Shown: positions 1 through 64,000 of the stretch, piece after piece | How positions within the stretch are numbered: the first letter of the stretch is position 1 | Layout: the number at the start of each line of letters is the position of its first letter | Assembly (NCBI RefSeq): GCF_003287955.1 | Contig: NZ_QMKP01000004.1 | Span: forward strand, 1 to 64,000 | Reading direction: 5' to 3' | Length of the DNA: 64,000 bases | Source of the DNA: Arthrobacter sp. AQ5-06 | Lineage (GTDB): Bacteria; Actinomycetota; Actinomycetes; Actinomycetales; Micrococcaceae | Program-made: the position numbers and the translations under genes | Notes under the pieces: model-generated | Databases searched by the model: none | Seen by the model: the letters and a program-made list of their open reading frames with translations, nothing else | Told to the model about the DNA's origin: nothing

Positions 1-126
1 TGCACCTACGAGATGCCTCTCGGATTGGCCAAACGGAGTTCTAGACAAACCCCATTTTTCCCGATCCGACAGGCATTCTCCGTTTAAACCGCCGCTACAC
101 CCTCAACCCGACCGGTGGATCGAGGC

Positions 127-750
127 TTAGGCAGGGTCGCTCATTTTTGCGGCGATCTTGAGCTGCATGCCCGCTCTGCGGGCCACCGCTATGGCCTCAG
201 CGATGCCTTTTGCACGGCGCCATTCGGCCCAGAAAACACGCGTAGCCGCCGGCTCCGGCACCGGGTGGAACAGTTGCGGGATCGATGGGGTGGTGGATGA
301 CCCGTCGGATTTTCACGTCCGGGGCGCTGTTGGCCTGGTGCTGCGAAATGGCCACCAGTGACACGTCCCGGCTGAAGGCTTCATATACCCGGCACAGCGC
401 CGGCGTCATGACCGAATGAATAGTGCTGACCACTGGAATCCGGGGTGGGCGGTGCCGGTACAACGGTCCCGCCAGGGTGTGGTCATGGATGATATCGACG
501 TCATCCAGTCCGGCGTAGGCCCTGATCAGGTGCGGCAGTTCTGAGCTTGTTTCGCCCATGGGGGCACGCTCCGCCCGGCGAAACCGCCGATCCGTTCTAC
601 CGGGCAGGTGCTGTCGGCCGCCGCGGCAAGCACCACGCTGTGCCCGGCCGCCGCCAGCGAGGTGGCCAGCGCATGGATCATCGCCTCCGTTCCGCCGTAG
701 CCTAGGGGCGGGACAGGGAGCGATGGTGGAGCTATCAGTCCTATCCGCAA
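127..750 (-). pseudogene. Decayed family-4-type glycosyltransferase
   Basis: The N-terminal part reads IGLIAPPSLPVPPLGYGGTE, the nucleotide-sugar-binding start of a GT4 glycosyltransferase. Reading then has to change frame near 557-562 (a run of C) to continue with MGETSSELPHLIRAYAGL and IIHDHTLAGP. It changes frame again near 221-226 (an AAAA run) to give GIAEAIAVARRAGMQLKIAA before a stop at 127. Even with both frames repaired the product is about 205 residues, roughly 60% of the usual 340 or more, so the C-terminal donor-binding half is missing. A TTG start at 750 preceded by CAGGAG is plausible, 22 bp after the debranching-enzyme gene. These homologues often sit beside such enzymes. Pseudogene status is the best reading, although two sequencing indels plus a natural early stop cannot be excluded. 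Confidence 0.75.
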
Positions 751-772
751 GATGCGCGCTCCTGCTCGGGGT

Positions 773-2926
773 TTAGCCTGTCCTGTCCAGCTTCTCGGCG
801 AGCTCAACCAGATCGGCAAGGGGGGGACGTGTCCCGCGGTGGAACGTCATGCCCGGCGGTAGCCCATCGATCGTGGCCTGGCTGCCGGTCACGTCGATGG
901 TGATCCGGCCGTCGCCTATGGGGCAGTTGGTGATGTGGACCCGGCCCCAGGACTCCGGCAGCACCGGGTCCATCCACATACCGTTCATGGAGACGTGGGG
1001 GTCATACCGGAGCAGTGTGCGCAGCAGATGCACCGGGGTGGTGGCAGCCCAGGCCTGGGGCGAGCAAGCTGTCGGGTAAGGCACCGGTTCCGGGAAATCA
1101 GCACGGTCAAATCCGCAGAACAATTCAGGCAAGCGGTGGTCCGTGAAATCCGCCGCCTCAATAAGCCCGAGGGCAACCCGCCGGGCCTCGTCCACAAATC
1201 CGTACCTCATCAGGCCCGTAGCAATCATCGCGTTGTCATGCGGCCACACGGATCCGTTGTGGTAGCTCGCAGGGTTGTAGGCGCCCATATCCGTGGCCAG
1301 GGTGCGGATCCCCCAGCCGCTGAACATTTCCGGCGACATCAGCCGGGCCGCCACCAGGGGCGCCTTGTCGGCGTCGATAATCCCGTTCCACAAGCAGTGC
1401 CCCATGTTGGAGGCACAGGCATCCACGGGTCTCTTGTCCCGGTCCAGTGCGATGGCGTAGTAGCCACGGTCCGGCAGCCAGAACTGTTCGTTGAACTGCT
1501 TTTTAAGCTGCGCCGCGCGTTCCCGCAACTCCCGCGCCAAAGCCAGGTCGCCGGCGTCGTACGCCATCCACGCCCGGGCGATGTAGGCGCCGTACACGTA
1601 ACCCTGCACTTCGCAGAGGGCGATCGGCGGCTCTGCCATGCGGCCGTCCGCGAAATTTATGCCGTCCCAGGAATCCTTCCATCCCTGGTTGATCAGCCCC
1701 TGGTTGTTGAGCCGCTGATATTCCACAAAGCCGTCGCCGTCGCGGTCCCCGTAATCCCTGATCCATTCCAGCGCCCTGTCAGCGTTGGGCAGCAGTGCGG
1801 CCACCTGGTCCGCGGCGAGGCCCCAGCGGCTGACTTCGCCGAGCAGCGTGACGAACAACGGCGTGGCATCGGTCGTGCCGTAGTAGGCGGACTTGCCGCC
1901 TAGTGCCAGGCCCGTGCTGACGCCCAGCCGGACCTCATGGAGGATCCGGCCGGGCTGCTCTTCGGTCAGCGCGTCCACCACGTTGCCCTGCCTTTCGGCC
2001 AGCGTCTGCAGGGTGTCCAGGGCCAGCGACGGGTCCACAGGCAGCGCCATATAGGACGAGAGAAGCGAATCGCGGCCGAAGAGGGCCATGAACCAGGGGG
2101 CACCCGCCGCGACGACGGTCCGGTCCGGGTGCAGCGGGTCCTCGATCTGGAGGGCCCCGATGTCGTCATGACTGCGCTGCATGGTGCGGGCAAACGACAC
2201 GTTGCTGATGTGCGGGGCGGGGATCTTCCGTAGCCACTCCTGGCGCCGTATTTCCGCAGGCGAGGTGCCGGTTTCCTGGCGCTGGAAGGGCGCGGGCGTT
2301 TCGGCTGCGTCCAGTAGCGGCGACACCGTCACCCTCGTGCGCCACTGGCCGTGGGGCGGCACCACGGTGCGGTAGCCCAGGCCGTCGTGACTGAAAGTCG
2401 CGTCGGGAGCCTGCAGGACGACCCCCTTATGCATTCCCCGCCAGACGCCCTTGATGGTGAGGGAGTCGTCTTCCGGGTGCCGGGACTGGTCCCAGTGCCG
2501 GATGATCCGGGCGTCCTTCACCTCAAAGAGGTCCGCGAAGTCCGCGTCCATCGCCAGTTCCACCACGCACACGGCCGGCTCGCGGGAATGGTTCCGGACG
2601 GTGATCTCCTCCAGGATGCCCGTGCCCACCTCGCGGTTTCGTTCAACGATCAAAGGGCTGTCCGCATGGCCGGCTGCCCGGCCCGGCCGGCCGATGAAGA
2701 CGGCCCGGTACGGTTCGAGGGCACGGGCGGCCAGCGACTCCAAAGTCACATCATTGACCGTCAGTCTCCAGCGGGAGACGATGCGGGTGTCCTCATGGAA
2801 CACGCCATGGGGGCGGTCGGAGTACATGTCGCCGGCAAGACCGGAAATGCAGAAGTTCGAGCCATCCACAAGTGTCACCGTGGCCCCCAAAGGGCCAGCC
2901 GCGGTGTCAGCATTCCATCCAGCCAT
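773..2926 (-). CDS. Amylo-alpha-1,6-glucosidase / glycogen-debranching-type protein
   Basis: This 717-residue protein has the N-terminal glycogen-debranching domain (about residues 17-210, with DGSNFCISGLAGDMYSDRP) followed by an (alpha/alpha)6 barrel (about 270-640). The barrel carries FGRDSLLSSYMAL, NQGWKDSWDG and NGSVWPHDNA, which are typical of actinobacterial GH133-like enzymes. The expected role is cytosolic hydrolysis of alpha-1,6 branches in glycogen or a related glucan. There is no signal peptide. The start ATG has a strong AAAGGAG site six bases upstream. The gene is transcribed toward the broken glycosyltransferase and probably formed an operon with it. Length and motifs look intact. 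The exact substrate cannot be read from the sequence; some relatives act on trehalose or other oligosaccharides. Confidence 0.88.
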   Translation of the reverse strand: MAGWNADTAAGPLGATVTLVDGSNFCISGLAGDMYSDRPHGVFHEDTRIVSRWRLTVNDVTLESLAARALEPYRAVFIGRPGRAAGHADSPLIVERNREVGTGILEEITVRNHSREPAVCVVELAMDADFADLFEVKDARIIRHWDQSRHPEDDSLTIKGVWRGMHKGVVLQAPDATFSHDGLGYRTVVPPHGQWRTRVTVSPLLDAAETPAPFQRQETGTSPAEIRRQEWLRKIPAPHISNVSFARTMQRSHDDIGALQIEDPLHPDRTVVAAGAPWFMALFGRDSLLSSYMALPVDPSLALDTLQTLAERQGNVVDALTEEQPGRILHEVRLGVSTGLALGGKSAYYGTTDATPLFVTLLGEVSRWGLAADQVAALLPNADRALEWIRDYGDRDGDGFVEYQRLNNQGLINQGWKDSWDGINFADGRMAEPPIALCEVQGYVYGAYIARAWMAYDAGDLALARELRERAAQLKKQFNEQFWLPDRGYYAIALDRDKRPVDACASNMGHCLWNGIIDADKAPLVAARLMSPEMFSGWGIRTLATDMGAYNPASYHNGSVWPHDNAMIATGLMRYGFVDEARRVALGLIEAADFTDHRLPELFCGFDRADFPEPVPYPTACSPQAWAATTPVHLLRTLLRYDPHVSMNGMWMDPVLPESWGRVHITNCPIGDGRITIDVTGSQATIDGLPPGMTFHRGTRPPLADLVELAEKLDRTG

Positions 2927-3170
2927 CCCTGGCTCCTTTGACGCTTATCCGGTAAGCAACGCTGCGGGGCCCGTTCCTGTGGATCCCGCGGTGGATCAGA
3001 AGGGCTGCCGCCGCGGATCAATCAGTCGTGGGATCTTCGTCCTCGTCGGCTCCAACGGAGCCTGATGGGCAACAAATCTGTGATGGCCGACCTCCATCAG
3101 GAGCACGTTGGTTCTATGACCCTACGCTTGTGGTTCTGTGGACGCTAGGTGCGGAACCCACCACGTATCC

Positions 3171-4365
3171 CTAGACCGCTTCGAGGACGCTGACGTAGTT
3201 GGCGATGCCTACGCCGCCCATGTTCTGGACGGCGGCGCGGCTCGGGTTGGCGAGCTGCATGTCACCTGCCGTGCCGGTGAGCTGCATGGCGGCGATGACG
3301 TGTTGGGATACGCCGGTGGCGCCGACGGGGTGGCCTTTGGCTTTGAGTCCGCCGGAGACGTTGATGGGCAGCTTCCCGTCCTTGAAGACCCAGCCTTCCT
3401 GCACAGCGCGGGCGCCCTGGCCCGGTTCGGTCAGGCCCATGGCCTCGTACATGAGCAGTTCGGCGATGGTGAAGCAGTCGTGGACCTCAGCGAAGTCCAG
3501 GTCCCCGAGTTCGACGCCGGCCATCCCCAGCGCGCGCTGCCAGGACACCCGGGTGGCGGCGAAGGCGGTGGGGTCGCGGCGTTCGGCCGGGAAGAAGTCG
3601 TTGGCGTGGCCGAAACCGGCGAGCCTTACCGGCGCAGTTGCCCCACCGGTTGGTGAGACGGACAGCACGACGGCGGCGGCGCCGTCGGACACGGGGGAGC
3701 AGTCGGTGCGGCGCAGCGGATCGGCGACCATCGGGTTCTTGTCCGAGACGGTGCGGCAGAACTCCTCGCCGAGGTCCTTGCGGAGCTGGGCATAGGGGTT
3801 GTCGACGCCGTTGCGGTGGTTCTTCGCCGCGATGGAGCCCAGCACGTCGCCCAGCTGTCCGTCGCCGCGACCGTAGCGCTTTTCGTAGTGCTTGGCGACG
3901 TCAGCGAAGAGCCCGGTGAAGCCGGTGGTGGACGTCCGGCCGGCCATGTCGTAGTCAGCGCCCAGCAGGGCAGCGCCCACAACGTCGGCGCCGGCGTGCG
4001 TCATCTTCTCGGCGCCGATCACCAGCACAGTCTTCGCCGTCCCGGCCAGCAGCGACTTGGTGCCCTGCTGGAACGCGGCCGAACCGGAGGCGCAGGCGTT
4101 CTCCACACGCGTGGCCGGGACGTTGGCCAGCTGGTCCGAGACCTGCAGTGCCAGGGATGACGGGAAGGCCAGGGGCATCATGCCGGAGTTGAACTGGCCA
4201 GGTAGATCTCATCGATCTGGCCCGGTTCGATGCCTGCGTTGGTGATTGCGTCGGTGGCCACCTGGACGATCAGGACTCAAGGGTCTCGTCGGTCAGTTTG
4301 CCGAAGCGGCTGTGACCCCAGCCGGTGAGCAGGACATCCTTGCCGAACTGTTCCTTGAGGCTCAT
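3171..4365 (-). pseudogene. Frameshifted thiolase (acetyl-CoA acetyltransferase, SCP-x-like)
   Basis: The largest piece (3171-4181) contains the active-site cysteine motif ENACASGSAAF, the HDCFT motif and the C-terminal SGGLKAKGHPVGATG histidine motif. The N-terminus begins at an ATG at 4365 (MSLKEQFGKDVLLTGWGHSR). It is separated from the rest by two apparent one-base deletions, near 4274 (ESL becomes ES-stop) and near 4200 (YLGQFNSG is disrupted). With both repaired the protein would be about 398 residues, the family size, and it would catalyse thiolytic or condensing chemistry on acyl-CoA. The ATG overlaps the stop of a CoA-transferase remnant (ATGA), as in a beta-ketoadipate-type operon. 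The partner gene is also destroyed, so decay is more likely than sequencing error. Confidence 0.8.
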
Positions 4366-4550
4366 GCTGTGGCTCCATCCAGAGCGGTTTCTTCGATCCA
4401 GTTTCGTCCAGGGACACCGTGAACACGACTTCGGTCTTTTCGCGAATTTCCTCCACGGTGACCCCCGGCGCAAGGCGGGTCAGCGTGAGCTGCCGCCCGC
4501 CGTCGTCGTCCGATTTCACGATGTCAAAAACGGCGAGATCGCTGATGATG
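4362..4550 (-). pseudogene. 3' remnant of CoA-transferase subunit B
   Basis: On the minus strand the translation SIISDLAVFDIV, LTLTRLAPGVTVEEIREKTE and VVFTVSLDE matches the conserved C-terminus of 3-oxoacid/3-oxoadipate CoA-transferase subunit B. After SLDE the frame must shift to reach ETALDGATA and a stop whose TGA overlaps the thiolase ATG. The upstream three quarters of the gene, including the catalytic glutamate region, are absent. Just beyond about 4555 the DNA instead encodes, on the opposite strand, the tail of an IclR regulator. This is a clear relic with no enzymatic function, and it shows that the thiolase once sat in a CoA-transferase operon. Confidence 0.75.
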
Positions 4551-4559
4551 CTGCATGGA

Positions 4560-4757
4560 TTCGCAGTGAATCCCGGCCTGGTGCTGGAGGGCAGCTGGGG
4601 AATGGGGGCGGCCGTGTTCGACCAGTTGGGCCGGCCGGTTGGCGCGCTTTCACTCACCGGCATCGAACCCCGGTTCCGGCCGGAACGGCAGGAGTTCCTC
4701 GGCAAACTGCTGGTGGAGGAAGCCCACCGGATCAGCTCCACACTGGGCAGCCGCTGA
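4560..4757 (+). pseudogene. 3' remnant of IclR-family regulator
   Basis: The plus-strand translation contains MGAAVFDQLGRPVGALSLTG followed by PERQEFLGKLLVEEAHRISS and a stop. This is the C-terminal end of the effector-binding domain of IclR-family regulators. No helix-turn-helix and no upstream half of the domain is present. The fragment abuts the CoA-transferase remnant tail to tail with both 5' parts missing, which fits a deletion across a formerly divergent regulator/operon pair. No function is expected. Confidence 0.72.
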
Positions 4758-4823
4758 TTCCTTGGCTTGCGCCGGTGAGTCCGGACTTGCGCCGCTGAGT
4801 TTCCCCGGCTTAGGGAAGGAACG

Positions 4824-4865
4824 ACGACGGCGCGCCGCGCTTTCGGGGCGACCCGCCGCCGTCGT
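4824..4865. terminator. Hairpin between converging genes, ACGACGGCG stem
   Basis: ACGACGGCG (4824-4832) pairs with CGCCGTCGT (4857-4865). It lies between the IclR remnant and the 3' end of nadE and can serve either strand. There is no long T-run. The same stem sequence starts the hairpin at 32755 and occurs just before the one at 35275. Confidence 0.5.
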
Positions 4866-4903
4866 GCCCCAAAGGTGGGGAATTCCAGCGTTGTGTGGAG
4901 CGC

Positions 4904-5725
4904 TTATTTCCACCACGTATCGAAGATGGTGACCGGCACAGTGCGCTTGTGGCGCGTGCGGAGGTACTTCTGCTCGATCAGCTCGGCTGCCGCTTCGGGG
5001 ATCTCCCGGCCTTCGAGGTAGTCATCGATCTGGTCGTACCTGATTCCCAGTTCGTCTTCGTCGGTGCGTCCGGGCTTGCCGTCCAGGAGGTCGGCGGTGG
5101 GCACCTTTTCCCAGACCCGGGCAGGGGCACCCAGTTCGGCCAGGAGTTCGCGGTTCTGGCGCTTGTTCAGGCCGAACAGCGGCAGGATGTCCGCGCCGCC
5201 GTCGCCGAATTTCGTGAAGAACCCGGTCACGGACTCTGCGCCGTGGTCGGTGCCGATCACCAGGTAATTGTGCTCGCCGGCCAGCGCGTACTGCGCGATC
5301 ATCCGCGTGCGAGCCTTGGTGTTTCCCTTGTGGAAATCGGAGATCTCCGAGCCCACCGTCTTCTCGAATTCGTCCTCGAAGCCATCCACGGCGGCGGAGA
5401 TGTTGAAGGTCCATTCCGTCTTGGCCTGGATGAAGTCCAGGGCGGCCTGGGCGTCGTCTTCGTCGTGCTGGACGCCGTACGGGAGGCGGACCGCGACGAA
5501 GTTGGCCTCCACACCCTCGGCCGCAAGCTCCTCCACGGCCAGCTGGGCCAGACGCCCGGCAAGCGAGGAATCCAGGCCGCCCGATATCCCCAGGACAAAG
5601 CCCTTGGTGCGGGTTGCCCGGAGGTAATCCTTGAGGAAACCCACCCGCTTGCGCACCTCCCCGGCGGGGTCGATCCGGGGCTGCACGCCCATTTCTTCGA
5701 TGATGGTGGCCTGGAGTTCGCGCAT
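4904..5725 (-). CDS. nadE: NH3-dependent NAD+ synthetase
   Basis: This 273-residue cytosolic enzyme converts nicotinate adenine dinucleotide to NAD+ using ATP and ammonia. The P-loop-like motif GISGGLDSS (about residues 44-52) is diagnostic of the N-type ATP pyrophosphatase family. [22 protein letters not shown] and the C-terminal [14 protein letters not shown] also match short, ammonia-dependent NadE. No glutaminase (nitrilase) domain is present, and the length equals the usual 270-275. The -10-like TAGGCT (5738-5733) lies 7 nt before the ATG and no good Shine-Dalgarno is seen, so the mRNA is probably leaderless. It is flanked downstream by the hairpin at 4824-4865. Confidence 0.95.
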
Positions 5726-5835
5726 GAGTCCCAGCCTAGTTCCTCAGGGGCGCTTGGCTCCGCCGTGGAGATGGAAAATGCACCCTATTTGCAGGTCAGT
5801 CAGCAGTGTCAACAACGCTCAACTGTGTCCTGGGA

Positions 5836-6858
5836 TTAGCTGACTTTCGGCGCAGGCCCGGTGGAACCGCGGACGGTCAGATGGGTGGGCATGACTGAGC
5901 GGCTGCGGTTCCCGCCGCCGGCCAGCGGGTTCAGTTGGGCCAGGAGCATCGAGACGGCCACGCGGCCCGCCTGCTCTATCGGGGAGGCCATGGTGGTCAG
6001 CGGCGGGTTGCAGAAGTCTGCGCCGAAAATGTCGTCGCATCCTACAATGCTCATGTCCTCCGGGACCCGGATGCCGCGTTCGCGCAACCGCTGCAGCATG
6101 CCGATGGCGATCAGGTCATTGAACGCGATGCAGGCCGTGATGCCGCTGTGGACGGCGGCATCCGCCGCGGCTGCACCGGACTGGGTCTTCGGCGCGAATG
6201 GGCCGAGCCGGCGGACTTCAACGCCTCGTTCCACAGCGGCCTCCGACAACGCGATCCACCTCAGGGAACTGGACTGGGACGTCAGGGGTCCGGCGATGTA
6301 GGCGACCCGGGCGTGGCCCAGCGAAATGAGGTGGTCAAGGGCCTGGCTGGTGGCGGACGGAGTATCGATGATCACGGCCGGAACCCCTTCGACGTCGCGG
6401 TTGATGGTGACCATGGGCATCTTCGCCGCGGCGGCGAGGAGGACGTCGTCAGTGAGGCGGGAGGCGGCAACAATGATGCCGTCGGCGCTCTTGCGCAACT
6501 GTTCCATGGTGCTGGCCTCCACTTCATCCGATTCCTCCGTGTCCACCAGCAGCTGCGTGTAGCCGGCTGCTTTGAGCTGGAGCTGGGTGCCACGGATGAG
6601 GTCGAAGTAGAACGGGTTGGTGATGTCCGGGACCAGCACCCCAACGGCTCCGGTACGCCCGGAGCTTAAGGCCTTGGCCTGGCTGTTGGGGGTGTAGTGC
6701 AGCTCTGCCGCGGCGGCCTCGATGCGCTGCCTGGTGCGGATATTCACGCGGTCCGGTGTGGAGAGGGCGCGGGAGACCGTGGATGCCGCAACCCCGCACT
6801 TGGCGGCGATGTCGTGAATTGTGGCGGGGCGGTCTACAGCAGCTGGTTGCGTCGCCAT
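5836..6858 (-). CDS. LacI-family transcriptional regulator (regulon regulator 1)
   Basis: This 340-residue protein starts with a LacI helix-turn-helix (TIHDIAAKCGVAASTVSRAL, residues 13-32) and hinge (ELHYTPNSQAKAL). A periplasmic-binding-protein-like effector domain follows (VGVLVPDITNPFYFDLIRG to the end). It is divergent from the TIM-barrel/oxidoreductase pair at 7094-8949, and an 18-bp LacI-type operator lies between them at 6959-6976. It is clearly related to the second LacI regulator at 16767: both share DRVN/GRVS hinges, AVVIDTPS/CVVPDVNK segments and FGADF...PPLTT C-termini. The sequence does not show which of the two recognises the repeated operator. The effector is likely a sugar or sugar acid made or imported by this locus. 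Confidence 0.93.
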   Translation of the reverse strand: MATQPAAVDRPATIHDIAAKCGVAASTVSRALSTPDRVNIRTRQRIEAAAAELHYTPNSQAKALSSGRTGAVGVLVPDITNPFYFDLIRGTQLQLKAAGYTQLLVDTEESDEVEASTMEQLRKSADGIIVAASRLTDDVLLAAAAKMPMVTINRDVEGVPAVIIDTPSATSQALDHLISLGHARVAYIAGPLTSQSSSLRWIALSEAAVERGVEVRRLGPFAPKTQSGAAAADAAVHSGITACIAFNDLIAIGMLQRLRERGIRVPEDMSIVGCDDIFGADFCNPPLTTMASPIEQAGRVAVSMLLAQLNPLAGGGNRSRSVMPTHLTVRGSTGPAPKVS

Positions 6859-6958
6859 GGCGCGCTCCTCTCTGTACGGAATGACCTGGAAATGGAAGTC
6901 GCCGTTGTGACTCCTACCACAACGCCGCTAGGTCAAGATTGCCACAACCTGCCAACAT

Positions 6959-6999
6959 ATGGCAATCGGTTGTCATTGCCATGCCTCCGAGGCTAGACT
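6959..6999 (+). promoter_or_regulatory. LacI-type operator overlapping a promoter (site 1)
   Basis: ATGGCAATCGGTTGTCAT (6959-6976) is an imperfect 18-bp palindrome of the same type as three other sites in the window. Its right half supplies the -35 TTGTCA (6970-6975). With an 18-bp spacer it is followed by a -10 TAGACT (6994-6999). It would drive the gene at 7094 and lies 101 bp upstream of the divergent LacI start. Confidence 0.75.
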
Positions 7000-7093
7000 G
7001 GCGGCAGTACCCGAAATGTGAACTGAGTCACCGCGCGCCGGAGCAGGATTCCACGGCTGCCCGCACCGCGCTGGCAGAACCTAGGAGATCACC

Positions 7094-7942
7094 ATGACCG
7101 AAACACCAACCGCAGTGTGGCCGCTCTCCGGATTCGGTGACGAAGTGGACCCGGATCCTGCCGTGCAGGCCGCCGTACTGCTGGCCCTCGGTGCCAGCCA
7201 CATCGAGGTCCGCAGCGCCTGGGGCGCCAACGTCTCCGAGCTGGAGCCCGAGGCTGTTGCCCGGCTCAAGGCAATCCTCGATGACAAGGGCCTGAAGGTC
7301 TCCGCTGTCGCCAGCCCCATCGGCAAGGTGGACATCAGCCTCCCCGTGGAACACGAGCTGGAACGGCTGCGCCAGATCATCTCCGTGGCCAAGGCCCTGG
7401 ACGCGAAGTACATCCGCATCTTCTCCTTCTACCGTGCCGAGGGCCAGAGCCAGGAAGACATCCGCGAGGACGTCATCATCCGCATGGCCGCACTGGCAGC
7501 GGAAGCGGCGGAGTCCGGCGTCGTACTCCTGCACGAAAACGAGAAGGGCATCTACGGCGATACGCCGGAGCGCGTGCTGGACATCATGGAATCCGTCGAC
7601 TCGCCGGCGCTGCGCATCGCCTGGGACAACGCCAACTTCGTCCAGGTCGGCGTCAAGCCCTACACCGACGCCTACGCCATGCTGCGCCCCTACCTTGAGT
7701 ACTTCCAGGTCAAGGACGCCCTGTTTGGATCCGGCGAGGTTGTGCCGGCCGGCGAGGGCGACGGCGAGCTGGACGCCACCATCGCCGCGTTGAAAGCGGA
7801 CGGGTTCACAGGCTTCGCCTCGCTGGAACCGCACCTGGCCAGCGCCCACGAGCTCGGCGGCTTCTCCGGACCCGTTGCCTTTGGGGTTGCCGCTCGCGCT
7901 TTTGCCGCCCTGGCCGCCAAAAACGGAGTGGAACTCTCCTGA
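7094..7942 (+). CDS. Sugar phosphate isomerase/epimerase-like TIM-barrel protein
   Basis: This 282-residue cytosolic protein belongs to the xylose-isomerase-like TIM-barrel superfamily (AP endonuclease 2 fold). Likely metal ligands lie in HENEKGIYGD (Glu), RIAWDNANF (Asp), YFQVKDALF and the late SLEPHL segment. The usual family reactions are isomerisation, epimerisation or dehydration of sugars and ketosugars at a divalent metal. It overlaps the next gene by one base (TGATG), so the TIM-barrel protein and the oxidoreductase are probably translated together and act on one substrate. It sits directly behind operator site 1. The specific substrate is unknown. A second, only distantly similar TIM-barrel/oxidoreductase pair is encoded at 14573-16661. 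Confidence 0.82.
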   Translation: MTETPTAVWPLSGFGDEVDPDPAVQAAVLLALGASHIEVRSAWGANVSELEPEAVARLKAILDDKGLKVSAVASPIGKVDISLPVEHELERLRQIISVAKALDAKYIRIFSFYRAEGQSQEDIREDVIIRMAALAAEAAESGVVLLHENEKGIYGDTPERVLDIMESVDSPALRIAWDNANFVQVGVKPYTDAYAMLRPYLEYFQVKDALFGSGEVVPAGEGDGELDATIAALKADGFTGFASLEPHLASAHELGGFSGPVAFGVAARAFAALAAKNGVELS

Positions 7943-8949
7943 TGCTCAAGGCGGCAGTTATCGGTTGCGGCGATGTATCGGCCGTCCACTTCGAAGCACT
8001 TTCAAAGCTCGACGGCGCCGAACTGGTAGCGGTCTGCGATACGGATCCGGAGCGGCTGGCAGCCGCGGCAGCCGCCTATGGTGTGCCCGGCTTTGCGGAC
8101 CATCTGAGCCTGATCGAGCGGTTGAGGCCAGACGTTGTCCACATCTGCACGCCCCACGATCAGCATGCCTCGCCCGCGGCCGATTGTCTGGAGCGGGGCG
8201 TCAACGTCATTGTGGAGAAGCCCCTGGCGCACACGCTGGCGGAGGGTCGGCGGCTGTCGGAGGCTGCCGAAAAGAGTACCGCCAAAATTGCCGTGTGTTT
8301 CCAGAACCGCTATAACGCCACATCGCAGGCCATGCACGCGCTGTTGTCCTCCGGCGGGCTGGGCGGCGTGGTGGGAGCCTCCGCCACCGTGATGTGGCAG
8401 CGGAGTCCCGAGTACTACGTGAACCGGCCCTGGCGCGGAACCTGGGCGGGAGGCGGCGGTGGCCTCATGATGAACCAGGCCATCCACACCGTGGACCTGC
8501 TGCAGTGGCTCGTGGGCGAGGTGGTCTCCGTCAGCGGCCATGCCTCTACCCGCTTCCTGGGCGAAACCATCGAAGTGGAGGACACAGCCGAGTTCGTTTC
8601 CGTGCACGCCAACGGCGCCCGCAGCGCCTTCTACGCCACCCTGGCCAACGCCGTGAACGCCCCCGTGACACTGGACATTGTGACGGAGAAGGCCACACTG
8701 AGCCTGCGCGGCGATCTCACGGTGACGTATTCCGACGGCCGGGTTGAGGTGGTGCCGGAGCGCGTCGTTGAATCCGGAGGCAGGGCCTACTGGGGTGTCT
8801 CGCATGAGCTCCTCATCAACGACTTCTATTCCCGGCTGGGCGATGACGGTCCGTTCTGGATCAATCCCGGCGAGGCTGAAAAATCGCTACGGATTGTCAA
8901 GGACGTCTACCTCCAGAGCTATCCGGATTCAGCTGACACCGTCTCCTGA
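7942..8949 (+). CDS. Gfo/Idh/MocA-family oxidoreductase
   Basis: This 335-residue NAD(P)-dependent oxidoreductase opens with a Rossmann fold (VIGCGDVSAVHFEAL) and has the family's VEKPLAH motif (about residues 92-98) that places the catalytic lysine. The C-terminal substrate domain contains GGGGLMMNQAIHTVDLLQWL. Members oxidise or reduce sugars, inositols and glycosides at a ring carbon. The start overlaps the preceding isomerase stop. It is the last gene before a 250-bp promoter region for the ABC importer. The substrate cannot be named, but the uronate genes downstream suggest a sugar acid or glycoside. Confidence 0.88.
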   Translation: MLKAAVIGCGDVSAVHFEALSKLDGAELVAVCDTDPERLAAAAAAYGVPGFADHLSLIERLRPDVVHICTPHDQHASPAADCLERGVNVIVEKPLAHTLAEGRRLSEAAEKSTAKIAVCFQNRYNATSQAMHALLSSGGLGGVVGASATVMWQRSPEYYVNRPWRGTWAGGGGGLMMNQAIHTVDLLQWLVGEVVSVSGHASTRFLGETIEVEDTAEFVSVHANGARSAFYATLANAVNAPVTLDIVTEKATLSLRGDLTVTYSDGRVEVVPERVVESGGRAYWGVSHELLINDFYSRLGDDGPFWINPGEAEKSLRIVKDVYLQSYPDSADTVS

Positions 8950-9069
8950 GCCCAACCTTTGGGAAGCGGTTGCGTGTATGCGCCGACTCGGCTTGATTCC
9001 TCAAATCGCTGCACATATCGCGGTGGAAATAGCCCGCAAATAACGATTCCGGCAAAAGTCCAGAAACTC

Positions 9070-9109
9070 TTGACAATCGGTTGCCAAAGTCGGCAACAGT
9101 GCGTAATGT
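9070..9109 (+). promoter_or_regulatory. LacI-type operator overlapping a promoter (site 2)
   Basis: TTGACAATCGGTTGCCAA (9070-9087) is an 18-bp near-palindrome. The right half gives -35 TTGCCA (9081-9086) and a 17-bp spacer leads to -10 TAATGT (9104-9109). A weaker related sequence, TTGGGAAGCGGTTGCGTG, lies about 110 bp upstream near 8959. This promoter would drive the importer operon starting at 9199. Confidence 0.78.
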
Positions 9110-9198
9110 AAATCTCACAGCACCGGAATGTGGCGCAGGCCACACCGGTTCAGGACAGAGAAGTTCACACCAGTTCCACGGACTCATAGGAGCCAACA

Positions 9199-10725
9199 AT
9201 GAAGTTAGGTCCCAAGGCGGCCATCACCGCCATCACCGTCAGCGCGGCTCTCGCGCTGACAGCCTGCGGCGGCGGCACTGCTAAGCCCGGGTCTGGCGTT
9301 CCGGCAGCCACCGCCCTGACCATCGGCGCGCTCGCGGATGTCCGGTCATGGGATCCGGCCCAGGCTCACGTGGGCCACACTCTTCAGCCCTACCAGGCGG
9401 CCTACGATTCGCTGATCCTGCGCGAGCCGGACGGAAAGCTCAGCCCCATGCTGGCGACGGCGTGGAAGTACAACGCGGCAAACACGGTCCTCACCGTTGA
9501 TCTCCGCACGGACGTCACCTTCAGTGACGGAGCCAAGTTCGACGCCGAGGCCGCCAAGTCCAACCTGGACCACTTCAAGAAGGCCAACGGCCCGCAGATG
9601 GCCCAGCTGACCTCCGTTGCGGACGTCAAGGTGGTGGATGCCGACACCATCGACCTCAACCTGACCACCCCGGACCCTTCACTGGAGTACTACCTCAGCC
9701 AGGCCGCCGGCCTGATGGGCAGCCCCAAGGCTCTGGGTACCGAAGCCATCAAGACCGAACCTGTTGGCAGCGGCCCCTACGTGATGGAGAAGGCTTCATC
9801 GGTCAAGGACTCCCAGTCCGTCTTCAACGCCCGCAAGGACTACTGGAACAAGGACCTGCAGAAGTACCAGAAGCTCACCTTCAAGATCCTTGCCGACATA
9901 ACGGCCCGCACCAACGCCCTGGTGTCCGGACAGGTAGACGCTGCACTCCTGGACCCCAAGACAGGCAAGCAGGCCGAAGGCGCCAAGATGATTCTGGCCA
10001 AGAACGAGGTCGACTGGCAGGGACTGCTGCTCATGGACCGCGACGGCACCAAGAACCCTGCCCTGAAGGATGTCCGCGTCCGCCAGGCCATCAACTACGC
10101 CTTCGACCGCAAGACCATCCTGGACCAGGTCATGCTCGGCCAAGGCACCCCCACCTCCCAGCCGTTCGGCAAGGAGAGCGGTGCCTGGGATGAAAAGCTC
10201 GAGAACAAGTACCCGTACGATCCGGCCAAGGCCAAGGCGCTCCTGAAGGAGGCCGGTTACGCGTCCGGTCTGACTATTGAAGTCCCTGCCATCCCGAACT
10301 TCGAGACCCAGATCTCCGTTGTCAAGCAGCAGCTCGCCGACATTGGCATCACCATGAATATCGGTGCTGCCCTGACCAACACCTTCACCAGCGACGTCGC
10401 CGCGCAGAAGTTCAACACCATGTACTTCTCCCTCTTCCAGGGTGAGCCGTGGGTCGCCATCAACCAGATGATCTCCACCAAGGCTCTGTACAACCCGTTC
10501 AAGAACACGACCCCTGAACTCCAGGCCAAGATCGACGCCGTCCAGAACGGCGGCACGGATGCAAACAAGCTGGCGCAGGAAGTCAACAAGTATGTTGTGG
10601 AACAGGCTTGGTTCGCCCCGCTCTTCCGGGTCAACCAGATGTATTACCACAACTCCAAGGTGGACGTGAAGCCGCAGATCCAGATGGCTGTCCCGTCGAT
10701 CTACAACTACTCGCCGGCCAAGTAG
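9199..10725 (+). CDS. ABC transporter substrate-binding lipoprotein, family 5
   Basis: This 508-residue extracytoplasmic solute receptor has a signal peptide ending in the lipobox LTAC (Cys about residue 23), so it should be lipid-anchored. The mature part matches bacterial extracellular solute-binding protein family 5 (DppA/OppA-like): DSLILREPDGKLSPMLATAW, FSDGAKFDAEAAKSNLDHF and VRQAINYAFDRKTILDQV. The family binds peptides but also oligosaccharides and plant glycosides. Here the uronate and sugar-enzyme neighbours argue for a carbohydrate ligand. The ATG is preceded by TAGGAGCC. It is the first gene of a six-gene operon and is followed by an intercistronic hairpin, consistent with higher expression of the binding protein. 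Confidence 0.92.
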   Translation: MKLGPKAAITAITVSAALALTACGGGTAKPGSGVPAATALTIGALADVRSWDPAQAHVGHTLQPYQAAYDSLILREPDGKLSPMLATAWKYNAANTVLTVDLRTDVTFSDGAKFDAEAAKSNLDHFKKANGPQMAQLTSVADVKVVDADTIDLNLTTPDPSLEYYLSQAAGLMGSPKALGTEAIKTEPVGSGPYVMEKASSVKDSQSVFNARKDYWNKDLQKYQKLTFKILADITARTNALVSGQVDAALLDPKTGKQAEGAKMILAKNEVDWQGLLLMDRDGTKNPALKDVRVRQAINYAFDRKTILDQVMLGQGTPTSQPFGKESGAWDEKLENKYPYDPAKAKALLKEAGYASGLTIEVPAIPNFETQISVVKQQLADIGITMNIGAALTNTFTSDVAAQKFNTMYFSLFQGEPWVAINQMISTKALYNPFKNTTPELQAKIDAVQNGGTDANKLAQEVNKYVVEQAWFAPLFRVNQMYYHNSKVDVKPQIQMAVPSIYNYSPAK

Positions 10726-10746
10726 TCCCAGCGACGTAGCCTTCCA

Positions 10747-10786
10747 GTTCCGGTAGCCCGACCAGCCAAGGGCGGGGTACCGGAAC
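10747..10786 (+). other. Intercistronic hairpin after the binding-protein gene
   Basis: GTTCCGGTA (10747-10755) pairs with TACCGGAAC (10778-10786), extended by a CCC/GGG pairing inside. It lies in the 98-bp gap between the binding protein and the first permease. It has no T-run, so it is more likely to stabilise the upstream mRNA or partly attenuate transcription than to terminate fully. Confidence 0.55.
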
Positions 10787-10823
10787 CAGGCAGCCATCCA
10801 AGGCCAGTTCAACGGAGCCAGCA

Positions 10824-11765
10824 ATGATCAGATTCATCCTCAAGCGCCTCGGCAGCGGACTCGTGGTCCTGTTTGCCGTCTCGGCACTCACGTTCTTCCT
10901 GCTCTACATCTCGAGCGGCAGCATCGCCCGGAACATCCTGGGCGACCAGGCAACGCCAGAGCAGTTGGCATTGAAAGAGGCCGAACTCGGCCTGGACCAG
11001 CCCATCCTTGCCCGCTACTTCAGGTGGCTCGTGAACGCCTTCGGCGGTGATCTCGGCGCTTCCTGGTTTACCTCGGAGCCCGTGACCAGCTCCCTCGCCA
11101 CCCGCATCCCGGTGACCATGACCATGGTCTTCACGGCCATGATCCTCATCGCGATCATCGCAACACTTATCGGCGTCGCTGCGGCAGTGAAACGCGGCTG
11201 GGTTGACCGCGTGGTCCAGATCGGCGCGATCATCGGTGACTCCGTCCCGGGATTCGTGATCGGCGTTCTCCTGGTGACAATCCTCGCCATCCAGCTTGGA
11301 CTGTTCCCTGCAACCAGCACCATTTCCCCCGGCTCACCCCCGGACGCCTGGGTGCTGTCCATGACCCTTCCCGTGATCGCCCTGCTGATCAACGGCGTCA
11401 CCGGCGGTGCGCAGCAGATCCGCAGCGCCGTCATCAAGCAGTTGGAGCGCGATTACGTCCGCACACTCCGCAGCCGCGGCATCGGAGAGCGCGAGATCCT
11501 CTTCAAGCACGTCCTGCGCAGCGCCGCACCGGCCGGCCTTACCGTCCTCAGCCTCCAGCTGATCGGCATGCTCGGCGGTGTGGTCATCCTCGAACAGATC
11601 TTTGCCCTGCCCGGGATGGGCCCCCTCGCCGTCACTGCAACCAGCCAGAGCGACCTGCCCGTGGTCATGGGCGTCGTTATGTACACCGTCGCCGTCGTCA
11701 TTGTGGTCAATCTCCTGGTGGACCTCGCGAACGGCTGGCTCAACCCGAAGGTGCGTACCTCATGA
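10824..11765 (+). CDS. ABC importer permease (DppB/OppB-like)
   Basis: This 313-residue inner-membrane protein has about six predicted membrane helices, from the N-terminal LGSGLVVLFAVSALTFFLLY to the C-terminal VVMYTVAVVIVVNLLVDL. The DppB-type cytoplasmic loop containing RSAVIKQLERDYVRTLRSRG is the EAA-like contact to the ATPase. It forms the import pore with the permease half of the next protein. The stop overlaps the next start by four bases (ATGA), indicating coupled translation. GGAGCC lies just before the ATG. Confidence 0.93.
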   Translation: MIRFILKRLGSGLVVLFAVSALTFFLLYISSGSIARNILGDQATPEQLALKEAELGLDQPILARYFRWLVNAFGGDLGASWFTSEPVTSSLATRIPVTMTMVFTAMILIAIIATLIGVAAAVKRGWVDRVVQIGAIIGDSVPGFVIGVLLVTILAIQLGLFPATSTISPGSPPDAWVLSMTLPVIALLINGVTGGAQQIRSAVIKQLERDYVRTLRSRGIGEREILFKHVLRSAAPAGLTVLSLQLIGMLGGVVILEQIFALPGMGPLAVTATSQSDLPVVMGVVMYTVAVVIVVNLLVDLANGWLNPKVRTS

Positions 11766-13609
11766 CCGAGTCCGTAGAAACTTCTGCCCTCACTCCACTT
11801 CCAGGGACAGCAGGCCAGACCGGAACTGTGGTGCGTTCACACATTCTGAAGCGGCTCTTCAAGAACCCGCTCGGCATCATCGCCGTCGGAATCCTGCTGA
11901 CCATGTCGCTCCTTGCAGTCTTCGCAGATGTGCTGGCACCGTTCGAAGAGAACTTCGCCAACATCTCCAAGACACTGGCAGACCCCGATGGCGTCAACAT
12001 CCTGGGCACCGACAGCGCCGGGCGCGACGTCTGGAGCCGGTTGCTTTTCGGCGCCCGCCTGACCCTGCTCTCAGCACTCCTGTGCGCCGGCGTTGCAATC
12101 GGCATCGGCCTGCCGGCCGGACTGATCGCGGGCTACTACGCCGGCAAGTTCGAAGCCATGTCCAACTGGGTGGTCAGCATTCTCATGAGCCTCCCGGGCC
12201 TGATTGTGCTGCTGACCATCCGGGCAGCCTTCGGACCGTCTGTGTGGATCGCCATGATAGCCTTCGGCATCCTGATCAGCCCGTCCTATTTCCGCCTGAC
12301 GCGCACCACTGTGCAGTCTGTGCGTAATGAGCTGTACGTAGACGCGGCACGCGTTTCCGGCCTGTCCGATCTCAGCATCATCACCCGCCACATCTTCTCC
12401 GTGGTCCGGGCACCCATCATCATCCAGACCGCGGCCATTGCCGGTGTGGCCATCGCCATCCAGTCCGGACTTGAGTTCCTGGGCCTGGGCGATCCTTCCA
12501 AAGCCAGCTGGGGTGTCATGCTGAGTGAAGGCTTCAAGAACGTCTACCTCAAGCCGCAACTGCTGTTCTGGCCGGCCTTCGCCATGGCATTGACCATCGG
12601 TGGCCTGGTGCTGCTGGGCAACGCCATCCGCGATGCGCTGGAGGACAGCGAGAAGATCAAGCACCGTAAGAAGCCAGTGGTAAAAGGCACGACGGCGGCA
12701 CCCGCCAAGACACGCGCCGAGCGGAGGTCCGTGGCCGCCGTGGACGTCGGAACCGAACACCACCTGCTGAAGGTCACCAACCTCGGTGTCGGCTACCCCC
12801 AGGCTGACGGTTCGGTCAAGAAGGTGGTGGACGATGTCTCCTTCTATGTTGACCGCGGCGAGATCCTGGGGATCGTGGGCGAGTCCGGTTCTGGAAAATC
12901 CCAGACGGCCTTCTCCATCCTCGGCCTGCTGCCGGACAACGCTCGGATCGTCGCCGGTTCCATCCAGTTCGACGGCAACTACACCGTGGCTCCCGGTGAT
13001 GAACGGGTGAACCAGGGCCGGCTTTCCAAGCTCCGCGGCAAGCGGATCTCCTACATCCCGCAGGAACCCATGAGCAACCTGGACCCGGCCTTCACCATAG
13101 GCTACCAGCTGGTCACGCCCATGGTGCGGGTGCTCGGTATCTCCAAGGCCGAGGCAACCAAGCGGGCCATGAAGCTGCTGTCCGACGTCGGCATCGTGAA
13201 CCCGAAGCGAACCTTTGACGCCTACCCGCACGAAGTCTCCGGCGGCATGGCACAGCGCGTGCTGATTGCCGGCGCCATCAGCTGCGAACCGGATCTGGTT
13301 ATCGCTGATGAGCCGACGACGGCCCTGGACGTCACGGTTCAGGCCGACGTTTTGGACCTGATCCGTGAGCTCCAAATCCGCCTGAACATCGGCGTGGTGC
13401 TGGTGACGCACAACTTCGGCGTCGTGGCGGATCTTTGTGACCGGGTTGTGGTGATGCAGAACGGGCGCCTTATTGAAGAGGGTCCGGTCCGCGATATCCT
13501 CCGCAATCCGCAGGAAACCTATACCCAGACACTGCTGGGATCCATGCTGGAAGGCAAGGAACCCATGACCATGCTCGTTTCATCTAGCCCCAAGGGAGCC
13601 GCATCATGA
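11762..13609 (+). CDS. Fused ABC importer permease (DppC) and ATPase (DppD)
   Basis: One 615-residue reading frame joins two usually separate subunits. Residues 25-300 form a DppC-like permease with the DSAGRDVWSRLLFGAR motif and the EAA-type loop YVDAARVSGLSDLSIITRHI. After a basic, Ala-rich linker (about 300-330), residues 335-600 form an ATPase with Walker A GESGSGKSQ, signature VSGGMAQRV and Walker B LVIADEPTTALDV. Such fusions are known in actinobacterial peptide/nickel-type importers, so this is not a sequencing artefact. It overlaps its neighbours by four bases on both sides. It energises uptake of the ligand of the upstream binding protein. Confidence 0.93.
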   Translation: MTESVETSALTPLPGTAGQTGTVVRSHILKRLFKNPLGIIAVGILLTMSLLAVFADVLAPFEENFANISKTLADPDGVNILGTDSAGRDVWSRLLFGARLTLLSALLCAGVAIGIGLPAGLIAGYYAGKFEAMSNWVVSILMSLPGLIVLLTIRAAFGPSVWIAMIAFGILISPSYFRLTRTTVQSVRNELYVDAARVSGLSDLSIITRHIFSVVRAPIIIQTAAIAGVAIAIQSGLEFLGLGDPSKASWGVMLSEGFKNVYLKPQLLFWPAFAMALTIGGLVLLGNAIRDALEDSEKIKHRKKPVVKGTTAAPAKTRAERRSVAAVDVGTEHHLLKVTNLGVGYPQADGSVKKVVDDVSFYVDRGEILGIVGESGSGKSQTAFSILGLLPDNARIVAGSIQFDGNYTVAPGDERVNQGRLSKLRGKRISYIPQEPMSNLDPAFTIGYQLVTPMVRVLGISKAEATKRAMKLLSDVGIVNPKRTFDAYPHEVSGGMAQRVLIAGAISCEPDLVIADEPTTALDVTVQADVLDLIRELQIRLNIGVVLVTHNFGVVADLCDRVVVMQNGRLIEEGPVRDILRNPQETYTQTLLGSMLEGKEPMTMLVSSSPKGAAS

Positions 13610-14526
13610 CTGCATCCGCAGGCCCTGTTTCCGGCAGCGCAGCTTCCGGCGGCGGGGCACAGATCCGCGCTGAACTGCTCCGGGTAGACAACCTGGTGGT
13701 GGAGTACCCGGGCAAGGGATTCCGGGCCAAGCCCTTCCGTGCCCTCACTGCTATCAACATCTCCATCGGCCAGGGCGAGACCCTGGGCCTGGTGGGGGAG
13801 TCAGGCTCCGGTAAAACCACCCTCGGCCGGGCGGTCCTCGGCCTTGCACCTGTCACGGGCGGCAAGATCATCTTCGAGGGCAACGACATAAGCCGCGCCA
13901 GCCGCAAGCAGCGCCGGGTCCTGAGCCGCGACCTCCAAGTGGTGTTCCAGGATCCGTACACGTCGCTCAACCCCGCGCTGGAGATCGGCGACATCCTGGC
14001 TGAGCCCCTCGGCGTCCAGGGCAAATCGCCGGCCGAAGCCAAAAAGCGCGTTCGGGAACTGCTGGACCAAGTAGGCCTTCCGAGCGATGCCATCCACCGG
14101 CTTCCGCGTGAATTCAGCGGCGGACAGCGCCAGCGTGTGGCAATTGCCCGGGCCTTGGCGCTTTCTCCGAAGCTGATCGTCTGCGATGAGCCGGTGAGCG
14201 CCCTGGACCTTTCCACCCAGGCCCGTGTGCTGGACCTTTTCCTGCAGATCCAGAAGGACACAGGCGTCTCCTACCTCTTCGTGTCCCATGATCTCGACGT
14301 GGTCCGCCACATAAGCCACCGGGTGGCTGTTATGTACCAGGGCGAGATCGTGGAGCAGGGGCCGGCCGACTTCGTTACGAGCACCCCGGGACACCCGTAC
14401 ACGCAACGGCTGCTGCTGGCCTCCCCGGTCCCTGACCCGGACCGCCAGGAAAAGCGACGTGCGGACCGTCACCGGCTGCTGGAAGTCCAGCGGATGCAGA
14501 ACGAACAGGCCGGCGTCCTCGCCTGA
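13606..14526 (+). CDS. ABC importer ATP-binding protein (DppF/OppF-like)
   Basis: This is the second ATPase of the importer, 306 residues. It has Walker A GESGSGKTT (about residues 65-73), signature FSGGQRQRV, Walker B LIVCDEPVSALDL and the H-loop in FVSHDLDVVRH. The C-terminal oligopeptide/dipeptide extension begins near GHPYTQRLLLASPVPDP. It completes a binding protein - permease - permease/ATPase - ATPase set. The start overlaps the previous stop by four bases. No promoter is seen between it and the sugar enzymes that follow. Confidence 0.94.
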   Translation: MTASAGPVSGSAASGGGAQIRAELLRVDNLVVEYPGKGFRAKPFRALTAINISIGQGETLGLVGESGSGKTTLGRAVLGLAPVTGGKIIFEGNDISRASRKQRRVLSRDLQVVFQDPYTSLNPALEIGDILAEPLGVQGKSPAEAKKRVRELLDQVGLPSDAIHRLPREFSGGQRQRVAIARALALSPKLIVCDEPVSALDLSTQARVLDLFLQIQKDTGVSYLFVSHDLDVVRHISHRVAVMYQGEIVEQGPADFVTSTPGHPYTQRLLLASPVPDPDRQEKRRADRHRLLEVQRMQNEQAGVLA

Positions 14527-14572
14527 GGACACCCGTCTGGGACTGAAGAACACACAACAACGAAGGAACAAC

Positions 14573-15433
14573 GTGGCCAAAATAGGCGTACAGGCGATGA
14601 TGCTGAAGGACAGCTTCACGGAGCTCGGGGCGTTTGAAACGCTCCGCAAGGTGAGCGCGATCGGCTACAACGCCGTCGAAATCTCGCAGATCCCCATGAC
14701 CCCGGAAAACGTGGCGGAACTGGACCGTTCCCGGACTGAACTGGGAATGGACATCGCGGCTCTTTCCGTGGCTCTGGACACGCCGAAGGGCATTCCCGGC
14801 GACTCGCTCAAGGATGACTTCGACAAAATCGTTGGCGACGCCAGGCGCCTGGACTCGAAGCTCCTGAGGATCGGCATGCTGCCCTTCGCGGCGATGAAGT
14901 CCCTGGACGGCGTGGTGGATTTCGCCAGGCGGGCCAACGGCTACGCAGAACGCCTGCAGGAGCACGGCATTGGTTTGTACTACCACAACCACCACATCGA
15001 GTTTGCGAAGTTCGACGGCAAGTACATGCTGGACGTGATCGCGGACCATTCCCCGGCAATGGGCCTGGAAATCGACGTCCACTGGGTCCAGCGCGGCGGC
15101 CTTGATCCCGTCCGGACCATCGACAAGTACGCCGGCCGGGCCGCCATGATCCACCTCAAGGACTACCGGATCGGCCAGCTGCCGGAGTCGGCCTTCGGGC
15201 TGCTGGAGTCCGGGAACATCATGGGCTTCATGGCTGATTTCAAGAACGTGGTGCAGTTCGCCGAGGTGGGCGAAGGCAACCTCGACTTCCCCTCGATCAT
15301 CCAGCACGCCCAGGCTGCCGGCGCCGAATACCTGCTCGTGGAACAGGACGAACTCTACGGTCGCACCGTATGGGACGCTCTGCAGACTTCCTACGACAAC
15401 CTGGTGGCCATGGGCCACGCGGACCTTTTCTAA
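14573..15433 (+). CDS. Sugar phosphate isomerase/epimerase-like TIM-barrel protein
   Basis: This 286-residue xylose-isomerase-like TIM-barrel protein has likely metal ligands in LYYHNHHIEF, LEIDVHWVQRGG, MIHLKDY and LVEQDE. I place the start at GTG 14573 with GAAGGA six bases upstream. An in-frame start further upstream would overlap the ATPase gene without a ribosome-binding site. It follows the importer with a 46-bp gap and precedes a Gfo/Idh/MocA oxidoreductase, repeating the pairing at 7094-8949. Related proteins include the TIM-barrel subunit of C-glycoside-cleaving enzymes as well as ordinary isomerases. The reaction here is not determined. Confidence 0.83.
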   Translation: MAKIGVQAMMLKDSFTELGAFETLRKVSAIGYNAVEISQIPMTPENVAELDRSRTELGMDIAALSVALDTPKGIPGDSLKDDFDKIVGDARRLDSKLLRIGMLPFAAMKSLDGVVDFARRANGYAERLQEHGIGLYYHNHHIEFAKFDGKYMLDVIADHSPAMGLEIDVHWVQRGGLDPVRTIDKYAGRAAMIHLKDYRIGQLPESAFGLLESGNIMGFMADFKNVVQFAEVGEGNLDFPSIIQHAQAAGAEYLLVEQDELYGRTVWDALQTSYDNLVAMGHADLF

Positions 15434-15494
15434 GACGCCCCAACCAGACTTCCGCCACGAGACTTCTGCAAAACAAGATACGGAGAATCAACAC

Positions 15495-16661
15495 ATGAGC
15501 AAGAAAGTACGCCTCGGCATCATCGGCCTGGGCCAGCAGGGTGGCGCCTACGCCAAGTTCATCAAGGACGGGCTGGTCCCCAACATGGAGATCGGCGCCA
15601 TCTGCGACCATGATTCGGCGAAAAAGGACCGGGCGGCCAACGAGTACCCAGGCGTTGCTTTCTATGACGACTACATCGCCATGCTGGAAAGCGGCGACGT
15701 TGACGCCGTTGTCACCTGCGTACCGCATTTCCTGCACCCGGAAATGGGCATCGAGACACTCAAGCACAATATCCACGCCCTCGTGGAGAAGCCTGCCGGT
15801 GTCTACACCAAGCAGGTCAAGGAACTGAACGAGTTTGCTGCCGGCAAGCCGGAACTGTCCTTCGCCATCATGTTCAACCAGCGCAACAACCCGCTCTACC
15901 AGCGTCTCAAGGAGATCGTGGACAACGGCGAGATCGGCAAGATCCGCCGCACCAACTGGATCATCACCACCTGGTGGCGGCCGCAGGGGTACTACAACTC
16001 CAGCGAATGGCGCGCCACGTGGGGCGGCGAAGGCGGCGGCGTCCTGGTCAACCAGGCGCCGCACCAGCTGGACCTGTGGCAGTGGATCTGCGGCGTGCCC
16101 AAGTCCGTCTATGCGAAGGTGGCCTACGGCTTCCGCCGGGACATCGCCGTCGAGGATGAAGTCACCGCAGTGGTGGACTATGGCGACGGCGCCACGGGTG
16201 TTTTCGTGACCGCCACCCACGACCTCACGGGCACGGACCGCTTCGAGATCCTGGGCGATCAGGGCAAGATCGTTGTCACGGACAGCAAAACCGCCACCGT
16301 GACGCGCATGACGAGGCCTGAGCGCGAGCTTAGTGACGGAATGGGCATGGAGGACGTCCGGAAACTGTTCATGGGCGAGCTGAACACAGAGGATTACTAC
16401 GCCACTGAAGTCATCGAGTTCGAATCCGCGTGGGGCGCTCAGCACTCCGGCGTGCTGGAGAACTTTGCCGCCAACATCCTGGACGGCACCCCGCTGCTGG
16501 CCCCTGGCTCGGACGGCATTATCGGCGTCCGCCTGGCCAATGCCATCCATCTCTCCAGCTGGACAGGCAAGGAAGTTGGGTTGGACTTCGATGAAGACCT
16601 GTACCTGGAGGAGCTGAACAAGCGCATCAGCGAAGAAGGCAAGTTCCCCGAGCGGATCTAG
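15495..16661 (+). CDS. Gfo/Idh/MocA-family oxidoreductase
   Basis: This 388-residue oxidoreductase begins with a dinucleotide-binding fold (GIIGLGQQGGAYAKFI) and contains the VEKPAG motif (about residue 98) with the catalytic lysine. The substrate-binding C-terminal half includes GEGGGVLVNQAPHQLDLWQW. It is about 50 residues longer than the oxidoreductase at 7942 and not closely similar, so the two pairs are probably not a recent duplication. It has its own AGATACGGAGA ribosome-binding region and is the last gene of the importer operon, followed by a hairpin at 16694-16732. It likely oxidises or reduces a ring hydroxyl of the imported carbohydrate. Confidence 0.88.
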   Translation: MSKKVRLGIIGLGQQGGAYAKFIKDGLVPNMEIGAICDHDSAKKDRAANEYPGVAFYDDYIAMLESGDVDAVVTCVPHFLHPEMGIETLKHNIHALVEKPAGVYTKQVKELNEFAAGKPELSFAIMFNQRNNPLYQRLKEIVDNGEIGKIRRTNWIITTWWRPQGYYNSSEWRATWGGEGGGVLVNQAPHQLDLWQWICGVPKSVYAKVAYGFRRDIAVEDEVTAVVDYGDGATGVFVTATHDLTGTDRFEILGDQGKIVVTDSKTATVTRMTRPERELSDGMGMEDVRKLFMGELNTEDYYATEVIEFESAWGAQHSGVLENFAANILDGTPLLAPGSDGIIGVRLANAIHLSSWTGKEVGLDFDEDLYLEELNKRISEEGKFPERI

Positions 16662-16693
16662 GCAGCGTGTCTAGACGTCTGACGCACCGTGAG

Positions 16694-16732
16694 AGGCCGG
16701 CCGGCCGGGCCGCAATGGCAACCGGCTGGCCT
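16694..16732 (+). terminator. GC-rich hairpin after the importer operon
   Basis: AGGCCGGCCGG (16694-16704) pairs with CCGGCTGGCCT (16722-16732) with one mismatch and is followed by GACTCTTT. The right arm lies in ATGGCAACCGGCTGGCCT (16715-16732), a weak relative of the LacI operator, so this DNA may also be an autoregulatory site for the next gene. Confidence 0.5.
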
Positions 16733-16760
16733 GACTCTTTGCCCGTGGCCTCGGTAGTAT
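16731..16760 (+). promoter_or_regulatory. Promoter of the second LacI gene, leaderless arrangement
   Basis: A CTGACT -35-like box (16731-16736) and an 18-bp spacer lead to -10 TAGTAT (16755-16760). The GTG start begins seven bases after the -10, so transcription should begin at or next to the start codon. Confidence 0.55.
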
Positions 16761-16766
16761 GGGGCA

Positions 16767-17828
16767 GTGACTGAACCTACTAATCCGGAAGTTGCCGCAA
16801 CAACAGATCCGGTCAAAAAGAATGGCCGGGACGGTAAGTCCAAGCCCACCATCTACGATATCGCCAAGGTTGCCGGAGTAAATCCGTCCACCGTGTCCAG
16901 GGCGCTCAGCAAGCCGGGCCGGGTCAGCGCCAAGACGCAGAAAATGATCGAGGATGCCGCCGCCGAACTCAACTATCGCGTCAACCCCTTTGCCCGCGCC
17001 CTGCCCACCGGCCGGACCAACACCCTTGGCCTGATCGTTGCTGACATCACCAACCCCACATTTTTCGGCATCATCCGCGGTGCCGAATCAACGGCCACGG
17101 CCCGCGACTACACCCTGATGCTCGCCGAGTCCGCAGAGTCTTCCGAGACCGAGCTGACCGCGGCCCGGCGCATGATGGCAACCGTGGACGGGCTCATTCT
17201 GGCCAGCCCCCGCATGGACGATGACCACATCCGTGCCCTCGCCGGGGACAAGCCCGTAGTGGTCATCAACCGCGAGGTGGAGGGCGTCCCGTGCGTGGTG
17301 CCGGATGTCAACAAAGGAATCGGCGAAGCCATCCGCAGTCTCGCCGCCAACGGCCACAAGAAGATCGCCTACGTGGCCGGGCCCCCGCAGTCATGGATGT
17401 CCGGACGACGCTGGGAAGGCGTCCAGGCCGCGTGCGAGTGGTCCAAGCTTGAAGCCGTGCGGCTGGAATCCTCCAAGCCAACGGTCGACGGCGGTCGGCA
17501 GGTAGCGCGCGACGTCCTGTCCAGCGGTGCCACGGCTGTGCTCACCTACAACGATCTCCTGGCCATCGGCCTGATGCAGGAACTCCAGGCGGCCTCTGTG
17601 GTGGTGCCGGACCAGATCAGCATTGTGGGCTTCGACGATATTTTCGGGGCGGACTTCACCACCCCGCCGCTCACCACGGTGCGCTCGCCGATGGCGGAAT
17701 GCGGCACCGAAGCGGCAACCCTGCTGCTGGACGTGCTCCACGGCACCGAACATCCGGTGTCCACCCTGCGGGTCGAGACCGAGCTGGTGCTGCGGGGCTC
17801 CAGCGGCAGGCTTCTCCGCGGCGGCTAG
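16767..17828 (+). CDS. LacI-family transcriptional regulator (regulon regulator 2)
   Basis: This 353-residue LacI-type repressor has an N-terminal extension, a helix-turn-helix (TIYDIAKVAGVNPSTVSRAL, about residues 28-47), a hinge (ELNYRVNPFARALPTGRTN) and a ligand-binding domain ending in FGADFTTPPLTTVRSP. The GTG start at 16767 sits seven bases after a TAGTAT box with no ribosome-binding site, so the transcript looks leaderless. It lies between the importer operon and the glucuronate isomerase gene, whose promoter carries a near-perfect operator (17972-17989). It is a good candidate for the main regulator of the four sites, but regulator 1 is similar enough to compete or share. Confidence 0.93.
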   Translation: MTEPTNPEVAATTDPVKKNGRDGKSKPTIYDIAKVAGVNPSTVSRALSKPGRVSAKTQKMIEDAAAELNYRVNPFARALPTGRTNTLGLIVADITNPTFFGIIRGAESTATARDYTLMLAESAESSETELTAARRMMATVDGLILASPRMDDDHIRALAGDKPVVVINREVEGVPCVVPDVNKGIGEAIRSLAANGHKKIAYVAGPPQSWMSGRRWEGVQAACEWSKLEAVRLESSKPTVDGGRQVARDVLSSGATAVLTYNDLLAIGLMQELQAASVVVPDQISIVGFDDIFGADFTTPPLTTVRSPMAECGTEAATLLLDVLHGTEHPVSTLRVETELVLRGSSGRLLRGG

Positions 17829-17853
17829 GAACGGACGCGCATTCGGTCCTGCG

Positions 17854-17928
17854 ACGCGCGAAGTTCCAGGCGACGCCCATATTCGCGCGTCACCACGTAC
17901 TTTGCGCGTCGCCTGGAACTTCGCGCGT
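17854..17928. repeat. 23-bp perfect inverted repeat with 29-nt loop
   Basis: Positions 17854-17876 (beginning ACGCGCGAAGTTCC) are perfectly complementary to 17906-17928. The structure follows the LacI gene closely and could terminate it, although no T-run follows. Length and perfection suggest a dispersed palindromic element rather than an ordinary terminator. Confidence 0.8.
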
Positions 17929-17971
17929 CCTCAGCGCGCGAAAATCCGCAGCAGCAACTTCGTGGCAATTC

Positions 17972-18012
17972 TTGGCAACCGGTTGACAAGCGCGATGCCG
18001 AGGCCGGACTAT
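17972..18012 (+). promoter_or_regulatory. LacI-type operator overlapping a promoter (site 3)
   Basis: TTGGCAACCGGTTGACAA (17972-17989) is palindromic except for one base pair and is the best match of the four. The right half gives -35 TTGACA (17983-17988) and an 18-bp spacer leads to a weak -10 GACTAT (18007-18012). The uxaC ATG is at 18019, seven bases after that -10, so this transcript may be leaderless. Confidence 0.8.
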
Positions 18013-18018
18013 TGATCT

Positions 18019-19449
18019 ATGTCACAGTCGATTGCCGCTAACCCAGACCGGCTCCTTCCCGCGGACCCCGGAACGCGCAGCATTGCGCGCGCCCTGCTGG
18101 AGCGCGTCGAGGACCTCCCCATCATTTCCCCGCACGGCCACGTTGACGCTTCTGTCATCGAACGGAACACGCCGTTCCCGGATCCGGCCGCCCTGCTGGT
18201 CAGCCCTGACCACTACGTCACCCGCCTGATCCATTCAAGCGGCGTAGCCCTTGACCAGTTGCGGCCGCAGGCCGGCGCCCAGGCAGGCGACGCCGAAGCC
18301 GCCTCGCCGGATTCCCGGACCGTCTGGCGCGAATTCTGCAAGTCGTGGCCGCTGTTCGAAGGCACCGCGTCCGGTTACTGGCTCCGCAACCAGTTCGACA
18401 GCGTGTTCGGCCTCCAGCACGAGATCAGCGCCGACAATGCAGACGCCACCTACGATGCGATCTCAGCCAAGCTGCAGGAACCTGGCTTCCGTCCGCGCCA
18501 GCTGTTCAAGGACTTCAACATCGAGGTGCTGGCCACTACGGATGATCCGCTGGATGACCTGGCCAGCCATAAGGCGATCGCCCAGGATCCCATCTTCCAC
18601 GGCCGAGTGCTCCCCACGTTCCGTCCTGATGCCTACCTGAGCCCGGCAAACCCGGCGTGGTCCGCCAATGTGGACCGCCTCATCGCGGCAGCGGGCGACG
18701 GCGTGACCGGCTATGCCGGATACATCACCGCGCTCGAGAACCGGCGTCGATATTTCGTGGATCACGGTGCAGTCTCCGCTGACCACGGCGTCCGCACACC
18801 GGCAACTCTCAAGCTCGACGCCGCGGACGCGGCCGGGCTGTTCGAACGCGCGCGCTCGGGCCAGGCCACCGCCCAGGACCGCGAAGACTTCGAAGCCCAC
18901 ATGATGTACCAGATGGCGCGGATGTCCGTGGAAGACGGATTGGTCATGACCATCCACCCGGGCTCCTTCCGCAACCACCACACCGCCACGTTCAACACCT
19001 ACGGTGCGGACACCGGTCACGACATCCCGTTCGCCATCAACTACACCGAGGCCATCCGCCCGGTGCTGCAGGACTTCGGCACGGCCAAGGACTTCCACCT
19101 GGTGCTGTTCACCATGGACGAGACCGTGTACTCACGCGAACTGGCTCCGCTCGCCGGCTTCTACCCGGCCGTGTACCTCGGTGCGCCGTGGTGGTTCCTG
19201 GACGCACCGGACGCCATGCTCCGCTTCCGTTCGGCTGTGACGGAAACAGCCGGTTTCTCCCGTTCCTCCGGATTCATTGACGATACCCGCGCCTTCTGCT
19301 CCATCCCTGCACGGCACGATACTTCCCGCCGGATCGAGGCCTCGTTCCTGGCCCGGCTCGTGGCCGAACACCGGGTCAGTGAAGACCGTGCCCATGAACT
19401 GATCGTCGATCTCGTCGACGCATCCCCGAGAAGGGTATTCAAGCTGTGA
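18019..19449 (+). CDS. uxaC: Glucuronate (uronate) isomerase
   Basis: This 476-residue cytosolic enzyme interconverts D-glucuronate and D-fructuronate (and D-galacturonate and D-tagaturonate), the first step of hexuronate catabolism. Family signatures include ISPHGHVDASVIERN near the N-terminus (metal-binding His residues), VLATTDDPLDDLASH, MTIHPGSFRNHH and YLGAPWWFLDAPDAMLRFR near the C-terminus. Length is close to the usual 470. No Shine-Dalgarno is visible before the ATG and the -10 ends just before it, so translation is probably leaderless. Its stop overlaps the next start by four bases (GTGA), coupling it to the reductase. Operator site 3 lies 30 bp upstream. Confidence 0.95.
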   Translation: MSQSIAANPDRLLPADPGTRSIARALLERVEDLPIISPHGHVDASVIERNTPFPDPAALLVSPDHYVTRLIHSSGVALDQLRPQAGAQAGDAEAASPDSRTVWREFCKSWPLFEGTASGYWLRNQFDSVFGLQHEISADNADATYDAISAKLQEPGFRPRQLFKDFNIEVLATTDDPLDDLASHKAIAQDPIFHGRVLPTFRPDAYLSPANPAWSANVDRLIAAAGDGVTGYAGYITALENRRRYFVDHGAVSADHGVRTPATLKLDAADAAGLFERARSGQATAQDREDFEAHMMYQMARMSVEDGLVMTIHPGSFRNHHTATFNTYGADTGHDIPFAINYTEAIRPVLQDFGTAKDFHLVLFTMDETVYSRELAPLAGFYPAVYLGAPWWFLDAPDAMLRFRSAVTETAGFSRSSGFIDDTRAFCSIPARHDTSRRIEASFLARLVAEHRVSEDRAHELIVDLVDASPRRVFKL

Positions 19450-20906
19450 CCACCAACCAGACCGGGCCTGCCGTTTCCGCGGCAAACTCACTGCCCCAAA
19501 CCTCACTGTCCCAACTGAGCCGTACCCTCAGGCCGGTTGCCAAGGCTCCCGTGCGGATTGTCCATCTGGGGCTGGGCGCCTTCCACCGCTCTCACCAGGC
19601 CTGGTACACCCACCAGGCGGGCAATTCCGCAGAGTGGGGCATCGCCTCCTTCACCGGACGCCGGCCGGACGCCGCGCTGGCACTGGCAGAGCAGGACGGA
19701 CTGTACACCGTGGTGGAACGCGCCGACTCCGGAGACTCCTTCGAGGTCATCAACAGCATCGTTGAGGCTGTGGACGGGGCCGACGTCGGCAGGCTCGCCG
19801 AGTTGGTGGCTGCACCGGCCACCGCCGTCATCACCTTGACCATCACCGAAGCCGCTTACCGGCTCGGCTCTGACGGCCAGCTTGACCGCTCAGCTCCCGA
19901 CGTCGTCGCGGACCTTGCGCTGCTGGCTGACGGCGGCGCGGGAAAAGGCAAGCCGACGACGCCGCTGGGCCGGCTGGTCTTCGCGCTCGCCGCCCGCCGG
20001 GCTGCCGGAGCCGGGCCGCTCGCCGTCGTCTGCTGTGACAACCTCTCCAACAACGGCACCGTTGCGCACAGTGCAGTGGTGGGACTGGCCGGAGCCTGGG
20101 ATGCAGAACTGGCAGCCTGGATCGATGCGAACATCAGCTTTGTCAGCACTTCCGTGGACCGCATCACGCCGCGGACCACGGAAGCGGACCTCGCTGCCGT
20201 CGAGGCCGCCTGCGGTTACCGCGACAACTCACCGGTGGTGGCCGAACCCTTCCGTAATTGGGTGCTCAGTGGGGAATTCCCGGCCGGGCGTCCGCGCTGG
20301 GAAGATGCCGGCGCCGTGTTTGTGGACGATATTGAACCGTACGAGAACCGCAAACTCTGGCTCCTCAACGGCGCGCACTCAATGCTTGCCTACGCCGGAC
20401 AGCTGCGCGGCCACACAACCGTAGCCGAGGCCCTGGGGGACCCGTTGTGCCTCCGGGCTGTGGAACGATTCTGGGATGAGGCCGAGGCGAACCTGCACGG
20501 TGCGGACCTGGAGATCCCCACATACCGTGCGGCTCTGCTGGAGCGCTTCAGCAACGCCCGCATTGCACACCACCTGGCCCAGATCGCCATGGACGGCAGC
20601 ACCAAGCTGCGTATGCGTGCTGTGCCGGTGCTCCAGGCCGAGCGGGCGCAGGGCCGGTCCGGTTCAGCAGCGGCGCTTGTGATCGCCGCCTGGATGGACT
20701 TCAGCGGGATGGACTTTAGCGCAACTGCTGCCGGGTTCCACGATCCGCTCGTGGCAGAGGTGTCAGCGGCCAATCGGCTCAGCGGCACCGGTCGCACCCG
20801 CGCAATGCTGGCCCTACTCAATCCGGCCCTGGCAGGAGATGACGCCGTAGTGCAGCTCATTGAGAACCTCAGCGGTTCGTTCTCCGGGCTGGCTGTCCAG
20901 GAGTAG
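19446..20906 (+). CDS. uxuB: Mannitol-dehydrogenase-family uronate reductase (fructuronate reductase-like)
   Basis: This 486-residue NAD-dependent polyol dehydrogenase has the N-terminal HLGLGAFHRSHQAWYT nucleotide-binding motif, VVCCDNLSNNG, and the catalytic helix KLWLLNGAHSMLAY (Lys, Asn and His positions of the family). Translational coupling to glucuronate isomerase makes fructuronate reduction to D-mannonate the most likely reaction; tagaturonate or mannitol activity cannot be excluded from sequence alone. The GTG start overlaps the uxaC stop. A hairpin at 20925-20967 ends the unit. Confidence 0.88.
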   Translation: MTTNQTGPAVSAANSLPQTSLSQLSRTLRPVAKAPVRIVHLGLGAFHRSHQAWYTHQAGNSAEWGIASFTGRRPDAALALAEQDGLYTVVERADSGDSFEVINSIVEAVDGADVGRLAELVAAPATAVITLTITEAAYRLGSDGQLDRSAPDVVADLALLADGGAGKGKPTTPLGRLVFALAARRAAGAGPLAVVCCDNLSNNGTVAHSAVVGLAGAWDAELAAWIDANISFVSTSVDRITPRTTEADLAAVEAACGYRDNSPVVAEPFRNWVLSGEFPAGRPRWEDAGAVFVDDIEPYENRKLWLLNGAHSMLAYAGQLRGHTTVAEALGDPLCLRAVERFWDEAEANLHGADLEIPTYRAALLERFSNARIAHHLAQIAMDGSTKLRMRAVPVLQAERAQGRSGSAAALVIAAWMDFSGMDFSATAAGFHDPLVAEVSAANRLSGTGRTRAMLALLNPALAGDDAVVQLIENLSGSFSGLAVQE

Positions 20907-20924
20907 GAACCGCCGCGCAGGCAA

Positions 20925-20967
20925 CACTGCCCGGCCCCGCCAGCATTTGATGACTGCCCGGGCAGTG
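20925..20967 (+). terminator. Terminator-like hairpin after the uronate reductase gene
   Basis: CACTGCCCGG (20925-20934) pairs with CCGGGCAGTG (20958-20967) and is followed by CTTGTTTAAG. It separates uxaC-uxuB from the transporter unit that begins behind operator site 4. Confidence 0.6.
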
Positions 20968-21014
20968 CTTGTTTAAGTATTGCGGGGCTGGAAACAGGGA
21001 AAGTTTCAAAATGG

Positions 21015-21054
21015 TTGGCAACCGCTTGCCAAATGATTGCCAGGTGACTAGGAT
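21015..21054 (+). promoter_or_regulatory. LacI-type operator overlapping a promoter (site 4)
   Basis: TTGGCAACCGCTTGCCAA (21015-21032) is palindromic except at the centre. The right half gives -35 TTGCCA (21026-21031) and a 17-bp spacer leads to -10 TAGGAT (21049-21054). The transporter gene starts 67 bp downstream and has a normal AAAGGAG leader. Confidence 0.8.
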
Positions 21055-21120
21055 TACATCCAGACTCAACTGAAGTGCTGCCGGTTATCCATCGCCGGCA
21101 ACGGGTAAAGGAGCCCCAAC

Positions 21121-22602
21121 ATGAAAAAGCTGAACAAGCTCAGCATCGTCGGCTATGGCGCCGGCGACGCCGCAAACAACCTCGCTTTCACCACCGCCAC
21201 CATGTTCCTGCTGGTGTACTACACGGATGTAGCCGGCATTTCCGCCGCTGCCGCCGGTACCCTGCTCCTGGTTGTGCGGATCTTCGATGCCTTCGCTGAC
21301 GTCTTTGCCGGCCGTGTGGTGGACCGTGCGTTCAGCAAGCGGTTCGGGAAGTTCCGTCCGTTCATCATGTTCGGCTCCATCCCGCTGCTCCTGTTGAGTG
21401 TGGCAACGTTCTCTATCCCCGAGCTCGGCGAATCCGGCGCGCTGCTCTACGCCTACGTCACCTACGCGGCCTTGGGCCTCGCGTACAGTCTGGTCAACAT
21501 CCCCTACGGTTCGCTGGCCGGCGCCATGACCCAGGACCCGGGCGAAAGGGCCAAGCTTGGCTCGGCCCGCATGGTTGGCGCACTGTTGGTTGGCTCGGCA
21601 CTTGGAATCTTTGTAGCACCGCTGATCAAGCCGGGTGCCGATCTCCAGTCCACCTTCACCACCATCACGCTGGTATTTGTGGTGATCGGTGCAGGCCTGT
21701 ACTTTTTCACCGTACTGACTACCAAGGAACGCGTTCACCGCGCAGTACCCAACGTCAGCTTCAAGCAGAGCATGGACACCCTCAAGGGCAATAAGCCGCT
21801 GATGATGCTGTGCCTTAGCTCCTTCTTCTTCCTCACCGGTTACCTGGCGCTGACCTCGGTCCAGCTCTACTACCTGCGTGACGTCCTGCACCGACTGGAT
21901 CTCTACCCGGTACTGTCCATCATCCAGCTGGTGCTGACCTTCGTGCTCGCAGCGGTCATGCCCAGGCTCGTCCGCAACTTCGGCAAGAAGAAGGTCTACA
22001 TCTACTCGTCGCTGCTCACCGTGGCTGGCGGCATCATCATTTTCCTGACGCCTGCCAGTCAGGTGTGGGTCGGCTTCTCGGGCCTCCTGCTCAGCCTCAT
22101 GGGCGTCCTCGCGGTAAACATCGTGGTGTGGGCCCTCGAAGCGGACACCGTTGAGTACGGAGAATGGAAGACCGGCGTCCGCACCGAAGGCATCACTTAC
22201 GCGCTGTTCTCCTTCACCCGCAAGACCGGCCAGGCTGTGGGCGGCGCACTTGCCGCTTATGCGCTGGCACTCGGCGGCTACAAGTCCGGCGCGGTTCAGA
22301 GCGCCGACGCCGTCTTCGGAATCCAGTTTGCCGCCGGCGCCCTGCCTGCAGTCATGACCATACTGGCCGTACTGGTGATGTCCAAGTACACGCTCACGGA
22401 TGCCACGCACGCCCGGATCCTGACCGAAATCCGCGCCCGCCGCGAAGGCGGCGTCATTGGGGGCGCCGCCTCCGAAGCTCCCGCCCCCGAAGGCACCACG
22501 ACGGCAGGCAACGCAAACGGAATGTCCGACGCCGCCGTCGAACCTTCAGATGCTGCCACACCTTCCGATGCTGCCAAGCCGCTCGCGGCCGGCACCAACT
22601 AA
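21121..22602 (+). CDS. GPH-family glycoside/uronide:cation symporter (MFS)
   Basis: This 493-residue membrane protein has about twelve predicted helices. Motifs of the glycoside-pentoside-hexuronide family include GYGAGDAANNLAFTTATMFL at the N-terminus, RIFDAFADVFAGRVVDR and EADTVEYGEWKTGVRTEG. Members (UidB- and YicJ-like) import beta-glucuronides, xylosides or hexuronates with Na+ or H+. The context with uxaC and manD favours a glucuronide or hexuronate. A C-terminal tail of about 50 residues is Ala/Ser/Asp-rich and probably disordered, which is unusual for the family. AAAGGAG lies seven bases before the ATG. It starts a three-gene unit behind operator site 4. Confidence 0.92.
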   Translation: MKKLNKLSIVGYGAGDAANNLAFTTATMFLLVYYTDVAGISAAAAGTLLLVVRIFDAFADVFAGRVVDRAFSKRFGKFRPFIMFGSIPLLLLSVATFSIPELGESGALLYAYVTYAALGLAYSLVNIPYGSLAGAMTQDPGERAKLGSARMVGALLVGSALGIFVAPLIKPGADLQSTFTTITLVFVVIGAGLYFFTVLTTKERVHRAVPNVSFKQSMDTLKGNKPLMMLCLSSFFFLTGYLALTSVQLYYLRDVLHRLDLYPVLSIIQLVLTFVLAAVMPRLVRNFGKKKVYIYSSLLTVAGGIIIFLTPASQVWVGFSGLLLSLMGVLAVNIVVWALEADTVEYGEWKTGVRTEGITYALFSFTRKTGQAVGGALAAYALALGGYKSGAVQSADAVFGIQFAAGALPAVMTILAVLVMSKYTLTDATHARILTEIRARREGGVIGGAASEAPAPEGTTTAGNANGMSDAAVEPSDAATPSDAAKPLAAGTN

Positions 22603-22638
22603 GACCCCCCCGACTCAGTCCACTTGAAAGGAACTGCT

Positions 22639-23868
22639 GTGAAAATTGTTGCCGCGGAAGTTTTCGTGACAAGCCCCTCCCGGAACTTCGTGACCCTGAG
22701 GATCACCACGGACGACGGCGTGACGGGCATCGGGGATGCCACGCTGAACGGCCGCGAGCTGGCGGTTGCCGCGTACCTCAAGGAACACGTTGCGCAGCTG
22801 CTGATCGGCAAGGATCCGCACCGGATCGAGGACACCTGGCAGTTCCTGTACCGCAGCTCGTACTGGCGCCGCGGCCCGGTCACCATGGCCGCCATCGCAG
22901 CCGTCGACATGGCCCTGTGGGACATCAAAGGCAAGGTGGCCGGCATGCCGGTTTATCAGCTGCTCGGTGGTGCGTCCCGGAACGGCCTGCGCGCCTACGG
23001 CCATGCCTCCGGTGCGGACATCCCCTCGCTTTTCGACTCCGTGCGGGAGCACCTGGAACTCGGCTACAAATCGGTCCGGATCCAGACCGCCGTCCCCGGC
23101 ATCAAGGCCGTCTACGGTGTTGCCGCGCAGGCCCAGGCCTCCGGCGAGCGCTACGACTACGAGCCCGCAGGCCGCGGCGCCTTCCCGGTGGAGGAGGACT
23201 GGGACACCCGCGCGTACCTGCGCCACCTGCCGTCCGTGTTTGAGGCCGTCCGCAACGAATTCGGCCCCGAGCTGCCGCTGCTCCATGATGGCCATCACCG
23301 CATGACACCCATCCAGGCGGCCAAGCTGGGCAAGGCGCTGGAGCCGTATGACCTGTTCTGGCTCGAGGACTGCACCCCGGCGGAGAACCAGGAGGCGCTG
23401 CGCCTGGTCCGCCAGCACACCACCACGCCGCTGGCCATCGGGGAGATTTTCAACACCGTGTACGACTTCCAGAGCCTGATCAAGGAACAGCTGATCGACT
23501 ACGTCCGCGCAGCCTCCACCCACTTCGGCGGCATTTCCCCGCTGAAGAAGGTCATGGACTTCGCCGCCCAGTACCAGATCAAGTCCGGCTTCCACGGCCC
23601 CACCGACATCTCCCCGGTGGGCTTCGCCGCCCAGCTGCACGTGGGCCTGGCCATCCACAACTACGGCATCCAGGAATACATGCCGCATTCCCCGGCCACC
23701 AACACGGTGTTTGAGCAGTCCATGACGTTTGTGGACGGCTACCTGCATCCGGGCGACAAGCCCGGCATCGGCGTCGAATTCAATGAAGAAGCAGCCAACA
23801 CCTACCCCTACCAGCAGGCCTACCTGCCCTACAACCGGCTGGTCGACGGAACGGTGCATGACTGGTGA
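22639..23868 (+). CDS. manD: D-mannonate dehydratase, ManD/RspA type (enolase superfamily)
   Basis: This protein of about 409 residues belongs to the mannonate dehydratase subgroup of the enolase superfamily and should convert D-mannonate to 2-keto-3-deoxy-D-gluconate with Mg2+. Supporting motifs are [20 protein letters not shown], the long insertion [54 protein letters not shown] and the C-terminal [10 protein letters not shown] choose the GTG at 22639, with AAAGGA six bases upstream, rather than an in-frame TTG at 22624. It supplies the third step after uxaC and uxuB. Some ManD-family members are slow or prefer gluconate, so activity level is uncertain. It overlaps the next gene. Confidence 0.92.
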
Positions 23869-26180
23869 TGAACGCTGAATCTTCCCAAGCTGCGGTGGCA
23901 GCCGGCCCGCGCATCCTCGTCATGGGGGTATCCGGCTGCGGCAAAACCACCATCGGTGCCCTCGTGGCGCACCAGCTGGGCGTGTCGTTCATCGACGGCG
24001 ATTCCCTCCACCCGGTGGAAAACGTCGTCAAGATGGCTGCCGGCACCCCGCTGACGGACGAGGACCGCTGGCCCTGGCTGGCCACCGTGGGCAATGAACT
24101 GGACCGCGCCGGTTCCGCCGGACTGGTCCTTGCCTGCTCTGCACTCAAACGCAGCTACCGCGACGCCATCCGGGCTAAGGCCCCGGACGCCGTGTTCCTG
24201 CACCTGCATGGAAGCAAGGACGTCCTGGGGTCGCGGCTCGAGGGCCGCAGCGGGCACTTCATGCCCGCCGCGCTCCTGGAATCCCAGCTGGCAACTCTGG
24301 AACCGCTCGACGCCGATGAAGCTGGCTTTGTGGTGGACATCGCCTCGCCTGTGGGGCAGGTTGTTTCCGAGGCGCTGGCTGGCCTTGTGGATGGCGGCGA
24401 ATTCGGTCCGGCGCAGCCGGCCGCTGTCCGTCCGGGCCGCTTCCTCGTAGACCTGAAGGTCGCGCCGTTCGACCTCGACGACGACGCCATCGCCTGGGTG
24501 GACTCCACCATCGGTTCCATGAGCCTTGAGGAAAAGATCGGGCAGCTGTTCATCAACCACAACAACGACTACTCCCCGGAATACCTCGACGATGTGCTGG
24601 ACAAATACCACGTGGGCGGCATGTGCTACCGGCCCGGACCCTCCGCCGCGGTGCAGGAACACATCCGCTACGCGCAGTCGAAGTCCAAGGTGCCGCTGCT
24701 GGTGGCGTCCAACCCGGAAATGGGTGGAGCAGGTAGCTGCGACGACGGCACGTTTGTGTCCACGCACCTGCAGGCAGGTTCGCACCCGGACAAAAACATT
24801 GCCCGCCAGATGGGGCAGATTGCCGGCGTTGAAACCGCAGCCTTGGGCTGCAACTGGGCTTTCGCTCCGATCGTGGACATCCACTACAACTGGCGGAACA
24901 CGGTCATCTCCACCCGGGCCTTCGGCAACACGCCGGAGATCGTGGTGGAACGGGCCAAGGAGTACTTCGACGGCATCAGTGAATCACCCACTGCCTGCGC
25001 CATGAAGCACTTCCCGGGCGACGGCATGGACGAGCGCGACCAGCACGTGGTCACGTCCTACAACACTCTCGGCTACGACGAGTGGAACAAGACGTACGGG
25101 CACGTGTACCGCGAAATGATCGGGCACGGCGTGCAGTCCATCATGATCGGGCACATCGGCGCGCCGGAGCTTTCGCGGCACTTCCGCCCGGGCATGGCGG
25201 ACAGGGACGTCCTTCCCGCCACGCTGGCGCCGGAGTTGCTCCAGGATCTGCTGCGCGGCGAGCTGGGCTTCAACGGGCTGATTCTCACCGATGCTTCGCT
25301 GATGATCGGCCTGACCCAGGCGATGAAGCGCAAGGACCTGGTGCCGGCCACCATCGCCGCGGGCTGCGACATGTTCCTGTTCTTCCGCAACCCGGCCGAG
25401 GACTTCCAGTACATGCTGGACGGCTACAAGGCCGGCGTCGTCACTGAAGAGCGCCTGCATGACGCCTTGCGCCGCATCCTGGCCCTCAAGGCCTCGCTGG
25501 GGCTGCACCTCAAGGCACGCAACGAACTGGTTCCTCCGGTGGAAGCCCTGGCGAAGATCGGCAGCGCGGAGCACCGCGCCGTTGCCGCGGAGATCGCGGA
25601 CAAGACCGTCACACTGATCAAGGACACCGCCAACTACCTGCCCATCACGCCGGAGACGCACAAGCGGATCCGTCTGTACGGCATCTCGGGCGGCTCGGAC
25701 TTCACCCGTTCGGATCCGCTGGCCTACTTGGACACCGTGAAGGACGAGCTCGAAAAGGCCGGCTTTGAGGTACACGTATTCAAGACGGCAGACCAGCGCG
25801 AGGCTGCGGGGGAGACCGGCATTAACTTCATGTCCGTGATCTCTGAGGAAGCCACAGGGGACTACGCAGACAAGTATGACGCCGCCTTTGTTTTCGCCAA
25901 CGTCAAGGGCTTTGCCCAGGAAGCGGCCATCCGGATCAAGTGGTCCACGCCCATGGCGGCGGAGATCCCCTGGTATGTCACCGAGGTCCCCACCGTGTTC
26001 GTCTCGCTCAACCAGCCCAACCACCTCATCGACGTGCCGATGGTCAAGACCGCCATTCACGCCCATGCGGGGTCGGTGGAGGCCATCCGGGCCACTATCG
26101 GGAAGATCATGGGCGAGTCCGAGTTCCAGGGGACGTTCAACGAGAATGTCTTCTGCGATTCCTTCGACACGCGGCTCTAG
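23868..26180 (+). CDS. Gluconokinase-like kinase fused to GH3 (NagZ-like) hydrolase
   Basis: This single open frame of about 770 residues contains two enzymes. Residues 16-170 match GntK/IdnK gluconokinase: P-loop GVSGCGKTT (20-28), IDGDSLHPVENVVKMAAGTP, DEDRWPWLATVG, CSALKRSYRD and GHFMPAALLESQLATLEPL. After a linker of about 35 residues, residues 204-560 form a GH3 TIM barrel of the beta-N-acetylhexosaminidase type. It carries the pattern KHFPG-x-G-x4-D-x-H (380-393) that holds the NagZ Asp/His acid-base dyad, and LTDAS with the predicted nucleophile Asp475. A second alpha/beta domain follows to the end. No signal peptide is present, so it acts inside the cell. The start (ATG, or GTG three bases earlier) overlaps the manD stop. 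No frameshift or stop separates the halves. Substrates of both domains are unknown. Confidence 0.9.
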   Translation: MNAESSQAAVAAGPRILVMGVSGCGKTTIGALVAHQLGVSFIDGDSLHPVENVVKMAAGTPLTDEDRWPWLATVGNELDRAGSAGLVLACSALKRSYRDAIRAKAPDAVFLHLHGSKDVLGSRLEGRSGHFMPAALLESQLATLEPLDADEAGFVVDIASPVGQVVSEALAGLVDGGEFGPAQPAAVRPGRFLVDLKVAPFDLDDDAIAWVDSTIGSMSLEEKIGQLFINHNNDYSPEYLDDVLDKYHVGGMCYRPGPSAAVQEHIRYAQSKSKVPLLVASNPEMGGAGSCDDGTFVSTHLQAGSHPDKNIARQMGQIAGVETAALGCNWAFAPIVDIHYNWRNTVISTRAFGNTPEIVVERAKEYFDGISESPTACAMKHFPGDGMDERDQHVVTSYNTLGYDEWNKTYGHVYREMIGHGVQSIMIGHIGAPELSRHFRPGMADRDVLPATLAPELLQDLLRGELGFNGLILTDASLMIGLTQAMKRKDLVPATIAAGCDMFLFFRNPAEDFQYMLDGYKAGVVTEERLHDALRRILALKASLGLHLKARNELVPPVEALAKIGSAEHRAVAAEIADKTVTLIKDTANYLPITPETHKRIRLYGISGGSDFTRSDPLAYLDTVKDELEKAGFEVHVFKTADQREAAGETGINFMSVISEEATGDYADKYDAAFVFANVKGFAQEAAIRIKWSTPMAAEIPWYVTEVPTVFVSLNQPNHLIDVPMVKTAIHAHAGSVEAIRATIGKIMGESEFQGTFNENVFCDSFDTRL

Positions 26181-26215
26181 CGTTACCGCTGCCGTTTCAG
26201 ACTGACGACTCGCAG

Positions 26216-26255
26216 ATGGACTGGCGCTACGCGGATACGCGTAGCGCCAGTCCAT
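26216..26255. repeat. 18-bp perfect stem with 4-nt loop
   Basis: ATGGACTGGCGCTACGCG (26216-26233) is followed by GATA and its exact complement (26238-26255). An outer CGCAG/CTGCG pairing extends the stem. It lies between the fusion gene and pyrE and may terminate the sugar operon, though no T-run follows; a palindromic repeat element is equally possible. Confidence 0.75.
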
Positions 26256-26307
26256 TTCTGCGTCATGGGGCCATTTCCGCGGCGAGGGAACCAGTAAACT
26301 GGAGACC

Positions 26308-26889
26308 ATGACTGCCACCCCTGATGCCGCTTCCAACACTGCCGCACGTGCCCGCCTGCTGGAACTGATCAAGGAACTTGCCGTGGTCCGCGGCAAGGTG
26401 ATCCTGTCCAGCGGTGCCGAGGCCGACTACTACATCGACCTGCGCCGCATCACGTTGCACCATGAGGCCTCCAAGCTGGTGGGCCAGGTCATGCTGGCAC
26501 TGACGGACGACGCCGGGATCGACTTTGAGTGCGCGGGCGGCCTGACCATGGGTGCTGACCCCGTGGGCACCGCTGTTATGCACGCCGCGGTGGACGCCGG
26601 CCGCACCGTGGACGCGTTTGTGGTCCGCAAGGCCCAGAAGTCCTACGGCATGGGCCGCCAGGTTGAAGGTCCGTCGGTTGAGGGCCGCAAGGTCCTGGTG
26701 CTCGAGGATACGTCCACCACAGGCGGCTCCGCCCTCACCGCTGTTGAGGGTGTCCGGAAGGCCGGCGGCAACGTCGTCGCCGTGGCCGTCATCGTGGACC
26801 GGGACACCGGCTCCAAGGAAAAGATCGAAGCCGAGACGGGCGTGCCCTACCTGTTCGCCTTCGGCAAGGACGAGTTGGGCCTCTCCTAG
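26308..26889 (+). CDS. pyrE: Orotate phosphoribosyltransferase
   Basis: This 193-residue pyrimidine biosynthesis enzyme joins orotate with PRPP to form orotidine 5'-phosphate. The PRPP-binding motif VLVLEDTSTTGGSA (about residues 130-143) and the family segments ILSSGAEADYYIDLRRI and VRKAQKSYGMGRQVEG are intact. Length fits the short actinobacterial form. A TAAACT -10 (26295-26300) ends seven bases before the ATG, with GGAGA in between, so it is either leaderless or has a very short leader. It marks the return to housekeeping genes after the sugar locus. Confidence 0.95.
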   Translation: MTATPDAASNTAARARLLELIKELAVVRGKVILSSGAEADYYIDLRRITLHHEASKLVGQVMLALTDDAGIDFECAGGLTMGADPVGTAVMHAAVDAGRTVDAFVVRKAQKSYGMGRQVEGPSVEGRKVLVLEDTSTTGGSALTAVEGVRKAGGNVVAVAVIVDRDTGSKEKIEAETGVPYLFAFGKDELGLS

Positions 26890-26989
26890 CAGGTTCGGCC
26901 ACTCCAAGCGAGTACAGCAGTCGCTCCCGCCCACGGTTGCCCAGCCCCGGGGTTGCAGCGGCGCCTTCCGCTGTGGCTACGGTAGAGGT

Positions 26990-28039
26990 GTGCCGTACAG
27001 GGACGAAGCATATCCACAGGAACAGCCTGAACAGCCGGGAGCTCATCAAGCCCGGCTACTTGCCGATGCCGCCGCACTCAAGCGGTTTTCGCGCCGCGGG
27101 TTCCTGGCCGGCACGGGAGCCTCGGCCGTGCTGGCAGCGGACATGCTGGTTACGCGCCGCGTCCAGGCGGAGCGGCGGGTAACCAGGATCCTGCAGGTCG
27201 CGGACGACTTCGCCGACGCGTACTACCCGAATGCCAGCTGGTTCCTCTTCCCCGGCTACAAGACCAGCTGGGAAGAGGCGCTCTGGATCCTGAACGCGAT
27301 GCGTGGCGCGCTGAACAAGCGCGGCCAGCTCGCCGCCGTCGGATATTCCAACCAGGGACTGGACATCGATGAGGTGGTGATCGCCGTCATCGAACACGTC
27401 CGGGCGAAAAAGCTCACCAAGCTCTTTTTCTACGGCCATAGCTTCGGCGGCATGGTAGCCACCCAGGTGGCCGCGCGGCTCCGGGAATTCCACGGCGTGG
27501 AGGTTGATTTCATCCTGCTGGACTCCAGCCCCTACAGCAGGAGCGACGTGCTGGACGAGAGCTGGTTCGACGGCGTGGTGTTCCTGTATGAGAGCGGCTT
27601 CCGGGTCCCGTCTGTGGTCCGCGGCAGCTACGAACTGGGGGAACGCGTCATCCACAAGGACGAGCGGACCTGGCGGCAGATCCTTGACCAGGCCATGGAG
27701 CAGCTGTCCCCGATCGCCCCGTCCAGTGTGCTCATCCAGTCCGAGTCGGCGTACATCTACCACTTCGACGGAAACCGGTTTGTGGACAGGCTCGGCGGCA
27801 CGCGGATGGCGTACGTCGGCAACCCGAAAGACCGCACGGTCCGGTACCAGACGGCCAAGGACGCGTGGTCGGCAGCGTTCCATCCCCACATGGTTTCCAT
27901 GGACCTGCAAACCGACGGAGCCCTGCCGGCGCACGCGAGTCCGGGCTGGAATCCGCTCATCTACCGGCCCATTGTGGAGCGGCTGATGGACGACTTTTTC
28001 CCGCTGCCCCGCGGCGGCTCGAAGGTGACGGTCTTCTAG
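26990..28039 (+). CDS. Tat-exported alpha/beta-hydrolase-like protein
   Basis: This 349-residue protein starts at GTG 26990, seven bases after a TACGGT -10, which suggests a leaderless mRNA. The N-terminal SRRGFLAGTGASAVLAADML is a twin-arginine signal, so folded export is expected. The mature part has the nucleophile elbow GHSFGG inside LFFYGHSFGGMVATQVAARL and a preceding LDID segment, consistent with an alpha/beta hydrolase. A possible catalytic His lies in AAFHPHMV. The substrate is unknown. The gene converges on the HAD phosphatase and the two stop codons share one CTAG (28036-28039). Confidence 0.8.
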   Translation: MPYRDEAYPQEQPEQPGAHQARLLADAAALKRFSRRGFLAGTGASAVLAADMLVTRRVQAERRVTRILQVADDFADAYYPNASWFLFPGYKTSWEEALWILNAMRGALNKRGQLAAVGYSNQGLDIDEVVIAVIEHVRAKKLTKLFFYGHSFGGMVATQVAARLREFHGVEVDFILLDSSPYSRSDVLDESWFDGVVFLYESGFRVPSVVRGSYELGERVIHKDERTWRQILDQAMEQLSPIAPSSVLIQSESAYIYHFDGNRFVDRLGGTRMAYVGNPKDRTVRYQTAKDAWSAAFHPHMVSMDLQTDGALPAHASPGWNPLIYRPIVERLMDDFFPLPRGGSKVTVF

Positions 28040-28866
28040 ATCTGGTTCTTCAGGTCGGCCACGGAGTTCAGCACCTGGTTGGGCCGGAACGGATAGGCTG
28101 CAATGTCTTCGCGCTGCGTAATGCCGCTGAGGACCAGGACCGTGTGCAGGCCTGCCTCCATGCCGGCGATGATGTCGGTGTCCATCCGGTCCCCGATCAT
28201 GGCCGTGGTCTCGGAGTGTGCATCGATCTGGTTCATGGCGGACCGGAACATCATGGGATTCGGCTTGCCCACAATGTACGGTTCGCGGCCGGTGGCCTTC
28301 GTGATGAGCGCGGCGATGGCGCCCGTCGCGGGCATGGGACCGTCTTTAGAGGGGCCGGTGGCGTCCGGATTGGTGGCAATGAAGCGGGCCCCGGCCAGGA
28401 TCAGGCGGATGGCCATGGTGATGGCCTCAAAGGAGTACGTACGGGTTTCGCCGAGCACCACGTAGTCCGGGTCCTGGTCGGTGAGGATGAAGCCTGCCTC
28501 GTGCAGCGCCGTCGTCAGCCCTGCCTCGCCGATCGTGTAGGCGCGGTTCCCGGAGCCGGAACCCCGCACCTGGTCCTTAAGGAAGTGGGCGGTGGCCAGT
28601 GCGGACGTCCAGATGTTTTCCTCGGGGATCTCCAGCCCGGAGGCACGCAGCCGGGCGGCCAGGTCACGGGGCGTGAAGATCGAATTGTTCGTCAGCACCA
28701 GAAACCGCTTGGACGTGTCCACCCAGCGCTGGATCAGTTCCGCGGCTCCTGGGACGGCATGGTTTTCGTGGACGAGTACACCGTCCATGTCTGTCAGCCA
28801 GCATTCGATCTCCTGGCCGCTGCGGTAAACCGCCGGTGAACCCTGTACCTGGTCTGCTTCTGCCAC
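28036..28866 (-). CDS. HAD-superfamily class IIA phosphatase (NagD-like)
   Basis: This 276-residue cytosolic phosphatase has the HAD motifs in order: DMDGVL (about residues 26-31, nucleophile Asp), LTNNS (motif II), KPNPMMF with the motif III lysine, and GDRMDTDI (motif IV). The C2A cap between them is typical of NagD/PGP/p-nitrophenyl phosphatase-like proteins that dephosphorylate small metabolites. A GGAGGT ribosome-binding site precedes the GTG start. It is divergent from the TrmH-type gene with a 52-bp gap. The physiological substrate is not evident. Confidence 0.93.
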   Translation of the reverse strand: MAEADQVQGSPAVYRSGQEIECWLTDMDGVLVHENHAVPGAAELIQRWVDTSKRFLVLTNNSIFTPRDLAARLRASGLEIPEENIWTSALATAHFLKDQVRGSGSGNRAYTIGEAGLTTALHEAGFILTDQDPDYVVLGETRTYSFEAITMAIRLILAGARFIATNPDATGPSKDGPMPATGAIAALITKATGREPYIVGKPNPMMFRSAMNQIDAHSETTAMIGDRMDTDIIAGMEAGLHTVLVLSGITQREDIAAYPFRPNQVLNSVADLKNQI

Positions 28867-28918
28867 GTTTACCTCCGCCGGTGATGAATGCTCCAGTGGT
28901 CCAGTCTAGTGTTGAGGG

Positions 28919-29614
28919 GTGAAACAAACGCCCGGGAACCCAGTCGAACCTCATCCGATTCCAGCGGAGGAGCCAGCGCCCGAGGAGGCGCAGGAGCCAA
29001 AGGCGGAGGTCGGCGTCGGGCCCTGGGAGGGCGAACTGCCCGCGGGTGACCACTGGGATCCGGACCTGCTCGCGGACGGCGACCGCCGCAACGTGGTGGA
29101 CCAGTACCGGTACTGGAAGCATGACGCGATCGTGGCGGACCTCGATTCCAAGCGGCATAACTTCCACATCGCCATCGAAAACTGGCAGCACGACCTCAAC
29201 ATCGGCACCGTGGTGCGCACAGCCAACGCGTTCCTCGCCAAGGAAGTCCATATCATCGGACGACGGCGGTGGAACAGGCGCGGGGCCATGGTCACCGACC
29301 GCTACCAGCACGTCCGCCACCACCCCACCGTGGAGGATTTTGTGGCGTGGGCGCAGGGGGAGGGGCTCGCGATCATCGGGGTCGACATCTTCCCGGACTC
29401 CGTCCCGCTGGAAACGTACGAGCTACCCAAGGACTGCGTGTTGGTGTTCGGCCAGGAAGGGCCCGGGCTGACGCCGGAGGTCCACGAGGCGGCCTCGGCC
29501 ACGCTGTCGATCGAGCAGTTCGGCTCCACCCGCTCCATCAATGCCGCCTCCGCCGCAGCGATCGCCATGCACGCCTGGATCCGCCGGCACGTTTTCAGCC
29601 AGCCCGTTCTGTAG
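28919..29614 (+). CDS. TrmH/SpoU-family RNA 2'-O-methyltransferase
   Basis: This 231-residue SPOUT methyltransferase has a disordered Pro/Glu-rich N-terminus (about residues 1-40), then the knotted domain: LNIGTVVRTANAFLAKEVHI (motif 1), LVFGQEGPGLT (motif 2) and FGSTRSINAASAAAIAMHAW (motif 3). All S-adenosylmethionine-binding and catalytic segments are present. The target, tRNA or rRNA, is not clear. The GTG start begins seven bases after a TAGTGT box (28907-28912), so the message is probably leaderless. Confidence 0.92.
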   Translation: MKQTPGNPVEPHPIPAEEPAPEEAQEPKAEVGVGPWEGELPAGDHWDPDLLADGDRRNVVDQYRYWKHDAIVADLDSKRHNFHIAIENWQHDLNIGTVVRTANAFLAKEVHIIGRRRWNRRGAMVTDRYQHVRHHPTVEDFVAWAQGEGLAIIGVDIFPDSVPLETYELPKDCVLVFGQEGPGLTPEVHEAASATLSIEQFGSTRSINAASAAAIAMHAWIRRHVFSQPVL

Positions 29615-29639
29615 CGCACCACTTCTGTAGCCGCCGAGT

Positions 29640-29683
29640 TGGCACTTCGCGGCAGTCCCGCCCAATACTGCCGCGAACTGCCA
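29640..29683. repeat. Palindromic repeat copy A (GGCACTTCGCGGCAGT family)
   Basis: TGGCACTTCGCGGCAGT (29640-29656) pairs with 29667-29683 with one mismatch. The same 17-mer occurs at 31105-31121, on the other side of the lipase gene. Confidence 0.85.
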
Positions 29684-29832
29684 TGTCGACGCGGGCGCGC
29701 CTGACCCGCGCCAACGAATCCGAGACGAACTATCGGTAATTTCCAGTCAAACCCCAGGTTCGCAAGTTACCCGCCAGTAGCATGTGGCTTGGATCACACT
29801 CATTGACGAGTGTGGCACTGACTGGAGGTTCA

Positions 29833-31089
29833 ATGAAGCATCCTTCTGTACGCGTCTGTTCGGCCGTTGCCCTGGCCGCGGTTCTCACATTCGGCAGTGG
29901 CGCGGTGGCCTATGCTGCTCCTGCGCCGGCCATGAATCCGGCAACCACCGCCGACCCGCTCGACTTCTATATCACCCCCGCTTCGCTCCCGGCCAACAAT
30001 GGTGATCTGGTCCGGTCGGAGCCGTCCGCCTTCTACGTCGATCCGCTCAAGACCATCCGGGCCCAGGCCTCGGTGCAGCGCATCATGTACCGCTCCGTGA
30101 ACAGTTCCGGGGTGCCTGTCGCCGTGACGGGAACCGTGCTGGTGCCGTCGGCCGCCTGGACCGGGTCCGGCCCGCGTCCGCTGGTGGGCTACGCCGCCGG
30201 AACTCAGGGGCAGGGAGACCAGTGCGCACCGTCCCGGGCCATGGCCACCGGCGAGGAATACGAGGGGATCTTCATCGCCGGGCTGCTGGCGCGGGGCTAC
30301 TCGGTGGCGGTGACCGACTACGAAGGACTTGGCACAGCCGGCAGCCACACGTACATGGCCCGCGAATCGCAGGCGCACGCCGTGCTCGACGGCGTCCGTG
30401 CCGCCCAGCGGTTGGGGAACCCCCAGATCGTTCCCGGCGGACCGGTGGCGCTGGCCGGCTACTCGCAGGGCGGCGGCGCCTCGGCAGCCGCCGTCGAGCT
30501 TGCACCCCAGTACGCCCCGGAGCTGAACCTCAAGGGCGCGTACGCCGGAGCCGTCCCGGCCGACCTCCCCGCCGTCGCACGAAACCTCGACGGCGGCCTG
30601 TACACCGGGTTCCTGCTGTACGCGGTGACCGGCATGAGTGCCACCGGCGGGCTCGACCTGAGCTCGTACCTCAACGCCGCGGGGCGGGCCAAGCTGGCCG
30701 CCACGGACACCGAATGCACCGTGCAATCCATCGTCTCGAGCGGCTTCCTCAACACCGACCAGCTCACGGTGTCCGGGCAGAAGCTGAGCTCCTTGCTGGA
30801 CCTTCCAGAGGTCAAGCCGGTCCTCGCCGAGCAGAAGATCGGCAACGGCCGGGCACCCCAGGTCCCCGTGCTGCTCTCGCACAGCGTGCTCGACGACGTG
30901 ATCCCCTTTGACCAGGGCAGGCAGCTGGCCAAGCGCTGGTGCGCCGCCGGATCCTCGGTGTATTTCGATGTCACGGCCGGGGCCACCCATGTAGGCGGCT
31001 ACGCGGCCGCCATCCCGCAGGCGTTTATCTTCCTGGAGCGCCGCTTCGCGAACCGGTCCGCAGTGAGCAACTGCTGGCTGTACGGCTAA
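29833..31089 (+). CDS. Secreted lipase-like alpha/beta hydrolase (LIP family)
   Basis: This 418-residue exported protein starts at ATG 29833 with TGGAGG shortly upstream; an in-frame start 51 bases earlier lacks one. A signal peptide covers about residues 1-30 (AVALAAVLTFGSGAVAYA, then APAP). The mature part matches secretory lipases: LVGYAAGTQGQGDQCAPS, VAVTDYEGLGT, the nucleophile elbow GYSQGGG, DDVIPFDQGRQLA with the likely acidic residue, and GATHVGGYAAAIP with the likely His. It probably hydrolyses lipid esters outside the cell. Palindromic repeats A and B flank the gene closely. Confidence 0.88.
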   Translation: MKHPSVRVCSAVALAAVLTFGSGAVAYAAPAPAMNPATTADPLDFYITPASLPANNGDLVRSEPSAFYVDPLKTIRAQASVQRIMYRSVNSSGVPVAVTGTVLVPSAAWTGSGPRPLVGYAAGTQGQGDQCAPSRAMATGEEYEGIFIAGLLARGYSVAVTDYEGLGTAGSHTYMARESQAHAVLDGVRAAQRLGNPQIVPGGPVALAGYSQGGGASAAAVELAPQYAPELNLKGAYAGAVPADLPAVARNLDGGLYTGFLLYAVTGMSATGGLDLSSYLNAAGRAKLAATDTECTVQSIVSSGFLNTDQLTVSGQKLSSLLDLPEVKPVLAEQKIGNGRAPQVPVLLSHSVLDDVIPFDQGRQLAKRWCAAGSSVYFDVTAGATHVGGYAAAIPQAFIFLERRFANRSAVSNCWLYG

Positions 31090-31104
31090 ACCCCCTGCGC
31101 GAGA

Positions 31105-31151
31105 TGGCACTTCGCGGCAGTCCCGGGCTCCGGCACTGCCGCGAAGTGCCA
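31105..31151. repeat. Palindromic repeat copy B (GGCACTTCGCGGCAGT family)
   Basis: TGGCACTTCGCGGCAGT (31105-31121) is perfectly complementary to 31135-31151, with a 13-nt loop. It lies 15 bp after the lipase stop and may double as its terminator. Confidence 0.88.
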
Positions 31152-31302
31152 CCGCGGTGCGGCGTGTGAGCGTTAGTGTTACCGGCCCGCCGTGACCCGA
31201 AACACTGCCCCTGCATAGAAATGGCTAGGATGGTGGCTAGCCGTAAGAGGTCTACTCTCCAGGGTCACAACCCACAGACGAAAACTCAGCATAGGAGTCA
31301 CC

Positions 31303-32322
<1,020 letters not shown>

Positions 32323-32324
32323 CC

Positions 32325-32747
32325 ATGTCGGAAGAGTTCCGCAAGAACCTGATGGGCCCGGAGCCAACGCTCCTGCCTGCCGAGACCGACGTCTATCAGC
32401 AGCTGGACGCCGGTGCCGAGGCCCTGGACCTGGTGGAAAAGCACCCCACGTCGTCGCTATTGTGGGCTGTCCTGGCGGAGGAGGCGTGGGCCGAGGGCCG
32501 CACCATCGATTCCTACGCCTACTCGCGCGTGGGCTACCACCGCGGGCTTGACTCGCTGCGCCGCAACGGCTGGCGCGGCGTGGGCCCCATCCCGTGGGAG
32601 CACGAACCCAACCGCGGCTTCCTGCGCGCGCTCTACTCGCTGGGCCGCGCGTCCGCGGCCATCGGCGAAGCCGAGGAACCGGAACGCATCGAGAAGTTCC
32701 TCAACGACTCAGACCCGGCAGCCAAGGCAGCCATCGAGGCTGAGTAG
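32325..32747 (+). CDS. DUF3151-family protein
   Basis: This 140-residue protein starts two bases after the fba stop and is presumably co-transcribed. The sequence EEFRKNLMGPEPTLLP and the tetratricopeptide-like helices around SSLLWAVLAEEAWAEG match the actinobacterial DUF3151 family, whose function I do not know. No signal peptide or membrane segment is seen. Conserved linkage with fba suggests a role connected to central carbon metabolism, which is inference only. A very strong hairpin follows the stop. Confidence 0.85.
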   Translation: MSEEFRKNLMGPEPTLLPAETDVYQQLDAGAEALDLVEKHPTSSLLWAVLAEEAWAEGRTIDSYAYSRVGYHRGLDSLRRNGWRGVGPIPWEHEPNRGFLRALYSLGRASAAIGEAEEPERIEKFLNDSDPAAKAAIEAE

Positions 32748-32754
32748 TAGAAGA

Positions 32755-32803
32755 ACGACGGCGGGCGGTCACCTTTCAGAAGAAGGTGACCGCCCGCCGT
32801 CGT
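32755..32803. terminator. 21-bp perfect hairpin terminating fba-DUF3151
   Basis: Positions 32755-32775 (starting ACGACGGCGGGCGG) pair perfectly with 32783-32803 around a 7-nt loop. It begins eight bases after the DUF3151 stop and can also act on the opposite strand, where it follows the uracil-DNA-glycosylase-like gene. Confidence 0.8.
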
Positions 32804-32808
32804 AGTCC

Positions 32809-32829
32809 GGTGGTTGACCTTGTTGAAAC
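32809..32829. repeat. Degenerate REP-like sequence
   Basis: GGTGGTTGACCTTGTTGAAA (from 32809) resembles the reverse complement of 43144-43165 inside purL, differing mainly by transitions. GC-rich inverted pieces follow up to about 32890 (CCCTGACCGAGC, GAGGTGAGGG). Confidence 0.55.
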
Positions 32830-32892
32830 TCGTTGGGCCCACGCCCGCCGGGTTCCCTGACCGAGCTTGCGAGGTGAGGGAGCGGGTGGGGA

Positions 32893-33522
32893 TTAGACCT
32901 TCGCGAGCCCCGTGCGGGCCATGGCGTCGGTGTAGACGACGCGCATTTCCTCGAGGTACTGTTCCTGCCGCGCGGGCGTCCCGGCGAAGGCGCGGCCGCT
33001 GAGGGACCGGACCTTGTAGGTCTTCAGCCCGCGGCGCCAGAGCAGCGGAACTTCGGTCTTGAGCAGCAGGTTGGCCAGGCGGTTGGCTTCGGTACCGTGG
33101 GCCACGATCACCGAGGCGCGGGGAACCACGGCGAGGAACTTCAGCAGAGGCTTGAGGCCGGCGGAAATCTGGTCCGGTGTGAACTTGCCGTTGACCTCGC
33201 CGGGGGTGTGCCATGGGTGCACGTTCCACGGCATCACGAACTCGGGGCGCAGGCCCAGCTTCCACTGGATGCCGAGCATGCGGGTGGCGGCGTCCTCGTC
33301 GCCGGCAGTGATGAAGCCGGACGGGTCAGCTTCGCCGATATTGGAGTAAAGGCTGATGATGCGGCACTCGTCGACGTCGTGCATGGGGTCGACGTAGGGA
33401 ACTTCGGTGTGGGGCTTGACGCTCTGCAGGGAATCGCACAGCTCGTTGACGGCGGCAACGTTGGGCTCGTAGCGGCGGCTCAGGAGCTGTTCACGGAGGG
33501 ATTCGGGGGCCAGGGCTGTCAT
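32893..33522 (-). CDS. Uracil-DNA-glycosylase-like protein
   Basis: This protein of 209 residues (ATG at 33522; an in-frame TTG nine bases upstream is too close to the AGGAGA site) resembles the uracil-DNA glycosylase superfamily. It has a SLYSNIGEADPSGFITAGDEDAA opening, a conserved VMPWNVHPWHTPG segment in place of the canonical motif A region, and IVAHGTEANRLANLLL near the end. It could excise damaged bases or be a non-catalytic relative; I cannot confirm the catalytic residues. It converges on the fba unit across the hairpin and REP-like sequence. Confidence 0.72.
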   Translation of the reverse strand: MTALAPESLREQLLSRRYEPNVAAVNELCDSLQSVKPHTEVPYVDPMHDVDECRIISLYSNIGEADPSGFITAGDEDAATRMLGIQWKLGLRPEFVMPWNVHPWHTPGEVNGKFTPDQISAGLKPLLKFLAVVPRASVIVAHGTEANRLANLLLKTEVPLLWRRGLKTYKVRSLSGRAFAGTPARQEQYLEEMRVVYTDAMARTGLAKV

Positions 33523-33963
33523 ATAGTGCAATGTCTCCTGCGGGGCTCGGCGATGCTGCCAATCCGGAAAATGGGCGCGTGATGGGTGCGCCGATCCGGC
33601 GTGGTTTGAAATGTGGTGTGGACCGATTCCTGGTCGATCTCTATCAGTTTAGCAAGCCCCGCGAAATGCGGACCCCCTCCGGTGACACTGCGTGATGAAA
33701 GGCATACGCCGGGCCCCGCAGCTGGAGTGGAAAATACGCAGCCGATCCTTGGCGGCGCGGCAGGCTCCGCAGGCCGAACGGGTGGAGGAAACCGCCGCAT
33801 CGGCTAAACTTGGGTGGTAAGAGCCCCGGACTCTTGCGTGGTTTGGCCGCCGTGGCGGTCCGGCCAGGCTATGGCCTTCGGGGCATTCTCATGAACGGCG
33901 CTAGGCAGGCCTGCCATTTCGGTGGACGGACCTGTGCGGCCCGAACGAATGGGGGAGGATCCC
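33523..33963 (+). other. 441-bp gap holding the purA leader
   Basis: No convincing gene is seen. A TAAACT -10-like box lies at 33805-33810. The next 150 bases, if transcribed, hold two small GC hairpins (GAG-CCCCG-GACTC near 33821 and one around GGCCGCCGTGGCGG near 33846) before the purA GGAGGATCCC site. A long structured leader fits regulated purine synthesis, but I recognise no known riboswitch. The part nearest the glycosylase gene carries its promoter. Confidence 0.45.
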
Positions 33964-35253
33964 ATGCCAGCAATCGTGATCGTAGGAGCCCAGTGGGGCG
34001 ACGAAGGAAAAGGCAAGGCCACCGATCTTCTGGGCGGCCGCGTTGACTACGTCGTAAAGCCCAACGGCGGCAACAATGCCGGGCACACCGTCGTCGTAGG
34101 CGGTGAGAAGTATGAGCTTAAGCTCCTTCCGGCCGGCATTTTGAGCCCCAACGCGATTCCGATCATCGGCAACGGCTGTGTGGTGAACCTTGAGGCCCTG
34201 TTCCAGGAGATCGAGGGCCTGCAAGCCCGGGGCGCGGACACGTCCAAGCTGCGCATCTCCGCCAACGCGCACCTCGTGGCGCCCTACCACCAGGTCCTGG
34301 ACAAGGTCACCGAGCGTTTCCTCGGCAGCCGAGCGATCGGCACCACCGGCCGCGGCATAGGTCCGGCCTACATGGACAAGGTGGCCCGCCTGGGTATCCG
34401 TGTCCAGGACGTCTTTGACGAGTCCATCCTCCGCCAGAAAGTGGAAGGATCCCTGCGCCAGAAGAACGAACTCCTGGTCAAGGTCTACAACCGCCGCGAC
34501 ATCGTGGTGGACGAGATCGTGGACTACTTCCTGGCCTTCGCCGAGCGCCTGCGCCCGCTTGTCATCGACAGCACACTGGTCCTTAACAACGCCCTGGACG
34601 AGGGCAAGGTTGTGCTTATGGAAGGCGGCCAGGCCACGTTCCTGGACGTGGACCACGGCACCTACCCGTTCGTGACCTCCTCCAACCCCACGGCCGGCGG
34701 TGCGTCCGTTGGCTCGGGTATCGGCCCCACCCGGATCTCCCGCTCTATCGGCATTATCAAGGCCTACACCACACGTGTTGGCGCCGGACCGTTCCCCACC
34801 GAACTGTTCGACGAGATGGGCATGTACCTGCAAAAAACCGGTGGCGAGTTCGGCGTCAACACGGGCCGTCCGCGCCGCTGCGGCTGGTACGACGCCGTCC
34901 TGGCCCGCCACGCTTCCCGCGTGAACGGTTTCACGGACTACTTCGTCACCAAGCTGGACGTCCTCACCGGCATTGAGCAGATCCCGGTCTGCGTTGCCTA
35001 CGACGTTGACGGTGTGCGGCACGACGAAATGCCGATGACGCAGACCGAGTTCCACCACGCAGTGCCCATCTTTGAGTACTTCGAGGGCTGGACCGAGGAC
35101 ATCACCGGTGCCCGCACGCTGGAGGACCTCCCGGAGAACGCCCGCAACTACGTGCTGGCCCTCGAAAAGCTCTCCGGCACGCGTTTCTCCGCGATTGGCG
35201 TCGGCCCGGACCGCGACCAGACCATCGTGGTTCACGATCTGATCAACGACTAA
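33964..35253 (+). CDS. purA: Adenylosuccinate synthetase
   Basis: This 429-residue enzyme makes adenylosuccinate from IMP, aspartate and GTP, the first committed step to AMP. The N-terminal [19 protein letters not shown] is the GTP/IMP site with catalytic Asp and Lys. [39 protein letters not shown] and the C-terminal VGPDRDQTI also match. The ATG at 33964 has GGAGG six bases upstream, so an upstream in-frame start at 33922 is rejected. A terminator follows at 35275. Confidence 0.97.
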
Positions 35254-35274
35254 CAGCCTGTAAAGCGCGACGAC

Positions 35275-35308
35275 GGCGGGTCACCTGAAAAGGTGGCCCG
35301 CCTTTGTT
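35275..35308 (+). terminator. Intrinsic terminator after purA
   Basis: GGCGGGTCACCT (35275-35286), loop GAAA, and AGGTGGCCCGCC (35291-35302) with one G-T pair, followed by TTTGTT. It begins 22 bases after the purA stop and is preceded by the same ACGACGG lead-in as two other hairpins in the window. Confidence 0.85.
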
Positions 35309-35516
35309 CTGCCCAGGCGTAGGACGCAATTTACACAGGGTTTACGCGGCCGGTCTTGTGAGGCTGCACGCGAGCCGGACAGACTCTTAAGCACACCCTG
35401 AACTGATCAGTTGATCATTCGACGAGACCCGCAGGTGCCGGACGCAGCGATGCTTCTGGGAAGGCCGGGGACGTAGCACTCGCCCGCACGGGGCCCGCAG
35501 ACCGGAAGGATTTATC

Positions 35517-35852
35517 ATGGCCGGGAAGTTTGAAGTTTTCTTGGACTCGGATTCACATTTCAGGTTCCGCCTCACGGCACCGGATGGCACAGTGATGGCC
35601 GTGTCCGGAGCTTTTGCGGACAAGACCGCTGTGGCTGCCGGTATCGCCGCCGTCCGCGAATGCGCCGGGACAGGGCTGGTCACCGATCTCTGCTCCGCCG
35701 CCGAAGTTGCCTCGGCCGCCCCCATCGCTGTGGTGGTCCCCGCCCAACTCCAGCCGAACTGTGGGGACCAGCGCGTTCCCGCCACCAGGGCGCACACCTT
35801 TGTCATTGCCAAGGCGCCGCGCCGGAGAGTGGCCGCGCAGCGCTGGACGTAG
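35517..35852 (+). CDS. YegP-like (DUF1508) small protein
   Basis: This 111-residue protein begins GKFEVFLDSDSHFRFRLTAPDGTVM, the DUF1508/YegP fold usually found as one or two tandem copies in small proteins of unknown function. Here one full copy is followed by a diverged tail ending in basic residues (APRRRVAAQR). GGAAGGA lies just before the ATG. No operon partner is evident: the gene lies alone between purA and the sigma-factor gene. Confidence 0.75.
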   Translation: MAGKFEVFLDSDSHFRFRLTAPDGTVMAVSGAFADKTAVAAGIAAVRECAGTGLVTDLCSAAEVASAAPIAVVVPAQLQPNCGDQRVPATRAHTFVIAKAPRRRVAAQRWT

Positions 35853-36087
35853 GCAGCCCAAGAATCCACCCCGGCGTCACGGTCCCGGAAAGTTTTTGTC
35901 CGACGGCGTAACCCCTGCGGCGCCTGGAGCGATTACCCCTATGAAGCGTCGGTCTGGAACTTGTCCCCCATCATGTTCCAGCCCGGCTCTTTTGTTACCG
36001 GAGGGTAAAGTTAGCTGGCGAGGGCATTCCGCGTATGACGTGCGGGCCCCAAGCTGAGCAAGCCCAGTCCCCTCCACCGAAGGCCCT

Positions 36088-36645
36088 GTGTCCGTGACCG
36101 ATGCACTGACAGACGACGTTCTGCGTGCGAGCGCCCGCGATCCGGAACTTTTCAGCATCGTGTATCGAACATATGCGTCACAGGTCCTGGGCTACCTCAC
36201 AGCCCGCGGGGTAGAAGATGCGGAGGCGGTTATGCAGGAAGTCTTCCTCGCCGTCCTGCCGCGGCTGCAGACGGTTACCGGTGGCGTCGCCGGGCTGCGT
36301 ACATTTGTCTTCTCCGTGGCGCACGCCAGGATGGTGGACGATCACCGGAGGCAGCGCCGAACCCCCGTTGAACTCCCGTTCGAACCGGACCTGGACGGAC
36401 GCGAGGAGTCATCCGCCGAGGATGAAGTGCTGCAGCGGATCTCCCCGCGGGAGGTCGCGGATCTCCTGAACGAGCTGCCGGATGAGCAGCGGGAGGTGCT
36501 GTCGTTACGCCTCGTCGCGGCCCTGACAGTGGACCAGGTGGCCGTTGTGATGGGAAAGAGTGCCGGCGCCGTCAAACAGCTCCAGCGCCGTGCACTGATC
36601 CGGCTGCGCGAGCAGTCCGCAGTGAAGGAGTACGTGGCGCCATGA
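36088..36645 (+). CDS. ECF-type RNA polymerase sigma factor
   Basis: This 185-residue sigma-70-like factor has region 2 at about residues 20-85 (FSIVYRTYASQVLGYLTARG, AEAVMQEVFLAVLPRL, FVFSVAHARMVDDHRRQRR). Region 4 is at about 120-175 (LLNELPDEQREVLSLRLVAA, VAVVMGKSAGAVKQLQRRAL). It lacks a separate region 3, as ECF factors do. The GTG start is preceded by CGAAGGC. The stop overlaps the downstream gene by four bases (ATGA), implying a regulator-partner pair. Target promoters are not identifiable here. Confidence 0.9.
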   Translation: MSVTDALTDDVLRASARDPELFSIVYRTYASQVLGYLTARGVEDAEAVMQEVFLAVLPRLQTVTGGVAGLRTFVFSVAHARMVDDHRRQRRTPVELPFEPDLDGREESSAEDEVLQRISPREVADLLNELPDEQREVLSLRLVAALTVDQVAVVMGKSAGAVKQLQRRALIRLREQSAVKEYVAP

Positions 36646-37343
36646 CGTCCAATGCCAGCTCACTGATCCGGACCGTGGATGAAATGCTCCTTGACGCCGG
36701 TCGGACAGATACCGCCGGGCTCCGCGAAACCCTGCTCGCGGTGGGCTCCCTTGCCTCCATGCCGGTTCCCGAGCCCGGCCCGGAACTGGCGGCACTCCTG
36801 TCAGGCCAGACCCACCAGCCCGCCCGGCACCGCCTGCTCCGCAGGCACCGGACCACCGTTGTGGGCCTGGCTGTCATCGCGGGGATGGGGCTGGGCGTCA
36901 CCGGGGTGGCCGCCACCGGGAATGTTCCGAACGCGCAGGGCAGCAGCTCCATTCAGCAGCTGTTGCAGGACTGGGCTCCTGACTGGACCATCGCAGGAAC
37001 TCCGGCCGCCAGCGGGAGCGCCGCCGATCCGGCGGAGGCGCAGTTGCCCGCGGAGCCAGCATCCCCCAACGACGCAGCGCCGGCACCGCCCGGTAATGTT
37101 GAACCGGAAACTGCCCTGCCAGCGAACGGTCCGGAAAACGCAGGCCAGAACGCGAGCCCGGAGCCGGCCGGCCGCGGCAACGACACGTCGCCCGGCAAGT
37201 CAAAGGCGGACGACGGCGGCGCGCCGGGCAACGTTGCGGGCGTCACCCCTGGCGGCGCTGCGCCCAGCTGGAAGGGCCGGGCGCGTCACGCAGTTTTGCT
37301 TCGATCGCCGTCGCATTCGAAGCGGATTGTGGGGAGTCCGTAG
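36642..37343 (+). CDS. Membrane protein coupled to the ECF sigma factor (possible anti-sigma)
   Basis: This 233-residue protein is translationally coupled to the sigma factor. It has a cytosolic N-terminal part of about 70 residues (VDEMLLDAGRTDTAGLRETL), one predicted membrane helix at about 73-93 (TVVGLAVIAGMGLGVTGVAA), and a long external tail rich in Pro, Ala, Gly, Asn and Glu. No HxxxCxxC zinc anti-sigma motif is visible. The layout fits an anti-sigma or sensor role by position only. The last 20 residues are basic and unlike the preceding tail, which may indicate a 3' end altered by mutation. Confidence 0.65.
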   Translation: MTSNASSLIRTVDEMLLDAGRTDTAGLRETLLAVGSLASMPVPEPGPELAALLSGQTHQPARHRLLRRHRTTVVGLAVIAGMGLGVTGVAATGNVPNAQGSSSIQQLLQDWAPDWTIAGTPAASGSAADPAEAQLPAEPASPNDAAPAPPGNVEPETALPANGPENAGQNASPEPAGRGNDTSPGKSKADDGGAPGNVAGVTPGGAAPSWKGRARHAVLLRSPSHSKRIVGSP

Positions 37344-37604
37344 CAGCGGCCGCTTAAGCGGTACTGGCTGGACTCAGGGTGGGCAAAGGCGTGGCAGAAG
37401 ATACTTCTGATGTCATAGATGTGCTCCGTCGACCCTGGTGGTAGCACCCTTCGCTGTGTGGTCATTACCGCGACAGCTGAACCGCACACCCTGCGCCAAA
37501 TCGGGATCCGTGGACCGTAATATTCGTTCACGCCCGGCATTGACACCTCCGGTCAGTCAGTTATTCGACAAGAGGCCGCTTTGGGAACGATGTACGCTTG
37601 GATC

Positions 37605-38030
37605 ATGGGCCACGTCAACGATCCTGCTGTTATTGAGCGCCTGATGCGAAACAAAGGGCGGTGGGCCATCGTGGGCCTGACCACCAATGAGTGGCGCGCA
37701 GCCCACGCCACCTCGCTGTTTATCCGCGACCGGCTCGGGATGGAGATCATCCCTGTCAACCTGCCCGGTGACGCCGTCCACGGCGAAACCGGCTACCGCA
37801 CCCTGGGTGGGATCCCCCCTGAAAAGCAACCCATCGACGTCGTTGACTGCTTTGTGAATTCGCAGAAGGTCGGGGCGGTGGTGGACCAGGCAATTGCGGT
37901 GGGCGCCAAGGCCGTGTGGTTGCAGCTGGGCGTTATCGACGAAGCGGCAGTGGACCGTGCCAAGGCCGCCGGCCTGGACGTGGTGATGAACGTTTGCCCC
38001 GCGCAGCAGGCGTGGAAATACAACCTCTGA
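37605..38030 (+). CDS. CoA-binding-domain protein
   Basis: This protein of about 141 residues (ATG 37605, seven bases after a TACGCT -10, hence probably leaderless; ATG 37590 is an alternative) consists of one Rossmann-like CoA-binding domain. It shows RWAIVGLTTNEWRAAH, IIPVNLPG, VDCFVNSQKVGAVVDQAI and LQLGVIDEAAVDRAKAAGLDVVMNVCP. These YccU-like small proteins are widespread and poorly characterised; they bind CoA and lack the ligase domains of succinyl-CoA synthetase. It is alone between the sigma-factor pair and the convergent oxygenase gene. Confidence 0.9.
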   Translation: MGHVNDPAVIERLMRNKGRWAIVGLTTNEWRAAHATSLFIRDRLGMEIIPVNLPGDAVHGETGYRTLGGIPPEKQPIDVVDCFVNSQKVGAVVDQAIAVGAKAVWLQLGVIDEAAVDRAKAAGLDVVMNVCPAQQAWKYNL

Positions 38031-38063
38031 CTGGTTCCCTGGACGCGCCGGTGCCCGCGGTTC

Positions 38064-39092
38064 TCAGCGCTGCATCAGCTCCGGGTAGTGGCGTTCTGTC
38101 ACATCGGGATGGGCGCGCATGCGGCCCTTGAGCATGTTCAGGCCGAAGGACGCGAGCATCGGGTTGGACGGGTCGTCGGAGATGCCGCGTGCCTGGGCTT
38201 TGAGCTCGGGAGGCAGGGGCACCGGATCGATAACAGCATCCAACCGCGGCGACCAGAAGAAAGGGACTGAGTAGCGGTCCACGCCGGGTGGCGGCGCCTG
38301 AACCCGGTGGATCGTGGCGGCGAGGTAACCTTCCGTGGCCACCTCCAGCATTTCGCCCAGGTTCACCACGAGTGCCCCGGAAACAGGCTCAACCGGCGTC
38401 CATTCACTCGTACCAGGCGGCAGCACCTCCAGCCCGCCCACCTCGTCCTGGAGGAGCAGGGTGACAAAACCGTAGTCAGCGTGGGAGCCCACTCCCTGGT
38501 CGCCGGCCGCCTCCACCACACCGCCGACGTAATGCACCAGCTTGCCCATCCAGGCCGGTTCGTTGCCGAAGGGCTCGTCGAAGTGGTCCTCCGGGAGTCC
38601 CAGGGAAACCGAGATGCCACGCAGCAGCTCCATGCCCACACTGGACATCAGGTCGGCCCAGGCCATGGCCGCCGGCTTGAGCTCCGGCAATGCCTCATCG
38701 GGCCACATGTTGTGCCCCTGGAGGAGCCAGTACGGCTGATCGGCCGGGTGGCTGTGGACGGGTTCGCGTTCCGGGGAGTAGTCGATCTGCTCGCGGGCGT
38801 CGGCCCGTCCCTGCGTGATTTCGGTGCCCATCCGGGTGTAGCCGCGGAAGTGCGGTGAAATCCTGTTGTCCAGCTTCATCCGCTCCTCGAGGGGCAGATC
38901 GAAGAAGCGTTTGATGAGGGCCAGCAGCTCCTCGGCCTGGCCGGATGCGGCGCCGTAACCAGTGATTTGGAAGAAGCCCACGTTGTGGGCGGCGTCCCGC
39001 AGCTGGTCAATGAATTCCTGGCTGAAGGAGCCGTACGGCTGGCGTGCGGCGCTCATGTCCAGAACGGGAATGGTGGCCTGATCGGGTGACAT
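38064..39092 (-). CDS. 2-oxoglutarate/Fe(II)-dependent oxygenase (isopenicillin N synthase family)
   Basis: This 342-residue non-haem iron oxygenase has an N-terminal DIOX_N region (IPVLDMSAARQPYGSFSQEF, VGFFQITGYG) and a C-terminal jelly roll. The facial triad is readable as HAD in GSHADYGFVTLLLQD and the distal His in ATIHRV, with the 2-oxoglutarate Arg/Ser pair in DRYSVPFF. Substrate is unknown; bacterial relatives act on small metabolites or plant hormones. A TAGTCT -10 on the minus strand (39104-39099) lies six bases before the ATG, so it is probably leaderless. It is divergent from the MmcQ/YjbR gene with only 45 bp between. Confidence 0.92.
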   Translation of the reverse strand: MSPDQATIPVLDMSAARQPYGSFSQEFIDQLRDAAHNVGFFQITGYGAASGQAEELLALIKRFFDLPLEERMKLDNRISPHFRGYTRMGTEITQGRADAREQIDYSPEREPVHSHPADQPYWLLQGHNMWPDEALPELKPAAMAWADLMSSVGMELLRGISVSLGLPEDHFDEPFGNEPAWMGKLVHYVGGVVEAAGDQGVGSHADYGFVTLLLQDEVGGLEVLPPGTSEWTPVEPVSGALVVNLGEMLEVATEGYLAATIHRVQAPPPGVDRYSVPFFWSPRLDAVIDPVPLPPELKAQARGISDDPSNPMLASFGLNMLKGRMRAHPDVTERHYPELMQR

Positions 39093-39098
39093 CTTCGC

Positions 39099-39131
39099 AG
39101 ACTAGCACCGCCGGGAAGGACTTTGTAGGCT
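39099..39131. promoter_or_regulatory. Back-to-back leaderless promoters
   Basis: In a 45-bp divergent gap, the minus-strand -10 TAGTCT (39104-39099) and the plus-strand -10 TAGGCT (39126-39131) each lie six bases before an ATG. Any -35 contacts must overlap the opposing promoter. Confidence 0.6.
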
Positions 39132-39137
39132 CGCTCC

Positions 39138-39572
39138 ATGGACGCCGCGCAACTCAAGGCCTTATGCCTGTCATTTCCGGGGGCCTTCGAGGATTTTCCC
39201 TTCGGTCCCGAGACCTCCGTGTTTAAGGTCCGGGCGCACGTCGCCGGCGGCGCAAGGCACGAAGCCAAGATGTTTGCGGCGTCCGCCATGGACCCTGACG
39301 ACTGGTCCGTGAGCCTCAAATGCGAGCCCGCCCTGGCCGAGCAGCTGCGCGCCGCCCACCCGGAAATCACGGGCGCATGGCACATGAACAAGATCCATTG
39401 GAACGGTGTGCGGCTGGACGGCGACCTCCCGGATGGCATGGTCCGGGACATGGTGGAGGATTCCTACGACCTGGTGGTGGCCTCCCTGAGCCGCAAGCAG
39501 CAGGAGCAGCTTGGGTGGGCGCGGCTGACCGCTTCCCCGGAGACGGCCATTCTCCCGGGCGAACCGCGTTGA
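39138..39572 (+). CDS. MmcQ/YjbR-family protein
   Basis: This 144-residue protein of the YjbR/MmcQ family (CyaY-like fold) shows LCLSFPGAFEDFPFGPETSVFKV, MFAASAMDPDDWSVSLKCEP and the C-terminal WNGVRLDGDLPDGMVRDMVEDSYDLVV. The family is often called DNA-binding but the role is not established. The ATG lies six bases after a TAGGCT box, indicating a leaderless message. Its stop overlaps a possible TTG start of the DUF1990 gene, so the two may be coupled. Confidence 0.88.
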   Translation: MDAAQLKALCLSFPGAFEDFPFGPETSVFKVRAHVAGGARHEAKMFAASAMDPDDWSVSLKCEPALAEQLRAAHPEITGAWHMNKIHWNGVRLDGDLPDGMVRDMVEDSYDLVVASLSRKQQEQLGWARLTASPETAILPGEPR

Positions 39573-39583
39573 CGGGCAAGCGC

Positions 39584-40111
39584 ATGGCTGCCGGCGGACT
39601 CAACTACCCCGGCATCGGCTCCACCGAACATGGCCCGACGCCCGAAGGATACACGTGCCTGGTCTCGCAGACCTACCTGGGGGACGGGCTGGCGGTCTAC
39701 CGCCGTGTAGCGCAGGGAATCCTTACCTGGGAACTGCAGCGGCGGTCCGGCCTGCTCGTCCGGACCGAGTCCGACGTCGTGATCCCGGGTGCGCGCGTGG
39801 TGAGCGGCTTCGGCATCGGGCCTTTCCGGATTAACGCCCCCTGCGAGGTGGTCTGGGTCCGGCGGCCGGTGCCGGGCGACGGCCCGCAGTCTGCGGGCTT
39901 TGGCTACGGAACGTTGCCCGGACATCCGGAGCGCGGCGAGGAGGCCTTCGAAGTGGAGATCGACGCCCGAAGCCGGGTGTTGCTTAAGATCACTGCCTTC
40001 AGCAGGCACTCCAACTGGTTCTACACGGCGGGTGGCTTGGTGGCCCGCGCCGCGCAAAGGCACATCACATCGCGATACGTTGAAGGGGCACGCCAACTCG
40101 CCGCAGGCTAA
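39584..40111 (+). CDS. DUF1990-family protein
   Basis: This protein of about 175 residues matches the plant/bacterial DUF1990 family: GGLNYPGIGSTEH near the start, GILTWELQRRSGL in the middle and the strongly conserved VEIDARSRVLLKITAFSRHSNWFYTAGG near the end. Function is unknown. ATG 39584 is chosen conservatively; a TTG at 39569 overlapping the previous stop (TTGA) would add five residues and couple translation. Neither start has a good ribosome-binding site. Confidence 0.85.
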   Translation: MAAGGLNYPGIGSTEHGPTPEGYTCLVSQTYLGDGLAVYRRVAQGILTWELQRRSGLLVRTESDVVIPGARVVSGFGIGPFRINAPCEVVWVRRPVPGDGPQSAGFGYGTLPGHPERGEEAFEVEIDARSRVLLKITAFSRHSNWFYTAGGLVARAAQRHITSRYVEGARQLAAG

Positions 40112-40144
40112 GCAATCAACATCGCCAATCGGAAGGAAAATCCC

Positions 40145-40462
40145 ATGATCTTCATCGTGGTTAAGTTCAAGGTCAAGCCTGACTGGTCCGAGCGCTGGCT
40201 GGGCCTCGTTGACTCCTTTACACACGCCACCCGGGCGGAACCCGGCAACCTGTGGTTCGACTGGTCCCGCAGCGTGGACGACCCCCACGAGTCTGTGCTG
40301 GTGGAAGCCTTCAAGGACGATGCCGGCGGGGACCACGTCAACAGCGTGCATCTCAAGCAGGCCATGGCGGACATGCCTCAGGCCTTGGCGGAAACACCGC
40401 GGATCATCAGCCGACAGCTCGACAGCGACGGCTGGGACCGGATGGGGGAACTCACCATCTGA
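40145..40462 (+). CDS. Antibiotic-biosynthesis-monooxygenase-domain protein (quinol monooxygenase-like)
   Basis: This 105-residue protein has one ABM ferredoxin-like domain: IVVKFKVKPDWSERWLGLVDSF, NLWFDWSRSVDDPHESVLVEAFKD and HLKQAMADMPQAL. Relatives such as YgiN oxidise quinols or other aromatic compounds without cofactors, or detoxify reactive electrophiles; the substrate here is unknown. GGAAGGA lies eight bases before the ATG. The stop overlaps the next start by one base (TGATG), so it is coupled to the DUF503 gene. Confidence 0.9.
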   Translation: MIFIVVKFKVKPDWSERWLGLVDSFTHATRAEPGNLWFDWSRSVDDPHESVLVEAFKDDAGGDHVNSVHLKQAMADMPQALAETPRIISRQLDSDGWDRMGELTI

Positions 40463-40755
40463 TGTGGGTCGGCTGGATTGAATTCGATATCCTCCTGGGC
40501 GATGTCGAGAGCCTGAAGGAGAAGCGCTCCGTCGTCAGGCCGCTGCTGGCCGAACTCAAGCGCCGCTTCGACGTGTCGGTCGCGGAGGTGGGGGACCACG
40601 AACAGTACAGGCGCTCGCAGGTGGGGGCCGGATTGGTGGCAGCGGACCGGGCACATCTCGTGGAGGTGCTTGCCGCCGTCGAGCGTTTTGTGGCGGCGCG
40701 ACCGGAGATGGTACTGCTCAGTGCTAGGCAGCGGGAACTCCACAGCGAGGACTGA
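40462..40755 (+). CDS. DUF503-family protein (YlxP-like)
   Basis: This 97-residue protein (MWVGWIEFDILLGDVESLKE, KRSVVRPLLAELKRRFDVSV, AEVGDHEQYRRSQVG) matches DUF503, the YlxP family, usually encoded near nusA-infB-rbfA. Here it instead follows an ABM-domain gene. The biochemical role is unknown; an association with ribosome or RNA metabolism is suspected from the usual context. The start overlaps the preceding stop. A terminator of the convergent purL gene lies just downstream. Confidence 0.88.
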   Translation: MWVGWIEFDILLGDVESLKEKRSVVRPLLAELKRRFDVSVAEVGDHEQYRRSQVGAGLVAADRAHLVEVLAAVERFVAARPEMVLLSARQRELHSED

Positions 40756-40766
40756 CCTCAATAAAA

Positions 40767-40834
40767 AATCCGCGGCGGTTCCGGACATCCGCGCCCCGGT
40801 TCAGGGGAGCGTTCGTCCGAATCCGCCGCGGATT
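40767..40834 (-). terminator. Intrinsic terminator of the purSQL operon
   Basis: On the minus strand CCGCCGCGGATT is mirrored by AATCCGCGGCGG (arms at 40823-40834 and 40767-40778), followed by TTTTT at 40767-40763. The loop is long (44 nt) and itself contains GC pairing. Confidence 0.8.
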
Positions 40835-40845
40835 CCGTGGATCTC

Positions 40846-43182
40846 TTAGCCGAAGTACTTCGGAAGGGTTGCCTCGTGGGCTTCGCGGAGGGCGTCCAGG
40901 GACATGGTGTCTACGCCGTTGATCTCCAGGTTGCCGCTGGCTGCGTCCACCACGCCGATGCGGGTGTGGGCGAAGCCGCGGGCCGTGCACATGTCCTTGA
41001 ATCGGACTTCTTCCGAGCGGGGTACCCCGACAATTGCGCGGCCCTGGGACTCGGAGAACAGTGCCGTGAACAGGTCCACGCCGTCGCGGTCCAGAACGTC
41101 CTGCAGGGCGATCCGGGCACCCACGCCGTAGCGCAGTGAGGACTCCACGAGGGCTGCCGCGAGGCCGCCCTCGGAGAGGTCGTGCGCGGAGTCCACCATG
41201 CCGTCGCGGGACGCGTTGATCAGGATTTCACCCAGCTCGCGCTCGGCGGCGAGGTCAACCTTCGGCGGCAGTCCACCGAGGTGGCCGCGCATGTTGGCCC
41301 ACTCGGAACCGTCCAATTCAGCCGCCGTCGTACCCAGCAGGTAGATGGCCTGGCCGTCCTCGCGCCAGCCCGACGGCGTGCGGCGGGCGACGTCGTCGAG
41401 CTTGCCCAGCACTGCCACCACGGGGGAGGGGTGGATGGGCGTGGCGCCGGTCTGGTTGTATAGCGAGACGTTGCCGCCGGTGACCGGGATGCCCAGCACC
41501 ATACAGGCGTCGGACAGGCCGCGGATGGCCTCCGCGAGCTGCCACATGACGTCCGGGTCCTCGGGGGAGCCGAAGTTCAGGCAGTCGCTGACGGCCATCG
41601 GAACGGCGCCGGAGGTGGCCACGTTGCGGTAGGCCTCGGCCAGCGCCAGCTGTGCGCCGTGGTACGGATCAAGGTAGGTGTAGCGGCCGTTGGCATCGGT
41701 GGCCAGCGCAACGCCCAGGCCGGTTTCCTCGTCCACCCGGACCACGCCGGCGTCGTCCGGGAACGCCAGGGCGGTGTTGCCGCCCACGTACCGGTCGTAC
41801 TGGTTGGTGATCCAGGCCTTGCTGCACATGTTCGGCGAGGCCACGAGCTGGGTGACGGCAGCGGCCAGTTCCGCGGGGGCGGAGGGACGGCCGGCGTCCT
41901 GCACGGAGCCAGTGAAGGAATCGGCCTGCACGGAATCCTGCCACGAGGGGCGGGCGTACGGGCGGTCATAAACCGGGCCGTCGTGGGCCACGGTGCGAGG
42001 GTCGACGTCCACGATGACTACGCCGTCCCAGGTGATGATCAGGCGGCCGGTGTCGGTGACCTCGCCGAGCCAGGAGTACTCCACGGCCCACTTGTCCATC
42101 ACAGTTTCGAAGGCGGCGATGTTCTCCGGGGTGACCACGGCCATCATGCGTTCCTGCGACTCGGACATCAGGATCTCGCCAGGGGTCAGCGTCGGGTCGC
42201 GCAGCAGGACGGAGGTCAGTTCAACTTCCATGCCACCGTCGCCGTTGGAGGCCAGCTCCGACGTGGCGCACGAGATGCCAGCGGCGCCGAGGTCCTGGAT
42301 ACCCTCAACCAGCGAGCCCTTGAAGAGCTCCAGGCAGCACTCGATCAGGACCTTCTCAGCGAAGGGGTCGCCCACCTGCACGGCGGGGCGCTTGGACGGC
42401 TTGGTGTCGTCGAAGGACTCCGATGCCAGCACCGAGGCGCCGCCAATGCCGTCGCCGCCGGTGCGTGCACCGAACAGGACCACTTTGTTGCCCTTGCCGG
42501 ACGCGTTGGCGAGGCGGATGTCCTCGTGGCGCATCACGCCAACAGCCAGCGCGTTAACCAGCGGGTTGCCCTGGTAGACGGCGTCGAAGACCATTTCGCC
42601 ACCGATGTTCGGCAGGCCCAGCGAGTTGCCATAGCCGCCGATGCCGGCAACGGCACCGTGCATCACACGGGCAGTGTCCGGGTGGTCGATGGCGCCGAAT
42701 CGCAGCGGATCCATCACAGCCATCGGGCGGGCGCCCATGGAGATGATGTCGCGGACAATGCCGCCGATGCCGGTGGCGGCACCCTGGTAGGGCTCAACGA
42801 ACGACGGCGAGTTGTGGGACTCGATCTTGAACGTCACGGCCCAGCCGTCGCCCAGGTTGGTGACGCCGGCGTTTTCGCCGATGCCCACCAGCATGTCCTT
42901 CTTCATCTCGTCGGTCACCTTGTCGCCGAACTGGCGCAGGTGGTTCTTCGAGGACTTGTAGGAGCAGTGCTCGCTCCACATGACGGAGTACATGGCCAGC
43001 TCGGCGCCGGTGGGGCGGCGGCCCAGGACCTTGACTACCTCATCGAACTCGTTCTGCTTCAGGCCCAGCTCAGCCCACGGCAGGTCGGTGTCCGGCGTCT
43101 TGGCGGCGTTCTCGACGGTGTCAATGTTGAACTTTTTGGATGAGGTCTCGACAGGCTCGACCACCGAATTGATCTCGGTCAT
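40846..43182 (-). CDS. purL: Phosphoribosylformylglycinamidine synthase subunit PurL
   Basis: This 778-residue large subunit of the three-part FGAM synthase catalyses ATP-dependent conversion of FGAR to FGAM with ammonia delivered by PurQ. Diagnostic segments are [77 protein letters not shown] and [15 protein letters not shown]. The first 15 residues contain VVEPVETS, encoded by a REP-like palindromic DNA sequence that appears inserted into the 5' end. It overlaps purQ by four bases and ends at a terminator. Confidence 0.97.
43144..43165. repeat. REP-like palindromic sequence inside purL
   Basis: The 22 bases GGTCTCGACA...CTCGACCACC form a near-palindrome around TCGA...TCGA and encode VVEPVET on the purL strand. 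A diverged reverse-complement relative lies at 32809-32829. Confidence 0.65.
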
Positions 43183-43952
43183 TTGTTGCCTCCCACAATC
43201 TTGTTCAGTACGGAGGTGAAGAAACCCAGGCCGTCGGTATCGGACCCGCCGATCCCGTCCAGGGATTCGGGGCCGAAGCCAACTTCCACCGCGTGCTCCG
43301 GGTGGGGCATAAGTCCCACCACATTGCCGGCGGCGTTGGAGATGCCAGCGATGTCGCGGCGTGAGCCGTTGGGGTTGAAGCCCACGTAGCGGAACACCAC
43401 TCGGCCCTCAGCTTCGAGGGCGTCCAGGATCTTTTCGTCTGCGATGTACTGGCCGTCCTGGTTCTTCAGCGGAACCGTGATTTCCTGGCCGGCCTCGTAG
43501 TCAAGGGTCCAGGCGGTGTTGCTGTTTTCCACGCGCAGGACCTGGTCGCGGCACATGAACTTCAGGTGGTCGTTCTTGATCATGGAGCCGGGCAGCAGGT
43601 GCGACTCGGTCAGGATCTGGAAGCCGTTGCAGATACCAAGTACAGGCAGCTTTGCATCGGAGTTCGCGGCGTCGATGATCTTGGACATCAACGGGGCGAA
43701 GCGGGCAATGGCGCCGGCACGGAGGTAGTCGCCGTAGGAGAAACCGCCGGGGATCACGACGGCGTCCACGTCACCCAGGGTAGTGTCTGCGTGCCAGAGC
43801 GGCACTGCGGTGCCGCCGGCGAGCCTGACTGCACGGGCGGCGTCGCGGTCGTCCAGGGTGCCGGGGAAGGTGACGACGCCGATTTTCGCGCCGGCAAGGC
43901 GCGGCTCGGCGGCGACGGCGATCGCCTCGCCGATCAAGGGAAGTTCAGTCAT
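43179..43952 (-). CDS. purQ: Phosphoribosylformylglycinamidine synthase subunit PurQ
   Basis: This 257-residue class I glutaminase subunit supplies ammonia to PurL. The nucleophile elbow LGICNGFQI, the oxyanion region [20 protein letters not shown] and the catalytic His/Glu in [13 protein letters not shown] are all present. It overlaps purL by four bases and starts one base after the purS stop, so the three subunits are made in a fixed operon order S-Q-L. The length is at the upper end for PurQ because of a short N-terminal extension ([18 protein letters not shown]). Confidence 0.97.
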
Positions 43953-43953
43953 C

Positions 43954-44205
43954 TCAGGCCTCGACGACCTCGACGTTGACGACGTCTTCGATCACGGGGT
44001 TGGACAGCAGGGTCTCGGCGGCTTCGCGGGCCTGGGCCAGGATTGCGTCGGTCACCTCGCCGTCAACCGTCAGTTCAAAGCGTTTGCCCTGGCGGACAGA
44101 GCTAAAGCTGGTGAAGCCCAGACGGGGGAGTGCACCCACGATGGCCTTCCCCTGCGGGTCCAGAATCTCGGGCTTGGGCATGACGTCAACAACGATCCGG
44201 GGCAT
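43954..44205 (-). CDS. purS: Phosphoribosylformylglycinamidine synthase subunit PurS
   Basis: This 83-residue PurS subunit bridges PurQ and PurL in the FGAM synthase complex: [40 protein letters not shown] and [12 protein letters not shown]. The ATG at 44205 has AGGAG six bases upstream; a longer in-frame reading to 44253 lacks one. It is first in the purS-purQ-purL operon. Confidence 0.95.
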
Positions 44206-44480
44206 CCGGCAACTCCTGTGCGTGAGCATTGGGTAAGGGCGCAGCGGAGTCACGCCGTCTTACGCCGTTCCGGGATGCTGGGGACATTCTTTTTCGAACA
44301 GTGTCTTTAGAACAGTGTGGACGGGCGCTCCGCGAGCTTGCTAGCCCATTCTACCGGGCGGAGCGCTGCAGCCTGTATTCGGTGGGATCGGCCACAGCCA
44401 TCGTGGCAGGGCAGGCTATCGGGAGGTGAAGGACGACGGCGGCTATGGCCTCGCGGAGCCAGCGTCGCTAGGATTGCGGC

Positions 44481-44666
44481 ATGGCTGAAAAATCGAAATC
44501 CGTGCTGTTGCCGATGATGGCCGTGGCCGTTTTCGCCGGGTTGGGCCGGATGGTGGTGCAGAAGATCAAGGCAGATCGGGCTGCCCGGGAAACGCGCGTG
44601 GCCGGCCCCATGGACGAAAAGACTCGCCAGTGGATCAGCGACGTGGTCCGGACGCCCAGGCAGTAG
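44481..44666 (+). CDS. Small single-span membrane protein
   Basis: This 61-residue protein has one hydrophobic segment at about residues 8-26 (VLLPMMAVAVFAGLGRMVV) followed by a charged tail. I do not recognise a named family. A TAGGAT -10 (44469-44474) lies six bases before the ATG, a leaderless arrangement shared with other genes here, and an excellent terminator follows at 44712, both supporting a real gene. Confidence 0.65.
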   Translation: MAEKSKSVLLPMMAVAVFAGLGRMVVQKIKADRAARETRVAGPMDEKTRQWISDVVRTPRQ

Positions 44667-44711
44667 GCGCCCACTCCTTACCCAAGCCCTCAAGTCATTA
44701 CCCAAACCTCA

Positions 44712-44743
44712 AACGGGCGCCCCTGAACGGGGGCGCCCGTTTT
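44712..44743 (+). terminator. Intrinsic terminator after the small membrane protein gene
   Basis: AACGGGCGCCCC (44712-44723) pairs perfectly with GGGGCGCCCGTT (44730-44741) around a 6-nt loop, ending in a short T-run (TTTTG). Confidence 0.85.
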
Positions 44744-44762
44744 GTGCCCCGCTCCAGGTGCT

Positions 44763-45280
44763 CCTCCAAGGACCAGGGTTTCTTCGGCAGCCAGTTCGAC
44801 AACAACGACGCCGACCGTACCGTCATCTCCTCCGCCGTCATCGAGTCCTCCGGCGAAGGCCGACGGCACCAATAAGATCCAGGCCTACAGCGTCTACCCG
44901 GACGATCACGGCGTGACCTGGCACAAGGGTGCCACGTCGGCGACCGCATGGACGCGATCAAGACCGTGGAACTTTCCGACGGCCGCGTGCTGCTAAAGTC
45001 GCGCGACAACGCCAACCAGGGCTACCGCAAAGTGGCCATCTCCACTGATGGCGGCGCCACCCACGGCCCGGTCACCCAGGACACGGAGCTGCCGGACCCG
45101 GCCAACAACGGCGCCATCGCCCGGATGTTCCCGGCCGAGGCGCAGGGCTCGGCCGACTCCATGAAGCTCATCTTCACCAACTCCAAGTCCGGGCGTGAAA
45201 ACGTCTCAGCCCGCATCTCCTGCGATGACGGCGCCACCTGGCCCGGTGTGCGCACCATCCGCGCCGGCTGGCCTTACCCA
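44763..45280 (+). pseudogene. Exo-alpha-sialidase (GH33, BNR) relic
   Basis: Three reading frames must be joined. The first gives KDQGFFGSQFDNNDADRTVI, then ADGTNKIQAYSVYPDDHGVTW after a shift near 44862. A third frame from about 44935 gives KTVELSDGRVLLKSRDNANQ, ISTDGGATHGPV, NNGAIARMFPAEAQGSAD and ISCDDGATWPGV. The Asp-box repeats (S-x-D-x-G-x-T) and RVLLKSRD are typical of bacterial sialidases that cleave terminal sialic acid. Only about 170 residues remain of an enzyme normally over 350. Signal peptide, N-terminal Arg and C-terminal Arg/Tyr regions are missing. The 3' end runs straight into a terminator. It is nonfunctional. Confidence 0.85.
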
Positions 45281-45287
45281 AGGTCCG

Positions 45288-45310
45288 GACCCACGTGGGG
45301 GTCTTTTTTT
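45288..45310 (+). terminator. Intrinsic terminator at the sialidase relic
   Basis: GGACCCAC pairs with GTGGGGGTC, followed by seven T (45304-45310). It is the strongest U-tract terminator in the window and stands where the relic's coding homology stops. Confidence 0.85.
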
Positions 45311-45421
45311 GTGCCCACCAGGCTTCCCGGCCCTCCCCCAAAACGCGCATGACTGATCTAGATGCCTGATGTGGTCTATGTCATATTCAGCTCTCAGTCT
45401 GTAATGTTTGTAACGGCTCGT

Positions 45422-45450
45422 CACAGCATTACAAAACCTGTAATGCTGTG
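45422..45450 (+). promoter_or_regulatory. 12-bp perfect palindromic site upstream of the subtilase
   Basis: CACAGCATTACA (45422-45433), spacer AAACC, and TGTAATGCTGTG (45439-45450). Two further TGTAA-type half-sites lie just upstream (TGTAATGTTTGTAAC near 45400). The centre is about 80 bp before the GTG start, fitting an operator for a dimeric regulator. Confidence 0.7.
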
Positions 45451-45516
45451 TGCCGTTCCCAGCTTCTCCAGACCGGCAACGTGGCCGGCCGTTCCTCGTG
45501 AAAGGTGTAGTCACTC

Positions 45517-48500
45517 GTGAAATCAATTGGAAAAAGCCCCATTCGGGGCGGGGGACTTCGGAAGGCGACGGCATTGGCCGTGGGCTTGCCGCTGCTCCTT
45601 TCTTCGATAGCGATGAGCCCCGCTACCGCGGCGCCCGCTGAAGCAAACACGGCAGTGGCACTAAAGAAGGTCAACCCCGGCGACTACCCCGCTGGCCGTT
45701 ACATTGTGGTCCTTGCCGAGAAGCCGGCGGCCACCTACGAGGGCGGGTCTCCCGGACTCGCAGCGACGAAGCCCCAGAACGGCCGCAAGCTTGACGCCGA
45801 CCGGCCCGAAGTCCAGCAGTACCAGGCGCACCTTGAGGGCAGGCAGAACGCTGTGGCCGGGTCCGAAAGCGTCCGGATTAAGCGCCAGTATACGGCTGCC
45901 ATCAACGGGTTCTCGGCCGATTTGACCGCCGACCAGGCGGTAAAGCTCGCCAAGGACCCAGCCGTCCTGGTGGTGGCACCGGACACGGAGAACGCCCCGG
46001 ATTATTCCACCACTGACTTCCTGGGGCTCAGCGGTGAAAACGGCATCTGGAAGACTGCCTTCGGCGGGCAGGAGAATGCCGGCAAAGGCGTTGTAGTGGG
46101 CGTTATCGACTCCGGCTACACGCCCTCCAACCCGTTCTTCGCCGGGGAAGACGTGCAAACTCTCAGCGGCCAGGCCCAGGTGGGTGCCCCGTACCGCACC
46201 GCGGACGGCAACATCGCCATGCTCAAGTCCGACGGCGACACCTTCGTCGGTGAGTGCCAGAAGGGCCACGGAACCGGGGCCGCGTTTGACGGCAGCGCCT
46301 GCAACTCCAAAGTCCTGAGTGCCCGCTACTTCGCTGATGACTACATGACGTACGTTGCGCCGGAGAACCGTGCGCCCGAAGAACTGATTTCGCCTGTGGA
46401 TGTGGGAAGCCACGGGACGCACACTGCCAGCACAGCCGCGGGCAACGCGAACGTCCGGGCCAACCTTGGCGCAACCGATATGGGCATCACCAGTGGCGTG
46501 GCGCCGGCGGCAAAGATCTCCGTCTACAAGGTCTGCTGGGAGGACGACAACCCGGCCACGGGCGGGTGCTACAGCTCCGCCTCCGTAGCCGCGATCAATC
46601 AAGCAATCCTGGACGGTGTGGATGTGTTGAACTACTCCATCTCCGGCAGCACCTCAACCACCACGGACCCGGTTTCCCTGGCCTTCCTCTCCGCGGCCTC
46701 GGCCGGAATCTTTGTTGCCGCGTCCGCCGGAAACTCGGGGCCTAAGGCAAGCACCGTGAATCACGGCGCGCCGTGGCTGACCACAGTGGCCGCGAGCTCC
46801 TTCTCCACGGAGTTGCAGGGAACCGTCGAATTTGAGGACGGCAGCAAGTACCGCGGCGCCAGTCTCATGGCCGCTCCCGTTCCTGCGAGCAACGTTGTGC
46901 TGGCGGGAAGTGCAGCTGCCTCCGGCGCAGCAAACCCGGAACTGTGCGCCCCCAATGCTCTGGATCCCGCCAAGGCGGCAGGGAAGATTGTTGTCTGCGA
47001 CCGCGGAGTGGTGGACCGCGTAGCCAAGAGCACCGAGGTGAAGCGTGCCGGCGGCATCGGCATGATCCTGGTCAACGTGGCCACCTCCTCCGAGGACCTT
47101 GACCGCCACGCAGTCCCCACTGTGCACGTGAACCCGCCGGCCACGCAGCAGATCAAGGACAAGATCATCGCCAACCCCGGCATCAAGGTCTCCCTTGTGA
47201 ACACGGACACCACCGGGCTTCCGGCCGCGCCGCAGCCTCAGATCGCAGGCTTCTCCTCCCGGGGGCCGCTGCTTGCCACCGGCTCAGACCTGCTCAAGCC
47301 TGACGTGGCGGCACCGGGCGTTGCGGTGCTGGCAGGCGTGTCGCCCATCGGTTCCGGCGGCGACCAGTTCGGCATGATGTCCGGGACGTCGATGGCTGCG
47401 CCTCATGTGGCCGGGTTTGGCGCCTTGATTCTGGGCAAGAACCCCACGTGGTCTCCGGCTACCATCAAGTCAGCCATGATGACGACGGCAGCTGAGATCA
47501 AGAACGCAGACGGCACCCGGAACGGTGACGTGTTCGCTACCGGCGCGGGCCAGGTGGACGTTGCGCGGGTCCTCGATCCCGGCCTGGTCTACGACAATTC
47601 AGCGGATGACTACCTGAAATTCATTCAGGGAACGGGCCTGGACCTGGGTATCCCGGATCTCGGAACAACTGCGCCGCGTGATATGAATGTTGCCTCGTTC
47701 GCGCTGGGGGCCCTCACCGGGAAGACCGAGGTCACGCGAACTGTTACCGCGCTGACCCCGGGCATCTACCGGGCCAAGGCCAGCGTTCCTGGCATCAAGG
47801 TGACGGTCACGCCGTCGATCCTTAGTTTCAACGCTGCCGGCGAGAAGCGCACCTTCAAGGTCAAGTTCGAGAACACCAGTGCTGCTTTGGGGCAGTTTGC
47901 CATGGGCAACCTCGTCTGGCAGGGTGCCGGCAAGAACGTGGCATCGCCGGTGGCCGTCCGCCCGCAGTCGGTGGTGGCGCCGGCGAACCTGGCCTTCACC
48001 TCGGAAGGCGGCCAGGGGCAGGGCGACATTCCGGTGGTTTCCGGCACCAACACGCCCGTGAACATCACCTTGGACGGACTGTCCAAGGCTGACTCCTCGG
48101 CCATCGAACTGGTTCCCGGACCGCTGGCGCTGGAAACGGACGCGTCCAACTTCGCCAAGGAGGTCACCGTTCCGGCAGGATCGCCATTGGCAAAGTTCTC
48201 CGTCTATTCGTCGGACGAGACCGCCGACTTCGATATGGTGGTCTTCAACCCGGCGGGACAGGCGCTGCTGGCCCAGACGGCCTCTGCCAGTGAATCGATT
48301 TCGGTTCCGAACCCGGCGCCGGGCGTGTACACGATCTTTGTGAACCTCTACGCAAGCCCCAATGGGCAGCCCGCCAAGGCGTCCGTGGACGCCGCGGTGC
48401 TGGGAGCCAACGTGGGAAATGCCACGGTGACCCCCAATCCGCTGCGGCTTGGAAACGGCCAGTCGGGGATTCTAAAGCTCCAGTGGAAGGATCTCGCTGG

Positions 48501-48714
48501 GGGCTCCTATATCGGCCGGGTGACGTTCGCCGGTTCGAACGTGCCCACCTTCGTCTCCGTGGTTGTCACACCAGGCAGTGCTGTGGTGGTCCCTGATGAT
48601 GAAACGGCCGACGACCCTGCCAAGGACAAGAAAGACAAGAAGGACAAGGTCAAAAAGGAAAAGAAGAAGCAGGAGGTCCCGGAGTTCTCCGGAAACCGCA
48701 ACATGGATCTCTAG
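45517..48714 (+). CDS. Secreted S8 subtilisin-like serine peptidase
   Basis: This 1065-residue exported protease has a signal peptide of about 38 residues (ATALAVGLPLLLSSIAMSPATAA) and an I9-type propeptide (GRYIVVLAEKP... to about 150). The catalytic domain has Asp198 in GVIDSGYTP, His299 in GSHGTHTAST, and Ser625 in SGTSMAAPHVAG; the oxyanion Asn lies in AASAGNSGP. A protease-associated domain is inserted at about 425-570. C-terminal beta-sandwich domains of fibronectin/pre-peptidase type follow (about 730-1020), and the last 40 residues are Asp/Lys-rich. It likely degrades extracellular proteins. The GTG start has GAAAGG 12 bases upstream. The convergent downstream unit encodes two SSI-like proteins. 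Confidence 0.95.
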   Translation: MKSIGKSPIRGGGLRKATALAVGLPLLLSSIAMSPATAAPAEANTAVALKKVNPGDYPAGRYIVVLAEKPAATYEGGSPGLAATKPQNGRKLDADRPEVQQYQAHLEGRQNAVAGSESVRIKRQYTAAINGFSADLTADQAVKLAKDPAVLVVAPDTENAPDYSTTDFLGLSGENGIWKTAFGGQENAGKGVVVGVIDSGYTPSNPFFAGEDVQTLSGQAQVGAPYRTADGNIAMLKSDGDTFVGECQKGHGTGAAFDGSACNSKVLSARYFADDYMTYVAPENRAPEELISPVDVGSHGTHTASTAAGNANVRANLGATDMGITSGVAPAAKISVYKVCWEDDNPATGGCYSSASVAAINQAILDGVDVLNYSISGSTSTTTDPVSLAFLSAASAGIFVAASAGNSGPKASTVNHGAPWLTTVAASSFSTELQGTVEFEDGSKYRGASLMAAPVPASNVVLAGSAAASGAANPELCAPNALDPAKAAGKIVVCDRGVVDRVAKSTEVKRAGGIGMILVNVATSSEDLDRHAVPTVHVNPPATQQIKDKIIANPGIKVSLVNTDTTGLPAAPQPQIAGFSSRGPLLATGSDLLKPDVAAPGVAVLAGVSPIGSGGDQFGMMSGTSMAAPHVAGFGALILGKNPTWSPATIKSAMMTTAAEIKNADGTRNGDVFATGAGQVDVARVLDPGLVYDNSADDYLKFIQGTGLDLGIPDLGTTAPRDMNVASFALGALTGKTEVTRTVTALTPGIYRAKASVPGIKVTVTPSILSFNAAGEKRTFKVKFENTSAALGQFAMGNLVWQGAGKNVASPVAVRPQSVVAPANLAFTSEGGQGQGDIPVVSGTNTPVNITLDGLSKADSSAIELVPGPLALETDASNFAKEVTVPAGSPLAKFSVYSSDETADFDMVVFNPAGQALLAQTASASESISVPNPAPGVYTIFVNLYASPNGQPAKASVDAAVLGANVGNATVTPNPLRLGNGQSGILKLQWKDLAGGSYIGRVTFAGSNVPTFVSVVVTPGSAVVVPDDETADDPAKDKKDKKDKVKKEKKKQEVPEFSGNRNMDL

Positions 48715-48734
48715 TTCTTCGGAAACAGCACGGT

Positions 48735-48767
48735 AACGCCGCCGGACCGCTTGGTCCCGGCGGCGTT
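48735..48767. terminator. Bidirectional GC hairpin between subtilase and SSI-like genes
   Basis: AACGCCGCCGGACC (48735-48748) pairs with GGTCCCGGCGGCGTT (48753-48767) with one bulge around a 4-nt loop. It begins 21 bases after the subtilase stop and 31 bases past the end of the convergent gene. Confidence 0.75.
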
Positions 48768-48797
48768 CCTGTCGATTGCGGAGGCTGCCGCCGAAGG

Positions 48798-49151
48798 TCA
48801 GGTTTCGCCGCGGGAACCCGTTGTCCCGCCGAGCAGGGGAGCCATGGCGCGCCAGCGGGAGATTTCACAGCCGTCAGTTCGCTGGAAAGTCACACTGACG
48901 GGACGGCCGTTGATGGAGCCGGTCACAATGGCCACCTGCGGCCCGCCGTATTGCTGCGTGCAAAGTTTCGGGGGGCCCGGTTTGGGAAAGAAGATGCCCT
49001 CACCGAAGCGTTCCATCGCTGACAACGCTCCTGCAGGATCAGGCAACGTACAACCGTCAGCAGGGTGGCCGTCGCGGACTATCAGCCGGAATTCGTACTC
49101 GGGGGCGTCGGGGCCTTCCGTGACCCTGATGGTCAGCTCCAGATCCTTCAT
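48798..49151 (-). CDS. SSI-like protein without signal peptide
   Basis: This 117-residue protein resembles the Streptomyces subtilisin inhibitor fold. Most telling is the second disulfide loop CTQQYGGPQVAIVTGSINGR followed by GCEISRW, where SSI has Cys-Pro-Met-Val-Tyr and CEM. The same segment is highly similar in the lipoprotein at 50058-50633, so the two are paralogues. Only one Cys remains of the first SSI disulfide pair (DGCTLPDP). No signal peptide is seen, and the ATG overlaps the preceding stop by four bases, so it is translationally coupled. The residue at the expected P1 position is Gln, unlike the usual Met or Lys. Inhibitor function is plausible but unproven. Confidence 0.65.
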   Translation of the reverse strand: MKDLELTIRVTEGPDAPEYEFRLIVRDGHPADGCTLPDPAGALSAMERFGEGIFFPKPGPPKLCTQQYGGPQVAIVTGSINGRPVSVTFQRTDGCEISRWRAMAPLLGGTTGSRGET

Positions 49152-50071
49152 AGCGTCCCCGCCGTTCGAAGCGGTGCCAAGGCCTGCGCCAGGCGCGCCC
49201 GGAGCGCAGCAGCCTCACCCGCGAAGGCGCGCTGATGCTCAACGTAGGTTGCTTTGCCTTCAGTGGTTTCGATCCGAATGGGCGGGTAACCCCACTCCGC
49301 GAGGTCGTAGGGGGAGGCCTGCATGTCCATGGCCCGGATCCGCCAGGACAGTTCGAAGCAATCCATGACCAGTTCGCTGGGAAGCGCGGGCAGCAGTTTG
49401 TACGCCCACTTGTAGAGATCCATGTTGGCGTGCAGGCAGCCGGGTTGTTCCATGTGCCGCTGGTTTTCGCGGCTGGGCGCCAGTTCATTCAGCGCAATTG
49501 CGTCGGGAGTGTAAAAGCGGAAGGCATCGAAGTGTGAGCACCGGATCCGGTTATCCTCCACCACTTTGTCCGTACCGGCAGAACCCAGCCGCAGCTGCAG
49601 GTATTCATGGCGCAGGTCGAATTTGTCCTGGCGGTAGACCATGGCCCATTCGTGCAGCCCGAAGCAGCCGAACTGGGCGGGCCGGGCAGTGGTGCCGCGG
49701 AGAATGATGTCGGCGAAGGCCACAGCCTCGTGCCGGTCGGCCAGGAAGCGGGCGCGGTCAAGAGCCACGGCAGTGGTTCCTGGCGGCAGCCCCAGGGAGG
49801 CGAGTTCGCCGTCGTCGAGCGCTCTGTAGTGCTTCCAGCCGATGCGGGCAGACGCCGCGTCACCGGTCAGTACGACGCCGGCTCCCGGGTGCCAGCGCAG
49901 CAGCTGGCCAGGCTTCTGGGTGTAGTAGGTGAATAGAAAGTCCTCCACGGGGTGCTTCCGACCTGCAGAGCGGCGTGCGAGGTAGGGATCAGAGTAACGG
50001 CGGACGCGTTGGGCGTGCGCTTCTTCGCGGGCACGCCAGGCGTCGGCCGTCAGCAGGCTAAGCTGCTCCAC
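49148..50071 (-). CDS. Conserved protein, sometimes annotated 3-methyladenine DNA glycosylase
   Basis: This protein of about 307 residues (GTG 50071, overlapping the lipoprotein gene by 14 bases; a longer reading to 50167 would overlap it further) belongs to an actinobacterial family whose members are often labelled 3-methyladenine DNA glycosylase. I see no AlkA- or MPG-type catalytic motif. Conserved-looking segments are RRSAGRKHPVEDFLFTYY, GCFGLHEWAMVYR, LRLGSAGTDKVVED and SHFDAFRFYTPDA. It is soluble. It is sandwiched between two SSI-like genes with overlaps on both sides. The function is best considered unknown. Confidence 0.75.
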   Translation of the reverse strand: MEQLSLLTADAWRAREEAHAQRVRRYSDPYLARRSAGRKHPVEDFLFTYYTQKPGQLLRWHPGAGVVLTGDAASARIGWKHYRALDDGELASLGLPPGTTAVALDRARFLADRHEAVAFADIILRGTTARPAQFGCFGLHEWAMVYRQDKFDLRHEYLQLRLGSAGTDKVVEDNRIRCSHFDAFRFYTPDAIALNELAPSRENQRHMEQPGCLHANMDLYKWAYKLLPALPSELVMDCFELSWRIRAMDMQASPYDLAEWGYPPIRIETTEGKATYVEHQRAFAGEAAALRARLAQALAPLRTAGTL

Positions 50072-50633
50072 CGCTGGCACCCAGGACGTCCTGGGCTGCA
50101 TTCCAGGCACCGATTTCGCAGCCGTTGGTGCGAGCGAACGCGGCATCCACGGGAGTATCGTCCACAATCCCGGTGACCGTGGCGGTCTGCGGGCCGCCGT
50201 ATTGTTCGGTGCAGGCCACGTATTTGCTCTTGGGAGCCGGGCTGAGGAGGGCAGCGTTGTTCTTGAGGGCTGCGCACGCCGCCTCCGGATTGGGGTGCTT
50301 GCTCTCAGCTGTGGGGAGGCCGTCGCGGCAGACCAGCGTGTAGTTCACCGCGGTTTCGGTGGGAGAGGGCCTGACCATGATGGCAAGTTCGGCGTTGCCG
50401 GCGCCGGGGCCTGCCGGCGGGGCCGTGGGTGCGGAAGGGGACGGTGCGGGGACGGTGGTCTCGGTGTCCGGAGCGGGGGAGTCGGAGGTGCCCTGGCTGG
50501 CGGAGGAGCTGGCTGTAGGGGTGGCGGCTGAAGGCGCGGTCCCGTCAGGCGTGCCTATGCCCGTGCCCGTGCACGCGGCGAGCAAGGCAACGGCGAGGAC
50601 CGCTAGCAATGGCCGTACTGTTCGCAAATGCAT
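50058..50633 (-). CDS. SSI-like lipoprotein (putative protease inhibitor)
   Basis: This 191-residue protein has a lipoprotein signal peptide (lipobox LLAAC, Cys about residue 21), then a Pro/Ser/Thr/Ala-rich linker (about 22-75), then a domain like Streptomyces subtilisin inhibitor. YTLVCRDGLP...PNPEAACAAL carries the first disulfide pair. ACTEQYGGPQTATVTGIVDD and NGCEIGAW carry the second, at the spacing seen in SSI. The position corresponding to the SSI P1 Met is Glu. The linker would hold the domain away from the membrane, suitable for guarding the cell surface from the subtilase encoded by the convergent gene. Inhibitory activity is inferred from the fold and neighbourhood. Confidence 0.75.
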   Translation of the reverse strand: MHLRTVRPLLAVLAVALLAACTGTGIGTPDGTAPSAATPTASSSASQGTSDSPAPDTETTVPAPSPSAPTAPPAGPGAGNAELAIMVRPSPTETAVNYTLVCRDGLPTAESKHPNPEAACAALKNNAALLSPAPKSKYVACTEQYGGPQTATVTGIVDDTPVDAAFARTNGCEIGAWNAAQDVLGASGGAA

Positions 50634-50673
50634 GGACCCTCCTAGGTTGCTGCCATTTTACGCCTTGGCGGGT

Positions 50674-51156
50674 TTATTCCCCGACGGGTTGACCGTCGGT
50701 TCCGGCGGTGGCGGCGATGAGCCCCATCATGGATTTGTGTAGCTCGCCCACCTGCTCACGGGTCAGCCCCAGGCGTTCCATCATGGTGCCCGGGACTGCT
50801 ATGGCCTGCTGACGCAGCGCGGCGCCGGCGGGGGTCAGGCCTACGGCAAGGCTGCGTTCGTTTCCGTCCACCCGCTGGCGGGTGACTAAGCCGGCCTCCT
50901 CCAGCCGCCGAAGAAGCGGTGAGATAGTGGCCGGGGCCTGCGCCAGGGCTTCACTGATGCTGCGCAGGGTGCGGGGTGCTGATTCCCAGAGGCACAGCAT
51001 CACGAGATATTGCGGGTGGGTGAGCCCGAGCTTTTCGAGGACGGGCTTGTAGGCGCCCACTACGCTTCTGGATGCCACGGTGAGGGCAAAACAGAGCTGT
51101 TGCTCCAAGAGGAGGTCATCGTCCTGCTGCCGCGCAGCGCCGGCCCGTACCGTCAT
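50674..51156 (-). CDS. MarR-family regulator, OhrR-like
   Basis: This protein of about 160 residues has the OhrR-type N-terminus LLLEQQLCFALTVASRSVVGAYKP, with a single Cys at about residue 22 in the place of the peroxide-sensing Cys. The winged helix (GLTHPQYLVMLCLWE, ISEALAQAPATISPLLRRLEEAG, RSLAVGLTPAG) follows. OhrR proteins repress organic-peroxide defence genes until the Cys is oxidised. ATG 51156 has GGAGG six bases upstream. The gene is divergent from two small paralogous genes, with the palindrome TTAGTGCACTAA between. No ohr gene is adjacent, which is unusual. Confidence 0.87.
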   Translation of the reverse strand: MTVRAGAARQQDDDLLLEQQLCFALTVASRSVVGAYKPVLEKLGLTHPQYLVMLCLWESAPRTLRSISEALAQAPATISPLLRRLEEAGLVTRQRVDGNERSLAVGLTPAGAALRQQAIAVPGTMMERLGLTREQVGELHKSMMGLIAATAGTDGQPVGE

Positions 51157-51173
51157 CACATTCCTCCAATAGT

Positions 51174-51200
51174 TAGTGCACTAATTGTTAGCGTACACTG
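51174..51200 (+). promoter_or_regulatory. Palindromic operator and promoter between regulator and small genes
   Basis: TTAGTGCACTAA (51174-51185) is a perfect 12-bp palindrome. TACACT (51195-51200) is a -10-like box for the gene at 51237. The site lies 18 bp from the regulator's start, fitting autoregulation by the MarR/OhrR-type protein. Confidence 0.65.
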
Positions 51201-51236
51201 GAGCGAGTAATTGGTTCTATCGAAGGGGTCACTTTC

Positions 51237-51479
51237 ATGGGCAAAGGCAAGTCAGCTGACAAGGGCAACGCATCCCAGCGGTTCATGCGGGCAACCGGCA
51301 AGCTCAGGGCAATTTTCGGCCCGGCCAACCGCAGTTCCCTGGTGCATAACATGACCGAAGAGAACCGGGAACTCCTGGCTCAGCGCGAGCGGGAAACCCA
51401 GCAATGGGAAACGGTCACCCGCCCGGACGGCAGCACGTATGTTGTGCCCAGGAACCCGGACGACCAGTCCCTCCGCTGA
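51237..51479 (+). CDS. Small protein, paralogue of the next gene
   Basis: This 80-residue hydrophilic protein of unknown function has its N-terminal segment FMRATGKLRAIFGPANRSSL clearly related to FMHATDRLRFVFGPATRLDT in the gene at 51611. The tail (TRPDGSTYVVPRNPDD) resembles the partner's VVETDSEGHHYAVRRE. No membrane segment is seen. It is directly behind the palindromic site opposite the OhrR-like regulator, so peroxide-type control is possible. Confidence 0.72.
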   Translation: MGKGKSADKGNASQRFMRATGKLRAIFGPANRSSLVHNMTEENRELLAQRERETQQWETVTRPDGSTYVVPRNPDDQSLR

Positions 51480-51610
51480 GCCTCTCCCAGCCTCCCATCA
51501 GGCAGAACCTCACCAGGCCCTTTTTGGGGCTACGGGCGTAAAATAGGGGCACTGACTCCAAAAGGAGGTAGGGGCTCTTTCGTCCGCAACGCGGGAAGGG
51601 GGTGGAAACA

Positions 51611-51826
51611 ATGAGACATGCGCTCACCGGTTTTATGCACGCGACTGACAGGCTCCGTTTTGTCTTCGGGCCGGCAACGCGTCTGGACACGGATGCACCC
51701 GTGGTCCACAAGCATGATGAGTTCGAGCAGGCCTCTGATGAGGACCTTTCCCACTTCGTAGTGGAAACCGATTCCGAAGGTCATCACTACGCCGTGCGCC
51801 GCGAAGAATTGGACAAGCAGGGCTGA
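51611..51826 (+). CDS. Small protein, paralogue of the previous gene
   Basis: This 71-residue acidic protein of unknown function shares the FM-x-AT-x-x-LR-x-x-FGPA-x-R core with the 51237 product. ATG 51611 is preferred because GGAAGGGGG lies nine bases upstream; the GTG at 51602 would be too close to it. The 131-bp gap before it has an AAGGAGG-like run near 51560 but no small ORF I can support. The terminator at 51854 lies beyond the stop but is oriented for lysC. Confidence 0.7.
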   Translation: MRHALTGFMHATDRLRFVFGPATRLDTDAPVVHKHDEFEQASDEDLSHFVVETDSEGHHYAVRREELDKQG

Positions 51827-51853
51827 GCTGCCCGCTTTCCCCCAAAAAAGAAA

Positions 51854-51890
51854 ATGTTCTGGTGGCCGGCAGAACCGGCCCCCAGAACAT
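51854..51890 (-). terminator. Intrinsic terminator of lysC
   Basis: ATGTTCTGGTGGCCGG (51854-51869) pairs with CCGGCCCCCAGAACAT (51875-51890) with one mismatch. On the minus strand it is followed by TTTTCTTTTTTGGG. It is well placed 29 bases beyond the lysC stop. Confidence 0.88.
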
Positions 51891-51918
51891 CCTTATGATG
51901 GTGCAGCAGGCTTAAGGG

Positions 51919-53277
51919 CTAGCGCCCGGTGCCGCCGTAGACGGTTGCCTCGTCCTCGCTGTCCAGGTCGAAGGCCTTGTGGATTGCACGGACGGCGTCG
52001 TCGAGGAGATCGGCGTGTGTCACCACGGAGATCCGGATTTCCGAGGTGGAGATCATGTTGATGTTGATTCCGGCGTCGGAAAGGGCTTTGAAGAACGTCG
52101 CGGAGACGCCCGGGTGTGACCGCATGCCCGCCCCGATCAGGGACAGTTTGCCGATCTGTTCGTTGTATTCGATGTTCTCGAAGCCGATGTCCGGCTGCGC
52201 GGCCTTGAGCGCTTCCAGGGCCTCCGCGCCTTCGACGATGGGCAGCGTGAAGGAAATGTCGGTCCGGCCCGTGCCGTGCGTGGAAACGTTCTGCACGATC
52301 ATGTCGATGTTCGAGTGGGCGTCGGCAATGACCTGGAAGATCGCAGCCGCCTTGCCGGGGATGTCCGGTACACCCACCACAGTGACTTTGGCTTCGGAAC
52401 GGTCGTGTGCAACGCCGGAGATGATTGGCTGCTCCAAGGCAACTCCCTCTTGAGTGGTGATCTTGTCTTCGGCGCTGGGGATGACCCAGGTGCCTTCGTT
52501 CTGGCTGAATGAGGACCGGACATGCAACGGCACGCCGAACCGTCGCGCGTATTCAACACAGCGCAGGTGCAGGATCTTCGCGCCGGACGCCGCGAGTTCC
52601 AGCATTTCCTCGCTGGAGATGGTGTCGATCTTCTGGGCGGACGGCACCACGCGGGGGTCTGCGGTGTAGATGCCGTCAACGTCTGTGTAGATCTCGCACA
52701 CGTCGGCGTCGAGTGCGGCCGCAAGGGCGACGGCGGTGGTGTCCGAGCCGCCGCGGCCCAGGGTGGTGATCTCGTTGGTGCTGCGGCTCATGCCCTGGAA
52801 GCCGGCCACGATCGCGATGTGCCCTTTGTCCAGGGCCGTACGGATGCGATGCGGATCGACGTCGATAATGCGCGCCTTGCCGTGGATGCCGTCGGTGATC
52901 ATGCCGGCCTGGGATCCGGTGAAGGACTGCGCTGAGGCGCCGAACTTGTTGATGGCCATGGCAAGCAGGGCCATGGAGATGCGCTCACCGGCGGAGAGGA
53001 GCATGTCCATCTCGCGGGCAGGGGCGGAATCGGTCACCTGGGCGGCGAGGTCCAGCAGTTCGTCGGTAGTGTCGCCCATGGCCGAAACGACCACGACAAC
53101 TTCGTTGCCGGCGCGCTGCGCGTCGACCACGCGTTTTGCGACGCGCTTGACGCCCTCGGCATCCGACACGGAGGAGCCGCCGAACTTTTGCACGATCAGC
53201 TGTTTGGTCACGGCAGTGCCTTCGGGCAGCTCGTGAGACTGCGTTGCTGTTTGCACTTCGGAAGTGGGCGTACTCAT
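51919..53277 (-). CDS. lysC: Aspartate kinase
   Basis: This 452-residue enzyme phosphorylates aspartate at the start of lysine, threonine and methionine synthesis. The kinase domain begins [21 protein letters not shown] and contains [16 protein letters not shown] and [15 protein letters not shown]. Two ACT regulatory domains follow ([20 protein letters not shown] and [20 protein letters not shown]). Two starts each have GAAGG seven bases upstream: ATG 53277 and an in-frame GTG at 53211 ([11 protein letters not shown]) that matches the usual family N-terminus. The shorter form could be the true one. It is probably feedback-regulated by lysine and/or threonine through the ACT domains. Confidence 0.95.
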
Positions 53278-53491
53278 GCGCGTACCTTCACTGGATCAAT
53301 CGGACTTCTGGAGGTCAGGCACGGCCTTGGCTGGACGGCGTGACGTGTCAGCCCAGTTTATCGCCGCCTGCGGCCGGACGTGGAATTGTGTCCAAATCTC
53401 AGCCTTCCGGCGGATACTACGCACGTGGGTGCAGGCGTACGCTCATATAGTCAGTATGCATGTATCGGCTTGGGGGACAGGTGCTCGGAGA

Positions 53492-54463
53492 ATGACAGCA
53501 AATAAGGACAAAATGGACATGCCGGCCCAGCCGGAAAGCCCACGCCAGGACGGCATCAGCGCCACTGCGGTGAGCCGCAGCTTCGGGCAGGTGCATGCTG
53601 TCGAGCACATGGATTTCCATGCTCCGGCGGGAAAAGTCACCGCCCTGATCGGCCCCAACGGGGCCGGTAAAACAACGCTGTTGCTCATGCTGGCTTCGCT
53701 GTTGGCGCCGGATTCCGGCACTATCACGGTGGATGGGCTGGATCCGCACCACCACCGCGCGGAAGTGCGCAAAAGGATTGGCTGGATGCCGGACACCCTG
53801 GGCGTGTGGGAGTCCCTGACTGCCCGTGAGATTCTCACCCAGATAGCCCGCTTCTACCAGCTACCCAAGGCCGGAATCCCACAGCGCGTCACCGAGATGC
53901 TGGACCGAGTCCGCCTGAGCGACCTGGCGGACCAGCCGGCCCGTGTCCTGTCCCGGGGACAGCAGCAGCGCCTCAGCCTTGCCCGCGCGCTGATCCACGA
54001 TCCGTCCGTGCTGCTGCTCGATGAGCCGGCGTCCGGCCTGGACCCGGGATCGCGGGTGGAGCTGCGAGTGATGCTGCGGCAGCTTGCGGCGGAGGGGAAG
54101 TCCATCGTGGTCTCCTCCCACGTACTCAGCGAGCTGGACGAAATTGCCGACGCCGCGGTGTTCGTCAACCGCGGGAAAACGGTCCGGCACCAGACCACGG
54201 ACGAGGCCGCCGCCTCCGGCAGGCGCTACGCCATCTCGGCAACCGACGGTGCCGCGCTCGCCGCCAAACTCACGCAACTGGGCCTGGCGTTCCGGGTTGA
54301 AGACGGCCGCCGGCCCGCCGTCAGCCTGGTGTTGCTGAACGACGACGACGCCGCCCGCCTCCTGGGCGACCTGGTGCTGGCCGGCGTCGGGGTCAGCTCC
54401 TTTGCCCCCGCCTCGGGTGCCCTGGAAGAGACTTACATGAACCTTGAGGGGGAGCGGCGATGA
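53492..54463 (+). CDS. ABC-2-type exporter ATP-binding protein
   Basis: This protein of about 323 residues has Walker A GPNGAGKTTLL, Q-loop region GWMPDTLGVWE, signature LSRGQQQRLSL (Arg replacing one canonical Gly), Walker B VLLLDEPASGLDP and the switch His in VVSSHVLSE. The C-terminal 90 residues form the non-catalytic extension common in CcmA/NatA-like subunits. The start is uncertain: ATG 53492, 53513 and 53456 are all in frame. A TATAGT box at 53446-53451 suggests transcription starting near 53458. It overlaps the permease gene by four bases. Confidence 0.88.
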   Translation: MTANKDKMDMPAQPESPRQDGISATAVSRSFGQVHAVEHMDFHAPAGKVTALIGPNGAGKTTLLLMLASLLAPDSGTITVDGLDPHHHRAEVRKRIGWMPDTLGVWESLTAREILTQIARFYQLPKAGIPQRVTEMLDRVRLSDLADQPARVLSRGQQQRLSLARALIHDPSVLLLDEPASGLDPGSRVELRVMLRQLAAEGKSIVVSSHVLSELDEIADAAVFVNRGKTVRHQTTDEAAASGRRYAISATDGAALAAKLTQLGLAFRVEDGRRPAVSLVLLNDDDAARLLGDLVLAGVGVSSFAPASGALEETYMNLEGERR

Positions 54464-55611
54464 GCCAGCAAACAGATACAACGCAGCATCTGCCGGCCTC
54501 CGGCTTTGGTGCCGGCTACCTTGCCGGTATCCGGGATGTGGTGGTCCTGGAACTCAAACAGCGGCTCCGGTCCCGCGGCTGGTACATCATGCTGGCGATC
54601 TGGTTCATCCTGACGGGTCTGGTGACTTGGCTGACGTGGGCCAGCTGGGATGCCCAGCGCGAAGCCCAGAGCGCCTATTCCAACGTTTTGCCGGCCGACG
54701 CGGGACCCGGGTCCATGATCTTCGAAGTGGTCCTGGCCTTTGTCCTCCTCTTCGCGTTGCTGGTGGCGCCCGCGCTCTCTGCCAATGCCGTCAACGGCGA
54801 CCGCGCCGCCGGCACCCTGGCCATCCTTCAGGTGACTCTGCTGCGGCCCGGCCAGATCCTGTGGGGCAAGTTCTTCGCCGCGTGGGCCGCCGCACTGGCA
54901 TTCCTGGTTGCCAGCACGCCGTTCCTGGTCATCGGAGTCGCCCTCGGCGGCATGACGCCCGGCCATGTCCTCGTGGCCCTGCTGATGCTGGCGGTTGAAG
55001 TCGGCGTGGTCTGTGCCATCGGCGTCGGAATTTCCGCGCTGGCGGGGCGCCCGCTGTTCTCGATTGTGGTCACGTACCTTGCCGTGGCCGGGCTGGTTTT
55101 CGGTTCCCTCATTGCCTTCGCCCTGGGCACCGGGCTGTCGCAGGGCACCATCATGGCCAATCAGGCGCAGTACCGCAACTACGAACCGCTGCAGCCGGTA
55201 CCCGACGAAACAGTGCCGGAAGAACCGGAGTACACCTGCTCCGGACCGCTGCGCGCCCAGCCGGCCGTTCGCACCGAAAGGGTGGCGTGGATGCTGGCCA
55301 TGAACCCCTACGTGGTGGTGGCAGATGCCATCCCTTACACGGTCCGCGTCAACAATCGCTTCGGACTGTCATCACCGGTGGGGGCCATCGAATCCATCAG
55401 CCAGGGTGCACGCTACGCCATGGCCGGTCCTGAGGGCACGTACCCCTGCGCCAACGGTAAGGCCCAGCCGCGCTACCTGGCGCAGTCCACTCCCTTGTGG
55501 CCGCTGGGACTCGGCCTGCAGCTGCTGCTTGCCGGCCTGCTGATGTGGTTGGGCTGGCGCTCGCTGCGCACCCCGGCGCACAGGCTGGCGCGCGGAACCC
55601 GCATCGCCTAA
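54460..55611 (+). CDS. ABC-2-type permease
   Basis: This 383-residue membrane protein has about six helices, beginning with WYIMLAIWFILTGLVTWLTW and ending with GLGLQLLLAGLLMWLGWRSL. NAVNGDRAAGTLAILQVTLL is typical of ABC-2 permeases. A large external loop lies between helices 5 and 6 (NQAQYRNYEPLQPVPDETVP...). It contains ERVAWMLAMNPYVVVADAIP, which has a counterpart in the next gene. The start overlaps the ATPase stop by four bases. The exported substrate is unknown. Confidence 0.9.
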   Translation: MSQQTDTTQHLPASGFGAGYLAGIRDVVVLELKQRLRSRGWYIMLAIWFILTGLVTWLTWASWDAQREAQSAYSNVLPADAGPGSMIFEVVLAFVLLFALLVAPALSANAVNGDRAAGTLAILQVTLLRPGQILWGKFFAAWAAALAFLVASTPFLVIGVALGGMTPGHVLVALLMLAVEVGVVCAIGVGISALAGRPLFSIVVTYLAVAGLVFGSLIAFALGTGLSQGTIMANQAQYRNYEPLQPVPDETVPEEPEYTCSGPLRAQPAVRTERVAWMLAMNPYVVVADAIPYTVRVNNRFGLSSPVGAIESISQGARYAMAGPEGTYPCANGKAQPRYLAQSTPLWPLGLGLQLLLAGLLMWLGWRSLRTPAHRLARGTRIA

Positions 55612-55788
55612 AGCCGGCGTGCCTCCACGGGACAGTCCTAACACTGGACTGCAGGGACACTGGACAGGCCCCCTTCAGCGGATCACGATTGGGTTAACCG
55701 TCCGAAATGGCCGGTGACTGTCGGGGCTGGGCCTGTCCATAAGGGTGGAGGCGGCACGTGGTTGATAAGTACGTGGCGGATGAGGACC

Positions 55789-56865
55789 ATGGCTGACGAG
55801 AAGTATCCGGCCGCCGACGAACCTCTATACGAACCCATTGGCGCCGGAAAAATCCAGCACGACGATGAAAACGACGCTGGGGACACCTCTTCCCCGGGCG
55901 GCGCCCAGGTTCGGTTGCTCGTCCGTAGTGCGCTGGCATCAGCGCTGCTGACTGTCCGCTCTGCCCGCTTCTGGTGGGAGAGCGCCGCCATTCTCGGTGC
56001 CTGCTGGGGCACCGGCACGCTGTTGGTGATCGTCCTGGTCACGGGCGGTGACCTGCCGCCGGAATCCCACGCCTGGGTGTACATGCTTACGGCCGCAATC
56101 CTGGTGCTGGTGAGCTGTGTGCTCGCTGTCCGGTGGGGGGACGTGCAGCGCGGTGCTGGGCCGGATCCCGCCGAGGGTGCTGTGGACGGCCCGCTGCTGG
56201 ACTGGGCGCGCTGCATTGCCCAAGGATTGATCTTCGCCGCCGTGTCTGTCGTTTTCCTGCTGCTGCTCGCGTTCTGGTCTGAGTCCTCGCCAGCAGTTGC
56301 CGGGGTGTCCTTTGTCCTGATCATTCTTGAAGTCATGGTCTTTGGCGGCATTGGCGCGGGTGCTGCCCGGTGGTTCGAGGGTCAGCGAGGAAGGGTCCTG
56401 GCCTGGGGCGTCGCAGCTTTGTTTCTTGTCGGCAACGTGGTGGCGGTGATAGCGCTGCTGCCCAGCGTGAGGGCGTATGAGCCGGTGTTGGTGGCCATCA
56501 ACATTCAACGGGACGAGTGGGGCAGGGTTGTCTCCTATCAGTGTTCGCCGGAGTTCCGTGGAATCGCCGAGGTCTACCACACCGAGCGGATCTTCTGGAT
56601 GGCGACGAGCAACCCGATGGTGATCCTGGCGCTGATTGCCGGTGAGGCCGAGCCCAAGGAGAACGCCTTGGATTGGCTCCCCGGGGAGCTGCAGAACGCC
56701 GCGGAAGGCACGCAGGTTCCTTGTGTGGAGGGGCAGGAACGGGAGAAGACAGGCGCCGAGATGCCATTGGCACTGATTGGCGTTGGCACGCAGTCCGGGG
56801 CGGCAGGCATTCTGTTGGCCGGCGGCCACCGGGCTGCCCGACGACGGCTCAACCCTGCCGCCTGA
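55789..56865 (+). CDS. Second, diverged ABC-2-like membrane protein
   Basis: This protein of about 358 residues starts at ATG 55789 (MADEKYPAADEPLYEP; GAGGA is close upstream, and ATG 55780 is an alternative). About six hydrophobic segments are seen, including AAILGACWGTGTLLVIVLV and VLAWGVAALFLVGNVVAVIA. YHTERIFWMATSNPMVILAL aligns with RTERVAWMLAMNPYVVVADA of the preceding permease, and both place it after a long external loop. It is therefore probably the heteromeric partner of that permease. The cytosolic N-terminus is longer and acidic. It is encoded 177 bp downstream of the permease on the same strand. Confidence 0.75.
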   Translation: MADEKYPAADEPLYEPIGAGKIQHDDENDAGDTSSPGGAQVRLLVRSALASALLTVRSARFWWESAAILGACWGTGTLLVIVLVTGGDLPPESHAWVYMLTAAILVLVSCVLAVRWGDVQRGAGPDPAEGAVDGPLLDWARCIAQGLIFAAVSVVFLLLLAFWSESSPAVAGVSFVLIILEVMVFGGIGAGAARWFEGQRGRVLAWGVAALFLVGNVVAVIALLPSVRAYEPVLVAINIQRDEWGRVVSYQCSPEFRGIAEVYHTERIFWMATSNPMVILALIAGEAEPKENALDWLPGELQNAAEGTQVPCVEGQEREKTGAEMPLALIGVGTQSGAAGILLAGGHRAARRRLNPAA

Positions 56866-56935
56866 ACCCAGGCAAGGCCAGGTCGGGGCGCCTGTCTGAT
56901 TAGCCGCCCCGTCGGTCAGATGAGGTCAGGTCAGA

Positions 56936-57535
56936 TCAGGTCAGGGCGTTGCGGCGGCCTTCGAATGCACGGCCGAGCGTGACTTCGTCGGCGTACTCAA
57001 GGTCGCCGCCCACGGGCAGGCCGGAGGCCAGCCTGGTTACCACAATGCCGATTGTCTTCAGCATCCTGGCCAGGTACGTGGCCGTTGCTTCGCCTTCGAG
57101 GTTGGGGTCGGTGGCGATAATGACTTCCTGGATGGCGCCGTCGTTCAGCCGTGTCAGGAGCTCCCGGATGCGCAGTTGCTCGGGCCCCACGCCGGCAATG
57201 GGGTTGATGGCTCCGCCCAAAACGTGATAGCGGCCGCGGAAGGACCGGGTGCGCTCCACGGCGAGGACGTCCTTGGACTCCTCCACCACACAAATGACTG
57301 ACGGGTCCCGCCGGGGATCGCGGCAGATGTTGCACAATTCCTGCTCGGTGACGTTGCCGCATACCGTGCAGAACTTCACGCGTTCCTTCACCATCGTGAT
57401 GGCTTCCACGAGTCGCTTCATGTCCTGGGGGTCCGCTTCGAGGATGTGGAAGGCAAGCCGCTGGGCGGATTTGGGACCGACGCCGGGAAGCCGTCCGAGC
57501 TCGTCAATCAGCTCCTGGACTGCACCTTCGTACAC
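56936..57535 (-). CDS. recR: Recombination mediator protein RecR
   Basis: This 199-residue protein of the RecFOR recombinational repair pathway helps load RecA on gapped DNA. Features in order are a helix-hairpin-helix ([20 protein letters not shown]), the four-Cys zinc finger ([16 protein letters not shown]), the Toprim domain ([36 protein letters not shown]) and the Walker-B-like C-terminus. The GTG start is preceded by AGAGGAAA. It is 63 bp downstream of dnaX, the usual linkage. Short GGTCA direct repeats lie at the 3' end near 56920-56945. Confidence 0.96.
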
Positions 57536-57598
57536 GTTTTCCTCTTTTGGTTTGGCTTGGATGGTGATTGGCGTTGCGGGATCACGTGCTGCAGGTGC

Positions 57599-60500
57599 CT
57601 AGAACCCCGAAACGATGGGGCTTCCGTCCGGGGATCGCTCCTCGATCAGCTTTCCGCCCAGAATACGCTCGACGGCGGCGCGTCCAAAGACGCCGGATTC
57701 CTCGATGGTTTCATCGTCCGCGCTCGGAATGTCCTGGACATAGGTGGTGGCGGCAGCCCTGGCCGGAGCCTTGGCACGCCCGGCTTCGGCCTCGGGGCTG
57801 TTGGACAGGCGCTGGTAAAGACTCTGCCGGGCGGCAGCAGCGGACTCGGAGGTTGCCGGTGCCGGCTGCAGGGGTGGTGCAGCCGGAGCAGTCGATGCCA
57901 TGGCGTACTCGCGGACTTCAGCCGGTTCGGGAACAACCGCGTCCTCCGCCGGGACTGCCGGAGCCGCCGGGGCTTGGCCGGTTAGCGCCGCGCTATGGGG
58001 TGCCGCGGTTTCTGGTGCGGGGCTTTGTTGTGCGGCTGGTTGTTGTGCGGCGACGTCGGAGGTTGCGGCGACAGCCACGGGCGGCAAGCCCCAGCTGGCG
58101 TCGGCATCAGACTGCCTAAGGGCAGGGGACGTCTGAGGGACCTGGGCAGTCGCGGGCTCGTAGCTGGGCGCGGGAGCGGTGCTCGCGGCTTCGTCGGGGA
58201 CGGACGTGGTCAGGTTTTTGCCAACATTGGGCTCTGTGCCAACGACCCATACGCCCGGCGCCTGCTCGACGGCCCGGCCCCACGGATCCAGCGATGGAGC
58301 AGCGGACGATGCAGCGGCAGAGGGCTTGGCCGCTGGTGAGGTTTTTGCTGCTACAGCCTTTGGAGTACTTCGAGCGGGCCGTTTGGCGGGTGCGGGCGCT
58401 GAAGGCTCAGGCTGTGAAGGTGACAGGCGTGGCGCAGCCGAAGGATCCCAGTCCATGGGGGGTTCCTCGTCCAGCGGCGGAGCATCTTCGTCGCGCGGAG
58501 GACCCCAATCGTCATCGGAGTAGGCGTACGAACCGGCAGTCGCACCCGGCTCAGCTGGTCCCGGCTGACCCGGCGCGGCTGGTACCTGGGCGGACTCAGT
58601 GCCTGCCGGCGCGCTGACGGCGCCGGTGTGCTGGACACTTTCTGCAGGAGCTACTGCGCCTGCAGAAGTTGCAGCAGTAGCAGGAGGCGCGGCCGGTTCA
58701 GGAGCACGCGTCGCGGGGGAGGGGGCAGGCGAAAGTGCAGGCGCGGCGGCATGGACGACAGGAGTGGAAACGGCGCTGGCAGGGGCCAGGCCCCACGCAA
58801 CATCGGCTGAACTGGCCGGAGATTCCGGGCTAGCGGGTGCTTTTGGGTTTGGCTCAGCGCTCGCTGCACTGTTGGCGCCACCGGCGACTGCAGTGATCTG
58901 GCAGTCGATGCCCACCGTCTTGTGGATCGCCTGCCGCAGGTTCTCAGCGTGGTCAGCCCGGCCAAAGGCGCCGGCCAACCCGGTGGTGCTGAACGACAGC
59001 GTCAGGACCTGGCCGTCAAAGGCACCTACCTGCGCGTTCGGCTCAACCAGCGCCCACGTGCTGCGCTTGATTTTCGAGAGCGTCTGTAGAACCTCCGGCC
59101 AGGCACGGCGCAGGACTTCGACATCGCCTGTGCTTGCTGCGCCTGTGCTTGCTGCACCTGCGGCGCCAGTTCCTGTGGCTCCGGTCGGTGCAGGAGTGGC
59201 AGGGGCATAGCCAACCGAAGCGGGTGCAGCCGGGGCGGGCGCAGCGGTGGCTGGAGCCGTGACAGCGTCTGTGCTTGCCGGCGGGTTGGCCGGCGGAACT
59301 GCGCGGGCGGCGTCTGCCCTGGTCTCCCGGGTGGGCTGACCGGTTGCCTGTGGCGTTGAAGTGGGCCGGCTGCCTGTGGACTCGTCAACCGGCCAGTCGT
59401 TGGTACTGACCCTTGGCGGCGTCAGCGACGGCCTGGCTTCTTCGGCGCCGGCGGTCTGTGGCCGGGCCGATTCGTGGCCAGCAGCGGCCGGCGCCGAAGG
59501 CTGCCGCGCAGCAACCGGCGCCGCAGCAACTTGCGGTGCCGCGGCCGGAACCGAAGCAACCTGACGTGCCGCAGCCGGCGCCTCAGAAACGGGCGGCGCA
59601 GAAACTGGTGTTACGGCAACTGATGCCGCGGTGGGCGCAGCAGCAACCGGCGCTGCCGCTGCCGGTACTGCAGCGCCCGGCGGAGCGGGAGCGCCGACGT
59701 CGTTCCCGGCGTAATTCAGGCGCCGCTCCACCCGGTCGATCCGGGCGGCGATGCCGCGTTCGGTCTGCTCCGAGCTGGGGAGCAGGATGCGGGCGCAGAG
59801 AAGCTCGAGATGCAGGCGGGGAGAAGTGGCGCCGGTCATCTCGGTCAGTGCCGTGTTGGTGACATCAGCGGCGCGCGAGAGTTCGGAAGCCCCGAGGTTG
59901 TGCGCCTGGTTCTGGAGCCGGGCGATCTGGTCCGCAGGCATGCCACGGAGGATGACCTGGGCGCTTTCGGGCATGGCCTGGACGATGATGAGATCGCGGA
60001 AGCGTTCCAGCAGGTCCTCGACGAAGCGGCGCGGATCGTGACCGGTCTGCACCACGCGGTCCACAGCCCGGAAAACGGTGGCGGCATCTGAGGCCGCCAC
60101 CGCTTCAACCACATCATCCAGCAGCGAAGCGTGCGTGTAGCCGAGGAGGGCTACGGCCAGTTCGTAATCGAGGCCGTTCGGTCCGGCGCCGGCCATCAGC
60201 TGGTCCAGCACGGACAGGGAATCGCGGACAGAGCCGCCGCCAGCCCGGACCACCAGGGACAGAACGCCCGGTGCTACGGGAACGTCTTCCTGGTTACACA
60301 GCAGCTCCAGGTACGCCATTAGCGGCTCCGGCGGGACAAGCCGGAAAGGGTAGTGGTGCGTGCGTGAGCGAATGGTGCCGATGACCTTGTCCGGCTCCGT
60401 GGTGGCGAAGATGAACTTGATGTGCTCCGGCGGCTCTTCAACGATCTTCAGCAGGGCGTTGAAACCGGCCGATGTGACCATGTGGGCCTCATCGATGATG

Positions 60501-60880
60501 AAGATCTTGTAGCGGTCACGGACCGGAGCGTACGTTGCGCGCTCGCGGAGGTCGCGGGCGTCGTCCACGCCACCATGGCTGGCGGCGTCGATCTCGATGA
60601 CGTCCAGGGAGCCTGAGCCGCCGCGGGCCAGTTCAATGCAGCTGGGGCACGTACCGCAGGGGGTGTCCGTGGGGCCTTGGGCGCAGTTGAGGCAGCGGGC
60701 CAGGATGCGGGCGGACGTGGTCTTTCCGCAACCGCGTGGGCCGGAGAAAAGGTAGGCGTGATTAACGCGGTTTTTCCGCAGTGCCGTCATCAGCGGCTCC
60801 GTGACGTGTTCCTGCCCGATAACGTCAGCGAAAGAGTCCGGGCGGTATCTACGGTAAAGGGCGGTGGTAGTAACAGTCAC
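57599..60880 (-). CDS. dnaX: DNA polymerase III gamma/tau subunit with very long linker
   Basis: This 1093-residue clamp-loader ATPase has Walker A GPRGCGKTT (residues 47-55), a zinc module with Cys 63, 66, 75, 78 and 81, Walker B IFIIDEAHM and the sensor-1 region FATTEPDKVIGTIRSRTHHY. AAA+ and collar domains extend to about residue 375. The remainder is dominated by Ala/Pro/Val/Thr-rich low complexity. It is interrupted by a compact domain at about 600-690 (EVLRRAWPEVLQTLSKIKRS to IHKTVGIDCQIT), the tau-like domain. The C-terminus (YVQDIPSADDETIEESGVFG) looks conserved. The GTG start lies six bases after TAGGGT (60892-60887), so it is probably leaderless. Actinobacterial DnaX proteins are long, but this is at the upper end. 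Confidence 0.95.
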   Translation of the reverse strand: MTVTTTALYRRYRPDSFADVIGQEHVTEPLMTALRKNRVNHAYLFSGPRGCGKTTSARILARCLNCAQGPTDTPCGTCPSCIELARGGSGSLDVIEIDAASHGGVDDARDLRERATYAPVRDRYKIFIIDEAHMVTSAGFNALLKIVEEPPEHIKFIFATTEPDKVIGTIRSRTHHYPFRLVPPEPLMAYLELLCNQEDVPVAPGVLSLVVRAGGGSVRDSLSVLDQLMAGAGPNGLDYELAVALLGYTHASLLDDVVEAVAASDAATVFRAVDRVVQTGHDPRRFVEDLLERFRDLIIVQAMPESAQVILRGMPADQIARLQNQAHNLGASELSRAADVTNTALTEMTGATSPRLHLELLCARILLPSSEQTERGIAARIDRVERRLNYAGNDVGAPAPPGAAVPAAAAPVAAAPTAASVAVTPVSAPPVSEAPAAARQVASVPAAAPQVAAAPVAARQPSAPAAAGHESARPQTAGAEEARPSLTPPRVSTNDWPVDESTGSRPTSTPQATGQPTRETRADAARAVPPANPPASTDAVTAPATAAPAPAAPASVGYAPATPAPTGATGTGAAGAASTGAASTGDVEVLRRAWPEVLQTLSKIKRSTWALVEPNAQVGAFDGQVLTLSFSTTGLAGAFGRADHAENLRQAIHKTVGIDCQITAVAGGANSAASAEPNPKAPASPESPASSADVAWGLAPASAVSTPVVHAAAPALSPAPSPATRAPEPAAPPATAATSAGAVAPAESVQHTGAVSAPAGTESAQVPAAPGQPGPAEPGATAGSYAYSDDDWGPPRDEDAPPLDEEPPMDWDPSAAPRLSPSQPEPSAPAPAKRPARSTPKAVAAKTSPAAKPSAAASSAAPSLDPWGRAVEQAPGVWVVGTEPNVGKNLTTSVPDEAASTAPAPSYEPATAQVPQTSPALRQSDADASWGLPPVAVAATSDVAAQQPAAQQSPAPETAAPHSAALTGQAPAAPAVPAEDAVVPEPAEVREYAMASTAPAAPPLQPAPATSESAAAARQSLYQRLSNSPEAEAGRAKAPARAAATTYVQDIPSADDETIEESGVFGRAAVERILGGKLIEERSPDGSPIVSGF

Positions 60881-60954
60881 GAGAAAACCCTACCAATCCG
60901 GGCTGACAATCAGGATCCCTCGCGGGCGGTCGCCCTGTTGGGGGAATAGTAAAG

Positions 60955-61040
60955 ACCCCCCATGCACCCGCCAGAGCCCGTTTACCCTTGCTACCTTCCG
61001 GTCCTGGGGGAGTTCAACAGGATGACGCCACATGAGGGGC
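60955..61040 (-). ncRNA. ffs: Signal recognition particle (4.5S-type) RNA
   Basis: The minus strand contains the universally conserved SRP RNA core around GGACCGGAAGGTAGCAAGGG, with the GGAA tetraloop and the symmetric and asymmetric loops that bind Ffh. The flanks pair: CCCCTCATG at the 5' end with CATGGGGGG at the 3' end. It lies upstream of dnaX on the same strand, a frequent actinobacterial arrangement. Exact ends are estimated from the pairing. Confidence 0.9.
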
Positions 61041-61084
61041 CGCAGACAAGTTTACCCGAAGATTCAGGAAGGTCTGGACGGCCC

Positions 61085-61106
61085 GGGCCGCGGCCGGCCG
61101 CGGCCC
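61085..61106. repeat. 22-bp perfect GC-only palindrome
   Basis: Positions 61085-61106 (GGGCCGCGGCC and its mirror) contain only G and C and are perfectly self-complementary without a loop. The site lies between the SRP RNA gene and the gene ending at 61233; further GC-rich inverted pieces follow at 61145-61175. Confidence 0.8.
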
Positions 61107-61232
61107 CTTGGAGTGCCCTCTCGCGACCCGGAATCTCCTGATGAACTGCCCGGGCCCGCTCGGGCGGTGCGGGCCCGGACCGCCCAAGCGGGCCAAGGCC
61201 GCGAAAGCCGGTGCAAAAGGCCCGGACGCCAG

Positions 61233-61559
61233 CTAGCGTCGCCAACCGGCCACCGGCCAGGTCATAAAGGCGGGCTCCTCGTAAGGGTGCGCCGCGCGTA
61301 GGGCCAGCACAACGGCGTCGAGCATCTCTTCCTCCACAACGCACTCCACCCGGGTTTCCGGCACGCGCTCGCCCGCACCCACAGCCCCGACGAACGGCTC
61401 GGCACCAGGTAGCGGAGTGAAGCGCCCGGCGCCGGGGGAGGTGAAGGCGCAGTGCGAATAGTTCCCGATCCTGCCCGCGCCGGCGTCGCCGATTGCCGCG
61501 AGCAGCGCCTCCGCGTGTGTGTCCGGCACGTAAACCACCAGGGCGTGCAGCTGTGTCAT
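61233..61559 (-). CDS. YqfO/NIF3-insert-like small protein
   Basis: This 108-residue protein has the ferredoxin-like fold of the insert domain of NIF3/YqfO proteins, related to CutA: VVYVPDTHAEALLAAIGDAG, AGRIGNYSHCAFTSPGAGRF, PLPGAEPFVG and the C-terminal ALRAAHPYEEPAF. Stand-alone copies are widespread and of unknown role. The C-terminal His and Glu residues could bind metal. No partner gene is adjacent. Confidence 0.85.
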   Translation of the reverse strand: MTQLHALVVYVPDTHAEALLAAIGDAGAGRIGNYSHCAFTSPGAGRFTPLPGAEPFVGAVGAGERVPETRVECVVEEEMLDAVVLALRAAHPYEEPAFMTWPVAGWRR

Positions 61560-61872
61560 GGCCTCATCCTGCCAAGAATGCTGGGTTATCGGCAGCGATT
61601 TTCATTGCTTATCCGGCGGTCAGGGCTGATCATGGATATGTACACCGATTGGGGCAATCTCAAGGTTGTGAGCTGCGGGGCCTGGCTGGAGGGCCGGACC
61701 CGGCAGCTCAACGGCGTATCGGAGGAATGGGCGCATTGGGGGCGTCCATTTTGACGTTAACGGGCCAGCTGGTGGTCCGGGTTGCCCGGCCGCGGTAATA
61801 GTCCGCCGGGCCAATTGGGCGATGCCGGAAAGTTCAGGTACTCTAGTATCTGCTTTTGATTCGAAAGCAGCT
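61560..61872 (+). other. 313-bp gap with tRNA promoter
   Basis: The gap holds the promoter of the gene ending at 61233 and, near 61844-61849, a TAGTAT -10-like box about 24 bases before tRNA-Ser. A 40-codon frame beginning MDMYTDWGNLKVVS (61632-61754) is present but has no ribosome-binding site and no relative that I recognise, so I do not call it a gene. Confidence 0.5.
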
Positions 61873-61960
61873 GGAGAATTCGCCTAGCGGCCTATGGCGC
61901 ACGCCTGGAACGCGTGTTGGGTTAACGCCCTCGGGGGTTCAAATCCCCCATTCTCCGCCA
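61873..61960 (+). tRNA. tRNA-Ser (anticodon GGA)
   Basis: An 88-nt type II tRNA with acceptor stem GGAGAAT/ATTCTCC, G discriminator, encoded CCA, a T-arm with GGTTCAAATCC and a long variable arm (TTGGGTTAACGCCCTC). The anticodon loop CTGGAAC reads GGA, decoding UCC and UCU. A terminator follows at once. Confidence 0.96.
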
Positions 61961-61966
61961 GCCAGG

Positions 61967-62000
61967 AACCCGGTTCTGACCATGTCAGGGCCGGGTTTTT
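61967..62000 (+). terminator. Intrinsic terminator of tRNA-Ser
   Basis: AACCCGG (61967-61973) pairs with CCGGGTT, followed by a run of T to 62000. Inside, CTGAC and GTCAG also pair. Confidence 0.88.
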
Positions 62001-62043
62001 GCTTTCTTCCAGCCGAACCTTGTCCCGTGCCTGGAGCGCCCAC

Positions 62044-62970
62044 CTACTCAGGTTGGCTGCCCACATAGCCGAGGCGGCGGAGGCGCTCCCGGGCGGCCTG
62101 TTCGCTGGGTCCAGGCCCGCGTCCGAGGGCAAGATGTACGACGCCGAGAGTCACCTTCGTTGCCAGTCTCACGGGGAGCGGGAACGGCCCCAGCCGGGGG
62201 ACCTGGAGGCCGAGCATCCGGCGGTATTTCGGCTCCAGGCTGTAGACAGCGCCGGCGAAGATGATCCGGTAGCCAGGGCGCAGCAGCGGGTGCAGTGGCG
62301 GGTTGCGGATGAACTCGACGGTCTCGGCAACCCTGCTGTCCGCCAGCAGCTCGCCGTTGTAATACCAGAGGTCCATTTGCTGCCGCATTTCGGCCTCGCT
62401 CAGGGGCGGTTCCTCTACACCCATCAGCCGTCCGGCGTGGGCCCACTCGCGGACATAGGCGTCCGGGCCGCCGGGGATCCCGGCACCCCAGATTTTGTGG
62501 GCCGAGAGGAAGGCGTCCACGAACGCGATGTGGACCCAGCGGGCGAGTTCCGGATCGTTGGCCGAGTAAGTCCGCTCGCCGCCGTGCCCGTCACCGTAGC
62601 TCCCCTGAACAGGCCCGTGCAGGCGACGGACCCTGGCGGAGGCCTCGTCGGCGGCGGCCTGTGGGCCATAGGTGACGGTGAAGATCCAGCGGATGGTCCG
62701 GGCCAGCCGGCTGAGCGGATCTGCGCGGAAGTTGGAGTGCTCGTGGATTCCCGCCAATGCTCCCGGATGCAAAGCCTGCATCAGGAGCGCGCGGATCCCG
62801 GCCACAATGGTTGTCATGGAGCCGTGCACCGCCCAGACGGCCGAGCCGGGCTGGTGATAGCCGGCGTCGTCGCCCTCAGCCAGCTGCGGAACCCAAGCGG
62901 GCGGGCCGCCAGAGCTGCCGGTGAATACCCGTTTGACTTCGCCCTGCCACTCCCTGAGGAAATTTCGCAT
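62044..62970 (-). CDS. MpaB-family oxygenase (DUF2236)
   Basis: This protein of about 308 residues (ATG 62970, chosen because family similarity starts at MRNFLREWQGEVKRVF; an open frame continues to 63309 without similarity) belongs to the latex-clearing/MpaB oxygenase-like family. Typical segments are AVWAVHGSMTTIVAGIRALL, QALHPGALAGIHEHS, with His residues that could be haem or metal ligands, and VHIAFVDAFLSAHKIWG. Characterised relatives cleave isoprenoid chains or hydroxylate hydrophobic compounds; the substrate here is unknown. It converges on tRNA-Ser and its terminator. Confidence 0.88.
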   Translation of the reverse strand: MRNFLREWQGEVKRVFTGSSGGPPAWVPQLAEGDDAGYHQPGSAVWAVHGSMTTIVAGIRALLMQALHPGALAGIHEHSNFRADPLSRLARTIRWIFTVTYGPQAAADEASARVRRLHGPVQGSYGDGHGGERTYSANDPELARWVHIAFVDAFLSAHKIWGAGIPGGPDAYVREWAHAGRLMGVEEPPLSEAEMRQQMDLWYYNGELLADSRVAETVEFIRNPPLHPLLRPGYRIIFAGAVYSLEPKYRRMLGLQVPRLGPFPLPVRLATKVTLGVVHLALGRGPGPSEQAARERLRRLGYVGSQPE

Positions 62971-63135
62971 ACCACTATTCTCGCTCAGCACCAGGCGGGC
63001 ATGGTTCTGCACGCAGATCCACATGATGTCCGCTGCGTACCGCTGCGGGGGTTCACACGCCCGAGCCTTTGTGGTCCCATGAAGTGGTAAGTCCGTCTGG
63101 ATCTGGGGTCTGGCGGGCCAAACCGGGAGTGACGA

Positions 63136-64000
63136 GTGGGCAATCATTGGGGATCCGGCCGGGATAAGGAGCCTGCGGGCGCCTGCGCCATAGCTGTGCG
63201 CGCACTGGCCGCCGGTGCCGTCGTCGCCGCGTCCCTCTTCGCCGTTAGCTTCCCTGGGACGCTCCCTGTTGAACCCGACCCGGCAAGGTCGCCGGTCGGT
63301 GCCGGACAAGTTGGCCTGCCTTGGCTGGCCGATGCTTTCCGGACGGACAGCCGGGCCTTGGTTCCGTTCAACCGCACACTGGTCAGGACGATCGCCAAGG
63401 GTGGAAGCGCACCACTCAATGTGGCTGCTGCTGGGCTCACCCGCCCGGCGGAGGGGTCCCTCATGGCGCCGCTTGAGCTCCTTACCTCAAGCTCTCCTTT
63501 CGGGTACCGGGTGAGCCCGATCACCGGTAGGGGCGGCGATTTCCACTTGGGCCAGGACTTCGCTGCAGGCTGCGGCACCAGGGTTTATTCGGCCGACGCC
63601 GGCGTGGTACGGGCCGCCGGCTGGCACCCCTGGGGCGGTGGAAACCGAGTGGAAATAGACCATGGCAACGGACTGATCACCACGTACAACCACTTGGAGG
63701 CCGTCGCGGTCCGTACGGGGGATTCCGTCCAGGTGGGCCAGGTCATTGCCCGGGTTGGCACTACGGGATGGTCCACGGGCTGCCACCTGCATTTCGAAAC
63801 CATCCTCCACGGCAAGCACACCAGCCCGCTGAACTGGACACTCCTCCCCACACGTCAGTTGGACGAGCTCGAGGACATAGCCATGGTCAGCTATGACGCC
63901 AAGCCCGCGGATGGTGCCGCCGCGCAACGCTGGGCCATCCCGGTCGCCGAGGACAACAGTCACGCCGTCCTGGGCGGCGAAAAGGAACTGTCCGAAGCGC
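63136..64000 (+). CDS. M23-family peptidase, 3' end beyond window
   Basis: The frame is open from GTG 63136 (GGGAG six bases upstream) to the last base, at least 288 residues. Residues 20-40 form a membrane or signal segment (CAIAVRALAAGAVVAASLFAVSF). The LytM/M23 domain follows at about 115-240: SPFGYRVSPITGRGGDFHLGQD with the zinc His and Asp, GNGLITTYNHLEAV, and GCHLHFET with the HxH pair. It probably cleaves peptidoglycan cross-bridges outside the membrane. The C-terminal part (about 50 more residues visible) extends past the edge, so domains further on cannot be seen. Confidence 0.9.
   Translation, partial: MGNHWGSGRDKEPAGACAIAVRALAAGAVVAASLFAVSFPGTLPVEPDPARSPVGAGQVGLPWLADAFRTDSRALVPFNRTLVRTIAKGGSAPLNVAAAGLTRPAEGSLMAPLELLTSSSPFGYRVSPITGRGGDFHLGQDFAAGCGTRVYSADAGVVRAAGWHPWGGGNRVEIDHGNGLITTYNHLEAVAVRTGDSVQVGQVIARVGTTGWSTGCHLHFETILHGKHTSPLNWTLLPTRQLDELEDIAMVSYDAKPADGAAAQRWAIPVAEDNSHAVLGGEKELSEA

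Follow-up and report, generated by a model that had tools for sequence, protein, structure and literature searches.

NagZ, the GH3 beta-N-acetylhexosaminidase, contains a barrel with the motif KHFPG-x-G-x4-D-x-H and, in its E. coli form, is without a second domain. The beta-glucuronidase UidA belongs to the unrelated family GH2. A different branch of GH3 is represented by the beta-glucoside phosphorylase BglX/BglP (5VQD, 5VQE), which in the available part of PMC8950772 is characterised by an Asp/His acid-base dyad. For the use of uronates, the closest precedent is L. suebicus, in extracts of which mannonate reaches 6-phosphogluconate; the UxuA, KdgK and KdgA genes exist in this organism, yet the proteins were not detected, and according to a report of 2020 (PMC6978723), no genes had been assigned to the mannonate kinase and to the 2-epimerase that follows it. 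Our literature searches resulted in no paper with all terms of a GntK-GH3 fusion and, among the titles listed, in none on a GH3 beta-glucuronidase.

In the window, i.e. the whole stretch of 64,000 nucleotides of Arthrobacter sp. AQ5-06 that was analysed, a GntK/IdnK-type kinase and a BglX-type GH3 enzyme are encoded by one gene (Table 1). The frame runs from ATG 23868 (or GTG 23865) to the stop codon at 26178-26180 with zero internal stops, and the ATG shares one base with the stop codon of the upstream ManD gene. The fusion is real and its GH3 half is complete: the uninterrupted kinase-GH3 frame described in the earlier note was confirmed at 770 residues, and the motifs it had listed for both halves, together with the second C-terminal domain, were all found intact.

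Table 1. Features of the fusion gene and its neighbourhood in the window.
Feature	Position	Strand	Evidence
Dpp/Opp-type ABC importer surrounded by two TIM-barrel isomerase-like genes and two Gfo/Idh/MocA genes	7094..16661	+	
LacI-type regulator, upstream of UxaC	16767..17828	+	
UxaC glucuronate isomerase	18019..19449	+	NF002794, 564.3 bits (cut-off 387)
UxuB-like fructuronate reductase	19446..20906	+	NF011611, 281.5 bits (under cut-off 603)
UidB-type glucuronide transporter	21121..22602	+	NF007353, 644.1 bits (cut-off 528)
Homologue of mannonate dehydratases, ManD family; gene paired with the kinase	22624..23868	+	NF043051, 686.6 bits (cut-off 550)
GntK-GH3 fusion gene, 770 aa	23868..26180	+	single open frame
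GntK/IdnK-type kinase domain, aa 14-174 (P-loop, DGDSLHP, GHFMP)	23907..24389	+	PDB match 3T61, E 8.7e-50
Linker, aa 175-193, poorly conserved	24390..24446	+	pLDDT <50 at 179-190
GH3 enzyme of BglX type, two domains, aa 194-770 (start approximate)	24447..26177	+	sequence and fold
D391-Q-H393, Asp/His acid-base dyad of this GH3 branch	25038..25046	+	alignment; role as in the available part of PMC8950772
D475, presumed catalytic nucleophile	25290..25292	+	invariant in family and BglX-type rows

The intact full-length fusion was detected in at least 52 of the 395 genomes of the family sample (E<=1e-60), a lower bound since only two candidates per genome were scored. In eight relatives the kinase and GH3 were separate adjoining genes, as would be expected if a sequencing or assembly error had joined two genes here. 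However, the same open frame is shared by 52 genomes, and the dN/dS values, determined with eight pairs of fused genes, were far below 1 in both halves (0.09-0.19 for the kinase and 0.05-0.15 for GH3), so that an artefact is excluded for all practical purposes. Purifying selection acts on both domains; for the linker, which is predicted to be disordered, dN/dS was 0.46-1.48. Separate translation of the GH3 half appears unlikely from the sequences, because the 11 fused genes that were compared have in their linkers no conserved start codon preceded by a Shine-Dalgarno-like site. Single genes do have a positional internal start, which in the window is the GTG at codon 174 with GAGG 14 bases upstream. 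The product is probably a bifunctional protein of the cytosol.

The kinase half scored 187.3 bits with TIGR01313, the model of GntK/IdnK-type gluconokinases (cut-off 113.75; aa 16-170), and all its GntK motifs were canonical. Pfam resulted in SKI and AAA_33 matches and in no match to PfkB, the family of PfkB-type KDG kinases. The differences from the known gluconokinases (3T61, 1KNQ) are the fusion to GH3 and the connection with ManD instead of a gluconate permease. GntK remained behind ManD also in four loci with no GH3 alongside (L053, L088, L090, L091), and outside the family it flanked ManD in 7 of 26 ManD loci (1.5 kb flanks), two of which also contained KdgK-like and Eda-like genes (L239, L258). 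As the kinase accompanies ManD even where GH3 does not adjoin, it would serve the sugar-acid end of the pathway.

This position bears on the logic suggested in the earlier note, according to which an imported glycoside is cleaved and one of the products immediately receives a phosphate. We took the glycoside to be a glycosyl-aldonate, from which the same protein would both release and phosphorylate the aldonate. Both activities are indeed predicted on one chain and the kinase motifs are canonical for gluconate. In contrast to this proposal, the kinase gene follows ManD regardless of GH3, and UxaC, UxuB and ManD lie between the presumed cleavage product, glucuronate, and a substrate of the GntK type. 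Moreover, GH3 occurs without an adjacent kinase in three family genomes (L039-L041), and in all 23 genomes outside the family with a long GH3 match the match begins at residue 166 or later. Immediate phosphorylation of the cleavage product is accordingly regarded as very improbable.

The GH3 half matched PF00933 with 190.2 bits (cut-off 27; aa 220-539). D475 was invariant in the family rows and BglX-type rows alike, and we take it to be the nucleophile by general GH3 enzymology. The best match was BglX, both by sequence in the PDB search (5VQD/5VQE, full-length, E 3e-119) and by the two-domain fold of the predicted model (TM 0.93-0.94 on target). All 58 family rows and all 76 BglX-type rows contain D391 and H393, and most of the checked catalytic positions were identical between the GH3 half and the BglX type. 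The label "NagZ-like" turned out to be too distant: the barrel and the KHFPG motif are shared, but the score with the NagZ equivalog PRK05337 was 109.3 bits, under the cut-off of 207, and NagZ identity was rejected. The caution in the earlier note that some members of this clade act as phosphorylases is supported by the nearest relative, BglX being one, and by a beta-phosphoglucomutase-like gene in 62 of 80 BglX-type loci (36 of them at most 500 bases from GH3 and 60 on the same strand).

The family differs from this clade in several respects. No beta-phosphoglucomutase-like gene was detected in any of the 37 wide family loci, nor in the window at E<=1. UxaC, UxuB, ManD and GntK, unlike in the family loci, were absent from all 80 BglX-type loci, and BglX is without the kinase. 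At the set thresholds, 35 positions and an insert separate the family GH3 from the BglX clade, including Thr306His, Asp339His and Tyr733His. In the window's protein Cys253 replaces the Arg of the other family rows.

The order of the typical family locus is UxaC-UxuB-(UidB)-ManD-GntK-GH3. All 17 wide loci taken with the fused gene (L072-L083, L225-L229) contain UxaC, UxuB, ManD, GntK and GH3; UidB was present in nine of these and missing in eight. In another family, unfused GH3 relatives are accompanied by a carrier of the GPH type and by UxuB and Eda-like genes (L203, L204, L205), with UxuA in L203 and L205 and UxaC in L205, and in one relative GH3 is located beside 6-phosphogluconate dehydrogenase (L201). 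Parts of the gene set around the ABC importer of the window also recur near unfused GH3 relatives (L201, L205).

The explanation that we favour, although tentatively and at somewhat less than an even chance, is that the fusion consists of a glucuronoside-cleaving GH3 half and a hexonate (gluconate or mannonate) kinase half acting in the use of beta-glucuronosides. The glycosides would enter via the UidB-type carrier, where present, and the GH3 half, a putative beta-glucuronidase judging from gene order, would release glucuronate. Hydrolysis is the more likely reaction, because UxaC requires the free sugar. Glucuronate would be converted to mannonate by UxaC and UxuB; at the ManD step the kinase half would phosphorylate the hexonate at C6, and the product would proceed to 6-phosphogluconate and the pentose phosphate pathway. 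This explanation is supported by the constant company of UxaC, UxuB, ManD and GntK, by the missing beta-phosphoglucomutase-like gene, by the surroundings of the unfused GH3 relatives, by GntK behind ManD where no GH3 is alongside, by the precedent of L. suebicus and by the scores of UxaC, UidB and ManD above their NCBIfam cut-offs; the score of UxuB, below its cut-off, is against it. It is further weakened by the closest characterised GH3 being a phosphorylase of gluco-configured donors, by the eight wide loci without UidB, by the Cys253 of the window, by a separate GntP+GntK pair elsewhere in the same genome, and by KDG being the product expected of ManD as a mannonate dehydratase.

The fusion probably arose when the stop codon that separated two adjacent genes of the operon was lost; we infer this direction, and likewise any benefit of the fusion. 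Since adjacent operon genes were joined, an early step of the route would be united with a late one, and not with the next. The split neighbouring genes in the glucuronic-acid pathway of relatives suggest the same, namely that the fusion links pathway entry and exit.

The cleavage of glucuronosides by GH3 has to be considered together with the distribution of GH2 beta-glucuronidases. In the genome of strain AQ5-06 none was detected with NF007538, the one glucuronidase model used, for which the E. coli control was positive. The enzyme was also not found in the window or in 35 of the 37 wide family loci. On the other hand, a GH2 beta-glucuronidase (885 bits, cut-off 544) is encoded in the same operon as the fusion in genome G388 (L226), a 75% identical one in the operon of G263 with split genes (L048), and another near GH3 in L206; in these loci plain beta-glucuronides do not require GH3, which lowers the odds of the favoured explanation. 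A simple substitution of GH3 for missing GH2 was rejected as a general rule: it fits the AQ5-06 genome by the one model, but L226 and L048 have both.

The GH2 genes agree with a GH3 half that is not a glucuronidase and has remained a phosphorylase or hydrolase of the BglX type, acting on beta-glycosides with another sugar or aglycone. Its place in the uronate operon would then be due to a natural substrate that also contains a uronate, or to shared regulation. The best matches by sequence and fold, the dyad and the catalytic positions point in the same direction, as does the beta-phosphoglucomutase gene as the usual neighbour of the clade. However, the absence of that gene from all wide family loci, the substituted positions with the insert, and the lack of a detected GH2 enzyme in most family loci disagree with it, and we consider this reading a real possibility of the less likely kind.

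The kinase half could also replace a PfkB-type KdgK, so that ManD would form KDG, the kinase KDPG, and an aldolase would split the latter. GntK occupies the place that a terminal kinase of the UxaC-UxuB-ManD route would have, and neither KdgK-like nor Eda-like genes were present in any of the 17 wide fused loci. A match to the KdgK-like protein of AQ5-06 (E<=1e-30) was missing in 17 of 52 fused genomes; however, the looser model NF040938 matched some PfkB kinase in 16 of these 17, none above the cut-off. The KDPG aldolase family PF01081 was found in 44 of 52 fused genomes, including that of the window, which has three such aldolases and a KdgK-like + Eda-like pair away from the operon. As ManD scores as a mannonate dehydratase, with KDG as the product, KDG could therefore be used in this genome. 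Yet PF01081 was unmatched in eight fused genomes that still have UxaC, UxuB, ManD and the fusion, and KdgK-like genes stand with GntK in the two outside clusters L239 and L258 alongside Eda-like and ManD; for these reasons the KDG-kinase role is not favoured. It is also at variance with the canonical GntK motifs, and is considered unlikely.

With L. suebicus, which is without the GH3 fusion, the reactions of UxaC and UxuB and a homologue of GntK are in common; genes for all three are found in each of the 17 wide fused loci, as is the ManD gene. A bolder proposal, which we regard as doubtful, is that the fused kinase and ManD form a route from glucuronate to the pentose phosphates: the ManD homologue (or another partner) would convert mannonate into gluconate and back, or do so with their 6-phosphates; the 6-phosphate would come from the kinase half, and the GH3 half would be a GH3-type glucuronoside-cleaving enzyme. 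If so, ManD would hold the place of the proposed Thermotoga epimerase GntE, between fructuronate reductase and gluconate kinase. The recurrent ManD-GntK pair, kept in the eight fused genomes without a detected KDPG aldolase, is a small set of candidate genes for the mannonate kinase and 2-epimerase steps. With the GH3 half, the BglX branch may reach beyond the phosphorolysis of glucosides to uronosides.

In a table for Arthrobacter sp. PAMC25564 (PMC8171050), a GH2 beta-glucuronidase (230633_228825) and a GH3 gene (226049_223737) are listed, and no fusion is described in the available part of that paper. The length of this GH3 gene, 2313 bases, is the same as that of the fusion gene in the window.

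The single uninterrupted kinase-GH3 frame proposed in the earlier note was borne out: the chain runs for 770 residues without a stop and is intact in at least 52 genomes of the Micrococcaceae (the family, below). The stop codon of ManD and the ATG of the fusion gene share one base. The predicted structure had a mean pLDDT of 87.7 and a pTM of 0.74 (76-row alignment), with residues 179-190 below 50. In this modelling of both halves, suggested in the same note, the GH3 half folded as BglX, a beta-glucoside phosphorylase, which was the top structure match (5VQE/5VQD; 36% identical, with a target-based TM of 0.93-0.94); the BglX sequence match spans residues 196-770 (E 3e-119). Each half is a member of a known family, the fusion and its setting being a new variation.

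Positions of the features in the window, the fusion protein and the compared loci (L numbers; G numbers are genomes)
Feature	Position	Strand	Remarks
GntK-GH3 fusion gene	window 23868-26180	+	770 residues
GntK/IdnK-type kinase domain	residues 14-174		TIGR01313, 187.3 bits (cut-off 113.75)
GH3 enzyme, two domains, complete	residues ~194-770		PF00933, 190.2 bits (cut-off 27)
Dpp/Opp-type ABC importer surrounded by two TIM-barrel isomerase-like genes and two of Gfo/Idh/MocA type	window 7094-16661	+	
OppC-type permease joined to OppD-type ATPase	window 11762-13606	+	single frame, 615 residues
GH2 beta-glucuronidase	L226 (G388, fused) 7119-8939	-	607 residues; NF007538, 885 bits (cut-off 544)
GH2 beta-glucuronidase	L048 (G263, split) 3467-5239	+	75% identical to L226 gene, same place
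GH2 beta-glucuronidase	L206 11653-13404	+	near GH3; by similarity to L226 gene
GH2 beta-glucuronidase	L242 6-1484	+	near ManD-GntK; by similarity to L226 gene
Alpha-L-rhamnosidase	L102 7713-10553	+	near GH3
Alpha-L-rhamnosidase	L202 806-3118	-	near GH3
Dihydroxyacetone kinase	L039 5857-7596	-	adjoins GH3 without GntK neighbour

The GH3 branch was found in two genomic settings. Among the BglX-type loci (L094-L173, the best 80 of 473 relatives), 62 contained a beta-phosphoglucomutase-like gene, 36 of them within 500 bases of the GH3; both representative genes tested scored above the TIGR01990 cut-off. This fits the known BglX phosphorylase (available part of PMC8950772) and, on genomic grounds, supports phosphorolysis throughout this branch, as the earlier note had expected for some enzymes of this clade. 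UxaC, UxuB, ManD and GntK (E ≤ 1e-5) were found in none of these 80 loci, and a UidB-like carrier in 10. Of the wide family loci (L035-L054, L072-L083, L225-L229; n=37, a few of which lack this GH3), none contained the beta-phosphoglucomutase-like gene. UxaC, UxuB, ManD, GntK and GH3 were all present in 17/17 wide fused loci (L072-L083, L225-L229), with UidB in 9.

As for the distant unfused GH3 genes, L203, L204 and L205 each had a GPH carrier and UxuB with the GH3, together with an Eda-like gene; UxuA was present in both loci tested for it (L203, L205) and UxaC in L205. L206 also had a GPH carrier. In L201 (72% identity) a 6-phosphogluconate dehydrogenase adjoins the GH3, beside an isomerase/Gfo/ABC set like the window's. 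Beta-phosphoglucomutase was present in L208, L209 and L211 (37-42%), and neither gene set in L207, L210 or L202, the last with an alpha-L-rhamnosidase nearby. The gene family of the L102 rhamnosidase occurred in 17 of the best 80 BglX-type loci, such neighbours hinting at plant rhamnosides.

Asn282, Glu284, Arg350, Lys380, His381, Asp391, His393, His429 and Asp475 were invariant in 58/58 family rows, as they were in 75 or 76 of the 76 BglX-type rows; the window's genome contributes two rows, and some genomes several. The differences from BglX-type to family, at thresholds of 90% and 80%, amount to 35 positions plus an insert, including Thr306 to His, Asp339 to His, Asn348 to Ser, Tyr718 to Asn and Tyr733 to His. 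Judged from the alignment, this gain in basic side chains would be in keeping with an acidic sugar. Position 253 changed from Met to Arg in 56 of 58 family rows; the remaining two both represent the window's own sequence and have Cys there (window 24624-24626), which may alter activity.

In the reading we tentatively prefer, the GH3 half would open glucuronosides and the kinase half would phosphorylate a hexonate (gluconate or mannonate) further down the same route, both activities being predicted. GH2 beta-glucuronidase genes in related operons confirm that the operon handles beta-glucuronides. The L226 gene sits between UxuB and UidB, and GH2 and GH3 occur together in 2 of the 37 wide family loci (L226, L048); in Arthrobacter sp. 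PAMC25564, a GH2 beta-glucuronidase and a GH3 gene of 2313 bases are 2.8 kb apart (available part of PMC8171050). The GH3 is therefore not everywhere the sole enzyme for this bond and may have a different substrate, as a BglX-type phosphorylase or hydrolase for another sugar or aglycone. The GH2 finding alone raised this alternative from distinctly unlikely to rather doubtful and lowered the glucuronoside-hexonate reading from an even chance to somewhat below. A search for GH2 beta-glucuronidases found none in the window or its own genome, so the GH3 is the sole candidate in that operon.

The immediate phosphorylation of the cleavage product, suggested earlier, was not supported, as the kinase gene comes after ManD even in loci that lack an adjoining GH3 (L053, L088, L090, L091). 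Outside the family, GntK was located beside ManD in 7 of the 26 best-matching ManD loci, taken with 1.5 kb flanks (L235, L237, L239, L242, L251, L253, L258). KdgK-like and Eda-like genes occurred in four of the 26, and two of these (L239, L258) hold GntK as well, which argues against a KDG kinase. The KDPG aldolase PF01081, matched in 44 of the 52 fused genomes, speaks for a KDG kinase, but it was not found in the other eight; all eight retain UxaC, UxuB, ManD and the fusion, and four of them were assembled into 4 contigs or fewer. Also in favour of a KDG kinase, 17 of the 52 had no match (E ≤ 1e-30) to the KdgK-like protein of the window's own genome; with a looser model, PfkB kinases were detected in 16 of the 17, none above its cut-off. 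By the ManD-GntK pairing and the aldolase and KdgK counts, a KDG kinase is not favoured and a hexonate kinase is the better reading. Elsewhere, the window's own genome has a GntP-GntK pair, a KdgK-like and Eda-like pair (both below NCBIfam cut-offs) and an additional Eda/PfkB/dehydratase set.

Alternatively, ManD or a partner would interconvert mannonate and gluconate or their 6-phosphates, the kinase half supplying the 6-phosphate and the GH3 half opening glucuronosides. According to the available part of PMC6978723, L. suebicus extracts phosphorylate mannonate, and subsequent epimerisation yields 6-phosphogluconate; UxuA, KdgK and KdgA genes exist there without their proteins being detected, a GntK homologue is suspected, and the genes for the two steps are unidentified. 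The same part cites an earlier proposal that a Thermotoga gene flanked by those for fructuronate reductase and gluconate kinase encodes a mannonate 2-epimerase; ManD fills that place here. By its score, however, ManD belongs with the mannonate dehydratases, and it can be aligned with solved members over its full length, both of which tell against an epimerase; the GH2 finding alone lowered this alternative slightly, from doubtful to quite unlikely.

In the architecture search proposed in the earlier note, the intact fusion was found in at least 52 of 395 family genomes, of which 49 belong to the genus group of the window and 3 to two further genera. With gene order checked, at least 8 had GntK and GH3 as separate neighbours (L035-L038, L046-L049) and at least 3 had GH3 without an adjoining kinase (L039-L041); in at least 4 the copy was disrupted or incomplete (G252, G390, G098, G386). 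These are lower bounds, two candidates being scored per genome at E ≤ 1e-60. The fusion is old and kept. Substitution ratios over eight pairs of fused genes were 0.09-0.19 for the kinase, 0.05-0.15 for the GH3 and 0.46-1.48 for the linker. In the GH3 tree most split forms branch off low in the family clade, with 37 of 38 fused rows nested above them and the lone L045 falling among split rows; L041 and L039/L040 seem to have lost the kinase at a later stage. This history is provisional, since the label 'fused' costs 4 changes, 3 of them required by starred branches, and the outgroup was flagged for its long branches. Second GntK copies near the operon, seen in genomes of another genus (L035-L038, L045-L049, L089-L091; n=12), form a separate clade of their own.

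No fusion was seen outside the family in the order, class and plasmid samples or the BglX-type loci. In the order sample (396 genomes, two candidates scored per genome), the long GH3 matches of 23 non-family genomes all began at residue 166 or later, among the matches listed. GH3 reached E ≤ 1e-60 in 2 of 394 genomes of the class sample (three candidates scored per genome). One of 106 plasmid records covered at least 80% of the query, that of Arthrobacter sp. StoSoilB13 (Micrococcaceae; L262), where indels, perhaps an assembly-quality effect, break the fusion frame and several of its neighbours (UxaC, LacI, Gfo genes).

The Gfo/Idh/MocA and TIM-barrel families we take to be tied to oxidation-elimination pathways. 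In L201 and L205, parts of the window's isomerase/Gfo/importer set are again found near an unfused GH3, and by analogy the set is perhaps a second way of opening glycosides, by such a route (available parts of PMC7676230, PMC10628242). L226, L231 and L201 each have, at the corresponding position, a frame similar in length to the OppC-OppD gene.
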